A DNA stretch of 64,000 nt from Lachnospiraceae bacterium AC2031 (lineage in GTDB: Bacteria > Bacillota > Clostridia > Lachnospirales > Lachnospiraceae): positions 682,001 through 746,000 of the forward strand of contig JIAB01000001.1 in the NCBI GenBank assembly GCA_000687975.1, written 5' to 3'. Shown here one piece after another: positions 1-64,000 of this stretch. The position numbers and the translations under genes were made by a program. Each line of letters begins with the position of its first letter. Positions within the stretch are counted from its first letter, which is position 1. The notes under the pieces were generated by a model that saw only the letters and a program-made list of their open reading frames with translations, was not told the origin of the DNA and searched no databases.

Positions 1-2070
1 TTTCTTTAACTCTAGTGCTTCAAAGATGTCATTAAATGTAATGTTAGAAATCTCAGCGACCTTGGTTAGTATATCATATTCCTTCGACTTTATATAGATG
101 ACCCGTCGGAAGATGTTATTAATTCGGTAAATATATGCTTCAGTTGGCCCAACCACGTCTAGGCCACCGGTTGACATAATTTCTGCATTAGTTGACATAA
201 CATTTGAGTCGCGATACTTCTTTATCGCATCAGTTACCTTCTGTGACATATCTATACATAAGCCTTCATCTGCTGAACTCACACATATACCAAGCAAATG
301 GTACATCGGCGGATAATGCAGAATCTCACGATATGATACTTCATAGTTATAGAAGGTCTCATAGTCCTGAGCCGCAGCTGTAGTGATTGCATAATGCTCT
401 GGCTGATAGGTCTGTATAACCACATGTCCTGGCAGCTCATCTCGTCCAGCTCTTCCAGCCGACTGAGTCAGAAGGTCAAATGTCCTCTCTGCAGATTCGA
501 AGTCCGTATCGAAGAGACTAAGGTCCGCAAGAATATTTCCTACAACAGTTACCTTAGGAAAATCATGTCCTTTGACTATCATTTGAGTTCCAATTAGACA
601 GTCAGCCTTACCCTCACGGAACTTCTTTATTATTGCGCCGTGGCTTCCCTTCTTTTGAGTAGTGTCACGGTCCATTCGAAGAGTCTTTATCTTTGGGAAG
701 AGATCGCGTATAGTCTCTTCCACCGTTTCTGTACCTATGCCTAGTCCACCGATCAGCTTGGATTTACATTTGGGACATATATTTGGAACAGGTTCTGTAT
801 GTCCACAATAGTGACACATCAGAATATCAGCGCCACCTGGAACTATAGTCTTATGCTGCGATAAAGATACATCGCAGTTAGGACACTTCACTACTTCACC
901 ACAGTCTCTGCAGGAGATAAATGTCTTGTACCCGCGTCTGTTAATGAAGATCATGGCCTGCTCGCCGCGACTAAATGCAGTAGCCAGTCTGTTATAAAGC
1001 GTCTGTGAGATGATGCTACGATTTCCAGCACGAAGCTCCTCGCGCATATCTACCACTTCTACTTCAGGCAGTACTGAACCCTTTACTCGGTTTAGCAGGC
1101 TGTAAAGCTTATACTCACCATGCTTCGCCTTATAGTAGCTCTCAATACTTGGAGTAGCTGTACCAAGGATTACTCTGGCACCTTCAAGCTCCGCCCTCTT
1201 TATTGCCACCTCACGGGCATGATACTTCGGAGTCTTCTCACTCTTATAAGATGTATCATGTTCCTCATCGATAATAATAAGCCCAAGATTCTGAAACGGT
1301 GCAAAAAGCGCCGATCTTGGACCGATCATTATATGAGTCTCACCATTTAAGGCCTTCATAAACTCACGATACTTCTCGCCTTTACTAAGCTGAGAATTCA
1401 GTATCGATATATTATCTTGAAAATAACTGCTGAATCTGGCAACTGTCTGATAGGTAAGGGCAATCTCAGGAACAAGAACGATAACATCCTGTCCACGGGA
1501 GAGAATCTCCTCCGCCATCTTTATGTAAACCTCTGTCTTACCACTTCCAGTCACCCCATGCAGTAAATGTGCAACGGGGTCCGTCCCCACTGCACCAAGG
1601 TCTGTCCCCTCCTGCACCATTTCCTGGCAGAAGTCATCGACTATGGCCTGCTGCTGTGGTTCCAGTTCATCGATAGGCTGAAATTCAGGGATATTATCCC
1701 TAACATCTATCTCTGTCTTTCTTTCACGTACCTTTTCTTTTACAGGCATTACGGTCATCAGCGCACTGATCATGGTACAGCCGTAACGCTCCTTCATCCA
1801 GGCAGCCAGTCTAATCAGCTTACTCTCAATAGAGATGGCTGAGGTCGACACCTCCTGAATGCTCTTAATCTTGTTTATATCGTAGTTCGGCTCATCTGCG
1901 AGTCCGATCACATATCCAGTTCTGATGCGGTTGCCCTGGCCAAATGGAACTTTAACCACCGCTCCTACTGCAACCACTTCAAGGAGTTCATCCGGAATTC
2001 TATATCTAAAAGGTCTATCAACATTACTCTGTGAAATATCGATTATTATATCCGCATATTTCTGTGACAT
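1..2070 (-). CDS. priA: Primosomal protein N' (replication restart helicase PriA), C-terminus beyond window
   Basis: Superfamily 2 3'-5' DNA helicase that reloads the replisome at stalled forks. Visible are the Walker A block GVTGSGKTEVY (about 1525-1558), the DEEHD Walker B box (about 1265-1285), and zinc-binding cysteine pairs of the CxxC type between about 750 and 910. The gene runs off the left edge after 690 codons, so only the last part is missing. The ATG at 2070 has GGAGG six bases upstream and overlaps the end of murE by 47 bases, which suggests translational coupling. An unusual tandem EGTDLGA/VGTDPVA peptide lies between the Q-motif region and Walker A. It is encoded by a GGGGACGG palindrome repeat (1570-1611), see the separate entry. 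Confidence 0.95.
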   Translation of the reverse strand, partial: MSQKYADIIIDISQSNVDRPFRYRIPDELLEVVAVGAVVKVPFGQGNRIRTGYVIGLADEPNYDINKIKSIQEVSTSAISIESKLIRLAAWMKERYGCTMISALMTVMPVKEKVRERKTEIDVRDNIPEFQPIDELEPQQQAIVDDFCQEMVQEGTDLGAVGTDPVAHLLHGVTGSGKTEVYIKMAEEILSRGQDVIVLVPEIALTYQTVARFSSYFQDNISILNSQLSKGEKYREFMKALNGETHIMIGPRSALFAPFQNLGLIIIDEEHDTSYKSEKTPKYHAREVAIKRAELEGARVILGTATPSIESYYKAKHGEYKLYSLLNRVKGSVLPEVEVVDMREELRAGNRSIISQTLYNRLATAFSRGEQAMIFINRRGYKTFISCRDCGEVVKCPNCDVSLSQHKTIVPGGADILMCHYCGHTEPVPNICPKCKSKLIGGLGIGTETVEETIRDLFPKIKTLRMDRDTTQKKGSHGAIIKKFREGKADCLIGTQMIVKGHDFPKVTVVGNILADLSLFDTDFESAERTFDLLTQSAGRAGRDELPGHVVIQTYQPEHYAITTAAAQDYETFYNYEVSYREILHYPPMYHLLGICVSSADEGLCIDMSQKVTDAIKKYRDSNVMSTNAEIMSTGGLDVVGPTEAYIYRINNIFRRVIYIKSKEYDILTKVAEISNITFNDIFEALELKK
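1569..1617. repeat. Tandem REP-like GGGGACGG palindromes inside priA
   Basis: Two adjacent 21-base units (minus strand 1611-1591 and 1590-1570) match at 16 of 21 bases and are in frame. They encode EGTDLGA followed by VGTDPVA. The second unit lies in a 27-base imperfect palindrome (1569-1595, arms GTGCA/TGCAC around GGGGACGGACCCC). This palindrome differs from the intergenic hairpin at 57652-57678 at only two positions. Confidence 0.75.
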
Positions 2071-3577
2071 CCTCTTCCTCCAATATCTCCTTTATCAGGT
2101 CACGCTCATCCATATGGTGCTTTACACCACGAATCTCCTGATAGTCCTCATGGCCCTTGCCAGCAAGGATAATAACATCGCCTTCCTTTGCATTCATTAT
2201 TGCAAATCGGATAGCTTCTTTTCTATCAATTATATCCATATATTCTCCGCCTGCCTTCTCAACTGCAGACTTAATATCATCAAGTATATCCTGTGGTTCC
2301 TCATCTCTTGGATTATCACTGGTTATTATTGTGAAATCTGCATACTTGGCAGATACCTCACCCATCTCATAACGACGTGACTTGGCTCTGTTTCCACCAC
2401 ATCCAAAAAGAGTAACAAGACGCTTTGGCTCATACTCACGGATTGCCTTAAGAAGAGATTCCAGAGACATGCCATTATGCGCATAATCTATCATCAAAGT
2501 AAATGCGTCTGAAATAGGTATCATTTCAACACGGCCACGAACCTTGATAAGCTCAAGTATTCTCTTAATCTCATCAAAGCCTACGCCCATACAGTCAGCA
2601 ACTATGGTAGCTGCCATAGAGTTATAAATACTGAAGTCACCAGGAAGCGCAACTCTGACATGACCTTCAAGTGTTCCTTCCAGATCATACTCGATGCCCA
2701 GGATTCCACCATCCATATATAACTTATGTCCGCGTGCAATATAGTCAGCATATTCACTCTTTCCATAAGTGATAGGTGATGCTGTACTGCCCTCCATCAT
2801 GTATTCAGCTTCTGGGTCATCAATATTGTAGATACCCCTCTTACAGAGTGAGAAAAGCTTCTTCTTACACTCCTTGTAATTTTCATAGCTGTCATGTTCA
2901 TTTGGACCTATATGATCAGGGGACATATTAGTAAAGATACCGTAGTCGAACTCTATGCCCGCTACTCTATCCAACATAAGTCCCTGTGAAGATACCTCCA
3001 TAACTACAGCTTCACAGTCATTATCAGACATATCACGAAGCTTCTTCTGAATCGTAATGGATTCAGGAGTAGTATTTATCGAAGGAGTTTTTGTCTTTCC
3101 GTCATCTATCTCAATAGTACCAATAAGACCCGTCTTAATACCTGCAAGTTCAAGCATCTCCTTAACCATATAGGTTGTTGTAGTCTTACCCTTAGTACCT
3201 GTAATTCCTATAATTGTCATTTCATCCGATGGTGTATCATAGTAGTTAGAACTCATAACACCCATGGCATATCTGATATTTTCAACCTCGATGATTGCAA
3301 GAGTGCTCTCCTCATCAAGATCACCGTTCACCAATATATCGTTCTCGAGCATATTCTCGAGAGCCTTCTCACCCTTTTCAGTAACTATAGCAGCTGCACC
3401 AGATCTTATAACATCTGGAATAAAGACAGCTCCATCAACCTTTGCTCCAGGAACTGCAAAGTAGAGACCTCCCTCTACAACCTTTCTGGAATCATTTGTA
3501 ATATCTTTTATATCAGTGTCAAGATCTCCGCAGATTACTTCGACTTCCAGATCACCAATTATATCCTTTAATAGCAT
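2024..3577 (-). CDS. murE: UDP-N-acetylmuramoyl-L-alanyl-D-glutamate--2,6-diaminopimelate ligase
   Basis: Cytoplasmic Mur ligase that adds the third amino acid to the peptidoglycan stem peptide, using ATP. The 517-residue length is typical. The P-loop GTKGKTTT is near residues 125-133. The substrate-selecting motif DNPR is near 418-421; in this family DNPR goes with meso-diaminopimelate, and lysine-adding enzymes have a different tetrapeptide. The window organism therefore probably has mDAP peptidoglycan. The gene sits downstream of rpoZ and overlaps the start of priA. Confidence 0.96.
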   Translation of the reverse strand: MLLKDIIGDLEVEVICGDLDTDIKDITNDSRKVVEGGLYFAVPGAKVDGAVFIPDVIRSGAAAIVTEKGEKALENMLENDILVNGDLDEESTLAIIEVENIRYAMGVMSSNYYDTPSDEMTIIGITGTKGKTTTTYMVKEMLELAGIKTGLIGTIEIDDGKTKTPSINTTPESITIQKKLRDMSDNDCEAVVMEVSSQGLMLDRVAGIEFDYGIFTNMSPDHIGPNEHDSYENYKECKKKLFSLCKRGIYNIDDPEAEYMMEGSTASPITYGKSEYADYIARGHKLYMDGGILGIEYDLEGTLEGHVRVALPGDFSIYNSMAATIVADCMGVGFDEIKRILELIKVRGRVEMIPISDAFTLMIDYAHNGMSLESLLKAIREYEPKRLVTLFGCGGNRAKSRRYEMGEVSAKYADFTIITSDNPRDEEPQDILDDIKSAVEKAGGEYMDIIDRKEAIRFAIMNAKEGDVIILAGKGHEDYQEIRGVKHHMDERDLIKEILEEEDVTEICGYNNRYFTE

Positions 3578-3645
3578 ACCATCCTCCCCAAAATAAATAA
3601 GCTATGTTTAGTTTCAGAATATCAAAAATCCTATAAATCAAAATA

Positions 3646-3666
3646 TGGGGACGAAAAACGTCCCCA
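3646..3666. repeat. TGGGGACG hairpin between rpoZ and murE
   Basis: Perfect 8-base inverted repeat TGGGGACG/CGTCCCCA around a five-base loop. The minus-strand copy is followed by a T-rich stretch, so it could act as a weak intra-operon terminator or an RNA processing site. The GGGGACG core resembles the palindrome family at 1569 and 57652. Kinship with that family is an inference from the core only. Confidence 0.5.
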
Positions 3667-3684
3667 AAATAATCTAAGCAACTA

Positions 3685-3921
3685 TTACTCGTCGTCACCC
3701 ATAATCTTGATCTTGCCTTCGTAAAGCTCCTCAACTGCAACTGAAAGAGGTTTCTTTCCTTCAGTATCTCTTACAAGAGGCTCATCTCCTGCGATAAGCT
3801 GTCTTGCTCTCTTTGCAGTAGCAAGAACAATTGAGTAACGGCTCTGAACTACTGGCTCCTCGCCTGGCTCAACGCCTTCATTAGCAACGTCCATTAAGTC
3901 ACGATATGATGGATGTATCAT
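3685..3921 (-). CDS. rpoZ: DNA-directed RNA polymerase subunit omega
   Basis: 78-residue omega subunit, which helps assemble RNA polymerase by clamping beta prime. It has the family core SRYSIVLATAKRARQL and an acidic C-terminus. AGGAGG precedes the ATG. It sits downstream of gmk, the usual Firmicutes order, and has its own sigma-A-like promoter in the 93-base gap upstream. Confidence 0.93.
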   Translation of the reverse strand: MIHPSYRDLMDVANEGVEPGEEPVVQSRYSIVLATAKRARQLIAGDEPLVRDTEGKKPLSVAVEELYEGKIKIMGDDE

Positions 3922-3981
3922 AATTCATTCCTCCTATAATAAGTGGCAGGGCGTACCCATTCACATTTTCGTCCACCTTAT

Positions 3982-4011
3982 ATATTAGTCATATTTATAA
4001 GGAAATGTCAA
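3982..4011 (-). promoter_or_regulatory. Sigma-A promoter for rpoZ
   Basis: On the minus strand, TTGACA (4011-4006) is followed after 18 bases by TAATAT (3987-3982). It lies just past the gmk stop codon and could drive rpoZ-murE-priA independently of yicC-gmk. Confidence 0.6.
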
Positions 4012-4014
4012 CCA

Positions 4015-4635
4015 TTACTTATTGATTTCATCAAGCTGTCTCTTAATCCCAATAAGAAACTCGGTACGATTCTCCTTCTTACAGGTCTGGCTTACTACGA
4101 TGGAATTAACTGTATCAACACATTCCTCAAGGTCATCATTTATAACGATGAACTCATAGGACTCCATAGATTCAGCTTCCTCAGCAGCGCGTGCGATACG
4201 TTTATTGATAACTTCCTGAGTTTCTGTACCACGATTTGTAAGTCGGGCGCGTAAAGTCTCTATATCCTTTGTACTGATAAAGATAAGGATTGCATCAGGG
4301 TACTGAGACTTAATATTCATCGCTCCCTGAACCTCGATCTCGAGGATAACATTTTTACCTGCTGCTATCTCGTCCTCAACAAACTTTCTTGGTGTGCCAT
4401 AATAGTTGTCTACATACTGAGCCCACTCAATAAGTCCGTTGTAATCAATAAGTGACATGAACTCATCAACTGTTTTGAAATAGTACTCTCTACCATCCTC
4501 TTCACCCTCACGAGGTGCACGAGTTGTAGCTGAGATTGAAAGACTGTAATCATACTTCTCACGAAGTCTCTTTATAACTGTGCCCTTTCCAGCTCCAGAA
4601 AAGCCAGAAACGACGATTAATTTTCCCTTTTTCAT
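4015..4635 (-). CDS. gmk: Guanylate kinase
   Basis: Phosphorylates GMP to GDP with ATP, in purine nucleotide salvage and GTP supply. The 206-residue protein has the P-loop GFSGAGKGT at residues 10-18 and the GMP-binding stretch with TTRAPREGEEDGREY, all typical of the family. It starts 15 bases after yicC with a GGGAGAG ribosome binding site. The remA (DUF370) gene that often lies between yicC and gmk in Firmicutes is not present here. Confidence 0.96.
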   Translation of the reverse strand: MKKGKLIVVSGFSGAGKGTVIKRLREKYDYSLSISATTRAPREGEEDGREYYFKTVDEFMSLIDYNGLIEWAQYVDNYYGTPRKFVEDEIAAGKNVILEIEVQGAMNIKSQYPDAILIFISTKDIETLRARLTNRGTETQEVINKRIARAAEEAESMESYEFIVINDDLEECVDTVNSIVVSQTCKKENRTEFLIGIKRQLDEINK

Positions 4636-4649
4636 ACTCTCTCCCTCTT

Positions 4650-5567
4650 TTACTCGAGATTCTGTACCTGCTCACGAACCTTCTCGATACAGGTCTTCAT
4701 ATTTATTCCAATATCTGTAACTGATAATGTATCCGACTTAGAAAGAGTTGTGTTAGCCTCTCGGTTCATCTCCTGAATTATGAAATCAAGACGACGTCCG
4801 ATAGAATTACTCTCACTCTTTGCTGAATCAGTATCATCTGAACCAACTGATTCTGAAAGCATATCACGAACAGCTTTGATATGACTATGAAGTCTTACCA
4901 ATTCTTCATCAACCGCAACTCTATCTGCATAGATTGCAACTTCCTGAACAATACGGCTTTCATCAATATTTGTTGCCTCAAGCAGGTTACTTACCTTCTC
5001 AGTAAGTCTTGCCTGGTATTCTTCAATAACCTTAGGTGCAAGCTCATCAACCTGATTTGTATAGCCTTCCAGCTCATTCATCTTTGCAATAAGATCTGCT
5101 GCAAGATTTGCACCTTCCTTAGCACGTGATGCTTTGAACTGCTTTCCAGCCTCATCGAGAACCTTCTCAATAATCTGATACTCTTCATCCTCTACAAAGT
5201 AGTTTTCTTCAATAGAGAATACATCTGGATATCTTGCTATGACAGTTGGCTTATAATCCTCTGTCAGTCCATAGTCAGCTTCCATCTGCTTAAAATGAGC
5301 CATATACTGATCAAGTACATCCTTGTTATACTTAACTACAGCACCTGTATCCTTAAGGCTGTTATATGTAATAAATACATCTACCTTACCACGCTCTACA
5401 TAAAGCTTAAGTCTCTTTCTGATTTCAGGCTCAAATCTACTTATGCTGCGTGGCAGTTTTACGCTGATATCACAGTATCTGTGATTAACAGACTTCATTT
5501 CTATTACTACTCTTCTTGCTTCGTCAGAATACTCACTTCTGCCAAAGCCAGTCATACTATAAACCAT
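4650..5567 (-). CDS. yicC: YicC/YloC family endoribonuclease
   Basis: 305-residue member of the YicC family, whose E. coli representative is an endoribonuclease. The N-terminal signature SMTGFGRSE is present, as is the C-terminal block GRRLDFIIQEMNREANT that defines the DUF1732 half. It is the first gene of the yicC-gmk-rpoZ-murE-priA run and has a good promoter 39 bases upstream. The biological target in this organism cannot be read from sequence. Confidence 0.92.
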   Translation of the reverse strand: MVYSMTGFGRSEYSDEARRVVIEMKSVNHRYCDISVKLPRSISRFEPEIRKRLKLYVERGKVDVFITYNSLKDTGAVVKYNKDVLDQYMAHFKQMEADYGLTEDYKPTVIARYPDVFSIEENYFVEDEEYQIIEKVLDEAGKQFKASRAKEGANLAADLIAKMNELEGYTNQVDELAPKVIEEYQARLTEKVSNLLEATNIDESRIVQEVAIYADRVAVDEELVRLHSHIKAVRDMLSESVGSDDTDSAKSESNSIGRRLDFIIQEMNREANTTLSKSDTLSVTDIGINMKTCIEKVREQVQNLE

Positions 5568-5605
5568 ATTTTCATACTTCCAATCGTTAGAATAATTACT
5601 TATCC

Positions 5606-5634
5606 ATTATATTAAATGGTAGCAGTTTTCTCAA
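5606..5634 (-). promoter_or_regulatory. Sigma-A promoter for yicC operon
   Basis: Minus strand TTGAGA (5634-5629), 17-base spacer, TATAAT (5611-5606). It lies between the end of the nuclease/helicase gene and yicC, so the core operon does not depend on readthrough from the accessory gene. Confidence 0.75.
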
Positions 5635-5648
5635 CCACTTTTAAGGTG

Positions 5649-8600
5649 CTAATCAGAAACCTTCTTACGCATTATCTCTATGCTTATTCCATTTGATTCA
5701 TCCACCTTTGTATCATGATCAATAGCCGTATCAACCTCAATCTTACGCATAAATTTATCGAAGTCACACATAAAACTGATTCCCTGCTCGATGGATTCAT
5801 CATCTACATCAAGAAGCTCTATAGGTTTGTCCAGAAGTACATCAGTCAGGATCACGATTGTCTTCTTTTTGCCTCTCGTGATAGATACATTTAGCCTGTT
5901 TCTGCTATAGATAAACTCAATCTCCGAAAGTGCCTTCTCGATATTTGAGATACCATAGCTTACTACAACCGCTTCACGTTCCTGCCCCTGAAGCTTATCA
6001 ACCGTGCCGATGTATAAGCTATCTCGGTCCATCCCCAGTTCTTCTGAAATCTGGTCCTTCAATCTATTGATATGCTCATGATGAGGCGAAATGATAGCGA
6101 ACGCGCCTTTATGATTCGAATCCCCCCAGAACTCTCCCTCAGTAAGATATGGATTAAGTTCCTTATCCACCATATGTTCCTTCAGCAGTCTCGTAATTTC
6201 GGTAGCAAGTCTTATTTCCAAGGACTGCTTTTCAGCAGCTTTTCCTCCAGAAAGTTTTATAAGGATAAGTGGATACTCCGGATCCAGCACCTTTCTCATA
6301 AGCTCATCATCCAGAAGATTCTCTTTTGTCTTTATCTCATCTTCATTTATTAGAGTAAGCTTCTGGTTCTTTATCTTATCTCCTATAATCTCATCAGTAT
6401 AAGCATGATATCCATTTCTATCCTTAGAAGCAGTACCTGCAAGGATATCCACATCATAGATTTTTTCTCCTGGATATCTGTCCAGAATTTCATTCATACG
6501 GAAGTTTTCTTCCAGCTGGCACAGATAATCCATATCACATCTTTCAGCAATATTGTAAAAGGTTCTGAAGATAGAACCATAAATATCCGGCGTATCTTCA
6601 GGTGCTTCATACTTTCCCTTAATGATCGGAGAAAGCTGATTCTCATCACCAACTATCATGAATCTCGTTGAACGGTTGGACCAGTCCATAGCGACAAGTG
6701 CATCGCTGGTCTTAACCTGGGATGCCTCATCAATTATGACAATATCAAATCCTGGATAGCTATATGGATGGAACCTGTCTCCTTCCATCCTGTCTCTTGT
6801 ATACTGGCATGCATTACTTGTTGCACCAACAACCAGTGGTCTATCTATATCATATTCATACAGGATTCCATCCGCTTTCCGTGTCTCAAAAATTTCAAGA
6901 AGCTTCGGCAGAACTGGAACACTTGGATTCATATCAAGAAAACGTCTTCCTGTTTCTTCATTTACTCCATATGGATACCACCGTTCATACACCTTTATGC
7001 CAGGGATCGGACTCTCCTTTTTATCCTGATCATATTTATCAAGTTTTACAATCTGTGGCAGATAATCCTTTTCAAAGCAATCCTCCGAGAAAACATTTGC
7101 CTGAATCTTCTCGTCCAGCTTTTCAAGAATATTATTGATTGCCGCATGAGAATTAGCGGTAACCAGAATCGACATATTGTAGTTATAGCGTTCCTTGAAA
7201 AATCCAGCCAAGGCAATCACTGCTCTTGCAATAAAGTCAGTCTTCCCACTTCCTGGTGGGCCAAGAAGAAGCGTTACATTTTTTTCAAAAAACTGTTTAA
7301 ACGCTCTTCTCTGAGAAGGCGAAAATGTCATGCCATCAACTCGGGCATACTTTTCAACACGCTCCTTATACTGTTCTAATCTTAAATCGCTGGATTTCTC
7401 CTGGTAGCCGCCATAATTATCCACCATGTGACCAGACTCATCCGGATGCTGTCCCTCTGGATACAGAATCAAAGGGTTTGAAATACCGCGAATTAACTTC
7501 TGAACTGTTTTATCTCCTACAATATCAGTGAATCGTTCCACTAAGTAAAGCTCAGTTCCAGATTTATACTCAGTTCCTCCCATCCTCTGACCCTTAATGA
7601 TCATTCTGCCGCCTTCATAACAAAACTCCATATTATCGAAGTACGCGGTATGAAAGAAATTCTGGTGATAACCACTTCCCTCTTCAGGGATATCAGGAAT
7701 ATAGAGGCTCTTCTTTTCGTTGATCCTTGCCAGCTCATCCGCCGCAATCTCATTTGTTTCCGCAACAATAGCTGCGAACCATGGATCCTGGAAGAAGGAA
7801 TCTTTATTGATCACTTCATATTCGCAGTAGCATCCATCCAGTTTTTTGGGTCTGCCACCTGGAAAACAAACCATAGATTCAGACTGGTAGGTTTCTGATA
7901 TAACCCGGACCTTAAGGATCTTTCCATCCGAAGCCGCCTCACTGAGATCCCCCATTCGAACTCTCTTAGTATCATGAAAGGACAGAAGCTGCTCGTACTT
8001 CTGCTCAATATAAAGCTTGGCAATACGGTCATCCATACTCTCATTTATAGTTACCAAGGCAAATGGAGCCGCTGCCCTTTTGATTCCAGAATGACGGGAA
8101 TCCTTTCCCTGAATCTCACCGATTATCCTTCTTTCGATATAGAGTCTCTTCAGAATATAGTTCGACAGTTTTTCTATACGTGTACTCTTTATCTCATCCT
8201 TTTTCTCAGGATCATCGTTCTTCTTACCATGCCAGATATCATTTATCGGTTCACTTTTAATTGCGTTCGAAAGTGGACTGGAATACTTCTTTCCCTTTTC
8301 ATTGTCATACTGCTGTGAAAAGGCTTTACTGATATCTTCAAAATTGTTGGATATAAATCCAGGTATTACATATAAACGTCCAATAATACTACTAAGCACT
8401 ACAAGTGGAAACTCATCACCAATATCTTCACCTTGAATAGCCGAGTCGGTGATCATTCGTTCCCCCTGAAGCCAGAAAATAATCGCAAGCAGTTTATTAC
8501 GATACTCTGTATCGATCGTGTCATCTAACAGTTCTGCAAAGAGTCCTTCCTCCAGGTTGTAGGACTCATAATTATCCATTACATATCCCTGTACAGATAA

Positions 8601-9968
8601 GAACTCATTCATGCTTTGACAGAGGCAGTTATACTCATGAATTCGTTTAAATATGTCATATAAGTATTCAACAAACTCTTTAGTATTTGAATGAATCTCC
8701 TCTGGATTCTTAGCTATAAAGATTTTTTCCTCTTCGGCAAAGCCAGCTTCATTCTCTGAAAGATTAATATGATTCTTTCCCTTAACTATATTTATACTGA
8801 CTCCGTAAAGATAAACCTCACCCAGACCAACATCCTTCTGGGATGTGATAATGATAGAAATATCCTGATACTTTGGCATCTCCATATTGAAAACTGGCTT
8901 TGGATAAGAAGTATTTCTGTTACCTATGGTCCTATCTCGAAGTGCACTTATCACATCTGACATATATCCAAGGCGATTTTTCAAGAAGCCTGACTCTTCC
9001 TTCAATCTGTCACTATTGTCTAGATCTGATATATATTCTTCAAACTCATCCAGTGTACGAGGAATCTCAGGATTCTTCCTGAACATCTCCTGTGTACGTG
9101 GTGTCATATATGGCATCAGTAGAACTGGTTCATGTTCCTTCGCCCACTTAGTACAGTGCTCCAGATTACCGCACCACTCACAGTTTTGAGAAAGACAGTA
9201 TTGAAGACATTCATCAAGTTTCGCACCGATATCTGTTCCGGTTAGCTCATCTTCAATACCTCTCATTCTTTCAATGACCTCTGGAAGTGCTGCATTAAAG
9301 TATGAATCAACAAAAGTACTTATATCACCTGTACTGAAGCTTTTAGGATCATCCGCTTTAAATGGCCAGACATAGCCTGTTGTTTCATCCACATATCCTG
9401 GAATATCATGTTCTTTAAGGATTGCTTTAAGCATGCGAATATAAACCACAATCTGAACCTTGTGATTAATCTTTGCACGTTTTGCATGTTTCATATCAAT
9501 AACGGAAAACTTTGGACAGGCTCTTTCCTCATCGTACTCAACCCTGACAAGATCAGACATAGAATCATTCCAAATAATCTGAGATCTGTCCACCTTGGAC
9601 ATATAATCATTACAGAATATATCATTAATATAAAGAACTGCCTGATAGATATACCCCGGCTTTGCTTCTCTAAGAAAACGTGTGGTTTCATCTCTTCGAT
9701 GAGCAGCCAGGGCTTCTCTATCAGCTTTACTAAGAGACATATCATCGCCAGGAACCATGGCAACATATTCGCCACGTTCTTCTAGTTTACATAACACTTC
9801 TGTTTCCCAGACTTCACCAGCCTGCTTTGCTACCATATTGAAGTCTTTATCTTCATCCCAGCCGATCATTTTTCTATCATGGTTGCTGAGACCGTCGTAG
9901 ACCATATATCTATCACAGTTATGAACGAAATAATCACCAATTCTGGATGGTGATATCTTGTATCTCAT
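5649..9968 (-). CDS. Dna2-like nuclease/helicase: Fe-S PD-(D/E)XK nuclease fused to SF1B helicase
   Basis: Very large (1439 residues) DNA-processing enzyme. The N-terminal third looks like a Cas4/AddB/Dna2-type nuclease: a Cys near residue 18 (HNCDRY), the active-site strand VIDMKHAK near 155-162, a QIVVY motif near 172, and a CxxCxxxxxC cluster near 255-270 that would complete a 4Fe-4S site. The C-terminal half is a UPF1/Dna2-type helicase: Walker A GPPGSGKT near 903, DEAS box near 1077, VGDENQL motif III, a GTVDKLQGQE motif V and a SITRGKKK motif VI near 1360. The middle third (about 370-850) has no firm assignment. The ATG at 9968, with GAGG upstream, is preferred over the GTG at 9980. The stop of the XRE gene is 12 bases upstream, so the two are probably co-transcribed. 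Closest concept: TM0106-like RecB nuclease-helicases. Likely role, inferred: repair or defence. Confidence 0.85.
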   Translation of the reverse strand: MRYKISPSRIGDYFVHNCDRYMVYDGLSNHDRKMIGWDEDKDFNMVAKQAGEVWETEVLCKLEERGEYVAMVPGDDMSLSKADREALAAHRRDETTRFLREAKPGYIYQAVLYINDIFCNDYMSKVDRSQIIWNDSMSDLVRVEYDEERACPKFSVIDMKHAKRAKINHKVQIVVYIRMLKAILKEHDIPGYVDETTGYVWPFKADDPKSFSTGDISTFVDSYFNAALPEVIERMRGIEDELTGTDIGAKLDECLQYCLSQNCEWCGNLEHCTKWAKEHEPVLLMPYMTPRTQEMFRKNPEIPRTLDEFEEYISDLDNSDRLKEESGFLKNRLGYMSDVISALRDRTIGNRNTSYPKPVFNMEMPKYQDISIIITSQKDVGLGEVYLYGVSINIVKGKNHINLSENEAGFAEEEKIFIAKNPEEIHSNTKEFVEYLYDIFKRIHEYNCLCQSMNEFLSVQGYVMDNYESYNLEEGLFAELLDDTIDTEYRNKLLAIIFWLQGERMITDSAIQGEDIGDEFPLVVLSSIIGRLYVIPGFISNNFEDISKAFSQQYDNEKGKKYSSPLSNAIKSEPINDIWHGKKNDDPEKKDEIKSTRIEKLSNYILKRLYIERRIIGEIQGKDSRHSGIKRAAAPFALVTINESMDDRIAKLYIEQKYEQLLSFHDTKRVRMGDLSEAASDGKILKVRVISETYQSESMVCFPGGRPKKLDGCYCEYEVINKDSFFQDPWFAAIVAETNEIAADELARINEKKSLYIPDIPEEGSGYHQNFFHTAYFDNMEFCYEGGRMIIKGQRMGGTEYKSGTELYLVERFTDIVGDKTVQKLIRGISNPLILYPEGQHPDESGHMVDNYGGYQEKSSDLRLEQYKERVEKYARVDGMTFSPSQRRAFKQFFEKNVTLLLGPPGSGKTDFIARAVIALAGFFKERYNYNMSILVTANSHAAINNILEKLDEKIQANVFSEDCFEKDYLPQIVKLDKYDQDKKESPIPGIKVYERWYPYGVNEETGRRFLDMNPSVPVLPKLLEIFETRKADGILYEYDIDRPLVVGATSNACQYTRDRMEGDRFHPYSYPGFDIVIIDEASQVKTSDALVAMDWSNRSTRFMIVGDENQLSPIIKGKYEAPEDTPDIYGSIFRTFYNIAERCDMDYLCQLEENFRMNEILDRYPGEKIYDVDILAGTASKDRNGYHAYTDEIIGDKIKNQKLTLINEDEIKTKENLLDDELMRKVLDPEYPLILIKLSGGKAAEKQSLEIRLATEITRLLKEHMVDKELNPYLTEGEFWGDSNHKGAFAIISPHHEHINRLKDQISEELGMDRDSLYIGTVDKLQGQEREAVVVSYGISNIEKALSEIEFIYSRNRLNVSITRGKKKTIVILTDVLLDKPIELLDVDDESIEQGISFMCDFDKFMRKIEVDTAIDHDTKVDESNGISIEIMRKKVSD

Positions 9969-9980
9969 GCTATGCCTCAC

Positions 9981-10334
9981 TTACTTCTTCTTGATACCAG
10001 CTATTTCATAATAAGCGAGTAAAAGCTTCTTTAGCTTTTCCTCATCAAGATCTTTCCCACCTTCAGCTATCTCAAACATTATCTTATCTTCGTTTCTATC
10101 TAGAACTATCGATTGTTGTTCCGACTTATTTTTTTGTCCTGTTAAATAATCTACGCTGGTTCCTAAAACCTGGGCCATCTGCGTTATCGTGGCATGAGTA
10201 GGTTTACGAGTTCCCTTCTCATACCTAACATATGAACTCTGAGGAATATTCATTCGGCGAGCTGCCTCAACCCTTGTTATACAAAGTGCTTCACGAGCTT
10301 TTTTCAAGTTTTCTGGAATTAGTATTGGTTGCAT
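9981..10334 (-). CDS. XRE-family HTH transcriptional regulator
   Basis: About 117 residues. The helix-turn-helix near residues 8-65 contains TRVEAARRMNIPQSSYVRYE and a typical XRE tail with LGTSVDYLTG. The C-terminal half is charged, with a DLDEEKLKKLLLAYYEI helix that may mediate dimer or ligand contacts. The ATG at 10334 is chosen because the HTH starts right after it; an upstream in-frame extension is Cys/Phe-rich and implausible. It is immediately upstream of the nuclease/helicase and divergent from the small toxin-like gene, so it may control one or both. Confidence 0.85.
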   Translation of the reverse strand: MQPILIPENLKKAREALCITRVEAARRMNIPQSSYVRYEKGTRKPTHATITQMAQVLGTSVDYLTGQKNKSEQQSIVLDRNEDKIMFEIAEGGKDLDEEKLKKLLLAYYEIAGIKKK

Positions 10335-10364
10335 ATTCTTTACCTCACAAAAAAACATAAAACA

Positions 10365-10404
10365 ACTGCATGTCAAACAATAATAATGTGTTTAACCATG
10401 CAGT
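10365..10404. promoter_or_regulatory. Inverted repeat in XRE/toxin divergent intergenic region
   Basis: ACTGCATG (10365-10372) is repeated inverted as CATGCAGT (10397-10404) with 24 bases between. A minus-strand TTGACA (10376-10371) overlaps the left arm and could be the -35 box for the XRE operon. This is a candidate operator for the XRE protein. The right arm also overlaps the putative 5' end of the toxin transcript. Confidence 0.4.
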
Positions 10405-10650
10405 CGGGGGACGTGCTCCTCACCTAACTCGGAAGCGGTGTTGTTCCGAAAGGAGGTGAGGCCTATGAGTAAATATGAAGTTATTACCACTGTAATATCG
10501 ATAATCAAGCTAATTATCGGACTAGTTAAACTTTATTTTGCCCATAAGAAAAGCCGTCCTGACGTTCGACAGCGGAAGAACGGCTAATCTTATTACTAAT
10601 CAACTCCGCTAACCGGGTCGGGTGATGTGCACTCACCCTCCGACTGCTTC
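10399..10650 (+). ncRNA. Structured toxin mRNA with SD-sequestering stem and 5'-3' end pairing
   Basis: CCTCACCT (10418-10425) is exactly complementary to AGGTGAGG (10454-10461), which contains the Shine-Dalgarno sequence. Inside it a second stem TCGGAA/TTCCGA (10429-10434/10444-10449) closes the hairpin. The 5' segment GCAGTCGGGGG near 10400 can pair with CCCTCCGACTGC near 10635-10646, bringing the transcript ends together. Such folding is a hallmark of type I toxin messages. Transcript ends are inferred. Confidence 0.5.
10465..10587 (+). CDS. Small hydrophobic peptide, putative holin-like type I toxin
   Basis: 40-codon reading frame with an excellent AGGAGGTGAGG ribosome binding site. The peptide starts MSKYEVITTVISIIKL, continues with a hydrophobic segment IIGLVKLYFA, and ends in a basic tail with HKKSRPDVRQRKNG. 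One transmembrane helix plus a charged tail, and an MSxYE start, resemble Hol-Tox/TxpA-like type I toxins. The ribosome binding site is locked in a stem, as expected for such genes. No antitoxin RNA can be identified from sequence alone. It lies divergent from the XRE-nuclease/helicase pair. The family assignment is from memory of the pattern and is moderately sure. Confidence 0.6.
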   Translation: MSKYEVITTVISIIKLIIGLVKLYFAHKKSRPDVRQRKNG

Positions 10651-10708
10651 GTTAAGCACATTATATAAGAATATCAAAAAAATGTCAAAAGCATTTTTTA
10701 TATTTTGT

Positions 10709-11956
10709 TTACATAGGACGTGGATTTGCGCAGGCTGTACATACATCGCCTGTATTGGTTGTTCCACAACAATCACATACCCACTGGCCACCTGCCTGCA
10801 TCTGGCCAAACTGACCCGGCATTCCCATGCCCTGCTGTGGCATACCTTGCTGTGGCATTCCGCCCATCTGACCTGGCATTCCCATGCCCTGCTGTGGCAT
10901 ACCCTGCTGTGGCATTCCACCCATCTGTCCTGGCATTCCCATGCCTTGCTGCATGCCCTGCATCTGCTGCTGTCTCTGCTGCTGCATCATCTGGCTCTGC
11001 ATGTCATTTCCAGCAAGACCATCCATAGCTGCTCCTGCAACGGCGCCGATAGCCTGTCCAGCAAGACCACCGATGCCACCAGCCATAGCATTACCCATCT
11101 GGCCCATGCCACCTTGCATTCCCATGCCGCCTTGCATTCCACCCATCTGGTTCATACCGCCCTGCATTCCCATGCCGCCTTGCATTCCACCCATCTGGTT
11201 CATGCCGCCTTGCATTCCACCCATCTGGCCCATGCCGCCCTGCATTCCCATGCCGCCTTGCATTCCGCCCATCTGGCCCATGCCGCCCTGCATTCCCATG
11301 CCGCCTTGCATTCCGCCCATCTGGCCCATGCCACCTTGCATACCCATTCCCATGCCCATACGGCCACCAGAAAGAGCCTGCTGAATCTGCATACCCATCT
11401 GTTCGAAGTTATTATATGACATATCGCCTCTCTGCTTTGGACGACTTGACATAGTTGTAAGTTCGAACTTAATCTCGTCAAAATATGGTGAATTAACATT
11501 TATAGTTGTCTCAAACTCATAAGAATACTCATATCTTCTAGGATTATAAGGAACATTCTTTCCCTCTGAATCCTTTCTGAACAGCTCCTTCTTATGTTCC
11601 TGAGCCTCAGTAAATACGCTTGAAACCTGGCTGATATCAATAATATCAGGATTTGTAGATCTCCAGTCACGTGCTGATGATACTGCAAATGTTCCTGTGT
11701 TCTGATCAACATAAACCTTTGTATCGTTTCCAAGAACCATAGTTGGATTGAACGCAGCAACTCTCTGCTTGTTCTGCTCACGATACTCAAGATGCTGCTT
11801 TATCTCATCAAGAGTTGTATGTCTTCTTCCTGATAAGAATGGAGAAAGCTTAGATGCGCAGTTCTTGCACATATTACCATCCTCCAGCTTACGGTTACCC
11901 ATAAGGCTTATCTTCTCCCCACAGATATCACAGAATTTTGCATCAAAAAGTCCCAT
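10709..11956 (-). CDS. DUF4428-type protein with Met/Gly/Gln repeats and C-terminal zinc ribbon
   Basis: 415 residues in three parts. Residues 1-40 form a small zinc-binding domain (CDICGEKISLMGNRKLEDG...CKNC) like DUF4428. Residues about 45-195 are a folded globular region. Residues about 198-390 are a low-complexity tract built on units such as GGMGQMGGMQGGMGMQ, followed by Gln/Met-rich segments. The end is a second zinc ribbon (WVCDCCGTTNTGDVCTACA). The Met-rich tract could bind metal or drive condensation, but no function is known. Expansions of the repeat create long open frames on the other strand, which are not genes. Confidence 0.8.
   Translation of the reverse strand: MGLFDAKFCDICGEKISLMGNRKLEDGNMCKNCASKLSPFLSGRRHTTLDEIKQHLEYREQNKQRVAAFNPTMVLGNDTKVYVDQNTGTFAVSSARDWRSTNPDIIDISQVSSVFTEAQEHKKELFRKDSEGKNVPYNPRRYEYSYEFETTINVNSPYFDEIKFELTTMSSRPKQRGDMSYNNFEQMGMQIQQALSGGRMGMGMGMQGGMGQMGGMQGGMGMQGGMGQMGGMQGGMGMQGGMGQMGGMQGGMNQMGGMQGGMGMQGGMNQMGGMQGGMGMQGGMGQMGNAMAGGIGGLAGQAIGAVAGAAMDGLAGNDMQSQMMQQQRQQQMQGMQQGMGMPGQMGGMPQQGMPQQGMGMPGQMGGMPQQGMPQQGMGMPGQFGQMQAGGQWVCDCCGTTNTGDVCTACANPRPM
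10790..11360 (-). repeat. Intragenic Met/Gly/Gln-coding tandem repeats
   Basis: Degenerate repeats of roughly 30-50 bases encoding variants of GGMQGGMGMQGGM, with a second array encoding GMPGQMGGMPQQGMPQQG. Copies are nearly identical at the DNA level, suggesting recent slippage or recombination. Repeat number is likely to vary between strains. Confidence 0.8.
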
Positions 11957-11994
11957 ATTAAAAACCTCCCTATGTTATAAATACTATATATTCA

Positions 11995-12013
11995 GTTCTG
12001 AAAATTTCAGAAC
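11995..12013. promoter_or_regulatory. Perfect 19-base palindrome upstream of the DUF4428 gene
   Basis: GTTCTGAAAATTTCAGAAC is fully symmetric around one central base and lies 39 bases upstream of the DUF4428 start, next to an AT-rich TATAGT/TATAAC region. Position and symmetry fit a dimeric repressor operator. A further stem ATATCATCC/GGATGATAT lies at about 12050-12072, downstream of the CoA-transferase gene. Confidence 0.4.
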
Positions 12014-12118
12014 CAGATACCGTTATCATAGCAAATATCATATACCTTGTATATCATCCCTAAGGATGATATTTTATTTTTTCCAAAGTATTCTGCTGAG
12101 TCCTTCTTCGCTATAAAT

Positions 12119-13459
12119 TTATCTCTTATTTGAACGGCGCCAGATTTTTCTACTCTCAGCCTCCTTGATCAGCTCATCACGAAAATCCGGGTGGGCTATG
12201 GAGATAAGATCCTCAGCACGCTCCCAGGTGGATTTTCCTTCCAGATTTATAACACCAAACTCAGTAGCTATAAAATAAACCTGACTACGAGGCGAGGTAA
12301 TAATGTCGCCGTTAAATTGCGGTGTAATACAAGATTTATAAGAGCCGTCTTTTTCCTTAAAACGTGAAGCCATACAGATAAATGCTTTTCCCCCGTGTGA
12401 TGCCGAAGCACCTGTAAGGAAGTCCAGCTGTCCACCTGTACCACTTATATGTCTACCCGCAAAGCTTTCCGATGCCACCTGTCCATAAAGATCCACAGCA
12501 ACGCATCCATTTATCGAAACCATGTTATCTATCTGTGCAATGACAAATGGCCTGTTAACGTATTCTATCGGATACGCAGCAACTCCCGGATTATCATCCA
12601 GCCACTCATACAGCTCAGTTGAACCGACTGCACATCCAAAGACGCCCTTTCCTCTATCTATTGTTTTACGTTTATTGGTAAGTTTACCCGAACGGTATAG
12701 TTCTAGATACGCATCCGTGCAAAGCTCGGTATGCATTCCAAGATCCTTGATATCAGACTCTGAAAGAAGCGCACCTACTGCATTAGGAATACTACCTATT
12801 CCAAGCTGAAGAGTTGCTCCATCCACGATATAAGGAATTATATGACTTGCTATCTTCCAGTCCAGTTCACGAGGCTGTACAGGTAGCAGATTTTTAAATG
12901 GTGCATGCTCGCCCTCAACGATATAGTCGATATCTGATATATGGATGCATTCATTTGAACCGCCATGAATTCTTGGCATATGTTCATTTACTTCAACAAT
13001 AACGATATCAGCCTTTTCACAGATTGGGCCTGCAACACCAGTATTAACTGAAAAATTAAAATAGCCGTGCTTATCCATAGGAGCCACACTAACCATTACC
13101 ACATTTACATCAATAAAGAATTCGTAATATGCGGCATTGTACTGGAACACCATAGGTATGTAGTAGCAAAGTCCTCGGTCAGTAAGCTTTCTCTCGTAGG
13201 AAGAACAGTGCCAGCTATGATATACAAAATGTTCCTGCGAAGGATCACATTCTGCAACCTCTATAGGTCCTGGTATCAGATTACCTCGGATCTTCACTTC
13301 CTCCAGCTCATCTCTTCTCCTAGCCAGAGCAGCATCAAGAAGAACCGGCATACCAAGCGAACTGGTGTAATCAACCCAGTCCCCGCTTTTTACTACTTTT
13401 ACTGCTTCTTCAGGAGTACGAAGTTTTTCCTTATACTCCCTGCTATAATCACGTAACAT
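12119..13459 (-). CDS. but: Acetyl-CoA hydrolase/transferase family, probable butyryl-CoA:acetate CoA-transferase
   Basis: 446-residue class I CoA-transferase with both family halves. The CoA-binding loop LGIGSIPNAVG and the block GMHTELCTDAY, whose Glu near residue 244 is the candidate covalent catalytic residue, are visible, as is the C-terminal GRHISGTGGQLDF region. The length and the HISGTGGQLDF signature resemble the butyryl-CoA:acetate transferases of butyrate-producing Lachnospiraceae, which release butyrate and form acetyl-CoA. 4-hydroxybutyrate CoA-transferase is the main alternative. It stands alone, without other butyrate pathway genes nearby. Confidence 0.75.
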   Translation of the reverse strand: MLRDYSREYKEKLRTPEEAVKVVKSGDWVDYTSSLGMPVLLDAALARRRDELEEVKIRGNLIPGPIEVAECDPSQEHFVYHSWHCSSYERKLTDRGLCYYIPMVFQYNAAYYEFFIDVNVVMVSVAPMDKHGYFNFSVNTGVAGPICEKADIVIVEVNEHMPRIHGGSNECIHISDIDYIVEGEHAPFKNLLPVQPRELDWKIASHIIPYIVDGATLQLGIGSIPNAVGALLSESDIKDLGMHTELCTDAYLELYRSGKLTNKRKTIDRGKGVFGCAVGSTELYEWLDDNPGVAAYPIEYVNRPFVIAQIDNMVSINGCVAVDLYGQVASESFAGRHISGTGGQLDFLTGASASHGGKAFICMASRFKEKDGSYKSCITPQFNGDIITSPRSQVYFIATEFGVINLEGKSTWERAEDLISIAHPDFRDELIKEAESRKIWRRSNKR

Positions 13460-13475
13460 CTAATGTCCCCCGAAA

Positions 13476-15452
13476 CTAATCTGTAACGCCGAGAATCTCT
13501 CGGATGAAATCCTCCTTCGGTATCGGCTTTGAGAAGTAGAAGCCCTGCTGATAATCAACCCCTAAATCCTCAAGCAGGTGTATCTGTGACTCTGTCTCAA
13601 CGCCTTCTACTACTATCTTCTTTTTCATCTGACGAATCATATTGATGCTATTAGTAAGAATTGTCATTCCCAGGTCACCCTTCTCAGCTGCCCAAAGAAT
13701 ACTCTTATCTATCTTAACCACATCAAAGTCCAGAGAAAAGATTGACTGAATGTTGGAATAACCTGTTCCATAATCATCCATTGCAAACTGATATCCACTG
13801 GACTTCAGTTCAGTAATAATCTCCCCAAGCTTTTTATAGTCATCAGCACCAACTGATTCTGTAATCTCAAATGTGATCATATGCTTATCAACCTTATAGC
13901 TATCAACTATCTGGTTGATGCGGTCAACAAAGCCCTTCTGCATACATTGGATCATTGATAAGTTTACATTTAATGTACGCATTCCCGCTCTTTCAGGAAT
14001 ACCACTTTCAATAAACTCACAAACCTTACCAAGAACCATGTTATCCACGTCATCGATAAGTCCCATCTGTTCAATTACTGGAATGAATTCATCTGGGAAT
14101 ATTGGACCAAGTTCCTTGTCATGAAGTCTGAGGAGAGCCTCAGCACCATAAAGCTTCTTTGTACTCAACTCATAAACAGGTTGATAATAAACTTCAAAGC
14201 CTTCTTCAGCCAGACCTCGGTGAATAGCATTTTCCACCTCAGTTCTTCTAAGCAGATATCCCAAATCATCCCCTTCCAGTACCTGCTTATCCAGCTGCTT
14301 TGGAATAGGACTATCAATAAAGAAGAATACCTCTTCGACTGTTTTAAAATCATTTGGAATGTTTGCCTTGATGATCACTGGATTCAGACTGGTCTTTGTC
14401 TTACCCATGTTCCAGTTGCCCTTAAAACGTGCAAGTAAATCTTCAGTCAATTCATCAATAGAAATCATAGGCTCATAGTTTTTAAACAATTTTCTAAACT
14501 TTCGCTGATGATCCTCCGTATCCTTATCACCAAGAAGGATAATGAACTGGCTAGGATCAATGTTATAGATATAGAATCTCTGAACCTTAGTTTTCAGATA
14601 TTCAGCAATATCATTTGTCAGATTATTAATATTAGTAAGACCTATACTTCTAAGACTTGTTCCTACGTCTGTGATCCTGAGACTCAGAATATTACAGCTA
14701 AGACCCAGCTTAATATTTGTTTCCAGATCAATCTCCAGACCATGACGATTATATATTGCCGTCTCCGCCATAATACGGTCATCTTCATTCTCCATAAGAA
14801 GCATTATGCCAAGAGCTCCCAGTGCCTCAGCAAAAAGTTCGCATCTAATATCTGGATAAACAAACTGAATCGCAAGACCTAAAACAACTACACCCATGAA
14901 ACAAAGAATAGAGAGTCGTTTTTTAATTGTCATCGCATTCCAATACTTGGATATGCACGCAATAGCAAGACACATATAAACCGCTGAAATAACATATACA
15001 ACATATTCAGCAGGGCCTCGTTGAAATTCACCATTTTTGTGATAGAACAGGACTTCTGTTACAGGATTTGAAAGGACCAGTAATTCCATAAAAACTATAG
15101 GAATACTGAAAATGACCACCTGAAAATCTCTTCTCTTTTTTATAGCATCCGTTAAACACAGCTCATAAAAGAAGAAAACTGGTGCAATAAGAACATGAAA
15201 CATGAAGTACATGATATGACATACTTCATCAATAAACATGCATGTATCTGATTTAGTGATGTATGGTTTCATAAACTCTGATACGGTCTCAGTAACAGAG
15301 TTTGCCATAATAATTCCAACCATAAGAATAAACGCCAGATTATGAGCTCTATCCGTTCTTCTCTGAATGATTGATTGCATTAAAATAGTAAATGACACAA
15401 GAAATGCCACTGCATAGAATGCGGTATGGAATTCATCAATAATCAAATGCAT
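13476..15452 (-). CDS. Membrane-bound cyclic-di-GMP phosphodiesterase (degenerate GGDEF plus EAL)
   Basis: 658 residues. The N-terminal ~215 residues hold about seven hydrophobic helices, a probable membrane sensor. The middle (about 220-390) resembles a GGDEF fold but lacks the catalytic GGDEF motif. The C-terminal EAL domain keeps the residues for hydrolysis: EALLR near 437, AMDDYGTGYSN near 560, VKIDKS, and VEGVETESQ. It should therefore break down c-di-GMP, perhaps with the degenerate domain sensing GTP. The start has weak upstream signals, but the hydrophobic N-terminus supports it. Confidence 0.9.
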   Translation of the reverse strand: MHLIIDEFHTAFYAVAFLVSFTILMQSIIQRRTDRAHNLAFILMVGIIMANSVTETVSEFMKPYITKSDTCMFIDEVCHIMYFMFHVLIAPVFFFYELCLTDAIKKRRDFQVVIFSIPIVFMELLVLSNPVTEVLFYHKNGEFQRGPAEYVVYVISAVYMCLAIACISKYWNAMTIKKRLSILCFMGVVVLGLAIQFVYPDIRCELFAEALGALGIMLLMENEDDRIMAETAIYNRHGLEIDLETNIKLGLSCNILSLRITDVGTSLRSIGLTNINNLTNDIAEYLKTKVQRFYIYNIDPSQFIILLGDKDTEDHQRKFRKLFKNYEPMISIDELTEDLLARFKGNWNMGKTKTSLNPVIIKANIPNDFKTVEEVFFFIDSPIPKQLDKQVLEGDDLGYLLRRTEVENAIHRGLAEEGFEVYYQPVYELSTKKLYGAEALLRLHDKELGPIFPDEFIPVIEQMGLIDDVDNMVLGKVCEFIESGIPERAGMRTLNVNLSMIQCMQKGFVDRINQIVDSYKVDKHMITFEITESVGADDYKKLGEIITELKSSGYQFAMDDYGTGYSNIQSIFSLDFDVVKIDKSILWAAEKGDLGMTILTNSINMIRQMKKKIVVEGVETESQIHLLEDLGVDYQQGFYFSKPIPKEDFIREILGVTD

Positions 15453-15475
15453 ACACTTCCCCTTAGTGTACTAAA

Positions 15476-15502
15476 ATAGTGTAACATTTTCCCCAACACT
15501 AT
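15476..15502. promoter_or_regulatory. Inverted repeat upstream of the EAL gene
   Basis: ATAGTGT (15476-15482) and ACACTAT (15496-15502) form a 7-base inverted repeat with a 13-base spacer. A further TAGTGTA copy sits just beside it. This is a possible operator in the 63-base gap between rqcH and the EAL phosphodiesterase gene. Confidence 0.3.
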
Positions 15503-15515
15503 CTTAGCAAATACA

Positions 15516-17357
15516 TTATGTCAACTGCTGTAAATTCCCCAGAGATGGCGCTGCCATCATTGAATAGTTTGTATGATATATAACGTAACCTGGTCTAGCC
15601 TGTGGAGGCTTCTTCAGATTCTTACGTTCTGTATAATCAATCTCGATCTTTTGTGAGCTCTCCACTGCAGAGTTTTTATCCGACTCATCTGAACCGCTGG
15701 AATAAAATGCAGCCAGCCCAGCCGCTTCTTCGAAAACTCTATCCGGCACATCTTCTAGTCTCATATCATCTTCTTTCACCTTAACGATAACATGTGACCC
15801 AGGCATCTTTTTCGCATGGAACCAGATATCCTTTCCTGTAGCCAGTCCAAAAGTAAGCTCATCGTTTTGAATATTATTCTTTCCAACAAATATATCGTAG
15901 CCATCACTGGAAATAAAGTGAAGCGGCTTTCCAGCAGCCATCTTTCTAGCTCCCTTACTTGAGGTTTTCTTCTTTATAACCCCAGCCTTTTCCAGCTCCG
16001 ATCTAAGCTCCGCTATATCCGTATCATTCTCCGCCAGTTCAAGACTATGTCTGGCAGAAAGAAGATAATCAAGTTCTTCTTTAGTCTGCTTTACAAACTC
16101 AGTAAGAGCCTCACAAGTACGCTTCTTCTTATTATACTTAGCAAAATACTTTTGAGAGTTTTCCTGAGCTGTAAGTGTTGTATCAAGAGGAATTGTAATC
16201 TCCTGATTATCATAGTAGTTAAGACAGGTAAGACTACTCTCTCCACCCTTCAGCTCATAGCCATAGGTGTTAAGCAATTCCCCATATATTCTATATTTAT
16301 CTCTATCCTCAGTATCAGCCAGCTGACCAAGCTGAAGATCATATTTTCTCGACGCACGTTCTATAGCAGTCTGAAGCACCTTCTTAATGTCCGAGGCCTT
16401 AGAGCGTACATTTATCTGTTTTTCTTTTTCACTATAGAATCTGATCAGGATTCTGGATATGGTATCTGCGTTATCTAAATCCGAATCAGCTTCCTTAGTT
16501 TTATCTCCAAAATTTGTAATAGATAGATAATCCTTTGGACTTCCATCAACATATATAAGTTTCGGGCTATACTCTCCCGCCTTGATATTCTTAATTGTAA
16601 GACTTATAGCGTCAAAGATTTTATCTGTCTCATCCGCACTTAAATCTGCAAAGCTCTTTCTTCCATCCACACCAGCAGCATCAACAATATATTCTGCAGT
16701 TGATTTAGAAAAACCTGTAATAGAAGTAAAGATTGCCTTAGGAATCGGAACTGATTTTGATACAAGATTCTTCTCAAAAACATCTCGGTCAAATGGCATC
16801 TCTTCATCTACGGGATTAAGCTTCCCCTGTGAATCCGGAGCCTCATACTTCTGTCCTGGGAAAAGGATTCTCACACTATCCTTCTTAGAATCATCAGTAA
16901 GAGCTGCCCCCAGATCTGGCATCACACGACGCATGCAGTCCATGATCATATAATCAGCATCTGTCAGAATGATATTACTCTGACGTCCCATGATCTCGAT
17001 TATCAGATGACGTTCTGTAAGATCCCCCATCTCATCAAGATGCTCGAATACAAAATCAAATACTCTATCAAAACCTGGCTGACGGATATCAGTAAGTCGA
17101 CCATTACCAAGATGCTTTCTCAGAAGCATACAAAAGGCAGGCGCCTGCATAGGTGCCTGTGGTAATGTGTCAGCGATATAAACGATAGGCAGCGAGTTAT
17201 TCACTGACATATAAAGCTTCGTCTGACCTTTAAATCCTTTTATGGTAAATGTGACAGTGTCGCTGGAGGGCTGTTGCACCTTCACAACTCTCCCTCCAAG
17301 ACACTCTGTCTTAATATCATGTATCACATTACTAATTACTATTCCGTCGTATGCCAT
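15516..17357 (-). CDS. rqcH: NFACT family protein RqcH (ribosome quality control, alanine tailing)
   Basis: 613 residues; older annotations call it fibronectin-binding protein. RqcH binds stalled 50S subunits and recruits alanyl-tRNA to add C-terminal alanine tails that mark proteins for degradation. The NFACT-N domain begins MAYDGIVISNVIHDI and carries the FDR signature near residue 96. A helical coiled-coil region spans about 300-440. The NFACT-R domain near 490-600 contains DIWFHAKKMPGSHVI. It ends ten bases after the start region of its upstream neighbour glgA, so the two are probably co-transcribed. Confidence 0.93.
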   Translation of the reverse strand: MAYDGIVISNVIHDIKTECLGGRVVKVQQPSSDTVTFTIKGFKGQTKLYMSVNNSLPIVYIADTLPQAPMQAPAFCMLLRKHLGNGRLTDIRQPGFDRVFDFVFEHLDEMGDLTERHLIIEIMGRQSNIILTDADYMIMDCMRRVMPDLGAALTDDSKKDSVRILFPGQKYEAPDSQGKLNPVDEEMPFDRDVFEKNLVSKSVPIPKAIFTSITGFSKSTAEYIVDAAGVDGRKSFADLSADETDKIFDAISLTIKNIKAGEYSPKLIYVDGSPKDYLSITNFGDKTKEADSDLDNADTISRILIRFYSEKEKQINVRSKASDIKKVLQTAIERASRKYDLQLGQLADTEDRDKYRIYGELLNTYGYELKGGESSLTCLNYYDNQEITIPLDTTLTAQENSQKYFAKYNKKKRTCEALTEFVKQTKEELDYLLSARHSLELAENDTDIAELRSELEKAGVIKKKTSSKGARKMAAGKPLHFISSDGYDIFVGKNNIQNDELTFGLATGKDIWFHAKKMPGSHVIVKVKEDDMRLEDVPDRVFEEAAGLAAFYSSGSDESDKNSAVESSQKIEIDYTERKNLKKPPQARPGYVIYHTNYSMMAAPSLGNLQQLT

Positions 17358-17366
17358 TATCTGTCC

Positions 17367-18803
17367 TTATAATTCTGAATAAAGCTGTCCGTAAAGCTTA
17401 GCACTCTTATCCCAGCTGAAGTCCTGCTCCATAGCACGCTTCATCATTGACTGCCATGCAGCTTTGTCATCGAAGAAGATATGCTTAGAATAATTAATTG
17501 TATTAAGCAGTTCTCTAGCATCATAGTTAGCGAAGCTAAAGCCTGTTCCAGTTCCTTCAAACTCATTGTAAGGTTCAACTGTATCCTTAAGTCCGCCTGT
17601 CTCACGAACGATAGGAAGTGAACCATACTTAAGTGCCATAAGCTGTGTAAGTCCACAAGGCTCAAATCTTGATGGAACAAGTATTGAATCACAGCCTGCA
17701 TAAATCTTATGTGAAAGCTCGTCACTGAAGTAGATATTTGCAGATAACTTAGCAGGATGGAAGCCCTGATAATATCTGAACATATCCTCGTAACGTCTGT
17801 CACCAGTACCAAGAACAACCAGCTGTGTTCCATCAGTCATCATGTCATTCATTATGTGATCAATAAGATCAAGACCCTTCTGATCAGTAAGTCTCGAAAC
17901 AATACCCATAACGTATACATTTTCGTCCTCAGGAAGACCAAGCTCCTTCTGAAGAGCCAGCTTGTTCTTAGCCTTATTCTTCTTGAAATTTCGTGTATTG
18001 TATTTACATGCAATCTTTTCATCCTTTGAAGGATTAAAGATGTCGTAATCGATTCCGTTTACGATTCCCCAGAGACTCTGCCAACGAGCCTGAAGCAGAC
18101 CATCAAGTCCCTCACCATAGTAAGGAGTCTGAATCTCGTGAGCATATGTATTAGATACTGTAGTGATCTTATCAGCATAAACAAGACCACCCTTCAGCAT
18201 AGATGCATCCTTATTCATTTCCAGCTTATCTGGCGTAAAGAGATAATCAGGAAGTCCAGAGTATTCCTGGATTGTCTTGATATCCCAACGTCCCTGGAAC
18301 TGCAGATTATGAATAGTCATAACCGACTTGATTCCCTGATAAAATGGATTCGAAGCGAAAAGTGTTTTGAGATATACTGGCACAAGTCCTGACTGCCAGT
18401 CATGGCAATGAATTATGTCAGGTCTGAAGCCAATGCTTGGAAGGATTGAAAGTGCTGCCTTACAGAAATAGCAGAACTTCTCAATATCCCATTTTACATC
18501 TCCATAGATATTAAATCCATTGAAGTAGTATTCGTTGTCAATGAAGTATACAGGTACGCCTTCGTATTCCATATACATAACGCCAACATACTGCTGCTTC
18601 CAGCCAATATCCATATGGAAATGAGTGATATATTTCATGTTCTTCTTGTACTTTTCAGGAAGACACATATAGTTCGGAATGATGACGCGCACATCATATT
18701 CATTTCGGTCGAACTTCTTAGGTAATGTACCAACAACGTCTGCCAGACCACCAGTCTTGATAAATGGTACACACTCTGATGCAATATACGCTACTCTCTT
18801 CAT
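17367..18803 (-). CDS. glgA: Glycogen synthase (ADP-glucose)
   Basis: 478-residue GT5 glycosyltransferase that extends alpha-1,4-glucan chains from ADP-glucose. The N-terminal KTGGLADV loop binds ADP-glucose. The C-terminal half has GIVSRLTDQKG and the RFEPCGLTQLMALKYG block with the conserved Glu. The ATG at 18803 has GGAGGGG six bases upstream and is preferred over a TTG two codons earlier. No glgB, glgC or glgP is present nearby. Confidence 0.95.
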   Translation of the reverse strand: MKRVAYIASECVPFIKTGGLADVVGTLPKKFDRNEYDVRVIIPNYMCLPEKYKKNMKYITHFHMDIGWKQQYVGVMYMEYEGVPVYFIDNEYYFNGFNIYGDVKWDIEKFCYFCKAALSILPSIGFRPDIIHCHDWQSGLVPVYLKTLFASNPFYQGIKSVMTIHNLQFQGRWDIKTIQEYSGLPDYLFTPDKLEMNKDASMLKGGLVYADKITTVSNTYAHEIQTPYYGEGLDGLLQARWQSLWGIVNGIDYDIFNPSKDEKIACKYNTRNFKKNKAKNKLALQKELGLPEDENVYVMGIVSRLTDQKGLDLIDHIMNDMMTDGTQLVVLGTGDRRYEDMFRYYQGFHPAKLSANIYFSDELSHKIYAGCDSILVPSRFEPCGLTQLMALKYGSLPIVRETGGLKDTVEPYNEFEGTGTGFSFANYDARELLNTINYSKHIFFDDKAAWQSMMKRAMEQDFSWDKSAKLYGQLYSEL

Positions 18804-18857
18804 AGACAACCCCTCCGTATTTATAGGTCCCTCGTTAATACTCAGGATAATAACTCT

Positions 18858-19517
18858 TTAGTAATTCTCGTTGCTCTGCTTGATTTTTATAAACTTCTTT
18901 ATAAGATCCACACATCCGCTGATTCCAAGTTCAGATGTATCGAGAGACAGATCATAGTTCTTAATATCTGTCCACTCACATCCTGTATACTTGAGATAAT
19001 AATCAGCCTTACGTTCATCGACCTTAGCAAGATAGTTTCTCAGCTCTGCCTCTGGCATATAATGTCTGGACTGAGCTCTCTTTAACTTAAAACCTATCGG
19101 AGCATGAACAAAAACATTAACTGCGTATGGATTATCCTTCAGGATATAGTTGGCACATCTACCAACAATAACGCAGGATTCACGACGCGCCAATTCAGTA
19201 ATGATCTCAGACTGATAATCATATATGTTTCTAATATATGCAAGATCATCATCCGGAATCTTTGAAGTAAGAACATCGTCAATATTTGGTGTTGGAAGTG
19301 GATCAGAATATATTTCCTTAGCTACATCAAAGAGCGATGTATCCTTGATCAGATCGTCATTTGCCACATTGCCAGACTCCATATTCTCATTCTTGGATAC
19401 AAGTCTCAGCATCTCACTGTTATAACAATTTACCCCAAGTTCCTCAGCAAGACGATTAGCTATCTTCTGTCCACCTGAGCAGTATTCTCTAGCTATTGTA
19501 ACCACGAATTTTTCCAT
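18858..19517 (-). CDS. Cytidylate kinase-like family protein
   Basis: 219 residues. It begins with VVTIAREYCSGGQKIANRLAEEL, a variant P-loop typical of the cytidylate-kinase-like (AAA_26) family, and includes CVIVGRCANYIL and the HYMPEA/DYYLKYTG lid region. Substrate is unknown. True CMP kinases (cmk) differ in length and motifs, so it should not be equated with cmk. Lies just upstream of glgA. Confidence 0.85.
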   Translation of the reverse strand: MEKFVVTIAREYCSGGQKIANRLAEELGVNCYNSEMLRLVSKNENMESGNVANDDLIKDTSLFDVAKEIYSDPLPTPNIDDVLTSKIPDDDLAYIRNIYDYQSEIITELARRESCVIVGRCANYILKDNPYAVNVFVHAPIGFKLKRAQSRHYMPEAELRNYLAKVDERKADYYLKYTGCEWTDIKNYDLSLDTSELGISGCVDLIKKFIKIKQSNENY

Positions 19518-19547
19518 ACGCGCCCCCCCTTACTTCGTAATCGTTAC

Positions 19548-20273
19548 TTATTCCACGTTAGTGTAAACGCTTTCTACGTCGTCATCTGCATCCAGAAGAT
19601 CAAGGATCTTATCAAGATTCTTCTGAACATCAGGATCTGTTACAGATACATAGTTCTGAGGAATCATTGTAACCTCAGCTGAAGCCATAGCAATTCCTTC
19701 CTTGTCAAATGTATCTCTAACAGCTGAAAAATCTGCAGGAGAAGTAATGATCTCATATGAATCTTCTTCCTCAGAGAAATCCTCAGCTCCAGCATCAAGT
19801 GCGAACATCATAAGCTCGTCCGCATCCATTTCAACTTCTTCTTTATCAATAATTATCTGACCCTTCTCGTCAAACATGTAAGATACACAACCTGTAACAC
19901 CGATTGATCCGCCGCCCTTTGTAAATGCACTTCTTACATTACCAGCAGTTCTGTTGTTGTTATCTGTAAGACACTTTACGATGATAGCGATTCCACCTGG
20001 ACCATAACCCTCATATGTGTTGTATGAGAAGTTAACGTTCTCAAGATCACCAGCTGCCTTCTTGATACCACGCTCAATAGTATCATTTGGCATGTTGTTA
20101 GCCTTTGCCTTTGCTATAACGTCGCGAAGCTTAGAGTTATTCTCTGGGTTAGGGCCGCCCTCCTTAACTGCTACAGCGATCTCACGACCAATGACTGTGA
20201 ATGCCTTACCCTTTGCGGCATCGTTTTTTTCCTTCTTAGCTCTAATGTTTGCAAATTTTGAATGTCCTGACAT
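19548..20273 (-). CDS. yebC: YebC/PmpR family protein
   Basis: 241 residues starting MSGHSKFANIRAKKEKND, the universal start of the YebC/TACO1 family. Family members have been described as transcription regulators and as translation factors that help ribosomes through proline stretches. Core motifs NNMPNDTIERGIKKA and YEGYGPGGIAI are intact. The ATG directly follows the stop codon of the upstream CorC-like gene, so the two are translationally linked. Confidence 0.95.
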   Translation of the reverse strand: MSGHSKFANIRAKKEKNDAAKGKAFTVIGREIAVAVKEGGPNPENNSKLRDVIAKAKANNMPNDTIERGIKKAAGDLENVNFSYNTYEGYGPGGIAIIVKCLTDNNNRTAGNVRSAFTKGGGSIGVTGCVSYMFDEKGQIIIDKEEVEMDADELMMFALDAGAEDFSEEEDSYEIITSPADFSAVRDTFDKEGIAMASAEVTMIPQNYVSVTDPDVQKNLDKILDLLDADDDVESVYTNVE

Positions 20274-21083
20274 TTATTTTTCCTCTTCTTTCTGATTATT
20301 ATTCTTCGTAATTTTGACTGATTTAATGAGTTTGTCCTCTATCTCCAGAGACTCAAAAGAGAATCCTCCATAATCAATCTTGATATTGCCTTCATCCTTA
20401 GGAAATCCGCCCAGCTTATAAAGGAGAAATCCGTTAAGTGTTTCAATATCTGTATCTGGAAACTCCAGCCCCTCAATCTCATCCTCCAGATCATGAAGCT
20501 TGATCATTCCATCAACAACATATCCATCGCCGATGGCAGCCTCACGAACCTCTTCAACTTCAGAATCATGCTCATCCCAGATATTACCAACTATCTCCTC
20601 AAGCACATCCTCCAGAGTAACAAGTCCATCTGTCTGACCATATTCATCAAGAACGATGGCCATGTGCTTTTTCTCTTTCTGCATCTTCTTAAGCAGCTTC
20701 AGTGTATCAAATGCTGGATGAATAAAAAGTGCTTCCTCCACCAGTTCACTGACCACAGTATCTGGCTGATGGATGTACTGCTTAGTCATATCTTTCAAAT
20801 GAAGTATACCAACTATATTATCTATATCTTCTTCATAAACAGGATATCTGGAATATCCACTCTCCAGGCATTCCTCAATGATATCCTTAACCTTTGCGTC
20901 AAAACTAACCGCATAGATCTTACTGCGGTTAGTCATAATCTCGCGAACTTCCATATCATCGAGATCAAGGATGTTGGATATCATTTCCACCTCATCCTCC
21001 TGAATGAATCCGGACTTCTGTCCTTCCTCAACCATAGAGAGAATCTCTTCCTCGACCTGTTCTTCGTCTCTCTTTTTAAACAT
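20274..21083 (-). CDS. CorC/HlyC-like CBS-domain protein without membrane domain
   Basis: 269 residues. A short acidic N-terminus is followed by a CBS pair (MTNRSKIYAVSFDAKV; YSRYPVYEEDIDNIVGILH; HMAIVLDEYGQTDGLVTLED) and a C-terminal transporter-associated CorC_HlyC domain (EGLEFPDTDIETLNGFLL). The DUF21 membrane domain found in most Gram-positive relatives is absent, so it looks like stand-alone CorC. Role is probably in divalent-cation (Mg/Co) homeostasis. The name hemolysin is historical. Confidence 0.88.
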   Translation of the reverse strand: MFKKRDEEQVEEEILSMVEEGQKSGFIQEDEVEMISNILDLDDMEVREIMTNRSKIYAVSFDAKVKDIIEECLESGYSRYPVYEEDIDNIVGILHLKDMTKQYIHQPDTVVSELVEEALFIHPAFDTLKLLKKMQKEKKHMAIVLDEYGQTDGLVTLEDVLEEIVGNIWDEHDSEVEEVREAAIGDGYVVDGMIKLHDLEDEIEGLEFPDTDIETLNGFLLYKLGGFPKDEGNIKIDYGGFSFESLEIEDKLIKSVKITKNNNQKEEEK

Positions 21084-21154
21084 AAAACTCCTATATAAAA
21101 CGTGATACTACATTATACCACAAATCCCGTGAAATTAACACATTCAAGTTACGA

Positions 21155-22333
21155 TTAATCAATCAGATAATTCTTTGTGCCAACCTCTTTTCCGCCCTTA
21201 AAATAGACTCTCTCAACACGGCGTGAAACGTTACATACTGCTTCATAATTAAAGCTGTTGGCTGGCTCTGCTATCTCCTCAACGGAAATGCTATTCTCCC
21301 CCTGAGTTCCGAAGAGAACAACCTCATCTCCAACCTTAACCTTTTCAAACTCAAACTTGCCTTCATCTATATCAGTTACATCAACCATTATCTGGTCCAT
21401 ACAAACACGTCCAATGATCGGTGCATACTCTCCGTGAATAAGCACACGCCCCTTATTCGAAAGAGCTCTTGAGTAACCATCCGCATAGCCAATAGATACT
21501 GTAGCTACTCTCGTATCTTTTTCAGTCACATAAGACCATCCATAGCCTATGCCTCTTCCAGCTGGCAAAGTCTTAACATGAATAACCTTTGACTTAAGTG
21601 ACATTGCTGGCTTCAAAACAACAGATTTATCTACTTCTTCTGAAGGATAAAGTCCATAGATTACAATACCCAGACGAAGCATATCAAAGCCATCAGAGTG
21701 AATCTCCATAGAACCAGCGCTGTTATCTATATGTCTGATAGCAAATGTGGCGCCTCGCTGTTCCATTTCCGAAACAAACCATGAGAACTTATCATACTGA
21801 GTCTTTGCGTCACTCTTATTCTCATAATCAGCCTTTGCATAATGAGTGAATATACCTTCTACATCAAGTCCATCCATCTCATATATCTTCATTGCCGCTG
21901 CAACACCTTCATCGTCGCACTGGAAACCTATACGGCTCATTCCTGAATCAACCTTGATATGAACCTTAGCTTTCTTTCCATCCTTGACGGCAAGCCTTGA
22001 CAGAGCATCAGCCTCATTTACATCGTATATCGCAAGAGTCACATCGTACTTTAATGCATATATAAAATCTGACTCATCTGTATATCCAAGAATCAGTATA
22101 GGTGTCTCTACACCTGCATTTCTCAGTTCTACAGCCTCATCCATAGTTGCCACAGCATAGTAATCAGCTATGTCGCTGAATTCCTTTGCAAGCTGAACTG
22201 ATCCATGTCCATAGGCATCCGCCTTAATGACCAGACAAACCTTTCTATCCGAAGGGTTAAGTGCCTTCACTGTTTCTATATTGTATCTTATCGCATCTAA
22301 ATCAATATCTGCTTCAACTCTTCTGAAAACCAT
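21155..22333 (-). CDS. alr: Alanine racemase
   Basis: PLP enzyme that makes D-alanine for peptidoglycan. 392 residues. The PLP lysine is K37 in VIKADAYGHG; the second catalytic base is the Tyr in RGIGYGWSY near 267. The GIVIYGLYP and IGYADGYSR blocks are intact. The start has a GGTGAGG ribosome binding site. A TATAAT (minus 22380-22375) directly after the upstream terminator suggests its own promoter. Confidence 0.96.
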   Translation of the reverse strand: MVFRRVEADIDLDAIRYNIETVKALNPSDRKVCLVIKADAYGHGSVQLAKEFSDIADYYAVATMDEAVELRNAGVETPILILGYTDESDFIYALKYDVTLAIYDVNEADALSRLAVKDGKKAKVHIKVDSGMSRIGFQCDDEGVAAAMKIYEMDGLDVEGIFTHYAKADYENKSDAKTQYDKFSWFVSEMEQRGATFAIRHIDNSAGSMEIHSDGFDMLRLGIVIYGLYPSEEVDKSVVLKPAMSLKSKVIHVKTLPAGRGIGYGWSYVTEKDTRVATVSIGYADGYSRALSNKGRVLIHGEYAPIIGRVCMDQIMVDVTDIDEGKFEFEKVKVGDEVVLFGTQGENSISVEEIAEPANSFNYEAVCNVSRRVERVYFKGGKEVGTKNYLID

Positions 22334-22384
22334 CTTTCCTCACCTTTTCATTTTTATGAAAATCACAATACTGTATTATACCAC

Positions 22385-22412
22385 AAAAAGAGGCGTATAC
22401 ACGCCTCTTTTT
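22385..22412 (-). terminator. Rho-independent terminator of the DUF4353/DUF4956/VTC cluster
   Basis: AAAAAGAGGCG/CGCCTCTTTTT stem with a short GTATAC-centred loop, followed on the minus strand by T residues. It lies between the DUF4353 stop and the alr start. Confidence 0.85.
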
Positions 22413-22455
22413 ACTTTATTCTTGATAATTCTAGCAATACTTGAACGATATTAGC

Positions 22456-23808
22456 TTAGTGGCCATGAGGGCCGCCGAAATCATCTCCACCAAAGCCACC
22501 ATCTTTACCACCACCGAAGCCTCCGCCGCCGGGGCCGCCACCCATCATCTGATTAGAGATGGTATTGGTTTCTGTTCCATTTTCTATGATAGTTCCTCCG
22601 TTATACTGAGCAGTTCCGTCATAATCGAATGTCGACTGTCCACTTACATCGATAGTTCCTCCATTTACATATATATTTCCGTTGGAGTCGATTCCATCTG
22701 TATCTCCCGCTCCCATAGTTATCTTGAGAGTTCCATCATTCATTTCAAAGGTTGGTGTGTACTCGCTTGACTTGGATGCAGCATTGATTCCGTCATCTGA
22801 TGCATTTATTGTTATATCTCCGCCGTTAATCTGAATGTAGGTTCCTTCTATACACTCTGCACCTGTTAGGTTCATATTGCTACTATCTATTTGAACTATA
22901 GTTGTAGCGTGTATTGCATCATCAGATGCAGTGATGTTAAATGTACCGCCACAGATATATATGTATCCAACTGAATCATCTTCATCATTTTCTGCGTGTA
23001 GGCCGTCATTACAGGATGCAATATTTATTGTTCCATCTGCAACCTCTATAGCATCATGCGCTTCGAAAGCGCTTCCTGTGCAGGATACATTTATTGTACT
23101 TCCTGTTATCTTTAAGGTGTCTTTACTGGTTACTGCATTATCTGAAGATGATATATTTAATGTTCCGACTCCATTGATTACAAGATCGTCCTTTGAGAAG
23201 ATTACTGCATCCAGATTCGTCGTCTCTTCTTTCGAGTCTATAGATGAATCTACAGTTTCAAATGCATCAGTAACTTCAAGGGTATTATCTGAATCCGTGG
23301 TGGTTACGAATACTTTATCAGCACTCTTCACATAGATAGCTGGCCTTGATTCATTTGAGATAGTTGCAGAATCTAGAACGATCTGTACCTTGTCTTCATC
23401 TCCTGCTTCCACATATATTGTTACTTCACTCGCCTGGCCAGATATAATGTACACTCCTTCTGATGTTATAGTTATATCTTCGCCGTCACTGAGGGTGTAC
23501 TTCTCAGCAGAAGTAAGATCCGCAGTTTGTTCTAAATCTCTATCTGTGAACATATCTGTTGCATCAATCATTCCATCTGATGTTACATTCGCTGTAGTTA
23601 GTAGAGAATTACTACTCTCTTCATCTCCTTCTTCACTACTTTCTTCACTACTTGATTTCTTCGAAAATGCTTCTTCCAGTTCGTCTTCTGTCGATTCAGC
23701 AGACACTTCATTCATGCTTGAATCTTTCGAGCTATCTATATTGCCACAGGCTGCAAATGCACTCACCATCATAAGAGATACTAATATCATACTTACCTTT
23801 TTTCTCAT
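22456..23808 (-). CDS. DUF4353 (carbohydrate-binding domain) lipoprotein
   Basis: 450 residues. A signal peptide ends in a lipobox (AFAAC, Cys21), so it is anchored to the outer face of the membrane. A Ser/Glu-rich linker (about 25-75) is followed by a repetitive beta-helix-like region with recurring short blocks such as DDGLHAEND, DDAIHAT and DDGINAASK. The C-terminus is a Gly/Asp/His-rich tail. It is the last gene after VTC and DUF4956, an association I recall from other Clostridia. The ligand is unknown. Confidence 0.85.
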   Translation of the reverse strand: MRKKVSMILVSLMMVSAFAACGNIDSSKDSSMNEVSAESTEDELEEAFSKKSSSEESSEEGDEESSNSLLTTANVTSDGMIDATDMFTDRDLEQTADLTSAEKYTLSDGEDITITSEGVYIISGQASEVTIYVEAGDEDKVQIVLDSATISNESRPAIYVKSADKVFVTTTDSDNTLEVTDAFETVDSSIDSKEETTNLDAVIFSKDDLVINGVGTLNISSSDNAVTSKDTLKITGSTINVSCTGSAFEAHDAIEVADGTINIASCNDGLHAENDEDDSVGYIYICGGTFNITASDDAIHATTIVQIDSSNMNLTGAECIEGTYIQINGGDITINASDDGINAASKSSEYTPTFEMNDGTLKITMGAGDTDGIDSNGNIYVNGGTIDVSGQSTFDYDGTAQYNGGTIIENGTETNTISNQMMGGGPGGGGFGGGKDGGFGGDDFGGPHGH

Positions 23809-23834
23809 AGCATTATCCTCCTGATTTGATATAT

Positions 23835-24515
23835 CTATAAACTATCTAAGTTATCAATTCGTCTGCCGAGACTGATATCGAGATTACCATTTCTTGTTCT
23901 TAGTTCATCCAGGAAGGCTTTTGAAGATATATCTGTCTTCATTACAACGCTTAGCGTTAGCTTATATAGACTACCCATGTTGCAGGTCTTCACCTCATCG
24001 TAGGAGAAGCTAGATAAGTATTTATCAAATATATCTTCAAACTTTCCTTCGTAATCTAGATTCTCTGGGACTGTAATCTTAAGTGTTCGATGAGTTTCTG
24101 TTTCATTTCCGAACTTAGTGAGATTAAGTATCAGATTGATTACTGATATTAGAATAGAGAAAAGTATTGCTATTCCTATATATCCCATACCAGTTGCAAG
24201 TCCAACTGCCATAGCAAGAAAGATACTGGTTATCTCCTGGCCTCTTCCTGGTGCTGATCTGAAGCGGACCAGACTGAAGGCTCCCGCTACTGCGACTCCT
24301 GCGCCTATATTTCCATTTACCAGAATTATCACAAGCTGCACTATAGCTGGAAGTAATACTAGCGTTACCATGAAGCTCTTCGAGCACCTATTCTTTACAG
24401 CGTATGTCACAGCTATCACAAGTCCGCATATTAGAGAAGTTATTGTTGCTGCTGCAAACTGTGTTCCCGTAAATGTTCCATTTTGTATGATTGATGAAAA
24501 TATATTATTAAGCAT
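23835..24515 (-). CDS. DUF4956 membrane protein
   Basis: 226 residues. About four hydrophobic segments lie in the first 130 residues (e.g. FAAATITSLICGLVIAVTYA), including the loop RFRSAPGRGQEITSIFLAMA characteristic of DUF4956. The C-terminal ~90 residues are soluble, with a ferredoxin-like alternation. The start overlaps the VTC stop by 8 bases, implying coupled translation and a physical partnership with the polyphosphate-polymerase-like protein. Function unknown. Confidence 0.88.
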   Translation of the reverse strand: MLNNIFSSIIQNGTFTGTQFAAATITSLICGLVIAVTYAVKNRCSKSFMVTLVLLPAIVQLVIILVNGNIGAGVAVAGAFSLVRFRSAPGRGQEITSIFLAMAVGLATGMGYIGIAILFSILISVINLILNLTKFGNETETHRTLKITVPENLDYEGKFEDIFDKYLSSFSYDEVKTCNMGSLYKLTLSVVMKTDISSKAFLDELRTRNGNLDISLGRRIDNLDSL

Positions 24516-25269
24516 AAGCTCTCACTCCCTTCTTTGATGTAACGCTTCTTTCTTCTAACGTACCCACGTGCAATCTGCTTCTTAGCATTGCCTCATAGCC
24601 TCTTCCGTACTTGGAAAATGAAGCTGGAAAGATTCCAAGTTCACTAAGCTTTTCTGTAAGTTCGTACGACATGGAATACTTCACCTTGATTTCCATCATG
24701 TATTCTCCCTCTTTTAGGATTGGAATCCCGACAGATTTATATCTAAGATCCAGCGACTCCGTGTCCCATTCTATCTTGGTATCAAAGGTTACTCTGAACT
24801 CTGGATCATATATTCCAGCCATCGCGATACGTTCATAGCTGATTCTCATTGCTGGTCTTAGGTCCTCATACATATTTATAAAACCTGCAATCTCTCTGGA
24901 TATCTGCGAATCATCCAGCGGTTTCCCCGCCCTTACAAGATAGTCATATGCATCCTTGTATCTCCCTGATACTCTTCTTTTATATACTATTCCGTCGTAC
25001 TTCTTTTTGATTTCTATAAAGGAGTTCGTGTCATCCGTCGTCGCTCCATAAGTTCTGAGTCGAAGCTTTTCTTTATAGATTGGTTTCTCCAGCGACGTTC
25101 GTATCAGCTTATAGTCTGGTGTATCAAAATAAATGTTATTGATACTCGTCTTTCCATAAGAATCCACCTTGGCAAATCCCTGGAGGAAAGAAAAGAGGCT
25201 ATCAAACTGATTGCTAGTGAGGAGGTACTTTATCTCAGTTCTTTTAAAGTTTTCTATATATACACTCAT
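24508..25269 (-). CDS. VTC-domain protein, polyphosphate-polymerase-like
   Basis: 253 residues. It resembles the catalytic tunnel domain of the yeast vacuolar transporter chaperone. Basic and acidic motifs line up in order: RTEIKYLLTSNQF, NNIYFDTPDYKLI, KEKLRLRTYG, FIEIKKKYDGIVYKRR, RVTFDTKIEWD and MEIKVKYSMSYEL. These support binding of nucleoside triphosphate, metal and polyphosphate. It is first in the three-gene cluster with DUF4956 and the DUF4353 lipoprotein. Polyphosphate synthesis in bacteria by this family is plausible but not shown here. Confidence 0.85.
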   Translation of the reverse strand: MSVYIENFKRTEIKYLLTSNQFDSLFSFLQGFAKVDSYGKTSINNIYFDTPDYKLIRTSLEKPIYKEKLRLRTYGATTDDTNSFIEIKKKYDGIVYKRRVSGRYKDAYDYLVRAGKPLDDSQISREIAGFINMYEDLRPAMRISYERIAMAGIYDPEFRVTFDTKIEWDTESLDLRYKSVGIPILKEGEYMMEIKVKYSMSYELTEKLSELGIFPASFSKYGRGYEAMLRSRLHVGTLEERSVTSKKGVRAYA

Positions 25270-25364
25270 AATCTTTCCTCCGTTTCCTTTCTTTTAGCTT
25301 TCCTTAATGTTTCTTTACTACTTTTCTTTGAACGTATGATAATAAGCGAAACTTAAATGAATAT

Positions 25365-25402
25365 TAAAAAAAGAGGAAAACCTAAAAAAGTTTTCCTCTT
25401 TA
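25365..25402 (-). terminator. Terminator downstream of the isopropylmalate/citrate synthase-family gene
   Basis: Stem AAAGAGGAAAAC/GTTTTCCTCTTT with an 8-base loop and a run of T on the minus strand. It separates the synthase gene from the VTC cluster. Confidence 0.9.
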
Positions 25403-25429
25403 TATCTTAATTAACCTATTCAGAATATT

Positions 25430-26794
25430 TTACTCAGTATATTCTTTATACTTTGTCACGAGCTCTGAATCTGTGATCATAGTGATGCGGCCTTCATCAT
25501 ATTCCGACATTACCCAGTCGTAAATCTTATGGATTAGCGGATCATTTTTAGGAAGCTCAGATTCACCATGACGCTTTCTATATTCATTTACCCAGAATCC
25601 AATTCCGGCTACACCAGATGTATTAGTGATGGATACTTTTGGTGGGCGATTCAGAAGTACACCCGTATCGAATATGTTATAGATTTCCGGATCCTTCATC
25701 ATACCATCAGCATGTATTCCAGCTCTTGTCAGATTGAAGTTGCTTCCAACAAATGGAGTCATAGGTGGTATGTCGTAATTTGTCTCGTTCTGAATATACT
25801 CAGCAATCTCAGTGATGACCTGAGTATTCATTCCATTTAATGTACCACGAAGTGAAGCATATTCGAATACCATAGCCTCAAGTGGAACATTTCCTGTTCT
25901 CTCACCGATTCCCAGAAGTGAGCAGTTAACCGCACTTGCTCCATACATCCAGGCTGTAGTTGCATTTACAACTCCCTTATAGAAATCATTATGGCCATGC
26001 CACTCTATCATCTCAGATGGAACATCTGCATAGTGCTGAAGTCCATAGATTATTCCTGATACACTTCGAGGAAGTGCAGCTCCAGGATATGGAACACCGT
26101 AACCCATGGTGTCGCAGGCACGTATCTTAACTGGAACTCCACTTTCTTTTGAAAGCTTCATAAGTTCATTTGCAAATGGAACTACAAAGCCATAGAAGTC
26201 CGCACGTGTTATATCTTCGAAATGACATCTAGGGCGAAGTCCTGCTTCGATGCATTCCTTAACGATTCCAAGATATTTATCAAGTGCCTGCTGACGAGTA
26301 AGTCCCATCTTATGGAAGATATGATAGTCAGAGCAGCTAACTAAGATTCCAGTTTCCTTGATGCCTATGGACTTAACAAGTTCAAAGTCCTTCTTTGAAG
26401 CTCTTATCCAAGTTGTTATCTCTGGGAACTCGTATCCAAGTTCAAGACATTTTTCAAGTGCCTTTCTATCCTTTTCTGAATATACGAAAAACTCCGTCTG
26501 ACGAATCATGCCATTTGGACCGCCCAGCTTATGAAGCAGTTCATATATATGTACCATTTGCTCCGTAGTATATGGGGCTCTGGACTGCTGTCCATCACGG
26601 AAGGTAGTATCAGTGATAAAGATATCCTCTGGCATATTTTCAGGCACGCGTCTATAGTTAAATGCTATCTTAGGTGTTTCTGTATAAGGAAACATCTCTC
26701 TGAAAAGCTCTGGCTCTCCTACGTCCTGTAGCTGGTAAATGTACGGATCCTGCTCCAGCTTATAGGTTTTCGCGCTAAGTACTATATCCTTCAT
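25430..26794 (-). CDS. Isopropylmalate/homocitrate synthase family, candidate Re-citrate synthase
   Basis: 454 residues in the DRE-TIM metallolyase family, which condenses acetyl-CoA with an oxoacid. The signature FITDTTFRDGQQSRAPYTT and the metal-binding pair in WHGHNDFY are present. It lacks the long regulatory C-terminus of ordinary leuA. Clostridial proteins of this shape include the Re-citrate synthase of Clostridium kluyveri, which makes citrate for glutamate synthesis. I cannot decide between citrate, homocitrate and isopropylmalate as product. The ATG at 26794, with AAGGAG seven bases upstream, is preferred over the GTG one codon earlier. Confidence 0.8.
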   Translation of the reverse strand: MKDIVLSAKTYKLEQDPYIYQLQDVGEPELFREMFPYTETPKIAFNYRRVPENMPEDIFITDTTFRDGQQSRAPYTTEQMVHIYELLHKLGGPNGMIRQTEFFVYSEKDRKALEKCLELGYEFPEITTWIRASKKDFELVKSIGIKETGILVSCSDYHIFHKMGLTRQQALDKYLGIVKECIEAGLRPRCHFEDITRADFYGFVVPFANELMKLSKESGVPVKIRACDTMGYGVPYPGAALPRSVSGIIYGLQHYADVPSEMIEWHGHNDFYKGVVNATTAWMYGASAVNCSLLGIGERTGNVPLEAMVFEYASLRGTLNGMNTQVITEIAEYIQNETNYDIPPMTPFVGSNFNLTRAGIHADGMMKDPEIYNIFDTGVLLNRPPKVSITNTSGVAGIGFWVNEYRKRHGESELPKNDPLIHKIYDWVMSEYDEGRITMITDSELVTKYKEYTE

Positions 26795-26914
26795 CACTTT
26801 ACTCCTTCATTAATTCTAAAAATATATGTACAAGTTTTAACAGATATTGTATTATGTGTAAAGTGAATAAATATGATAATAATAATTCGATTTTTCGATA
26901 ATAAGGAGTAATAG

Positions 26915-27793
26915 ATGGATATTGATACTCTCAGAACCTTTGTTACACTAGCTGATACAAAAAGCTTTACAAAGACAGCAAATCAGCTTTTTGTTGCTCA
27001 ATCAACCGTTACAAACAGAATAAACGAACTGGAAAAAGAGCTGAAGCTTAAGTTGTTCAGCCGAACCAACAGAAGCGTTAAGCTTACTATAGAAGGGGAA
27101 AGATTTAAGATCTACGCCCAGAAGGTTCTGGACCTTACTGAGAATACACTGGCTGATATGACAACTGAGCACAGGTTTGAGAATCATATAAGAATAGGCA
27201 GCGCAGACTCTATATATGAAGGTCATCTGGCTCCAGAAATACAAAAATACAGAGATAGGCATCCAGAGAATTCTCTGAAGATCACTATCGGTCTTTCGAA
27301 TCATCTATTAGAGCAGCTTCAAGAGGATCTGCTGGATGCTGCATTTGTCTATATCCCACTTAAGAAATCCTCCTTCCATTCAGAACTCTATAAGCAGGAT
27401 AAACTGGTTCTGGTTACAGATATAAATAATAAGAAATATCGAAAAGGAATAACTCAGCAGCAGCTGATTGAAGAAAACTATCTGATGTGTAACTTTGCCC
27501 TTCAGGATGTAGGACAATATATCAGAAAGCTCTTTCCAAGATTTCATCAGTTTGAGCTTGAGATTGATGACTGTATGAAAATAGTGCCATACCTCCTGGG
27601 TAAGGATAATTACACCTTCCTCCCAAAAGATATGGCAGATACTTACATAAAAGAAAAGAAGCTGAGGGAAATCCCTCTTATTGATTTTGATACACCGATC
27701 ATTAATAGTTATATAATCTATAAAGATTCCATGTCCGACATAATATCGGAGTTGATCAAACACCAGCGAACTGGTTTACATAATTCAAAATAA
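26915..27793 (+). CDS. LysR-family transcriptional regulator
   Basis: 292 residues. The N-terminal winged helix has TFVTLADTKSFTKTANQLF and AQSTVTNRINELE. The remainder is a periplasmic-binding-like effector domain. It is divergent from the citrate/isopropylmalate-synthase-family gene, the usual arrangement for a LysR regulator and its target. The 120-base gap holds a TCGA-TTTT-TCGA element near 26888-26899 which could be a T-N11-A type site. It ends directly abutting the histidine kinase gene on the other strand. Confidence 0.92.
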   Translation: MDIDTLRTFVTLADTKSFTKTANQLFVAQSTVTNRINELEKELKLKLFSRTNRSVKLTIEGERFKIYAQKVLDLTENTLADMTTEHRFENHIRIGSADSIYEGHLAPEIQKYRDRHPENSLKITIGLSNHLLEQLQEDLLDAAFVYIPLKKSSFHSELYKQDKLVLVTDINNKKYRKGITQQQLIEENYLMCNFALQDVGQYIRKLFPRFHQFELEIDDCMKIVPYLLGKDNYTFLPKDMADTYIKEKKLREIPLIDFDTPIINSYIIYKDSMSDIISELIKHQRTGLHNSK

Positions 27794-29086
27794 TCATTTA
27801 AACTCAACGCGAAATGTGGTCGTCCCTTCTTCTCTATCGGAAGAAGCTTTTATGGTTCCGCCATGATTTAAAACGATCCTCTTTGCTATGGCAAGGCCAA
27901 GTCCGTAGCGATTATCACTTCTGCTGCGAGACTTATCTGCACGGTAGAATCTTTCAAAGATTCTTTCTTCATCACCTTCAGCTATAGGTTCACCTGAATT
28001 AGTGATCTTAAGCTTTATACAAGCATTAGACTTATAGAGGCTGACCTTTATAGTTGAATCTTTATCACTATGCTTTATAGCATTATCAAGCAGAGTTGAT
28101 ACCAGCTTTTCTATCTCCTCTTTGATGCATTTAAGAGTAATATTCTCTTCAATATCTGTATCTATAAGAACTCCTTCTTCAAATGCAACTCCCTCAAAAA
28201 CAAGGGCTGTCTTCTCAACTATCTTTGAAAGGTTTTCGTCCTTATATGAATCAATCGATACCCCCTCTTCAAGCTTTGAAAGATCCAGCAGACTTGCTAT
28301 AAGCTGATTCATTCTATTAGATTCATACTTGATATTCTCAATATATTTTCCGCTTGTTTCATCACCAGATAACTCATCCGATGATGCCATGATAACTGCT
28401 AGAGGAGTTTTTAGTTCATGTGAGGCATCCGCAATAAACTCCCTCTGTTTTTCAAACGCCTCTCTTGCTGGTTTTGTTATCCAGCCGGTAACTAACCTTG
28501 AAATAAAGATAAGCAGAATCTCTATCACAGCAAAGATCACCAGAGTCTCAATCAGCAGCTTTCTTAGTTTCTTAGCTGTAGCAGCATCATTTACTATAAC
28601 TATAGAATTATTCCTTTTATAGTTAAATGAATACTTCCCCAGGAAAAGATTTTCGATCACAACTGTATCCTTATCATATCCCTGAAGAATCTTCTCAGCC
28701 GCAGACGTAGCATCGAAATCCGAATTGTTATTACCGAGACTGAAGACTCTGGACACGGTTCCACTAGGAGAAACCTCCACAGTATAGACTTCATAATCCA
28801 TGATCATCATGTTTTCAAAATCTTCAAAGTCCATCTCTGGAACATCGTCTGGAATATCTCCTGGCTTTTCAGTATTGTCCCCAAAACCATTATCACCAGG
28901 CTCAAATCCCGACGGTTTATCTCCCTGGAAACCTATTCCGCGGTTATCTATAATATCGAGATTACGCTTAGTATTTTCATATTCCCTGCGATAACTCACC
29001 ACATTTATGATGGCGAGACTTATAGCAAGAAAAAAGCTAAGCATTCCGAAAACCGTTAGAAAGACTTTTCTGTTAAGCTCCTTCAT
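27794..29086 (-). CDS. Sensor histidine kinase
   Basis: 430 residues. A membrane helix at about 9-29 is followed by an extracellular acidic Gly/Asp/Pro-rich loop, then a second helix at about 180-205. The phosphoacceptor block is ADASHELKTPLAVI (His near 222). The ATP-binding region has the N box LLDNAIKHS, the F box ERFYRAD and the G box YGLGLAIAK. The start overlaps the end of the response regulator gene by 14 bases. Stimulus unknown. Confidence 0.93.
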   Translation of the reverse strand: MKELNRKVFLTVFGMLSFFLAISLAIINVVSYRREYENTKRNLDIIDNRGIGFQGDKPSGFEPGDNGFGDNTEKPGDIPDDVPEMDFEDFENMMIMDYEVYTVEVSPSGTVSRVFSLGNNNSDFDATSAAEKILQGYDKDTVVIENLFLGKYSFNYKRNNSIVIVNDAATAKKLRKLLIETLVIFAVIEILLIFISRLVTGWITKPAREAFEKQREFIADASHELKTPLAVIMASSDELSGDETSGKYIENIKYESNRMNQLIASLLDLSKLEEGVSIDSYKDENLSKIVEKTALVFEGVAFEEGVLIDTDIEENITLKCIKEEIEKLVSTLLDNAIKHSDKDSTIKVSLYKSNACIKLKITNSGEPIAEGDEERIFERFYRADKSRSRSDNRYGLGLAIAKRIVLNHGGTIKASSDREEGTTTFRVEFK

Positions 29087-29759
29087 CCACTATCTCCATT
29101 CTGTATCCCATATTACGAATAGACTTAATAGTTATATTTGACTCTATAGCCTTAAGCTTTTTACGGACAAATGATATATACGCTTCAAGATTATTGGAAA
29201 GAGCATCACTTTCCATGCCCCAGACTCTGTCATATATCATTTCCTTTGACAGCACCTGACTATGATTCATCATAAAGTATTCAAGGAGCTGAAACTCCTT
29301 ATTATTGATCTTTATACTTTCTCCAGAGGTCTTATTGATCACTGCCGGAGTTTTATAATCGAGCAACACATCACCGAACTCAAGTTCTTCCTTTGCTACC
29401 GCAGTAACCCTGAGATGCGCATTTATTCGAGCAACCAGCTCATCAATATGAAATGGTTTCGGAACATAATCATTTGCTCCCTCGCCAAACCCTCGAAGCT
29501 TATCCTCCAGTTCTCCCTTTGCTGTCAGCATTATGACCTTGGATGTTATACCTTCAGCTCGGATCTCTTTCAAGATTTCCAGTCCATCCTTCTTAGGAAG
29601 CATTATATCCAAAAGAATAAGATCATATATTCCAGTGAGAGCATTATACAGACCATCCTCTCCATCATAACTTACATCCACAGTATATCGCTCTTTTTTA
29701 AGTCTCTCGGACACAAGATCAGCCAGAGATTTCTCATCTTCTACTAACAGTATTCTCAT
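29073..29759 (-). CDS. OmpR/PhoB-family response regulator
   Basis: 228 residues. Receiver domain with the acidic pocket (LLVEDEKSLADL) and phosphoacceptor Asp in DLILLDIMLPKKDG near residue 51, T in VIMLTAKG and K in VPKPFHIDELVAR. C-terminal winged helix with SKEMIYDRVWG and SFVRKKLKAIE. Pairs with the overlapping histidine kinase downstream. Confidence 0.94.
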   Translation of the reverse strand: MRILLVEDEKSLADLVSERLKKERYTVDVSYDGEDGLYNALTGIYDLILLDIMLPKKDGLEILKEIRAEGITSKVIMLTAKGELEDKLRGFGEGANDYVPKPFHIDELVARINAHLRVTAVAKEELEFGDVLLDYKTPAVINKTSGESIKINNKEFQLLEYFMMNHSQVLSKEMIYDRVWGMESDALSNNLEAYISFVRKKLKAIESNITIKSIRNMGYRMEIVDEGA

Positions 29760-29798
29760 ATTATGTAAACCCCATTATTCTATACCATTTAAATGGTA

Positions 29799-31526
29799 TT
29801 ACTTAAATACACTTGGAATCGCATCCAGTATATCACGAGCCAGCATAGATCGTTCACCCACTCTTTCTCTTGCTATGTCGCCTGCTCTTCCATGAAGATT
29901 CACTGCCACACATACAGTATCAGCTACGTTCCCCTCTCTCTTCTGCGCAACAAGTCCTGCTATCATTCCTGCAAGAACATCCCCGGATCCACCCTTAGAC
30001 ATCCCAGAATTACCTGTTGTATTTACATATAGTTCGCAGTCTCTAGCATAACCTTCAAATCCTGGTTCATCGTCCAACGTAGTATTATACGCCACAAGAG
30101 TTCTTGCATCTTTCAAAACTGTAATTATCCCCTCAGTATAAGAAAGATTATATGCCTGATCCTTTTTATAATCCTTCAGAAAATCCATATCTGATCTATA
30201 ACCTAAACCACTGAGCATAAAGTCATAGGTTTTCTTGTCATATCTCGATCTTACGATCCTCAGCATCTCCATCATGTGAGGTGTGATGATCACATTTCCC
30301 AGTCCAACCTTTGAGGTAAATGAACTAAACTTAATATCATTATCTGCGCTGGAAATAATATTAAGAGCATCTGCATCCAGAACCAACTTCTTCTTCTCGT
30401 TTACAGTCTCTGACAGCACTTTTAACAGCCGAACCGATATGTTACCAGTTCCAAGTCCCGGACCTGCCAGGATCACATCAGCCCATTCTATAGACGCTTT
30501 ATAATCACTTAAAAAATCTTTACCAAGTTTCTTCCCAGAATCATAGGTAAGCATCATTGCTTCAGGAAGCTTGTCACAAAGAGTGTCTCTATTTCTTATA
30601 TCAGTAACAACCTTAACAAGTCCAGCACCTACTCTATACGCCGCCTCAGCAGCCATATAAACAGCGCCGTAAACCTCCCTGGAGCCAGCCACTATAAGCA
30701 CCTTTCCATAGGTACGTTTATTGGAATCATCCTTCCTCTTTGGAAGCAGATTCTTTATCTCCGACTCATCATATTCATAGCTGATATATAGCCCTACACC
30801 CTCTTTTTCAAGTATAGATGCCATTTCCTTCGATGTATCCGGAACATATAATCCTATACTTTCACATCTTATATCACCAGCATACTCCCGGCCATCATTT
30901 ATCAGCATACCATATTTAATATATTCAAATGTAATCGTCGCATCGCATCTTACTGCAGCCCCAAGTATATGACCTGTATCTGCACTTATTCCACTTGGAA
31001 TATCTACTGCAACTACAAGAGGTCGATCCGTGATTTCCTTTTCTGTCGTACATGCATTAATCGCTTCTACAACTTCTCTCTGGATCCCAGTCACATCTCT
31101 TGTAAGGCCGACACCAAAGATACCGTCTATAACCACATTAAACTCAGCTATATCCTCCAGCTTCTCACGAAGATCAAGAAACGTAACTCCTCGTTCTTTA
31201 GCCTTATCAACCTCAGTAATATATGACTCAGTCTTTCTACTGATACCACCTATCTCATAGATATAGGTATCATAACCTCTTTCTTTTAGCATCCATGCGG
31301 CAGCAACAGCATCTCCGCCATTGTTTCCACTTTCAACTATAGATAGTATTTTATAAGAACTAAAGTCCCTTTCCTCACCCTTAACTCTTTCAGTTAGTAG
31401 TGATTCAATACTATCTGCCAGTTTTTCAGCAGCTTTCTCCATTAAAATAATCCCAGGAATCCCTAAAGACTCCTGGGTATATTTATCAATTATCTGCGCC
31501 TGTTTTCCTGTAAGATAATATCTCAT
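29799..31526 (-). CDS. nnr: Bifunctional NAD(P)H-hydrate epimerase / ADP-dependent dehydratase
   Basis: 575 residues. Repairs hydrated NADH and NADPH. The N-terminal epimerase (YjeF_N) has NNGGDAVAAAWML and VDIPSGISADTG. The C-terminal dehydratase (carbohydrate-kinase-like) has VLIVAGSREVYGA, AGPGLGTG and GNSGMSKGGSGDVLAGMIAGL. The start shares one base with the stop of the upstream C39-like gene (TAATG), indicating tight coupling. Usually listed as nnr or yjeF. Confidence 0.93.
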   Translation of the reverse strand: MRYYLTGKQAQIIDKYTQESLGIPGIILMEKAAEKLADSIESLLTERVKGEERDFSSYKILSIVESGNNGGDAVAAAWMLKERGYDTYIYEIGGISRKTESYITEVDKAKERGVTFLDLREKLEDIAEFNVVIDGIFGVGLTRDVTGIQREVVEAINACTTEKEITDRPLVVAVDIPSGISADTGHILGAAVRCDATITFEYIKYGMLINDGREYAGDIRCESIGLYVPDTSKEMASILEKEGVGLYISYEYDESEIKNLLPKRKDDSNKRTYGKVLIVAGSREVYGAVYMAAEAAYRVGAGLVKVVTDIRNRDTLCDKLPEAMMLTYDSGKKLGKDFLSDYKASIEWADVILAGPGLGTGNISVRLLKVLSETVNEKKKLVLDADALNIISSADNDIKFSSFTSKVGLGNVIITPHMMEMLRIVRSRYDKKTYDFMLSGLGYRSDMDFLKDYKKDQAYNLSYTEGIITVLKDARTLVAYNTTLDDEPGFEGYARDCELYVNTTGNSGMSKGGSGDVLAGMIAGLVAQKREGNVADTVCVAVNLHGRAGDIARERVGERSMLARDILDAIPSVFK

Positions 31527-32497
31527 TATAATTTACCTAGTGCGTAAATCTTATTAATATCGCCTGCTATTACATCATATGTCCAATACTTACAGCTTCT
31601 CTCATAAGAACCTGGATCATTTACCATGAAACCATTCTCATTGTATCCATAGATAACAATAAAGTGTCCTGAACCTGAGTGTGTGAAGTTACCATAGTGA
31701 ACACTAAGTACTAACATCTCTCCATTATCAAGATGTGACTTCATCTCAGCCTCATTTACCGATACCTCATTGCAGTAAAGACCAAAGTCTGAACATCCAA
31801 CAGTAAAGAGGGCATGTGATGTACCTACACCTGTAACATAGTAATTTTTACTCATACTGTAGGTGGCTACCAGCGGAGGCGATGCATTGGTAATATTAGT
31901 AAGTGAAGTAATGACCATAGCAAAGCATGTAGGTCCACATGCTGATGATTTCATGGTACCAGTACCATAAGGGTAGGTAGCCCATCTTGAGTCATACTGA
32001 AGAAGTAGTGGATGCGCAGCACTCAACTCCGCATCTGTTAATGTAAGAACCCACTCACCATTAGTCTGAACAGTATTCATACTGCAAGTAACATTAATAC
32101 CATTATAGTTAATGGAATTCTGGTTGGCCCATGCTTCCTTCTCTGCCTGAGCAATAATCGCCTCATCATCAGCAGAAAGCCCAACATCAACTATCTCTGG
32201 CGCATCATCTTCAGCATTACCGATCATATCGTCGTACTCTTCATCACCAACTGTAGGTTCCTGAATCTGCTGAGCATTCTGCTCAACAAACTCTCGAGTG
32301 GACTGAGACTTCTGATACTCTGCCAGAAGCATCTGTTCAATCTGCTCTTCCTTCGAAAGAGTAGCTTCTTCAGATGCCATTTGCTCCTTAGCCTTTTCAT
32401 TATTCTTACTTTCAACGAAAAGGGATAAGACGACAACAATTATCATCACTATCGGCATTAATACAAATATTAATAATTTCTTCTTTTTTTCGTTCAT
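31526..32497 (-). CDS. C39-like cysteine peptidase, membrane anchored
   Basis: 323 residues. A single N-terminal membrane helix (about 7-28) precedes a Glu/Gln-rich linker (about 30-115). The catalytic domain has SSACGPTCFAMVI (Cys near 185), GHFIVIYGY (His near 277) and NDPGSYERS (Asp). This fits the peptidase_C39_2 group of secreted papain-fold proteins. Substrate is unknown; no bacteriocin or exporter gene is adjacent. It is placed between a phenylacetate-CoA ligase and nnr. Confidence 0.85.
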   Translation of the reverse strand: MNEKKKKLLIFVLMPIVMIIVVVLSLFVESKNNEKAKEQMASEEATLSKEEQIEQMLLAEYQKSQSTREFVEQNAQQIQEPTVGDEEYDDMIGNAEDDAPEIVDVGLSADDEAIIAQAEKEAWANQNSINYNGINVTCSMNTVQTNGEWVLTLTDAELSAAHPLLLQYDSRWATYPYGTGTMKSSACGPTCFAMVITSLTNITNASPPLVATYSMSKNYYVTGVGTSHALFTVGCSDFGLYCNEVSVNEAEMKSHLDNGEMLVLSVHYGNFTHSGSGHFIVIYGYNENGFMVNDPGSYERSCKYWTYDVIAGDINKIYALGKL

Positions 32498-32512
32498 TAA
32501 CCTTTTCCCTGA

Positions 32513-33832
32513 TTAGTCGTGAAGCTTACGCTTATCAACTATACGGACAGCCTTGCCTTCACTTCTAACAATAGATTTTGGTGGAAGCAGATGCATCTTA
32601 GGTCTGATTCCAAGCATCTGTACCATAGCACCTGTAAGTGCCTTACGAGCATTCTCAAGATCTGAATCCTCGCGCATAGCCTTGAACTGCTCCTCAGAGA
32701 GCTCAACATTAATATCAAATGTATCCTCGTTTCCTATACGATCAACCATGATCTGGTAGTTCGGTGTGTAACCACACTTAAGAAGAACAGTTTCAATCTG
32801 TGATGGGAATACATTAACACCACGAATGATCATCATGTCATCAGAACGTCCCTTTGGCTTACACATCTTGATATGTGTACGTCCGCAGGCACACTGCTCT
32901 CTCTTAAGAACTACAAGGTCACGAGTTCTATATCTAAGGAGTGGGAATGCTTCCTTATCAAGGGATGTGAATACAAGCTCACCCTCAGTACCCTCTGGAA
33001 GAACCTCTCCAGTTTCAGGATCAATAACCTCTGCATAGAAGTGATCCTCATTGATATGCATACCTGTCTGTGCCTCACATTCAAATGAAACTCCAGGTCC
33101 ACTAATCTCTGTAAGTCCGTATATATCATATGCCTTGATTCCAAGAGCCTGCTCGATATTCTGTCTCATCTCTTCTGTCCATGGCTCTGCACCAAAGATA
33201 CCAGCCTTAAGGTTGATATCATCTGCTGTCATACCCATCTCATGAAGCTTCTCACCAATATATGCTGCATATGAAGGAGTACAGCAAAGAATTGTTGAAT
33301 TAAGGTCCTTCATAAACTGAATCTGTCTCTCTGTATTTCCAGATGACATAGGAATTGTAAGACATCCAACCTTGTGAGAACCATCATGAAGTCCTGCACC
33401 ACCTGTGAAAAGTCCATAGCCGTAAGCTACCTGAACAACATCCTTCTTTGAACCACCTGCAGCTACAATAGCTCTTGCGCAGCATTCAGCCCAGAGGTCG
33501 ATATCATTTTGAGTATAAAAAGCTACTACTCTTCTTCCTGTTGTTCCACTTGTAGAGTGAATACGAACACAGTCCTTAACAGGTCTGCAGAGAAGGCCAT
33601 ATGGATATGCCTCTCTAAGGTCATTCTTTGTAAGGAATGGAAGCTTTGCTATATCCTCCATTGACTTTATATCGTCAGGAGAAACTCCCTTCTCATCCAT
33701 AAGATTACGGTAGTATTCATTATTCTCATAAACATACTTTACTTGCTTTAAAAACTTTTCTTCCTGAAGAGCCTTGAGCTGCTCAACAGGCATAGTTTCT
33801 ATTTCCTCTTGAAAATACATCTTCTTTGCCAT
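32513..33832 (-). CDS. paaK: Phenylacetate--CoA ligase family protein
   Basis: 439-residue adenylate-forming enzyme that activates an aryl-acetate to the CoA thioester using ATP. The P-loop-like HSTSGTTGRRVVAFY, the adenylate block YDIYGLTEISGPGV and the C-terminal KGRSDDMMIIRGVNVFPSQIE region are intact. A CxC motif (CACGRTHIKMCKP) may bind zinc. Substrate may be phenylacetate, indoleacetate or another gut aryl acid. There is no paa degradation operon near, so scavenging or reversal is more likely than full catabolism. Confidence 0.87.
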   Translation of the reverse strand: MAKKMYFQEEIETMPVEQLKALQEEKFLKQVKYVYENNEYYRNLMDEKGVSPDDIKSMEDIAKLPFLTKNDLREAYPYGLLCRPVKDCVRIHSTSGTTGRRVVAFYTQNDIDLWAECCARAIVAAGGSKKDVVQVAYGYGLFTGGAGLHDGSHKVGCLTIPMSSGNTERQIQFMKDLNSTILCCTPSYAAYIGEKLHEMGMTADDINLKAGIFGAEPWTEEMRQNIEQALGIKAYDIYGLTEISGPGVSFECEAQTGMHINEDHFYAEVIDPETGEVLPEGTEGELVFTSLDKEAFPLLRYRTRDLVVLKREQCACGRTHIKMCKPKGRSDDMMIIRGVNVFPSQIETVLLKCGYTPNYQIMVDRIGNEDTFDINVELSEEQFKAMREDSDLENARKALTGAMVQMLGIRPKMHLLPPKSIVRSEGKAVRIVDKRKLHD

Positions 33833-33889
33833 TCTAAAAAACCTCCTCTGGCATCATTTTATTATTCAGGTAACCCCGATATTATAATC

Positions 33890-34759
33890 TTATAACTTAT
33901 CCGCCTTGACCCCATCAATTACCACGTCATCAATATGCTTAATATGATCTGGGAAACGGTCCTTTTCAGGTGGAAATTGCATATAATCTCCATAATAGTT
34001 TCTAAGCGACTTATCATAATCACCAGGAACAAAGAGCTTTTTATCTCTTACAGGAAGCTCAGTTCTGGTTTTATACCATTCTCTCCTATAAACGCTGCTG
34101 GACAAAAATGTAGCTGCAGCATTTGTAAGCAGATAGTACTCACAATTTGACTTATTATTATATCTCCTGGAAACCTTTTCATACCTCTTATATAAAGTCT
34201 TAAGACTGAAAAGACATCCAATACGACTGATCATAAACATACCAAAACGTACTACAGGATTAGATGGTGCATCAAACTTACGCTTATATCTCTTACTCAT
34301 AGCAAGAACATACAGAAGATCAAGCTCAGCTATCTGAATCTTCCCCTTTAATCCACCAGGGTGTTTATCCATTACAAAAAGATCAATAAAAAGGTGCTGA
34401 CAATTATTATGCTCATAAAACTTTGCTTCTTTATCGTTCTTCTTCAGCCAGACATTATCATTCATTATACGGCTTGTATAATCCCAGAAATATCCGTCTT
34501 CAGCTTTTGGAACATGCAGTCTATATGGCTTCAGCTCATCAGCAAGCTTAAGAAACTTCTCAAAATCTTTTCTCTTAAAATATATATCAATATCATCGTC
34601 CCAAGGAATAAAATCCTTATGACGTACTGCACCAATAAGTGTTCCTGCTTCAAGGAAATATGTAATATTATTCTTGCGGCAGACTTCATCTAGTTTACAT
34701 AACATTTCAAACTCTTTATCATGAATTCTGTCGACTATTCGTTGTTCTTTTTCTGTCAT
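33890..34759 (-). CDS. licD: LicD-family phosphotransferase
   Basis: 289 residues from the ATG at 34759, which has GAGAGG upstream; an in-frame extension to 34810 is less likely. LicD proteins transfer phosphocholine from CDP-choline to a surface glycan. The signature TYFLEAGTLIGAVRHKDFIP and the metal-binding WDDDIDIYF are clear. The surrounding genes (BCCT transporter, two cytidylyltransferases, choline kinase domain) make phosphocholine the likely donor. A terminator separates it from the BCCT gene, so it may have its own promoter. Confidence 0.87.
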   Translation of the reverse strand: MTEKEQRIVDRIHDKEFEMLCKLDEVCRKNNITYFLEAGTLIGAVRHKDFIPWDDDIDIYFKRKDFEKFLKLADELKPYRLHVPKAEDGYFWDYTSRIMNDNVWLKKNDKEAKFYEHNNCQHLFIDLFVMDKHPGGLKGKIQIAELDLLYVLAMSKRYKRKFDAPSNPVVRFGMFMISRIGCLFSLKTLYKRYEKVSRRYNNKSNCEYYLLTNAAATFLSSSVYRREWYKTRTELPVRDKKLFVPGDYDKSLRNYYGDYMQFPPEKDRFPDHIKHIDDVVIDGVKADKL

Positions 34760-34868
34760 TTGTTTTTTCCTCTCCAAAAAATGAGCAACCACCCTGTAGT
34801 ATACCACCAAATATCAATAGTTGCATCTTTTTTGTTTTATTAGTCTAGTAAGTGTTTTAAGCAAAAAT

Positions 34869-34917
34869 AGAACATAGCAACACTTCGAGATGTTTTCTGC
34901 GAAGCGTTGCTATGTAC
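34869..34917 (-). terminator. Terminator of the lic transporter transcript
   Basis: Long stem ACATAGCAACGCTTCG/CGAAGTGTTGCTATGT with a GT pair, then a T-rich tail (minus strand). Located after the BCCT stop codon and before licD. Confidence 0.85.
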
Positions 34918-34963
34918 TTTAATATACGAGACCATGTCTCATCAAAAGATATATCATACGATA

Positions 34964-36640
34964 TTAGCTAATTTTCTTTGCTTCCTTCTTTACCTGAAGC
35001 TTACGCTCAGAAAGATCAAGCTCATCCTCATTTATCTCAGTCTCTTCAAAGAAATCTGCAGGTTCTTCCTGATTATCGATATACTTACGAGCATCCTTTA
35101 TGAAACTAGCAATGATAAGGATGATAACCATACCAACTGGGAATGCTGCAATGATTGAAACTGACTGAATGTTATTCATGCTACTCTCACTGAAGATCAG
35201 TGCGATCGGAAGAAGGATCAGGAGCATAGCCCAGAACAGCTTCATCTTCTTAGAAGCCATCTCATCACCTCTCATATTCTTATATGAGTATGAAGAAGCA
35301 ACAAGTGTGATTGAGTCAAATGATGTAGCGTAAAATGCTATCATTGAAAGTATAAGTAATACAAGTACAACCTGATAACATGGAAGAGTCTTGATAATCT
35401 CAATGATTACTGCATAGAGATCATATCCATTAGCCTCATACATACCAATTGCATCGAACTGACCGCTTACCTGAAGTCCAAGACCATAGTTACCAAGAAC
35501 GATAAATGAAATAAGTGTTGAAGCAAGACCAAATGCATATGTTCCAAGGATAACCTGCTTAACTGTACGTCCTCTTGAGATGTTACCCATGAAGAATGGA
35601 GCAGCTACGCACCATACTAACCAGTAAGCCCAGTAATACATTGTCCAGTTCTGAGCAAATCCATTCTCTCTAAGTGCATCAGTGTAAGTAGAAAGAACTG
35701 GGAAGTTCTGAACAACAAGACCAAGTGATGAGAAACCATTCTCAAGGATATATACTGCCTTACCACTGAACACAAGTACAAAGATAAGGATTAATCCAAA
35801 AAGAACCATACATATCTTAGAAAGGTTATTAACACCCTTCATACCGATCATAACTGATGTTGTATATGTTGCGCAGGTAACAAGAAGAATTGCGATAGTT
35901 ACCCACTTTGTATAAGGAATTCCGAAAAGTGTTGTAAGGGCACTACCAAGAAGTGGTGTAGCTACAGAGAATGTAGTTGCTGTACCAGCGATAAGTGCTA
36001 CGATAGCAAGAATATCAATGATCTTACCAAGAACACCATCTGTGTGCTTTCCAAGTATTGGACGACAAGCCTCACTATACTTCTGCTTCTTACTACCACG
36101 AACATGGATCATGAAACCGAAGCAAGCTGCAAGTACTGCATAGAATGACCAAACGATTGGTCCCCAGTGATATAAAGGAATTGCATTTGCCCAATCCTCT
36201 ATACGACCCATCTCTGCTACTCTAGGCTCTTCTGCATAGTAGATCCATTCACAGAATGAATAGAACAGGATATCAGCTGCAAGACCACAGCAGAATACCA
36301 TAGCGCCCCATGCGAAGAATCCATACTTAGGCTTTTCATCTTTACCACCAAGTCTGACCTTACCAAGATCAGAGAAAGAGATGTAAAGTGACACAAGGAA
36401 GATTCCAAGTGCTACTACCAGGTAATAAAGACCCAGCTCTGTACCAAGGAAGTTTCTGATAGCTGAAAGCACATTTGTTGACTCATCAGGTAAAATAACA
36501 AATGTTGCACAAAGAGCTACAAGAACTACAAGTGGTGCAATTGTTGTTACTGGATCAAGTCGACGACCACCAGTAACTGCCTTAACTATGTCCTTTTCCT
36601 TTTTTTCAGAGCTTTTCTTGTTTGAGTTTTCCTTACTCAT
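34964..36640 (-). CDS. BCCT-family transporter (choline/betaine type)
   Basis: 558 residues with about 12 membrane helices. The ATG at 36640, with AGAGGG upstream, is preferred to an upstream extension to 36700. The family signature around NWTMYYWAYWLVW is clear, as is FAWGAMVFCC. Gly/Ser motifs for sodium or proton coupling are not resolved. In a lic locus it takes the place of LicB as the probable choline importer. A C-terminal tail of charged residues (about 530-558) is cytoplasmic. Confidence 0.9.
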   Translation of the reverse strand: MSKENSNKKSSEKKEKDIVKAVTGGRRLDPVTTIAPLVVLVALCATFVILPDESTNVLSAIRNFLGTELGLYYLVVALGIFLVSLYISFSDLGKVRLGGKDEKPKYGFFAWGAMVFCCGLAADILFYSFCEWIYYAEEPRVAEMGRIEDWANAIPLYHWGPIVWSFYAVLAACFGFMIHVRGSKKQKYSEACRPILGKHTDGVLGKIIDILAIVALIAGTATTFSVATPLLGSALTTLFGIPYTKWVTIAILLVTCATYTTSVMIGMKGVNNLSKICMVLFGLILIFVLVFSGKAVYILENGFSSLGLVVQNFPVLSTYTDALRENGFAQNWTMYYWAYWLVWCVAAPFFMGNISRGRTVKQVILGTYAFGLASTLISFIVLGNYGLGLQVSGQFDAIGMYEANGYDLYAVIIEIIKTLPCYQVVLVLLILSMIAFYATSFDSITLVASSYSYKNMRGDEMASKKMKLFWAMLLILLPIALIFSESSMNNIQSVSIIAAFPVGMVIILIIASFIKDARKYIDNQEEPADFFEETEINEDELDLSERKLQVKKEAKKIS

Positions 36641-36709
36641 TTCTTTTCCCTCTTTTCTTTTAACTTCTTTATTGAATGAGTCGTTTGGCGAGAGAGCCAT
36701 TTTGACTCA

Positions 36710-37441
36710 TTATTGGGTTGATTTAGGAATATAGTTTACGTAGCTTGGATCTCTTTCGCATAGCTCCTCATAGCAGTCTATCTCAACTACGTCACTTCTC
36801 TTCATCTCTCTAAAACCAAGACTGAATTTATCAAAATGCTGGAACATTACTACGTCATCCCAGTAGAGCTGTCTGTTTTCAGCCTGTTCGAATTCGTACT
36901 CAAGATACTTCCTTAGTTTTGCAGCATCCTCAGCTGTCCAGCGAGATATACCCAGAAGTATCCATCCCTTCTTACCACCTGTACGACTACAACTCTTTAC
37001 TGTACCTTCTTCATCAACCTGCATAAGCCACTCAACCGTATCTTCGTCTGTCCATATGCTGTTGTAGCCAGTACGATCAAACTCAGGTTTTAATATGTCT
37101 GGATTGCTGATCACAAGATCACCATCAAGTATCATCAGGTCACCTTCCAGCGCTTCCCTTGCAACATATAATGAAGAAATATTGTTATAATCGTTATAGT
37201 AGTTATTATGTATAAAATGGATCTCTGGATATTTTTCCTTAAGAACGTCGAACTGTTCGCTCTTATATCCTGTAACGATATAGATATCATTAATTCCATT
37301 TGTCTTAAGTGCTTCGATGCTTGTTTCGATCATCCTTACACCGTTAACTTTTACTAATGGCTTAGGCGTATCAAGAGTTACTGGATTTAATCTTTCGCCC
37401 TTACCGGCAGCCATGATTAAAGCACGTTTTACTGTATGCAT
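36710..37441 (-). CDS. licC: LicC-like nucleotidyltransferase (CTP:phosphocholine cytidylyltransferase)
   Basis: 243 residues. The N-terminus has MAAGKGERLNPVTLDTPKPLVKV with the Rossmann-like sugar-nucleotide pyrophosphorylase signature. The catalytic Asp is in LMILDGDLVIS. Relatives make CDP-choline from CTP and phosphocholine. The neighbouring fused protein carries a second such domain, so the two may act on different substrates (choline versus ethanolamine or glycerol). Placed between the fused kinase and the choline transporter. Confidence 0.82.
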   Translation of the reverse strand: MHTVKRALIMAAGKGERLNPVTLDTPKPLVKVNGVRMIETSIEALKTNGINDIYIVTGYKSEQFDVLKEKYPEIHFIHNNYYNDYNNISSLYVAREALEGDLMILDGDLVISNPDILKPEFDRTGYNSIWTDEDTVEWLMQVDEEGTVKSCSRTGGKKGWILLGISRWTAEDAAKLRKYLEYEFEQAENRQLYWDDVVMFQHFDKFSLGFREMKRSDVVEIDCYEELCERDPSYVNYIPKSTQ

Positions 37442-37496
37442 GTTTTTTCTTCCTGTCTTTATTTATTCCCTGTCATAAATTCTTAGTACTAAATCA

Positions 37497-39284
37497 CTAC
37501 TTAGTACGTTCAATGAATAGCTTGTAGAAATCCTTGGCATATCTATACTGTCTAAGTGAATACTCACCAAAATCTACTCCAAGGCCTCTCTTATATTCAC
37601 ACCAGTTGCTCCACAGAAGTCCACACATTGAAACATATGCATATATTCTTGTACGTATATCTTCGTCTGTCTTCTTTCCAGCAACTGCGAAATATGTATC
37701 TATCAGATTATCGATCTGGTCTTTCTCATAAAGCGAATAGATTGAGAACATCGCCAGGTCCACATATCTATCCTGCATTCCTGCATACTCCCAGTCGATA
37801 AGCTGTATGCTAGTTTTGCCATCCTTCTCGACAATCATGAAGTTATCTGGAACTGCATCAATATGAGCAAGTGTAATCTCCAGCTTCTGCTTATCAATAT
37901 AGTCGCGAAGTGAAAGTACATTTTTCTTTGTATCCTCGTAATCGCGGTATACTGAGGAAGCTCCGTTCCAAAGTGACTCATAATATTCTATATGAGCAAA
38001 TATATCGAATGGATGAGAAACCTTAAGTCCCATATCATGGAAATCTCTCAGCTTCTTCATACATATATCCAGATCCTTCTGATCTGTTGGATCACAGTTA
38101 CGTGAGTTATCAATAAACTTAGTTATCTTGTATCCATTATTAGGATTCAGATAAACATTATCATCACAGATTCCCTTACCTTCGATTGCGGCGTAAACAT
38201 CCGCCTCCATAAATCTATCGATAAGCTGTTCTGTACCCTCACCTGGGGTTCTCATAATATATTTATCATCGCCACAGCTGAAGAGGAATGATCTATTAGT
38301 CATACCTTTCTTCAGTACTGTTATATTCTTTATATCTGAAATCTTTACTCCCAGTTCCTTTGCAGCAACGCTTATTGCATCATTTTCAAGGTTTCTGCTG
38401 TCTGAATCCAGCTCACGGAGCTGCTCATAGGTATTTATCTCTGTAGTCTTTGTATGGGATACAACCTTTGCATTAAGGAACATTCTGTCTTTCCTAAACG
38501 CTGCATCCTCCCAGAAGCATTCATCATTAAGAGGATTTGCATCCATCTCAAGTATTTTCTCACGAAGCAGATCAGCCTCACCATTACACACATAAGCGAT
38601 ACCGATCATTCTATTGCCTATCTTGTCCAGATCGTCACGTTTGCTCTCTTCAACTACACGAACAAGCTCAGCCTTACGATTAACTCTTATCCAGCTATCC
38701 TCATCAAGAATGTCGCTGACCATATACCAGGAATAAGCTTCTTCCTTGCTAAATGGATTCTCTTCGCTCCATATATCCGAAGGAACTATATATGTCTTAT
38801 CAAGTCTGTCAGCTGCCATAGCCAGACTGTGAAGATTGTTCTTCGACGCATAATCGTTGTTATATACCATTTTGATATCGTACTTATCAACCAGATAGTC
38901 ATAAGCTTCCATCATGAAACCAACGATCATTGTAATATCTGTAACACCAACTTCATGAAGCTGCTCTATGGTTCTCTCTACAATAGGAACTCCATCTACT
39001 GTGAGAAGACCCTTTGGAGTCTCTGTGTTGATCGGAACCATTCTCATACCGTAACCAGCTGCGAGGATTATTGCACTCTTAGGACTGTAATCTTTTATGA
39101 AGTTCTTTGCTTTCTTAGTAAGCTTCATAGAAGCATCCAGCATTTTCTCCTCAGTCAGCTCTGAGATTGACTTATTTACAGAGCCTATGGAATATCCTGA
39201 CTGGTCCATAAGTGTACGCTGGTTGGTATATCCATATTTAGATAATGTAAGTAGTATGTCTTTATCAATTATTGATAATTTCAT
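37497..39284 (-). CDS. licA: wHTH - nucleotidyltransferase - choline kinase fusion (LicC/LicA type)
   Basis: 595 residues, three parts. Residues 1-65 form a MarR-like winged helix (e.g. GYTNQRTLMDQSGYSIGSV). Residues about 70-300 are a nucleotidyltransferase (IILAAGYGMRMVPINTETPKG; IVPSDIWSEE). Residues about 310-595 are a choline/ethanolamine kinase with the Brenner-type HIDAVPDNF and DWEY motifs. So a single chain could phosphorylate choline, form CDP-choline and bind DNA. It is first in the lic transcript. The HTH suggests autoregulation from the boxes upstream. Confidence 0.85.
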   Translation of the reverse strand: MKLSIIDKDILLTLSKYGYTNQRTLMDQSGYSIGSVNKSISELTEEKMLDASMKLTKKAKNFIKDYSPKSAIILAAGYGMRMVPINTETPKGLLTVDGVPIVERTIEQLHEVGVTDITMIVGFMMEAYDYLVDKYDIKMVYNNDYASKNNLHSLAMAADRLDKTYIVPSDIWSEENPFSKEEAYSWYMVSDILDEDSWIRVNRKAELVRVVEESKRDDLDKIGNRMIGIAYVCNGEADLLREKILEMDANPLNDECFWEDAAFRKDRMFLNAKVVSHTKTTEINTYEQLRELDSDSRNLENDAISVAAKELGVKISDIKNITVLKKGMTNRSFLFSCGDDKYIMRTPGEGTEQLIDRFMEADVYAAIEGKGICDDNVYLNPNNGYKITKFIDNSRNCDPTDQKDLDICMKKLRDFHDMGLKVSHPFDIFAHIEYYESLWNGASSVYRDYEDTKKNVLSLRDYIDKQKLEITLAHIDAVPDNFMIVEKDGKTSIQLIDWEYAGMQDRYVDLAMFSIYSLYEKDQIDNLIDTYFAVAGKKTDEDIRTRIYAYVSMCGLLWSNWCEYKRGLGVDFGEYSLRQYRYAKDFYKLFIERTK

Positions 39285-39315
39285 GTTGTCTCTCCAAAAT
39301 TCAAGTTACGCGACT

Positions 39316-39407
39316 TTGTTCACAATAGAAAAACCGTTCTTGTTCACGAAATATTAATTTTCCGCAATACAAGAACGGATTATACTCTCACATTTTGTTC
39401 ATGTCAA
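39316..39407 (-). promoter_or_regulatory. Sigma-A promoter and repeated GTGAACAA operator boxes of the lic operon
   Basis: Minus strand TTGACA (39407-39402), 17-base spacer, TATAAT (39384-39379): a consensus promoter. ATGAACAA lies inside the spacer (39402-39395) and GTGAACAA recurs at 39347-39340 and 39323-39316, giving spacings of 55 and 24 bases. These look like operator sites overlapping the promoter, probably for the winged helix in the first protein. Confidence 0.72.
39334..39378 (-). terminator. Possible attenuator hairpin in lic leader
   Basis: Perfect 10-base inverted repeat CCGTTCTTGT (minus 39378-39369) and ACAAGAACGG (39343-39334), 25-base loop, followed by TTTTT. It starts at the expected transcription start, so it could terminate early or act as a regulated leader. 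Alternatively it is an operator palindrome. Confidence 0.45.
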
Positions 39408-39551
39408 CCCTGTTTTTGCAAAATCGTGAAATTCATGAAATAAAATCTCCATCTGCCAAATCTACCTTGAAATATAATCGATAATTTATTATAGTATAAG
39501 TACGTGATTGGAACTAATTACTACTAAAAAAAATAAAGGGGGTTTCAGAAT

Positions 39552-39842
39552 ATGGGAAACGCAGAAAACATCTTATTTAAGGATGGAGAATGGACTATCG
39601 AACTTCGTCCACGTAACAATTTCCACGAGGGTGAGCCAACTGTGAAGGTTTGGGTTTTAAGAGAAGCTCAAGAGGTCGCTCAATATACCGATAAGTTCCG
39701 TGGATATGGTGCTTACAAAGATAACGAAGAGCTTCTTCCAGCAGATATAACTTCTAAAGCTAAAAGCGTATGGAACAAGCTTAAAGAGACTCCATTTAGT
39801 CAGGAATTAGTTGCAGAGATTCGAGAAGAATTATCAAAATAA
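39552..39842 (+). CDS. Conserved-looking small protein, unknown function
   Basis: 96 residues, no signal peptide or membrane segment. It starts MGNAENILFKDGEWTIELRP with a likely beta-rich N-half and a helical C-terminal tail rich in Lys/Glu. A ribosome binding site GGGGG lies upstream. It is monocistronic, divergent from the lic operon, and followed by a strong terminator. I do not recognise its family. Confidence 0.7.
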   Translation: MGNAENILFKDGEWTIELRPRNNFHEGEPTVKVWVLREAQEVAQYTDKFRGYGAYKDNEELLPADITSKAKSVWNKLKETPFSQELVAEIREELSK

Positions 39843-39887
39843 ACGTATTGGGAAACGTACGAACATCTGATTCGTACATAGTAGAAT

Positions 39888-39924
39888 AAAACGTCTGGAA
39901 GGATATCCTTTCAGACGTTTTATT
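39888..39924. terminator. Bidirectional terminator
   Basis: AAACGTCTGGAA/TTTCAGACGTTT stem with a GT pair around a GGATATCC loop, A-rich on the left and T-rich on the right. It ends the small plus-strand gene and the minus-strand membrane protein gene. Confidence 0.9.
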
Positions 39925-41160
39925 TTATTCAATATTCTGTTTCATAAGTAATTCACCAGTTCCTATAGCTATAGCAAATATAGCCATAAAATCTATCTCC
40001 CAGATGGCGCCATAGCTAAGCATCCATACTCCCAGTATCAGGATTATCAAGATAAATAATCTGGTTACAAATCGAGATAATATATCAATCTTTTGCCGAA
40101 CAGCCTGAGTTCCACCCGTTCCCCAGTTATTAAGAGCCATTGGAATAATAAGCTTCACCAGATAAGCTCCAAGAAGGAAAACAAGACCTATTAGCACTGA
40201 TCTGGTACAAAGGAAGATAGTATACATTACTACTATCACTGAGTAACCAACAAAATGGACTTTCTTGCTTGGATTCTTTATAAGCGCATCTAGTCCTCTC
40301 GACACAGCCCGAAGAACAACAGCAAGTAATGCTACAAGTCCCACCAGTGCATAATATAGTGGACTAAACTTTTCAGCTACAATATCACATAGAATTAGTA
40401 CTGCTACCATTACAGATGAAGCACCGGCCAGAAGTCTTACTATCTCCGCAATGTAAATTCTTAAACCTGAATCAGATATTTCCACTTGCGTTTCCTCTTC
40501 GAAATCATCTTCTTCCGAATCTTCTTCTGAATCAGCATCTAAATCTTCTTCGGTACGCACATCTTTATTAATGCCATTTGATTTTTTAGAATACTCTTCT
40601 GTCCAGTTTTCAATTATCAGTTCTTCTGTTTCATGTGTTACATCTTCAAGGATAATATCGTCATCGTCGTCGTTAGCTTCATTATCTTCAACTTTAGAAT
40701 TTTCGCTTTCAACGTTGTGAGTTTCAGTATCTTCATCCGAATCATCATCCAGCATATATGGATCGTCTTCTGCTAAAGCGTCTCCCGTACGAATATATAT
40801 ATCCTTTTCATAAAGTACAGAGAAAAATACTACAAGGAGAAGAACAGCCAGTGTCACCGATACTGTCTCAGTCGCATACATTTCCAAAGTAATAAGGGAA
40901 GTGAAGGTACCGAGAACAAATGCTGCAACATCCAGGATAATAGGCGAGAATCCGCTTTTACCTCTTTTACGTCCAAGTACCAGCCATCTATCAAGTAGGT
41001 ATCTGATTACGATCATAACAAGTATTATGGCCGCATCTCCCAGAACCCCTCCTCTCGAAGAGTTATAGAGAAGTGCATTAGCTACCAGATCACCAGCTTC
41101 ATATCCTATAACAGCCTGAACAATTATCGACAAGCACATTATGATATATTCGATATTCAT
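39925..41160 (-). CDS. Membrane protein with central acidic domain, unknown function
   Basis: 411 residues. Four or so hydrophobic segments in the first 120 residues, then a long acidic low-complexity stretch (about 130-230) rich in Asp/Glu (e.g. DDDDDIILEDV), then four or more hydrophobic segments to the end. The charged domain probably faces the cytoplasm. No family recognised; no catalytic motif seen. Convergent with the small plus-strand gene. Confidence 0.75.
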   Translation of the reverse strand: MNIEYIIMCLSIIVQAVIGYEAGDLVANALLYNSSRGGVLGDAAIILVMIVIRYLLDRWLVLGRKRGKSGFSPIILDVAAFVLGTFTSLITLEMYATETVSVTLAVLLLVVFFSVLYEKDIYIRTGDALAEDDPYMLDDDSDEDTETHNVESENSKVEDNEANDDDDDIILEDVTHETEELIIENWTEEYSKKSNGINKDVRTEEDLDADSEEDSEEDDFEEETQVEISDSGLRIYIAEIVRLLAGASSVMVAVLILCDIVAEKFSPLYYALVGLVALLAVVLRAVSRGLDALIKNPSKKVHFVGYSVIVVMYTIFLCTRSVLIGLVFLLGAYLVKLIIPMALNNWGTGGTQAVRQKIDILSRFVTRLFILIILILGVWMLSYGAIWEIDFMAIFAIAIGTGELLMKQNIE

Positions 41161-41326
41161 CAGCTATCTATACCCTCCCAACTCTAACCATCTTATCAAT
41201 AGAAGTGTTATAAATCAAGAAACTTCACAAAAAACTTCTTTGTTTATATAGTTGCCATGTGATACAATAAGATTCTAAGGTTAAATACTATGTAATACTA
41301 CTATTTTACTATTTGAGGGGAACACT

Positions 41327-42271
41327 ATGGAGAATACAATTATCAAGAAGAATTTCACCTTTAATTCTTCAGATGAGAAAACTACAATTCATGCCGTCAA
41401 ATGGATTCCTCAGGGATCGCCTAAAGCAATCCTCCAGATAATCCATGGCATGGTTGAATATATTGAGCGATACGATGACTTCGCAAGATTCATGGCATCC
41501 AACGGATATCTGGTTGTTGGCCATGATCATCTTGGACACGGTCAATCAATCCGAAGCATTGAAGATTGGGGATATGTATCTGAGGATTGTCCTGCCAGAC
41601 ATCTTATAAGAGATATACATAGACTTCGTACTAATATCCAGAAGGAATACCCAGACCTTCCTTACTATATTGCAGGTCACAGCATGGGATCTTATCTCCT
41701 ACGCAGATACCTGACACATAAGGGAGCAGGTCTTAAGGGTGCCATCATCATCGGAACCGGTCAGGAAAGTGATATGGTTGTAAGAAGCGGTCTTATGCTT
41801 GTCCGTGCTACAGCAAAAGCAAAAGGCTGGAGATATAGAAGCGAAAAGATTCAGAATCTTACATACAGTAATGCATATAAGCAGTATGATCTGACAAGAA
41901 CAGATTATGAAAACAGCTGGGTATGCAGTGATCCAGAAGTAATGAAGGCTTACTACAATGATCCAAAGTGTAGTTTCCTCTTTACAACCAGTGGATTTGA
42001 AGCACTTCTCAGCACAGTACTTTTTGATAATCAAAAACGAAACATAGATATGATTCCTAAGACACTGCCAATACTCCTTACATCAGGAGAAGGTGATCCA
42101 GTAGGTAATCTTGGAAAAGGCGTTAAAGAAGTTTATCAGCGCTATGTAAAAGCCGGTATCACAGATGTTGAATGTAAGCTCTACCCTGACATGCGTCATG
42201 AGATTCTTAACGAGCCTGGCAAGCAGGAAGTTTACGACGATATCCTTAATTGGATAGAACGCCATGCATAA
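41327..42271 (+). CDS. Alpha/beta hydrolase, lysophospholipase/monoacylglycerol lipase-like
   Basis: 314 residues. The nucleophile elbow is GHSMGSYLL (Ser near 121), the acid is likely the Asp in SGEGDPVGN and the His is in DMRHEILNE near 288. The family start LQIIHGMVEYIERYDDFA, and GHDHLGHGQS, are typical of the Hydrolase_4/monoglyceride lipase group. Likely cleaves a small ester or lysophospholipid. Preceded by a plausible TTGTTT/TACAAT promoter. Confidence 0.88.
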   Translation: MENTIIKKNFTFNSSDEKTTIHAVKWIPQGSPKAILQIIHGMVEYIERYDDFARFMASNGYLVVGHDHLGHGQSIRSIEDWGYVSEDCPARHLIRDIHRLRTNIQKEYPDLPYYIAGHSMGSYLLRRYLTHKGAGLKGAIIIGTGQESDMVVRSGLMLVRATAKAKGWRYRSEKIQNLTYSNAYKQYDLTRTDYENSWVCSDPEVMKAYYNDPKCSFLFTTSGFEALLSTVLFDNQKRNIDMIPKTLPILLTSGEGDPVGNLGKGVKEVYQRYVKAGITDVECKLYPDMRHEILNEPGKQEVYDDILNWIERHA

Positions 42272-42285
42272 AAACTTAGAAGCAT

Positions 42286-42316
42286 AAAAAAATCACCTTT
42301 ACAGGTGATTTTTTTT
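42286..42316. terminator. Bidirectional terminator between hydrolase and guaB
   Basis: AAAAAAATCACCT/AGGTGATTTTTTT with a TTAC loop, a symmetric A/T-flanked stem that would stop both convergent genes. Confidence 0.92.
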
Positions 42317-42325
42317 ATCTATCAA

Positions 42326-43834
42326 TTACTCTGTAGTGCTTGAGTTGCTTTCCTTACGGATTACATCATGTGCTCCACCTTCTACAATACTTGTAGCTGA
42401 TACAAGAGTAAGCTTTGCTTTATCCTGGAACTCTTTGATTGTAAGTGCTCCACAGTTACACATTGTTGACTTAACCTTGCTAAGAGATCTATCAACGTTA
42501 TCCTTAAGTGGTCCAGCATATGGTACATAAGAATCAACACCCTCTTCGAAGTGAAGCTTCTTGTCACCACCAAGGTCATATCTCTGCCAGTTACGAGCAC
42601 GGTTACTACCCTCGCCCCAGTACTCCTTAACATAGTTTCCGTTAACGAGAAGCTTCTCTGTTGGGCTCTCATCAAATCTAGCAAAGTAACGTCCAAGCAT
42701 TACGAAATCAGCGCCCATAGCAAGCGCAAGTGTGATATGGTGATCATATACGATACCACCATCTGAACATACAGGAATATATACTCCTGTCTCCTTGAAG
42801 TACTCGTCACGAGCCTGGCATACCTCGATAAGAGCTGTAGCCTGTCCACGACCAATACCCTTTGTCTCTCTTGTGATACAGATTGAACCACCACCGATAC
42901 CAACCTTGATAAAGTCAGCACCACAATCTGCAAGGAATCTAAATCCTTCTCTATCTACAACATTTCCGGCACCAACCTTTACAGTATCGCCGTAGTTATC
43001 TCTGATCCACTTAAGTGTAATCTCCTGCCATGCAGAAAATCCTTCAGAAGAATCGATACAGAGAACATCAGCACCAGCCTCAATAAGAGCAGGAACTCTT
43101 TCAGCGAAGTCTCTTGTATTAATTCCAGCACCTACAATATATCTCTTCTGAGCATCTGTAAGCTCATTAGGATTATTCTTATGATCATTGTAATCCTTAC
43201 GGAATACGAAAGATACAAGTCTTCCCTCATCATCAATAATAGGAAGTGAATTAAGCTTATTATCCCAAATGATATCGTTAGCCTCAGATATTGTGCAGCC
43301 ATCCTTTGCATAGATAAGCTTCTCAAGTGGAGTCATAAACTCCTTAACCTTAAGATCCTTCTCCATACGTGTAACACGATAGTCACGGCTTGAAACAATA
43401 CCTACAAGCTTACCTTCAGCTGTTCCATCCTCTGTTACAGCTACAGTTGAATGACCTTTCTTCTCCTTAAGAGCAAGAATATCAGCAAGTGTAGCTTCAG
43501 GGCTAACATTTGAATCACTCTTTACAAAGCCAGCCTTATATCCTTTAACTTTGGCAACCATAGCAGCCTCATCTTCAATTGACTGAGAACCATAGATAAA
43601 TGAAACTCCACCGGATTTTGCTAACGCAATTGCAAGTCTGTCACCAGATACTGACTGCATGATAGCAGATACCATAGGTATAGTCATTTCTATTGCAGGT
43701 TTCTCACCATCTTTATACTTAACAAGCGGAGTCTTAAGACTTACATTATCTGGAATGCACTCGCTTGAAGAGTAGCCCGGAATAAGTAAGTATTCGTTAA
43801 ATGTGTGTGATGGTTCATTGATATAAGTTGCCAT
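42326..43834 (-). CDS. guaB: Inosine-5'-monophosphate dehydrogenase
   Basis: 502 residues. Oxidises IMP to XMP with NAD, the rate-limiting step to GMP. Two CBS motifs lie near residues 95-230. The catalytic Cys is in [10 protein letters not shown] near 316; the flap and Arg-Tyr region CSDGGIVYD and MLGRYFARF follow. The protein resembles the clostridial GuaB type with a shortened C-terminal end. Monocistronic with its own promoter. Confidence 0.95.
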
Positions 43835-43891
43835 GATTTCCTCCTTTTCTTTTACACAAAATTTCTTTTAATCAAAATGTTATTGTTCGAG

Positions 43892-43920
43892 ATTATACTC
43901 TTAATTTTACATACTGGCAA
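43892..43920 (-). promoter_or_regulatory. Sigma-A promoter for guaB
   Basis: Minus strand TTGCCA (43920-43915), 17-base spacer, TATAAT (43897-43892). The transcript leader is about 55 bases with AGGAGG before the ATG. No purine riboswitch is visible in it. Confidence 0.8.
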
Positions 43921-43990
43921 GAAGAAATTTTTAACAAAAATATATAAATAATTGTTTTAATTTTCTATTTGCCTTTTTTCAAATTATAAG

Positions 43991-44551
43991 TTAGTCGAAC
44001 ATAGTCAGAAATAAGTTAATAAGAATGATGATCACAACTATTGCAAACACAATTCCACCGGAATTATTCTTCTTTGGATTAACTCCCTGATTCATTCTGG
44101 TCTTATGATTTGCGCCATAGTAACTCTGACCATTATTAGCTCGAAAATCCTGAATCTTATTCTCAATACCCGCCACGTTAGACATAGCATTTGTCCTTGC
44201 TGCATTTATTGCTGAGGCAGAACCACCTACAACATTTGAAGTTTGATAATTGGTTGGAGCTGATCTATAGGCGGTTTGAGGTACTGAATCCACATCCGTA
44301 TTAACCGTAGCTTTACTAGCTGTATTAAGCACCTGCTTTTCAGAAACGGAACCCTGGTTATATACAACACCGTGAATACCTCGGTTTAATCCACCTTCAT
44401 CAGCATGAACATGGAAATCACCCAGCATATCCTTTTCTACTGCAGAATAATGACCGTGGCCTCTTCGATAAACTCTACCACACTTTGGACAGAGTCCCAT
44501 ATACATATCATAATCAAAACTCTTATGACAACATTTACATATAACCTTCAT
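43991..44551 (-). CDS. Zinc-ribbon protein with C-terminal membrane helix, unknown function
   Basis: 186 residues. N-terminal zinc ribbon CKCCHKSFDYDMYMGLCPKCG, a Ser/Thr/Asn-rich middle, and a hydrophobic tail helix near 165-183 (GGIVFAIVVIIILINLFL). It would sit in the membrane with the ribbon in the cytoplasm. Monocistronic between guaB and tuf. No family recognised. Confidence 0.75.
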   Translation of the reverse strand: MKVICKCCHKSFDYDMYMGLCPKCGRVYRRGHGHYSAVEKDMLGDFHVHADEGGLNRGIHGVVYNQGSVSEKQVLNTASKATVNTDVDSVPQTAYRSAPTNYQTSNVVGGSASAINAARTNAMSNVAGIENKIQDFRANNGQSYYGANHKTRMNQGVNPKKNNSGGIVFAIVVIIILINLFLTMFD

Positions 44552-44694
44552 TTTATCCTCCCTGGTACAATCACATAATCCACCAAAAAGCTATATAGGC
44601 AATATATTAGCACAAACTCATATATCATAAAAGCCGCAAAAAGGGTGAATAAAGAGAATCTATTTCTTTAATAGGATATATTAGCCTTATTTAC

Positions 44695-44730
44695 AAAAAA
44701 AGGCCAGCAGCTTTAAAAGCTGCCGGCCAA
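44695..44730 (-). terminator. Terminator of tuf
   Basis: Minus strand GGCCGGCAGCTTTTAAAGCTGCTGGCC stem followed by TTTTTTT. It closes the rplJ-to-tuf translation block. Confidence 0.93.
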
Positions 44731-44746
44731 ATATATCATATTGTGA

Positions 44747-45931
44747 TTACTCAACGATAGATACAACAGAACCTGAACCAACTGTTCTACCACCCTCACG
44801 GATAGCGAAACGAAGTCCCTGCTCCATAGCTACTGGATGAATAAGCTCGATTGACATCTCAACGTTATCACCAGGCATGCACATCTCTGTACCAGCTGGA
44901 AGGTTGCAAACACCAGTAACGTCTGTTGTTCTGAAATAGAACTGTGGACGATAGTTGTTGAAGAATGGAGTATGACGTCCACCCTCGTCCTTTGTAAGAA
45001 CGTAAACCTGAGCTGTAAACTTCTTATGGCATGTTACTGTACCTGGCTTAGCAAGTACCTGTCCCTTCTCAACCTGATCTCTGTTGATACCACGAAGAAG
45101 AGCACCGATGTTATCACCAGCCTGAGCCTCATCAAGAAGCTTACGGAACATCTCAATACCAGTAACAACTGTGTTGAGCTTCTCGTCCTTGATACCAAGG
45201 ATCTCAAGTGGATCGTTAAGGTGAAGTGTACCTCTCTCTACTCTACCTGTTGCAACAGTACCACGACCTGTGATTGTGAATACGTCCTCAACTGGCATAA
45301 GGAATGGCTTATCTGTATCACGCTCTGGAGTTGGGATATAAGAATCAACTGTATCCATGAGCTCCATGATCTTGTCGCCCCAAGCTGCATCGCCTTCAAG
45401 AGCCTTAAGAGCAGAACCCTTGATGATTGGGCATCCCTCGAAACCATACTCTTCAAGAGCTTCTGTAACTTCCATCTCAACGAGCTCGATAAGCTCATCA
45501 TCATCAACCATATCGCACTTGTTAAGGAATACGATGATATATGGAACGTTAACCTGACGAGCAAGAAGAATATGCTCTCTTGTCTGAGCCATAACACCGT
45601 CAGTAGCTGCAACAACGAGGATAGCACCATCCATCTGAGCAGCACCAGTGATCATGTTCTTTACATAGTCAGCATGTCCTGGGCAGTCAACGTGTGCATA
45701 GTGACGCTTCTCTGTCTCATACTCTACGTGAGCTGTTGAGATTGTGATACCACGCTCTCTCTCTTCTGGAGCCTTATCAATATTTGCAAAATCTACTGCA
45801 GCGTTACCAGCAACTCTCTCTGAAAGTACTTTTGTGATTGCTGCTGTAAGAGTTGTCTTACCGTGGTCTACGTGACCGATTGTACCAATGTTAACATGTG
45901 GTTTGTTTCTTTCAAACTTAGCCTTTGCCAT
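44747..45931 (-). CDS. tuf: Elongation factor Tu
   Basis: 394-residue GTPase that delivers aminoacyl-tRNA to the ribosome. GTP motifs [22 protein letters not shown] and NKCDMVDD are intact. The effector loop [12 protein letters not shown] and C-terminal [13 protein letters not shown] are canonical. AGGAGG ribosome binding site. It is last in the str-type operon. Confidence 0.98.
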
Positions 45932-45988
45932 TTCAAAATCCTCCTAAATGATTTTCTTTTTTAACCTTTAAACGGCATTTATGTATTC

Positions 45989-46017
45989 GTGACCGGGACC
46001 GGATCTCTCCCGACCAC
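45989..46017 (-). promoter_or_regulatory. Leader hairpin upstream of tuf
   Basis: Minus strand GTGGTCGGGA (46017-46008) pairs with TCCCGGTCAC (45998-45989) over 10 bp including two GU pairs, loop of nine. It lies in the 156-base gap between fusA and tuf and has no T tract, so it is more likely an RNA processing or stability element than a terminator. Confidence 0.4.
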
Positions 46018-46087
46018 AGCACTAAAATTGATTTTACTAAATAGTTAGCAATATTTCAAGTATATTTATAGGTTAATTCAGTAAAAA

Positions 46088-48229
46088 TTAAGCCTTCTGT
46101 GAAAGTACTTTTTCCTGAACACTCTTTGGACACTGCTCATATCTATCGAAGAACATTGAGTAGTTTCCACGACCCTGTGTTCTAGAACGAAGGTCAGTTG
46201 AATAACCGAACATTTCTGCAAGTGGTACATAAGCCTTAACAAGCTTACCGTTACCAACATCCTCCATACCTTCAACACGTCCACGTCTTGAGTTAAGGTC
46301 ACCGATAACATCGCCCATGTAATCAGCAGGCATAGTTACTTCAACCTTCATAACTGGCTCAAGAAGTACAGGATTACCCTTCTTCATAGCATCCTTGAAT
46401 GCCATAGAACCAGCGATGTGGAATGCCATTTCTGATGAATCGACTTCATGATATGAACCATCATATACTTCAGCCTCAACACCAAGTACTGGATATCCGC
46501 CAAGGATACCAGCCTGAGCAGCTTCCTCAATACCTTCACCGATAGATGGGATATATTCCTTAGGAATGTTACCACCAACTACAGTTGAAGAGAACTTGAA
46601 CTGCTCTTCACCGTTAGGATCCATAGGTGTGAACTTAACCTTACAATGTCCGTACTGTCCACGACCACCGGACTGCTTAACGTACTTAGAATCAACATCA
46701 ACAGGTGTTGTAAATGTCTCCTTGTATGAAACCTGAGGAGCACCAACATTTGCCTCTACCTTAAACTCACGAAGAAGTCTATCTACGATAATCTCAAGGT
46801 GAAGCTCGCCCATTCCGGCGATGATTGTCTGACCTGTCTCTGTGTTTGTATGTGTCTTAAATGTAGGATCCTCTTCAGCAAGCTTAGCAAGTGCATCAAC
46901 AAGCTTATCCTGTCCATCCTTTGTCTTAGGCTCGATAGCGAGCTCGATAACAGGATCTGGGAACTCCATAGACTCAAGGATTACTGGGTGCTGCTCGTCG
47001 CAGATTGTATCACCTGTTGTAGTATTCTTAAGACCAACTACTGCAGCGATATCTCCAGAATAAACCTTCTCGATATCCTGACGGTTGTTAGCGTGCATCT
47101 GAACGATACGTCCAACACGCTCCTTCTTATTCTTTGTTGCGTTAAGTACATAAGAACCCTTAGCAAGTGTTCCTGAATATACTCTGATGAATGCAAGCTT
47201 ACCAACGAATGGGTCAGCAGCAATCTTAAATGCAAGAGCTGAGAAAGGCTCATCATCTGAAGCCTTCTTTGTAAGCTCGTTACCCTGAAGATCTGTTCCG
47301 TTAATCTCTGGGATATCAACTGGTGAAGGCATGAACTCGATAACAGCATCGATCATCTTCTGGATACCCTTGTTCTGATGTGCAGAACCACAACATACAG
47401 GAACAACTCTTTCCTTCTCGCCAGCAGGATCTGTAATTGGTGCACATGTAGCAGCACGAAGTGCAGCCTTCATCTCATCAATTGAAGGTGTCTCACCCTC
47501 AAGGTAAGCCATCATCAGATCATCATCAAGCTCACAGCATGTCTCAACGAGCTCTGTGTGCCATTTGTCAGCGATTTCCTTATAATCATCTGGAATATCA
47601 ACGATTGAGATATCCTCACCCTTATCATCATTATAGATGTAAGCCTTCATCTCAAAGAGGTCGATGATTCCCTCGAAATAATCTTCCTTACCAATAGGAA
47701 TGTTAATAACTACAGGCTTCTTACCAAGACGCTCCCTGATCTCATCTACAGTATTGTAGAAGTTTGCACCAAGGATATCCATCTTGTTAACGAAAGCCAT
47801 ACGTGGTACGTGGTATGTATCTGCCTGACGCCATACGTTCTCTGACTGAGGCTCAACACCACCCTTAGCATCAAATACACCAACTGCACCGTCAAGTACA
47901 CGCAGTGAACGCTCAACCTCAACTGTAAAGTCAACGTGTCCAGGAGTATCAATGATATTGATACGATGCTCAAGAGCACCTGGCTTTGGCTTACAGTTTT
48001 CCTGAACTGTCCAGTGGCATGTAGTAGCTGCAGATGTAATAGTGATACCTCTCTCCTGCTCCTGCTCCATCCAGTCCATGGTAGCAGTTCCTTCGTAGGT
48101 CTCACCAATCTTGTAGTTAACGCCTGTATAATAAAGAATTCTCTCTGTAAGAGTAGTCTTACCAGCATCGATGTGAGCCATGATACCGATATTTCTTGTT
48201 CTCTCTAATGGATATTCTCTTCCAGCCAA
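46088..48229 (-). CDS. fusA: Elongation factor G
   Basis: Translocation GTPase, 713 residues from the chosen start. Motifs [29 protein letters not shown] and NKMD are intact. The start is a TTG at 48229 ([15 protein letters not shown]), because AAAGGAGG lies eight bases upstream. An in-frame ATG at 48280 would add 17 residues upstream of the ribosome binding site and is unlikely. The TTG start may lower its translation rate. Confidence 0.96.
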
Positions 48230-48292
48230 GACTGTTTCCTCCTTTAATAAATCTCGCATATTTTTCAATATGCATAACAAAAGTTTCTATGA

Positions 48293-48860
<568 letters not shown>

Positions 48861-48998
48861 TCTTTACGTGTGTCGTGCGGTTATTACTTGGCAAAGGATA
48901 ACATACATATAAGTATATAACTAATATGATGAAAACAATGCCTATCTAAAAACCAGCACTAGTTTGTTTAGCTTAGATACTTAGTAGTTTATTACTAC

Positions 48999-49418
48999 TT
49001 ATTTAGCATCCTTAGGACGCTTAGCACCGTACTTAGAACGTGCCTGACGTCTCTTAGCAACTCCAGCAGTATCAAGTGTACCACGGATAATGTGATATCT
49101 TGTACCTGGAAGGTCCTTTACTCTTCCACCACGAACGAGAACAACGCTGTGCTCCTGAAGGTTATGACCTTCACCTGGAATATAGCTTGTTACTTCCATT
49201 CCGTTAGAAAGACGTACTCTGGCTATCTTACGCATAGCTGAGTTAGGCTTCTTAGGGGTTGCTGTCTTAACAGCTGTACAAACGCCTCTCTTCTGTGGAG
49301 AGCTTGCGTTAGTTGGCTTCTTCTTCAGTGAGTTAAAGCTTCTCTGAAGAGCAGGAGCAGTTGACTTCTTTACTGCAGCCTGTCTACCCTTTCTTACTAA
49401 CTGGTTAAATGTTGGCAT
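48999..49418 (-). CDS. rpsL: 30S ribosomal protein S12
   Basis: 139 residues, canonical. Decoding-centre protein with the universal core [16 protein letters not shown] and [13 protein letters not shown]. The streptomycin-resistance position in the PKKPN block is the wild-type Lys. A ribosome binding site AGGAGG precedes. It is separated from rpoC by a terminator-like hairpin. Confidence 0.97.
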
Positions 49419-49475
49419 TCTGTTTTCACCTCCTTACATTTTTATTAAATCTCTCTGTTATTCTTAAAAGCATAA

Positions 49476-49504
49476 CAAAGGGCGTGCCTTTTCAGCGCAC
49501 GCCC
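49476..49504 (-). terminator. Terminator-like hairpin between rpoC and rpsL
   Basis: Minus strand GGGCGTGC/GCACGCCC with a 9-base loop followed by TTTGTT. A partial terminator that could uncouple rpoBC from the ribosomal/elongation factor genes. Confidence 0.75.
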
Positions 49505-49575
49505 AATTATTATACATATTATATGTAGTTGTGTCAACGATTATTTATTGATCTAAATAATTAATCGAATAACAT

Positions 49576-52500
49576 TTATTCCTCATCAGAAGCATCTGTA
49601 TCATCGATAATAATATCATCTGCAGCTTTAAGTATTTCATCAGATACAAGCATTGTCTCTGTATCCTCTTCATCAGCATCAATATCTCTGATGAAATCAG
49701 TATCCAGTTTAACCTGTCTGTATCTCTTCATACCTGTACCAGCAGGAATCAGCTTACCGATAAGTACGTTCTCCTTAAGACCGATAAGTGGGTCGATCTT
49801 ACCCTTGATAGCTGCACCAGTAAGAACCTTTGTTGTCTCCTGGAATGAAGCAGCTGAAAGGAATGAGTTAGTAGCAAGAGATGCCTTTGTAATACCAAGA
49901 AGTATACGTGATGATACGATTGGTCTCATTTCTTCTGTTACGAAGATTTCATTCATCTCTTCAACTTCAAGTACGTCTGCAAGAGTTCCTGGTAAGTACT
50001 CAGAATCACCAGACTCCTCGATACGTGTCTTCTTAAGCATCTGACGAACGATTATCTCGATGTGCTTATCATTGATCTCAACACCCTGAAGTGAGTAAAC
50101 CTTCTGAACTTCACGAAGGATGTAGTTCTGAACTGCCTCAACACCCTTGATCTTAAGAATATCATGAGGGTTAAGTGGTCCTTCTGTAAGCTCATCACCA
50201 GCTTCTATATCCTGACCATCAACAACCTTGAGCTGTGAGCCAAATGGAATAAGATATGTCTTTGTTTCACCTGTCTCTTCATTCTTAACTACTGCTTCTC
50301 TCTTACGTGAGTTCTCAGTAGTTCTAAGCTCAACCTTACCGCCAATATCAGAGATAATAGCAAGACCCTTAGGCTTACGAGCCTCAAAGATTTCCTCTAC
50401 TCTAGGAAGACCCTGTGTGATATCACCACCGGCAACACCACCTGAGTGGAAGGTTCTCATTGTAAGCTGTGTACCAGGCTCACCGATTGACTGAGCTGCT
50501 ATGATACCAACAGCCTCACCAACCTGTACAGGCTGTCCAGTAGCAAGGTTCATACCGTAACACTTAGCACAGATACCAAGATGACTCTTACATGTAAGAA
50601 CCGATCTGATCTTCAGCTTAGCATTATGTCTTACCTCACCAGTCTCTGGATTAGTAAATGGCTCTTTTGTATCATTCTGAACACCATACTTAATGATTCT
50701 CTCTGCTCTTGCAGGAGTGATCATATGGTTGATCTTTACAATCATTTCACCGTTAGCATCGAATACGCTCTCAGCTGCATATCTACCTCTGATACGATCT
50801 TCGAAGCTCTCAGTAACTCTCTCGCCCTCAACAAACTCAGATACATAGATACCTGGCTTTGAATCCTTCTGATCAGGACAGCAGTCTGTATCTCTGATAA
50901 TGATATCCTGTGATACATCAACAAGACGTCTTGTCAGGTAACCAGAATCGGCTGTACGAAGAGCTGTATCAGACAGACCCTTACGAGCACCGTGAGCAGA
51001 GATGAAGTACTCCAGTACGTCAAGACCTTCACGGAAGTTTGATTTGATAGGGAGCTCGATTGTCTCACCTCGTGTATTAGCCATCAGTCCACGCATACCT
51101 GCCAGCTGCTTGATCTGCTGATCAGAACCACGGGCACCTGAGTCGGCCATCATATAAATGTTATTGTACTTATCAAGTCCATCAAGAAGTGACTTTGTAA
51201 GACGCTTATCTGCATCTTCCCAAACACTGATAACTGCCTGCTTACGCTCTCTCTCTGTGAGGAATCCCATTTCATACTGGAAGTTAACCTCATCAACAGT
51301 CTCCTGAGCTCCATCAAGAAGTTCTTTCTTATCTGCAGGGATAGTCATATCTGCGATAGAAACTGAGATACCACTAAGTGTTGAATACTTGTATCCAAGA
51401 GCCTTAACTTCATCAAGAACCTCAGCTGTCTTTGTAGCACCATGAATATTGATACACTTATTGAGCATCTTCTTCAGGTCACCCTTCTTAACCAGCTTAT
51501 TGATCTCAGGCTCATTTACCATATTCTCATCACTTCTATCTACGAAACCAAGATCCTGTGGAACGATCTCGTTGAAGATAAGTCTACCAAGTGTAGTACC
51601 AACGAAGTTTGTAACCTCTTTACCCTCTGTTGTAGTACCTGTCTTCCTAACGTAAATCTTCTGCTGAAGGATGATATCTTTATTATCAAATGCAAGAAGT
51701 GCACGACTAAGGCTTGAGAAATGACGTCCAAGCATATCTTCTACAGTAGAAACAATGTTCTTATAGAATGTTGCAGCTGGAATTCCTTCCTTCTTATCGC
51801 CCTTTGTCTTCTTCTTAATTACTGTAACTCTGATCTTGTCAAAGGCCTGAACCTTACCTTCTTCTGCATCCTTCTTGATTGCAGCAAGGTTAGCGTCCTC
51901 ATCCTCTACAAGATATTCCTTAACGATTTCAGACTCTTCGTAAGGAACTTCCTTAAACTTATCCATTGTCAGATAGTAGATACCAAGTACCATATCCTGT
52001 GAAGGAACAGATACAACTCCACCGTCTGAAGGCTTAAGCAGGTTGTTAGGTGAGAGCAGAAGGAATCTACACTCAGCCTGAGCCTCAACTGAAAGTGGAA
52101 GGTGAACAGCCATCTGGTCTCCATCGAAGTCGGCGTTAAATGCCATACATACCAGTGGGTGAAGCTTGATAGCCTTACCTTCAACAAGGATTGGCTCGAA
52201 TGCCTGAATACCAAGTCTATGAAGTGTAGGGGCACGGTTCAGCATAACTGGGTGTTCCTTGATAACATCCTCAAGAATATCCCATACGCCAGTTTCAAGT
52301 CTCTCAACCTTCTTCTTAGCAGCCTTAATATTGTCAGCCTTACCTCTGGATACAAGTTCCTTCATAACGAAAGGCTTGAAGAGCTCGATAGCCATCTCCT
52401 TTGGAAGACCGCACTGATAAATCTTAAGTTCTGGTCCAACTACGATAACGCTTCGTCCTGAGTAGTCAACACGCTTACCAAGGAGGTTCTGACGGAAACG

Positions 52501-53505
52501 TCCCTGCTTACCCTTAAGCATATCTGAAAGTGACTTAAGTGTTCTACCACTCTGACCACCTGTTACCGCACGTCCATGACGACCATTATCGATAAGTGAA
52601 TCTACAGCTTCCTGAAGCATTCTCTTCTCATTACGAACGATGATGTCAGGTGCTGTAATCTCAAGTAGCTTCTTGAGACGGTTATTTCTGTTAAGTATTC
52701 TTCTATAAAGATCATTTAGATCTGAAGAAGCGAATCTACCACCATCCAGCTGAACCATAGGTCTCAGATCTGGTGGGATAACTGGAACTACATCAAGGAT
52801 CATCCACTCAGGCTTATTACCTGAATTTCTAAATGACTCAACTACGTCCAGCTTCTTAATAATCTTTGCTTTCTTCTGAGCTGTAGCTGTTTCAAACTCT
52901 TCAAAGAGTTCCTTTGAATCCTTCTCAAGGTCAACCTTCTGAAGGAGTTCCTTTACAGCCTCGGCACCCATTCCTACTCTGAAGGAATCAACACCGTACT
53001 CCTGCTGCTTTGCTCTATACTCCTGCTCAGAGATAATCTGCTTCTCATGAAGATCAGTTGTACCTGGATCTATTACGATATAAGCTGAGAAGTAAAGTAC
53101 TCTCTCAAGCTCACGTGGTGAAAGATCAAGCAGAAGTCCCATACGTGAAGGGATACCCTTGAAGTACCAGATATGTGATACAGGACAACCAAGTTCGATG
53201 TGACCCATACGCTCACGACGTACGCTAGACTTTGTAATCTCAACGCCACATCTATCGCAGACCATACCCTTATAACGAACCTTCTTGTACTTACCGCAGT
53301 GACATTCCCAGTCCTTAGTAGGTCCAAAGATCTTCTCACAGAAAAGACCATCCTGCTCTGGCTTCCAAGTTCTATAGTTAATTGTCTCAGGCTTTGTTAC
53401 TTCACCATAAGACCATTCTCTGATCTTCTCAGGAGATGCAAGACCAATCTTGATAGCATCAAAGTAAATAGGTTTTTCCTGCTCTGTATCTATACGCATT
53501 GCCAT
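49576..53505 (-). CDS. rpoC: DNA-directed RNA polymerase subunit beta'
   Basis: 1309 residues. Zinc-binding [20 protein letters not shown] near the N-terminus, catalytic [10 protein letters not shown] near 460 and the second zinc site with [13 protein letters not shown] are intact. The last ~40 residues are acidic ([17 protein letters not shown]). Co-transcribed with rpoB, 16-base gap. Confidence 0.98.
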
Positions 53506-53521
53506 CTATCTTTTTCCTCCC

Positions 53522-56500
53522 TTAATCATCAAATCCATCATTATCATCGAAGTCTTCGCCGCCAAAATCATCACCGAAGCCACCAGCATCCATAGGATTT
53601 ACATCATCGTCAAGATCGCCGCCGAAATCATCTGATGAACTACTATCATAGTTCTCAAGTTCTTCCTCAGTACCAGCTCTGTATCCGCCTCTCTCAAGGT
53701 CTTCTTCATAGCTAGTGTCACCTTCGATCATCTTAAATGTCTTCTTGTCGTAGTCTTCAGCACCGCCAAGCTCAACTTCGCCACCATCTTCACCAAGAAC
53801 TCTAACATCAAGTCCAAGTGACTGGAATTCCTTAAGGAGTACCTTGAAGGACTCTGGTGTTCCAGGGTTAGGAATATTCTCACCCTTGATAATAGCTTCG
53901 TAAGTCTTAACACGTCCGATAATATCATCAGACTTAACAGTAAGGATCTCCTGAAGTGTTGATGAAGCACCATATGCCTCAAGAGCCCAAACCTCCATCT
54001 CTCCGAATCTCTGACCACCGAACTGAGCCTTACCACCAAGTGGCTGCTGAGTTACGAGTGAGTAAGGACCGGTTGAACGAGCATGAATCTTATCATCAAC
54101 AAGGTGATGCAGTTTCAGATAATGCATGAATCCGACTGAAACAGGTGCTGGAATAGTCTCTCCAGTACGTCCATCTCTAAGCTGAACCTTACCTGTCTCA
54201 TCAATAGGAACACCCTTCCACTCTTCTCTGTGGTCGCGATGCTCATAAAGATAATCCATAACATCCTTATCTACGTAATCTTTATACTTAGCTTCGAACT
54301 CTTCCCAGCTTGTGTTGACATAGTCATTTGCCATTCTAAGTTCTTTAGCTATATCTTTCTCCTTAGCACCATCGAATATAGGAGTTGATACCTTGAATCC
54401 AAGCACCTCAGAAGCAAGTCCAAGATGAAGCTCAAGCACCTGTCCGATATTCATTCGGGAAGGAACGCCGAGAGGGTTAAGAACGATATCAAGTGGACGA
54501 CCATTTGGAAGGAATGGCATATCCTCAACAGGGAGTACTCTTGAAACGACACCCTTGTTACCGTGACGACCGGCCATCTTATCACCAACAGATATCTTTC
54601 TCTTCTGAGCGATGTATACTCTTACAGACTTTGTAACGCCTGGCTTAAGTTCATCACCATTCTCTCTAGTAAATATCTTTATATCCATTACAACACCGTA
54701 AGCACCGTGTGGTACTCTCAGTGATGAATCTCTAACTTCTCTAGCCTTCTCACCGAAGATAGCACGAAGAAGCTTCTCTTCAGCAGTAAGCTCTGTCTCA
54801 CCCTTAGGTGTAACCTTACCTACCAGAATATCTCCGGCACGTACTTCGGCACCTATACGGATGATACCATTTTCATCCAGATTCTTAAGAGCATCCTGGC
54901 TAAGACCAGCAAGATCTCTTGTGATCTCTTCAGGTCCAAGCTTAGTATCTCTTGCTTCTGACTCATATTCTTCAATATGAACTGATGTATAAACATCGTC
55001 CTTTACGAGGTTCTCTGAAAGAAGTACAGCATCCTCGTAGTTGTAACCTTCCCAGGTCATGAATCCGATAAGTGGGTTCTTACCAAGTGCAAGCTCACCG
55101 TTAGATGTTGAAGCACCATCGGCGATAACCTCACCCTTCTTAACTCTGTCGCCCTTGAAGACGATAGGTCTCTGGTTCATGCAGTTACCCTGGTTTGATC
55201 TAGAGAACTTTATTACATCGTACTCATCTTTATCACCATCATCTGTCTTAACGATGATCTTAGTACTTGATGAATACTCTACTGTTCCGTCATGCTTTGC
55301 TACGATAGTAACTCCTGAGTCAACAGCTGCCTTAGACTCCATACCTGTACCAACTACAGGTGCGTCTGTCTTAAGAAGTGGAACTGCCTGACGCTGCATG
55401 TTAGAACCCATGAGGGCACGGTTAGCATCGTCGTTCTGAAGGAATGGTACCATTGATGTAGCAACTGAGAATACCATACGTGGTGATACGTCCATGAAAT
55501 CAACAGTACTCTTAGGGAATACAGATGTCTCATCAAGGTGACGACCAGCTACGTTCTTGTTAATAAAATGGCCATTCTCATCAAGCGGCTCAGAAGCCTG
55601 AGCTACAATATAGTTATCCTCTTCATCAGCTGTCATGTATACAACTTCATCAGTAACTACTGGATTTTCAGGATCTGTCTTATCTACACGTCTATATGGA
55701 GCCTCAATGAATCCATAATGATTAATACGTGCAAATGTAGCAAGTGAGTTAATAAGACCGATATTAGGTCCTTCAGGTGTCTCGATAGGACACATACGGC
55801 CATAGTGTGTATAGTGAACATCTCGAACCTCGAATCCGGCTCTTTCTCTTGAAAGACCACCAGGACCAAGGGCTGAAAGACGTCTCTTATGTGTAAGCTC
55901 TGACAGTGGGTTATTCTGATCCATGAACTGTGACAGCTGTGATGAACCAAAGAACTCCTTAACTGCTGCAGTAACAGGCTTGATATTGATAAGTGACTGT
56001 GGTGTGATAGTCTCAATATCCTGTGTCTGCATACGCTCCTTAACTACTCTCTCAAGTCTTGAAAGACCGATACGATACTGATTCTGAAGAAGCTCACCAA
56101 CTGACTTAATACGTCTGTTACCAAGGTGATCGATATCATCCTTTGTACCAACTTCATACTCAATATGCATGTTGTAGTTAATAGAAGCAATAATGTCTTC
56201 CTTTGTAATATGCTTAGGAACGAGCTCATTTACAGCTTCCTTGATAGCTTCCTCAAGCTCTTCCTCATCTTCATACTCCTCAAGGAGCTTAGCAAGAACT
56301 GGATAGTAAACATACTCAGTAATTCCAAGATCCTCTGCAGTAACCTTAGGAAGTCTGTCCTTAATCCATGGTGTGATATCAACCATCATGTTAGAAAGAA
56401 CCTTAACATTAGCTGTCTCTGTCTGTACCATAACGTACTCAACAGCAGCATCCTGAATAGCCTTTGCGGTATCCTTAGTGATTTCCTCACCCTGAGCAAA

Positions 56501-57421
56501 CATGATCTCGCCTGAAAGTGGATCGATTACATCCTCAGCAAGATAGAAGCCTACTATACGGTTCATGAAATGAAGCTTCTTGTTAAACTTGAAACGACCA
56601 ACATGAGCAAGGTCATATCTTCTCTGATCGAAGAACATAGAGTTGATAAGACTCTCAGCGCTCTCAACAGCAAGAGGCTCACCTGGTCTCAGTTTCTTGT
56701 AAAGTTCAAGAATACCGTCGTTATAGTTCTTTGATGGATCCTTAGCAAATGAAGCAAGAAGCTTTGGCTCTTCACCAAAGAGATTGATAATCTCTTCATC
56801 TGTACCTATTCCAAGAGAACGAATAAGAACGGTTACTGGAACCTTTCTATTTCTATCTACTTTTACATAAAATACGTCATTAGCATCTGTCTCATACTCA
56901 AGCCAAGCACCACGGTTTGGGATAACCTGACAAGAGAAAAGAGGCTTACCGGTCTTATCTCTACCTATAGAATAGTAGATACCCGGTGAACGAACGAGCT
57001 GGCTGACGATAACACGCTCAGCTCCATTAATAACAAATGTACCAGTTTCTGTCATGAGTGGCATATCACCCATAAAGACATCATGCTGGTTAATCTCACC
57101 TGTCTCATTATTAATAAGACGAACATTAACCTTGAGTGGAGCAGAATAAGTTGCATCTCTCTCCTTACACTCTTCGATGGTGTACTTCTTGTCTTCTTCA
57201 TTCAGTCTGTAATCAACAAATTCGAGACTGAGCTTACCTGAGAAATCAGTTATTGGGCTGATATCTCTAAACGCCTCATCCAGGCCTTCTTCCAGAAACC
57301 ACTTATAGGAATCAACCTGTACGCCGATAAGGTTAGGCATCTCAAGAACTTCTTCTTTTCCGGAATAGCTCATACGAATGTTTTTACCTGATTTGATTGG
57401 ACGCATTCTGTAGTTTTCCAT
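53522..57421 (-). CDS. rpoB: DNA-directed RNA polymerase subunit beta
   Basis: 1299 residues from the ATG at 57421 ([14 protein letters not shown]), preceded by AGAGGTG; an in-frame start at 57454 would place 11 residues in front of the site. The rifampicin-binding region [20 protein letters not shown] has the susceptible-type residues. Catalytic [16 protein letters not shown] is present. A C-terminal acidic, Gly/Asp-rich tail (about 1245-1299) is longer than in most bacteria. Confidence 0.97.
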
Positions 57422-57648
57422 GTGACGTATTTCACCTCTCGTTAAAATTATCACAAATGGTTAATTTGGCTGGGTTTACGGCTGAAAATGCGCATAAAAG
57501 ACACACTGCGCCCCTTCAAAAGCACAGTTTACCAATTTAACCTATAATGACAATTTACAACTATAACATTTTTAGAAAAAGAATGCAAGCAAGAATTTTA
57601 GAATTTTTAGAAATATTTTTTAGAACGGATTTAGATAAGATATAGAAA

Positions 57649-57681
57649 ACCGTGCAATGGGGACGGACCCCTTTGCACGGT
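57649..57681 (-). terminator. Hairpin between rplL and rpoB (REP-like, terminator-like)
   Basis: Perfect 9-base stem ACCGTGCAA/TTGCACGGT around a GGGGACGGACCCC core. On the minus strand it is followed by TTTTC, so it may attenuate rpoB expression. The 27-base core is a near-copy of the palindrome inside priA at 1569-1595 (two differences). Confidence 0.7.
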
Positions 57682-57709
57682 CATGTAAATTCTTTGAATA
57701 TGGATTAAA
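57682..57709. other. Short gap after rplL; wider rplL-rpoB gap
   Basis: The 288 bases between rpoB (starts at 57421) and rplL (ends at 57710) contain the hairpin at 57649-57681. The rest (about 57422-57648) is AT-rich, with no reading frame or clear promoter that I can support. Confidence 0.5.
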
Positions 57710-58078
57710 TTACTTAAGAGTAATCTTAGCTCCAACTTCCTCGAACTTCTTCTGGATTGACTCAGCCTCTGCCTTTGATACAGCCTCCTTAAGTACCTTT
57801 GGAGCGCCCTCAACTGCTTCCTTAGCTTCCTTAAGTCCAAGACCTGTTACATCACGAACAACCTTGATAACCTTGATCTTCTCTGCACCAACATCTGTAA
57901 GCTCTACATCGAACTCATCCTTGTCAGCGCCTGCGCCAGCACCATCACCTGCTGCTGCTGCAACTACTACTCCAGCTGCTGCTGAAACACCATACTTCTC
58001 TTCTACTGCCTTTACAAGATCGTTAAGCTCAAGAACTGAGAGCTCATCTATAGCAGCTACTAACTCTTCTACTGTCAT
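57710..58078 (-). CDS. rplL: 50S ribosomal protein L7/L12
   Basis: 122 residues. N-terminal dimerisation helix [20 protein letters not shown], Ala/Gly-rich hinge (about 35-55), and factor-binding C-terminal domain with [15 protein letters not shown]. The ATG at 58078 has GGAGG eight bases upstream; a start five codons earlier overlaps that site. Confidence 0.97.
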
Positions 58079-58146
58079 TTTGAAATCCTCCATAATTTTT
58101 TATTTAATAAATAAATTGAAATAATTTTTTTGAAGCTTTATATAAC

Positions 58147-58641
58147 TTAAGCCTCTGCTGACTTCTGCTCTGCAACCTGATTGATAACACGAGCGAAGTT
58201 TGTAATAGGTGACTGCAGGCTTCCAAGGAGCTTGGAGAGCAGTTCTTCCTTTGAAGGAATAGTTGCGATAACCTTAATTCCCTCTGCATCGTAGTAAGTT
58301 CCTTCAACTACACCACTCTTAAGAGATACCTTATCAACTTCCTTAGCAAACTTTGCTACTACTCTAGCAGGAGCTGTTGCATCCTCTTTAGAAATAGCGA
58401 TTGCTGTAGGTCCCTCAAGGTCTTTAGCGAGATCAGCGAACTCTGTACCTTCGATAGCAAGATTAACCATTGTGTTCTTGTAGACCTTGTAGATAACACC
58501 AGCTTCTCTTGTAGCTCTACGAAGCTTTGTGTCCTGCTCAACTGTTACGCCGAGGTAATCAACAAGAACAACTGACTTAGCGCCATCAAGATTATCCTTG
58601 ATTTCCTGCACTATAGGTTTCTTTTCCTCAATCTTTGCCAC
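58147..58641 (-). CDS. rplJ: 50S ribosomal protein L10
   Basis: 164 residues from a GTG start (58641) with AAGGAGG upstream; the frame upstream of it runs through the leader hairpin and is not coding. Begins MAKIEEKKPIVQEIKDNL and contains VVLVDYLGVTVEQDTKLRR. Anchors L7/L12 to the ribosome. Regulated by the leader described next. Confidence 0.95.
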   Translation of the reverse strand: MAKIEEKKPIVQEIKDNLDGAKSVVLVDYLGVTVEQDTKLRRATREAGVIYKVYKNTMVNLAIEGTEFADLAKDLEGPTAIAISKEDATAPARVVAKFAKEVDKVSLKSGVVEGTYYDAEGIKVIATIPSKEELLSKLLGSLQSPITNFARVINQVAEQKSAEA

Positions 58642-58680
58642 TTTGTGCACCTCCTTATAGATTTTATAAGCTGCACATAT

Positions 58681-58713
58681 AAAAACCTCTGTCCACATTA
58701 GTAGACAGAGGTA
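58681..58713 (-). terminator. Attenuator upstream of rplJ
   Basis: Minus strand ACCTCTGTCT/GGACAGAGGT stem with one GT pair, then TTTTT. Lies at the 3' end of the L10 leader, so L10 binding could promote termination here. Confidence 0.85.
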
Positions 58714-58837
58714 AAAGTCGTTTAAAATATATTAGACATTTGTCTAAGTATCACGATTTCCCCTCGGCAGGTAACCTACATGGTGTTACGTCTATAAAGA
58801 CACCTGCTGTCTACGGCAGCTCATCGACCGATACTTT
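58714..58837 (-). promoter_or_regulatory. Ribosomal protein L10 leader
   Basis: Minus-strand RNA with the conserved L10-leader pieces CCGTAGACAGCAGGTG (about 58818-58801) and CCTGCCGAGG (about 58771-58762) pairing across a stem. This is the Rfam L10 leader shape found in Firmicutes. L10-L12 complex binding represses rplJL. Confidence 0.8.
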
Positions 58838-58862
58838 AACATATCCTATAAAGTTGTGTCAA
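58834..58862 (-). promoter_or_regulatory. Promoter of the rplJL operon
   Basis: Minus strand TTGACA (58862-58857), 17-base spacer, TTAAAG (58839-58834). A -10 with a weak match but at the right place upstream of the L10 leader. Confidence 0.5.
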
Positions 58863-58891
58863 GTAGTTTTTTAAAACCGTCCCCAATGGCC

Positions 58892-61771
58892 TTATATTAG
58901 TTCACTGTACATCTGGCCAAGGGAGATTCCTCCGTCTCCGCCAGGTACTTTGCTGTTAATGAAGGTTCTATAGCCAAGTCTTTCCAGAGAGCTGCCTATA
59001 CCATCAAGGAGCAGGCGGTTATACATACTTCCTCCTGTAAGAGCTATATGCTGTATGTAATCTCTTCCACAGACTTTATCAGCTATATATACTGTAGAAT
59101 CTATGATTGCTTTATGGAAATCAAAAGCAAGATCTTCGATTGCAAGATCACGGGCTTTCTCATCATAAATCTCATCATGGATTTTTACAACCTTTTCCAT
59201 AAGATCCGCGATAAGGATTGACTGATCCATACGGTAGATTTCTTCTTCACTCTTTGGCTCAATGACCTTCATTCGCAGTTCGCTTGGAACGATATCCTTC
59301 AGTGTGATTCCATTTCTCCTGAAAGAACGCATTGCAGCATCCTCTAGGGCTATCGGGCTCTCACCAGCATAGGTATTTCTGGATTTAAGGCTTAGGAGTG
59401 CTGTTACCGCATCGAACAGTCGTCCCATACAAGCCGAGTAGTAGATTCCTATGTCGGCTCTCAGGCAGGCAGAAACTATTCCGTAGTCAGCACGGTCGAT
59501 GCCTAGTATTCTTAGAACCTTTTCGACCACATTTGGACTTACCAGCTGACGCTCTTCCACAGCCCTGATATATCCGCAAAGTGTAGACTTAATATCACGG
59601 GCACTCTGTTCTCCACCCATAAGCTTTACAGGAAGGAGAGCTCCTGATCTGAGGATCTTCGGTCTGGTTTCAACAGTACCGTCCGGTTTTTCTACCTCTT
59701 CATCTATAGTATCATTTAGCACGCAAGAGAATATCTCACTTCCCCAGATGGTCTCATCCAGACCATATCCGGTTCCATCATATGAGATTCCCAGAAGTCT
59801 TCCGGTAAGGGAATGCTCAGCAGCCACCGAAAGCACGTGCGCCGCGTGATGCTGGCGACGAACTATACGCTGCGGGATACCATCGATGTAGGTTCCCATG
59901 GCTTTATTATCTGCATCCTTGGATGACTGATAATCAGGATTCAGATCACCAACGAAACGTTTAGGATTTACCCCCAGAAGTTCCTCAAGGCGATTGATTG
60001 CTTTTTCTCTGACATCATATATAGATGAATTAGTAATATTTCCGTAGTACTCAGACAGATAACATACATTTTTCTTGCCCAGCGCAAAGGAAGACTGATA
60101 ATCAGTTCCAGCAGCAAATGTTTCTTTAGGAAGATCTTCATCGAAGACTATGGCTTCAGGAACATACCCTCTGCCTCGTCTGACAAGCTGAAGTTCTCTT
60201 CTCTTGGTATTACCTGTATGAATCCTTGCCACCTGAGCTACAGAATCCTCCAGAGGTGCAAGTATGCCTCTGTTGTTGGTTAACATAAAATCAACAACAT
60301 CCTCATCAACCTCTTCTTTTTTACCTATGTATGTGGTTTCTTTTTCATCTATCGTATCATCTGCATACTCAACAGCTGATATATTCTCAGATGAATCAGT
60401 ACCATCTTTTAATCCATCGACATCATCAATATTATCATTTCCATCAATACTTGGAAGGAACTGGATCATATCCATATCCTTTGTAATGATAGGTTCACCA
60501 CCGCGGTTACCGCTGGTGATAACCAGAGGGCCAACCTCATTTGCCAGTATGATCTGCAAAGGATCAAAAGGAAGAGTCGCGCCTATATGCGCACTACCCA
60601 TTAAGACATTTGGAGCAAAATCCGCCTCTAGTTCAGGATCTTCCCTTCTGGCAAGCAGAACTATAGGTCTCGCATTGGATGTAAGAACCTCTTCTTCTTT
60701 GTCAGATACATAGCAATATTTTTTTATTGTTTCAACATCTGGGAACATTATGGCAAAAGGTCTTCTGATACAGTCCTTAAAACTTCTGAGCCTTGCCACA
60801 GAATCCTCCCTGTTAGGAAGGCACATAAAATGAAATCCGCCGATATCCTTAATAGCGCCAATCTTACCAGCCTTTAGACTTTCCACAGTCTTATTCAGCA
60901 TTTCCTCCTGGGTCATCTGAACCTCATCTACGAGTCTATTCTCATAGTATCTCAGTTTAGGGCCGCAGTTTGGGCAGCCTATATTCTGATCGAACCTGCG
61001 TCTGTTGCCCGGTTCATCATAATCAGCCTTGCAGTCAGGACACATAGAAAATGGTGCCATAGTACTATTCTCACGATCGTATGGCACGGTCTTCATTATA
61101 GAATATCTAGGACCACATTTAGAACAACTGATAAATGGATATCTAAATCTTTTGTTATTTGGATCAAGCAACTCCCTCTTACAGTCATCACAGGTAGCTA
61201 TATCCGTAGGAAGATAGCGAACGCCCTCATCGTAGCCTTCACTCTTTATAATACGAAAACGGTCGTCCAGTTCTCGTCCGTACTCATCAAGAACAACGCC
61301 TTCAGTGACATTTCCCTGCTCATCACTGGCGCCGACCTCGCTCTTAAAATCTTCCGCCTTTTTTGTCTCTTCTTTTTTCTCTTCTTTAACCTTTGGCTTT
61401 TCTTTTTTCCTCGGTGGATCCATCCATCCTCGATCGTACAGATATTCATCCTCGTACTGATCGATTGCTTCCATCTTTTCAGCAACCTCTTTCAGTTCCT
61501 TAGTGATCTTAGCTGTCTCCTCATCATAGAGAACCTCCTGAACAGGCTTCACATCTACTTTATCAACGCGGCCGCCTTCAGGACAATTATATCTAAGGTG
61601 GTAGCACAGTTTACCTATCTCTACGTCATCACATTCAATATAGAGTTTTACCGCTCCACCTGCATTTTTTATACTTCCGACCAGTCCATGCTTTTCTGCG
61701 TATTCAGCAACGAACGGTCTGAACCCAATACCCTGTACCAACCCCAGTACAGTTATCTCATACGCACCCAT
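58892..61771 (-). CDS. hypF: Carbamoyltransferase HypF, with two low-complexity insertions
   Basis: 959 residues, against about 750-770 for typical HypF. Makes the thiocarbamate on HypE that becomes the CN ligands of [NiFe]-hydrogenase. Acylphosphatase domain with GLVQGIGFRPF (1-90), zinc fingers CDDCKREL and CPDCKADYDEPGN (about 190-300), a YrdC-like domain, and Kae1-like C-terminus with QHHAAHVLSVAAEH (near 642). Extra sequence: a Lys/Glu-rich insert (about 90-180) and an acidic insert (about 440-495). ATG at 61771 with GGAGG upstream. No other hyp or hydrogenase gene is in the window. Confidence 0.92.
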   Translation of the reverse strand: MGAYEITVLGLVQGIGFRPFVAEYAEKHGLVGSIKNAGGAVKLYIECDDVEIGKLCYHLRYNCPEGGRVDKVDVKPVQEVLYDEETAKITKELKEVAEKMEAIDQYEDEYLYDRGWMDPPRKKEKPKVKEEKKEETKKAEDFKSEVGASDEQGNVTEGVVLDEYGRELDDRFRIIKSEGYDEGVRYLPTDIATCDDCKRELLDPNNKRFRYPFISCSKCGPRYSIMKTVPYDRENSTMAPFSMCPDCKADYDEPGNRRRFDQNIGCPNCGPKLRYYENRLVDEVQMTQEEMLNKTVESLKAGKIGAIKDIGGFHFMCLPNREDSVARLRSFKDCIRRPFAIMFPDVETIKKYCYVSDKEEEVLTSNARPIVLLARREDPELEADFAPNVLMGSAHIGATLPFDPLQIILANEVGPLVITSGNRGGEPIITKDMDMIQFLPSIDGNDNIDDVDGLKDGTDSSENISAVEYADDTIDEKETTYIGKKEEVDEDVVDFMLTNNRGILAPLEDSVAQVARIHTGNTKRRELQLVRRGRGYVPEAIVFDEDLPKETFAAGTDYQSSFALGKKNVCYLSEYYGNITNSSIYDVREKAINRLEELLGVNPKRFVGDLNPDYQSSKDADNKAMGTYIDGIPQRIVRRQHHAAHVLSVAAEHSLTGRLLGISYDGTGYGLDETIWGSEIFSCVLNDTIDEEVEKPDGTVETRPKILRSGALLPVKLMGGEQSARDIKSTLCGYIRAVEERQLVSPNVVEKVLRILGIDRADYGIVSACLRADIGIYYSACMGRLFDAVTALLSLKSRNTYAGESPIALEDAAMRSFRRNGITLKDIVPSELRMKVIEPKSEEEIYRMDQSILIADLMEKVVKIHDEIYDEKARDLAIEDLAFDFHKAIIDSTVYIADKVCGRDYIQHIALTGGSMYNRLLLDGIGSSLERLGYRTFINSKVPGGDGGISLGQMYSELI

Positions 61772-61834
61772 AAATACCCCTCCAGGTTTTCTCACAGCCT
61801 TTTATTCTTGTATACCCCATTTACAAGAAATAAA

Positions 61835-62320
61835 CTACTTATCATTATAACATATAGATCTATCAACGATAAGTTCAAGTTGTTCAAATTTAGAAAGATT
61901 ATAAAACTTCTCCCATTCTTCTTCCGATAGCATATCCTTCTTTATGCCGAGGCCACCATAACTAGTTCCAATATAAAAAGGAGCACAGTCTTCAACTTGA
62001 AGATACATAGCAATAATATCATAACTTACCCCTCTATCCATAAATGGATTGGTATAATTAAAAAGAAAACGAATTGCCATGCCTCGTTTTTCAGCCAGCT
62101 CCTTAGTTAGTTCAATATATTCATTTATATAAAGGTCATTTTTCTCTCTTATTTTCAGAATATAACTCTTTATCACATCTTCCATCTCACCTAAAAATGG
62201 AATACTATACTCTCCCAGATCAAGTACATATCTAAACTGTGTGAATCCATTATTTTTTAACTCTGCATATACATTATTTTCCCACGCAAACTCATTGATC
62301 GATCTGATAATATCTGTCAT
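61835..62320 (-). CDS. Hypothetical protein
   Basis: 161 residues, no signal or membrane segment. Starts MTDIIRSINEFAWENNVYAE and includes RYVLDLGEYSIPFLGEMED and a Glu/Lys-rich C-terminus. GGAGATGGG precedes the ATG. No family recognised. The 63-base gap to hypF holds no terminator that I can see. Confidence 0.65.
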   Translation of the reverse strand: MTDIIRSINEFAWENNVYAELKNNGFTQFRYVLDLGEYSIPFLGEMEDVIKSYILKIREKNDLYINEYIELTKELAEKRGMAIRFLFNYTNPFMDRGVSYDIIAMYLQVEDCAPFYIGTSYGGLGIKKDMLSEEEWEKFYNLSKFEQLELIVDRSICYNDK

Positions 62321-62346
62321 ATTCCCATCTCCTTCTAACTACTTTT

Positions 62347-63537
62347 TTAATTCATATTATATCCATACTTACCAGACTTTTTTTGCATAAATATGTGAAT
62401 AACTTTTTTTCTAATATGTATGAATATAACCACAGCAGAAATTAGGAGAATTAGTAGCATAACACTAATAAGTAGTGTACAAAAACGCATGAGTTTAATC
62501 TGATGTGCCTCTTCAAAGCGGGCTTCGTTTTCCCAATAAGGGTATACTATAGCATTTGTCCTCAAGCTCTCGTATCCCTGCATCTTCATCCTGTCATAAA
62601 GGGAAGATACCTTAAAACGAGCTGTATTATCAATAATCTCTCTATCTCCAAAATTGAGAGAGGAGCGAGCCGCCTCCTTTTCTTCATCCGTCATAAATTT
62701 TATATCTGCTGCTTCAGCAACGGTATTAAGTCCATAGTTCTTTATTGGATTTGGAAGTACCATCTCATAGCAAGTTGCAACAGTACCTTCAGAGTTACCT
62801 CCAGACGAAATGTCATCTCCCTTGGAGTCTTCCGAAGAATTGTTATTCTTGGCAGCACCTATAGAACGAGTTTTGGAATAGGCTTCCATAGGAACATATA
62901 CGGAATAATACTCGCCATAAGCATCATCAGCGGCTTTAAAGTCATCGCAAGCCACAACGCCTGTTACAGTATAGACCGCATCTCCAATCCAAAGCTTCAT
63001 TCCTGCCGCATTACTACTTCCAAAAAGCACATTTGCCACATATTCATCTATTAGGATCTGATTCACATCAGTACTATTCATATCAAGATAGCTTCCGCCT
63101 AAAAGAGGAATGTTATGGATCAGGAAGAAATCGCCACCCACTGTATATACATTCACATGCACCGAAGTAGAATCTTTTCTGACATCATCAAAGGTATGAC
63201 CAGAGTATGCATCGTACCAGGTTCTTGCATCTGACGCAGCACCTGAATCCTTAGGTCTTTCAAGAAGAGAATCATCATAAAGCTTCTTTTGAACTTCACT
63301 TCTGATATTATTTATATCAGTTGAGCCAAGCCCCATATCCTCTGTATAGAAGATGCTTATCTGAGCCCATGCTTCATTATCCACGCTAAAGCGTGCAGCT
63401 GCCTGCTGACTATAAAGGACTTCCTTTCTTCCCTTAGCATGTGAATGAACGCACAGTAAAATAATCCCTAACAGTATCTCTACAGCCACGACTATAGCAA
63501 TTTTCAATATTCTTTTGTTTACTAATATTTTGCTCAT
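62347..63537 (-). CDS. MacB-like ABC permease, reduced (periplasmic core with two membrane helices)
   Basis: 396 residues. One N-terminal helix (about 11-28), an extracellular MacB_PCD-like region including LGGSYLDMNSTDVNQILIDE, and one C-terminal helix (about 348-372). The usual four-helix permease core is missing. It starts 4 bases after the partial adaptor gene, no ribosome binding site, so probably translationally coupled. Either a divergent MacB/FtsX relative or a truncated form. Confidence 0.7.
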   Translation of the reverse strand: MSKILVNKRILKIAIVVAVEILLGIILLCVHSHAKGRKEVLYSQQAAARFSVDNEAWAQISIFYTEDMGLGSTDINNIRSEVQKKLYDDSLLERPKDSGAASDARTWYDAYSGHTFDDVRKDSTSVHVNVYTVGGDFFLIHNIPLLGGSYLDMNSTDVNQILIDEYVANVLFGSSNAAGMKLWIGDAVYTVTGVVACDDFKAADDAYGEYYSVYVPMEAYSKTRSIGAAKNNNSSEDSKGDDISSGGNSEGTVATCYEMVLPNPIKNYGLNTVAEAADIKFMTDEEKEAARSSLNFGDREIIDNTARFKVSSLYDRMKMQGYESLRTNAIVYPYWENEARFEEAHQIKLMRFCTLLISVMLLILLISAVVIFIHIRKKVIHIFMQKKSGKYGYNMN

Positions 63538-63540
63538 ATA

Positions 63541-64000
63541 TTAATTGTCAGAGAGTCGTACCTGATCTCCATTATCAAGAAGTTTTGAGGCGTTTATTAC
63601 TACATTGTCGTATTCAGTCACCTCACCCTGAATAGCTGAATTTATTGTATCTGAGGCTACGACCTCAACCTTTACCTTTTTAACTATGTAACGATTTCCA
63701 AGAGGGGTAGATTTTACCTTTACAACATAAACATACTTTCCATCACCGTCTTCTTTTACGGCTCCATTTGGAACAACTGTATCATACTTGCCGCTCTTCT
63801 CACCTACAGCGAACTGCAGTGTTTCACCAACTTGAACATTTCCCTTTACTGAAAACTTTACCATGCTCTTCTGGTTAGGGTCCGAAGTATCAGCCTTGAT
63901 ACTCTTGATCTCAGCCGCCACCTCATCATCCCATACGTTTTCTATGGCAGCTTCATTTCCCACCTTAAGCTTCATAGCGTCAGTCTTTGGAATGCTGCAG
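63541..64000 (-). CDS. HlyD/MacA-type efflux periplasmic adaptor, C-terminal part only
   Basis: The last ~153 residues are visible; the frame is open to the right edge, so the start is outside. Sequence such as FSVKGNVQVGETLQFAVGE and VPNGAVKEDGDGKYVYVV matches the C-terminal membrane-proximal part of RND/ABC adaptor proteins. Next gene is the MacB-like permease, so the two would form an efflux or export complex. Confidence 0.75.
   Translation of the reverse strand, partial: CSIPKTDAMKLKVGNEAAIENVWDDEVAAEIKSIKADTSDPNQKSMVKFSVKGNVQVGETLQFAVGEKSGKYDTVVPNGAVKEDGDGKYVYVVKVKSTPLGNRYIVKKVKVEVVASDTINSAIQGEVTEYDNVVINASKLLDNGDQVRLSDN

Follow-up and report, generated by a model that had tools for sequence, protein, structure and literature searches.

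The helicase-nuclease gene on the minus strand at positions 5649 to 9968 of the window, which here denotes the whole 64-kb stretch of Lachnospiraceae bacterium AC2031 DNA that was analyzed (from a genome comprising one contig of 3.19 Mb), is a real gene for an accessory, probably defensive enzyme of the Bad kind. Bad, a bacterial DNA2-like helicase-nuclease, was reported from Geobacillus stearothermophilus by Wilkinson et al. in 2020 (PMC7430649). The most useful new lead is a link to Dpd restriction loci. Sequence and profile comparisons indicate that the nuclease and the first part of the middle region are homologous to an unlisted open reading frame (ORF) that overlaps dpdJ, and that the helicase is homologous to the N terminus of long DpdJ.

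Architecture of the helicase-nuclease

In the ORF list, the reading frame is open from 9980 to 5649 on the minus strand. The probable start codon is the ATG at 9968, which is preceded by an AGG-containing ribosome site and gives a protein of 1439 amino acids, and a Met is conserved at this position in all three relatives that occupy the same genomic site (in the genomes designated G402, G423, and G439). The original prediction, made from the DNA letters, was that a protein of this length joins a nuclease to an SF1B helicase, and the ORF, the invariant residues, and the AAA_11 and AAA_12 matches agree. The gene is assigned as Dna2-like (Bad-type) from the ORF, its Pfam matches, and alignment.

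The protein is a three-part chain with intact catalytic and iron–sulfur residues. Residues ~1 to 285 (positions 9114–9968, minus strand) form the N-terminal iron–sulfur nuclease of the RecB/Cas4 type, as judged from invariant residues and from a Cas4 Pfam match in the relative from genome G920. Residues ~286 to 870 (7359–9113, minus) constitute the middle region, which is homologous until residue ~617 to the ORF beside dpdJ. This region had been described as an unassigned stretch of ~480 residues, and its actual length is nearer 580. Residues ~871 to 1439 (5649–7358, minus) form the SF1B helicase, with K909 as its Walker A lysine, on the evidence of Pfam, the Protein Data Bank (PDB), and a helicase tree.

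Pfam sees the helicase alone (AAA_11, E = 7.6e-21; AAA_12, E = 1.4e-19), and the nuclease is recognized because its invariant residues are present. These include C18, D139, D158-M-K160, Q172-I-V-V-Y176, and C263-x2-C266-x5-C272, which are the N-terminal Cys, DMK, QIVVY, and CxxCxxxxxC elements noted originally. D139, D158, K160, Q172, Y176, and the four cysteines do not vary among the eight proteins aligned, nor among the six rows of another alignment, which has five rows in common with the first and also includes the G920 relative, from a different family. Relatives that keep the nuclease and iron–sulfur residues are 23 to 66% identical to the window protein. The PADLOC Cas4 model matches the window protein weakly (E = 0.03), and the G920 relative exceeds the Cas4 Pfam cut-off (27.2 versus 22.7 bits). 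The earlier description as a "Cas4/AddB-type" iron–sulfur nuclease is supported. The AddB model TIGR02773 is absent among the NCBIfam matches of the window protein to E = 1.

The closest PDB relative is DNA2 (E = 1.8e-12), with coverage of the helicase part only. When an N-terminal profile was compared with PDB sequences, three chains were returned to E = 1, the best being an aspartyl-tRNA synthetase (E = 0.023). For the middle region, a profile comparison bearing on TIGR03491 and RNase_H_2 gave probabilities of 0.9 for the window group and 5.0 when this group was pooled with the Dpd ORFs. Residues ~370 to 510 could hold a degenerate RNase H-like core, a candidate for which sequence, model, and fold searches all scored below significance. 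A four-row alignment of the middle, whose second half was apparently misaligned, was left out of folding.

Homology to an unlisted ORF of Dpd loci

Plasmids of Skermanella, Methylobacterium, and Caulobacter carry an ORF of 762 to 774 residues that overlaps the start of a gene of 2102 to 2173 residues. At all three loci tested, the longer gene is a full-length match (E = 0) to the model of long DpdJ, a DpdH gene lies near dpdJ in 2 of 2 loci tested, and dpdA, DpdB, and queE are annotated at the Skermanella locus. The overlapping ORF gave no PADLOC 2.0 match at E ≤ 0.001 in any of the three loci, and no Pfam match over the cut-off in the two that were tested.

This ORF matches the window protein over residues 1 to 605 (E = 6e-11, ~20% identity) and a six-sequence profile of the window group over residues 1 to 617 (probability 98.3, E = 1.2e-14, where the E-values of these profile comparisons hold for one comparison). 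When the middle was considered alone, seven window-type proteins and four dpdJ-overlapping ORFs gave a probability of 95.5 and E = 1.5e-8, and the best of 100 column shuffles reached E = 0.081. The window helicase, in turn, matches residues 49 to 457 of DpdJ (E = 9e-36), a protein described as a YprA-family helicase (PMC12458937). Because both modules match, the window protein is a fused counterpart of the ORF plus the DpdJ N terminus. If this link is right, then PADLOC 2.0 lacks an additional nuclease of long-DpdJ Dpd loci. A dpd cluster in Salmonella Montevideo is reported to impose a more than 1000-fold restriction on unmodified plasmid DNA (PMC5567051). No ORF of DpdJ length is present in positions 1 to 18000 of the window, and the ORFs flanking the helicase-nuclease correspond to core genes that relatives share whether or not they carry it.

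Sporadic distribution and a variable site beside YicC

Within the genus, 6 of the 61 genomes have relatives (own included; seven genes), and this count and those that follow are lower bounds, with several of the genome searches scoring just two candidates per genome. Four of the seven genes (own, G402, G423, and G439) are located at one site, and the three same-site proteins are 54 to 65% identical to that of the window. Three more distant relatives are at other sites, in G422, in G420, and as a second copy in G423. Matches were obtained in 2 of 397 genomes of a family sample (own and G357), in 1 of 392 of an order sample searched with an N-terminal profile (own only), and in 4 of 398 of a phylum sample, where the own and G920 genes are full length, that of G995 is fragmentary, and that of G1020 covers the helicase only. 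A scan of named genomes yielded a sole relative, in a metagenome-assembled genome of uncultured Lachnospiraceae bacterium RUG10561.

Among viral contigs, a pattern scan based on the six closest sequences and a scan with the G920 protein recovered no relative. An eight-sequence pattern scan turned up two Dna2-like genes that are only distantly related (L096 and L097), and a further scan gave L096 and the L097 contig (as L098) a second time, plus one additional contig, L099. Searched against plasmids and phages, the window protein gave matches only to its helicase part, from residue 794 onward (9 and 1 records, respectively). TIGR03491 had no match over its cut-off in 119 genomes and 31 weaker ones; two loci derived from this search, L091 and L092, were rejected as relatives because neither matched the window protein at E ≤ 1e-3. 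An AddB-like repair nuclease is encoded by 40 of 41 genus genomes, own included, with every match below the curated cut-off of the model, and the AddB-like gene of AC2031 is located elsewhere (G000:C1:979690-983217).

The original prediction placed the gene as an insertion beside core genes, and examination of the site bears this out for an accessory gene. YicC is present in all 61 genus genomes, and inspection covered the 30 YicC loci that were returned. The helicase-nuclease is next to YicC in 3 of these, and in 17 the site is plainly empty, with a CoA-transferase-like gene directly adjoining YicC. Neither arrangement was seen in the other 10 (contig ends or other neighbors), which include the YicC contig of G439. 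In that genome, the helicase-nuclease comes after the CoA-transferase-like gene found at the other sites, at the end of a contig. With 3 loci occupied and 17 empty, the gene has evidently been gained or lost at this site, and universal conservation at the locus, the pattern named beforehand as contrary to a defense role, did not occur. The G422 genome has an empty YicC site, yet carries a relative elsewhere.

The four occupied sites also differ in what separates the CoA-transferase-like gene from the helicase-nuclease. This interval is 2 bases in G402 and 29 bases in G439, with no XRE gene between, and in the window and G423 it holds a zinc-ribbon gene, a small hairpin element, and an XRE gene. 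The G423 site additionally has two UvrD-type helicase genes, one of which bears a PD-(D/E)XK nuclease domain. The names PriA, MurE, RpoZ, Gmk, YicC, GlgA, and RqcH were read from sequence without a family search, and those of the EAL protein, CoA-transferase, zinc-ribbon protein, UvrB, and several neighbors of relatives were likewise assigned by reading alone.

Protein divergence under purifying selection

The helicase-nuclease exhibits fast protein divergence under purifying selection. Its dN values are 0.28 to 0.40 across the six pairs formed by the four same-site genes, and nine neighbors (eight core genes and the zinc-ribbon gene) have dN values of 0.007 to 0.185. In the four of six pairs where it could be computed, dN/dS is 0.10 to 0.16. 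Because synonymous sites are near saturation in most genes of the four genomes, how recent any transfer was cannot be read, and horizontal replacement is inseparable from fast vertical change. The base composition of the gene is not alien (GC of 0.400 versus 0.376 and 0.389 in two neighbors). In an 18-protein tree of the helicase, the four proteins from the shared site group together with support of 100/100 and are nested in a group of eight Lachnospiraceae proteins (99/99), and the deeper forks lack resolution.

The XRE gene, a promoter-like site, and a hairpin element

Upstream of the helicase-nuclease is a gene for an XRE-type, repressor-like protein of 117 amino acids (9981–10334, minus; HTH_3 in Pfam, E = 1.3e-12), whose end is 12 bases from the helicase-nuclease ATG. 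The two genes were originally described as a pair forming a candidate defense module. However, the XRE gene is present only in the window and G423, and is missing from G402 and G439, or 2 of the 4 same-site loci. It is therefore optional, and no fixed partner of the helicase-nuclease. Where both are present, they have similar dN values (0.29 for XRE and 0.31 for the helicase-nuclease, own versus G423).

A perfect sigma-70-type promoter consensus, TTGACA-17-TATAAT, was identified by sequence pattern at 10660 to 10688 on the minus strand. The earlier claim that the pair has its own promoter gains this one site, but loses force from the number of promoter-like sites across the region, which is not above chance (16 observed versus 18.9 expected). 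Transcription from this site could produce an antisense RNA of the adjacent hairpin element, or the XRE and helicase-nuclease message. The element itself (10381–10650, plus), whose predicted RNA is one long hairpin, includes a 40-codon hydrophobic ORF (10465–10587, plus), so that the toxin-like small gene first noted here is a reading frame within a strongly folding element. From its sequence, the element looks like a type I toxin-antitoxin locus, and it is probably a separate neighbor of the helicase-nuclease. No tRNA or tmRNA genes were found in the 64 kb, and no Rfam model matched positions 1 to 20000 at gathering scores.

Genomic neighbors of the relatives

Nine Bacillota loci were considered (own, G402, two in G423, G439, G422, G420, G357, and G920). 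Two of them, G357 and G920, are in clear defense islands, and the first G423 locus lies by another helicase-nuclease pair. Upstream of the G357 relative are genes for Vsr (E = 7e-17), a cytosine methyltransferase (E = 1.4e-118), two UvrD-like helicases, and a NACHT-type ATPase, and downstream is an IetA-like ATPase; three more neighbors had no PADLOC match. Directly downstream of the G920 relative are an HSDR_N protein and ZacC (E = 5.1e-192), followed by SIR2_2 and an SMC-like ATPase, with one neighbor lying between that gave no match in a defense-family scan. Near the second G423 copy there is a weak and doubtful ShosT-like match (E = 6.9e-5). The G422 and G420 relatives have ordinary-looking neighbors among which no defense gene was recognized, partly by reading.

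Beyond these loci, a Bradyrhizobium plasmid relative is near genes for a DNA methyltransferase, an annotated anti-phage deoxyguanosine triphosphatase, XRE, and DUF262, and the viral L096 and L097 genes adjoin genes that read as methyltransferases. Similarity between these methyltransferase-linked plasmid and viral relatives and the window protein lies chiefly in the helicase (E = 2.6e-17 to 8e-19), but their matches to the G920 protein run over most of its length; the similarity between their middle domains and those of the window group is weak (probability 52.9, E = 1.4e-4). A single-chain relative on a Chlorohelix plasmid has no defense-like neighbor in its annotation.

The G357, G920, Bradyrhizobium, and Dpd relatives show that genes of this type do occur near defense genes, which disposes of the other pattern that had been named as contrary to the prediction. 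At the own, G402, and G439 loci themselves, reading of the ORFs and window matches revealed no adjoining defense gene (XRE apart in the window).

Discussion

We consider it moderately probable that the helicase-nuclease is an exchangeable, stand-alone effector of the Bad kind, which degrades DNA and most likely acts as a restriction-like anti-phage enzyme. The reading as an effector is based on patchy presence, empty sites, fast divergence, and homology to Dpd and other defense-locus genes, and its stand-alone defense aspect draws on the fact that some relatives sit inside known anti-virus systems. To our knowledge, there has been no phage experiment on any member of the window branch. From the biochemistry of Bad and DNA2, the protein would be expected to load on a free 5′ single strand or on a junction of single- and double-stranded DNA, the SF1B motor would run 5′ to 3′ and unwind the DNA, and the iron–sulfur nuclease would cut the strand. 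In the cell, the enzyme might act on invading DNA during its replication or recombination, at 5′ ends and flaps that are exposed; the middle domain might gate or position the nuclease, and the XRE protein, if present, might keep expression low.

An accessory repair or replication enzyme resembling DNA2, which trims 5′ flaps or resects broken host ends and spreads because it is occasionally useful, seems unlikely to us. The best solved relative is indeed eukaryotic DNA2, the closest loci are among core genes with no recognized defense neighbor, and a Caulobacter relative has dinB, ImuA, and a 3′–5′ exonuclease in its vicinity, albeit at a locus that also contains dpdJ. Such an enzyme is nonetheless hard to reconcile with patchy presence, sites that are empty in close relatives, an AddB-like gene already present in 40 of 41 genomes, the fast divergence of the protein, and recurrent defense neighbors at sites other than YicC. 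We judge it rather improbable that the protein, having little activity alone, is instead the effector of a multi-part restriction system, with the gene for a modification or recognition partner at some other place in the genome. Relatives do adjoin methyltransferase genes (by annotation in Bradyrhizobium, by reading in two viral cases) or ZacC and HSDR_N (G920), others are split within Dpd, and Bad itself adjoins a type III-like methyltransferase gene in Geobacilli (PMC7430649), but no partner was recognized beside the gene at the four same-site loci (upstream side only for G439).

The tight spacing of the XRE and helicase-nuclease genes, and their similar divergence between the window and G423, would also suit a toxin-antitoxin-like arrangement, with loss of XRE freeing the enzyme to attack host DNA and so cause abortive infection. 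However, the enzyme occurs without XRE at half of the same-site loci, and we regard this arrangement as very improbable.

Under the effector reading, we tentatively propose, as a broader idea that may well prove wrong, that nuclease, middle, and SF1B helicase form one portable module, which would be used alone, as Bad beside a methyltransferase, next to ZacC, or split in long-DpdJ Dpd loci, where its nuclease would have been overlooked. The window branch would then represent this module in its minimal, partner-free state, with the middle as a shared gate that chooses the DNA to be destroyed. The Bad authors leave the cellular role open and suggest a new class of restriction enzyme, citing the adjoining methyltransferase (PMC7430649). 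The loci gathered here make that suggestion testable, in that they include a version without an adjoining methyltransferase, relatives with empty sites, and the homology to Dpd.

Comparison with known systems

Mokosh (MkoA/MkoC), Hhe, and the UvrD-Cas4 fusions are likewise large defense helicase or helicase-nuclease proteins. The nuclease of Mokosh is a PLD-type domain, and assignment of the window protein to Mokosh was rejected on finding no PLD family among its Pfam matches to E = 1. The PADLOC stretches listed for MkoA, MkoC, and Hhe in the window protein lie in the helicase, the best MkoA stretch being residues 886 to 1377 only, and UvrD-Cas4 fusions have a UvrD-type 3′–5′ helicase (PMC5704561). 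Proteins of the TM0106 family (TIGR03491) also combine a RecB-type nuclease with an SF1B helicase on one chain, but RNase_H_2 is clearly present in the middle region of 2 of 3 plasmid proteins scanned, both annotated as members of this family (E = 8.2e-28 and 2.8e-27). The window protein has no match to E = 1 with either TIGR03491 or RNase_H_2 (PF13482), and membership in this family was rejected.

In eukaryotic DNA2, the iron–sulfur nuclease likewise precedes the SF1B helicase, but the middle domain is missing, and the enzyme is ubiquitous and essential in eukaryotes (PMC7430649). In Dpd loci, the ORF supplies nuclease and middle and the DpdJ N terminus supplies the SF1B helicase, as in the window protein, but there the module is split between two genes and the helicase is fused to DpdJ, whereas the window gene encodes one chain. 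Base-modification genes lie beside the split genes within the Skermanella locus, whereas the window was judged by reading to be without them.

The system was not recognized when the gene was first noted, but the same three-part architecture had been described as Bad in 2020, and in a limited search that paper was the only one found to describe it (PMC7430649). As reported there, Bad comprises an Fe-S RecB-type nuclease, a large conserved middle without known relatives, and a C-terminal SF1B helicase; it is rare and sporadic in occurrence, and it has a 5′–3′ motor, junction binding, and endonuclease activity. Bad differs in having a methyltransferase neighbor, whereas none was seen beside the window gene. 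Set beside the published description rather than aligned, the window protein resembles Bad in the order of its three parts and in the length and position of the middle domain. In published numbering, Bad has D150 and K815 in 1245 amino acids (PMC7430649); the numbers are nearly the same in the G920 relative, with D150 and K819 in 1274 amino acids, and the window protein has D158 and K909 in 1439.

Genes sharing the insertion site of the helicase-nuclease

The site occupied by the Bad-type (Dna2-like) helicase-nuclease gene is possibly a hot spot at which genes for helicase-nucleases insert. G423, a genome of the same genus, carries two adjacent UvrD-type helicase genes (L019:15242-19899 and L093:2-511), one of which encodes a C-terminal PD-(D/E)XK nuclease domain, and this pair lies between the CoA-transferase-like gene and the zinc-ribbon gene, that is, at the same insertion site. 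The zinc-ribbon gene (window 10709-11956), which encodes a 415-residue protein with a long tract of repeats rich in Met, Gly, and Gln, is present at this site in G423 and absent from it in G402 and G439, two further genomes of the genus.

A hairpin-forming element upstream of the XRE gene

The 270 bases at window 10381-10650 resemble a type I toxin-antitoxin locus. The plus strand carries a 40-codon hydrophobic ORF, whose peptide had no match in Pfam and NCBIfam searches, and a perfect promoter consensus is found on the opposite strand. The RNA is predicted to fold as a single long hairpin with a folding energy of −100.3 kcal/mol, a stability matched by none of 200 shuffles (z = −6.55). The corresponding site in G423 has a copy with 93% identity, and 15 of the 61 genus genomes contain matches, many of which are partial.

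Comparison with Azaca and Dpd loci

In G920, from the phylum sample, a ZacC relative and an HSDR_N protein (L090:4442-6766 and 7033-7998) are encoded beside a Bad-type gene. The ZacC relative aligns to model positions 347 to 1016 of 1019, the first 346 being missing, and the locus is possibly a variant Azaca-like locus. G995, a relative in the same genus as G920, retains the G920-type gene only as fragments at a contig end (L095, contig C236; query positions 780-948, 574-654, and 300-359; 83-89% identity), which suggests that the gene has decayed there.

The long form of DpdJ in three plasmid Dpd loci has an SF1B helicase at its N terminus, and its gene is preceded by an Fe-S nuclease-like ORF that lacks a PADLOC 2.0 entry (L103:9722-18375, L102:9722-18564, and L104:5004-13597). 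This ORF is apparently a further nuclease of a Dpd variant.
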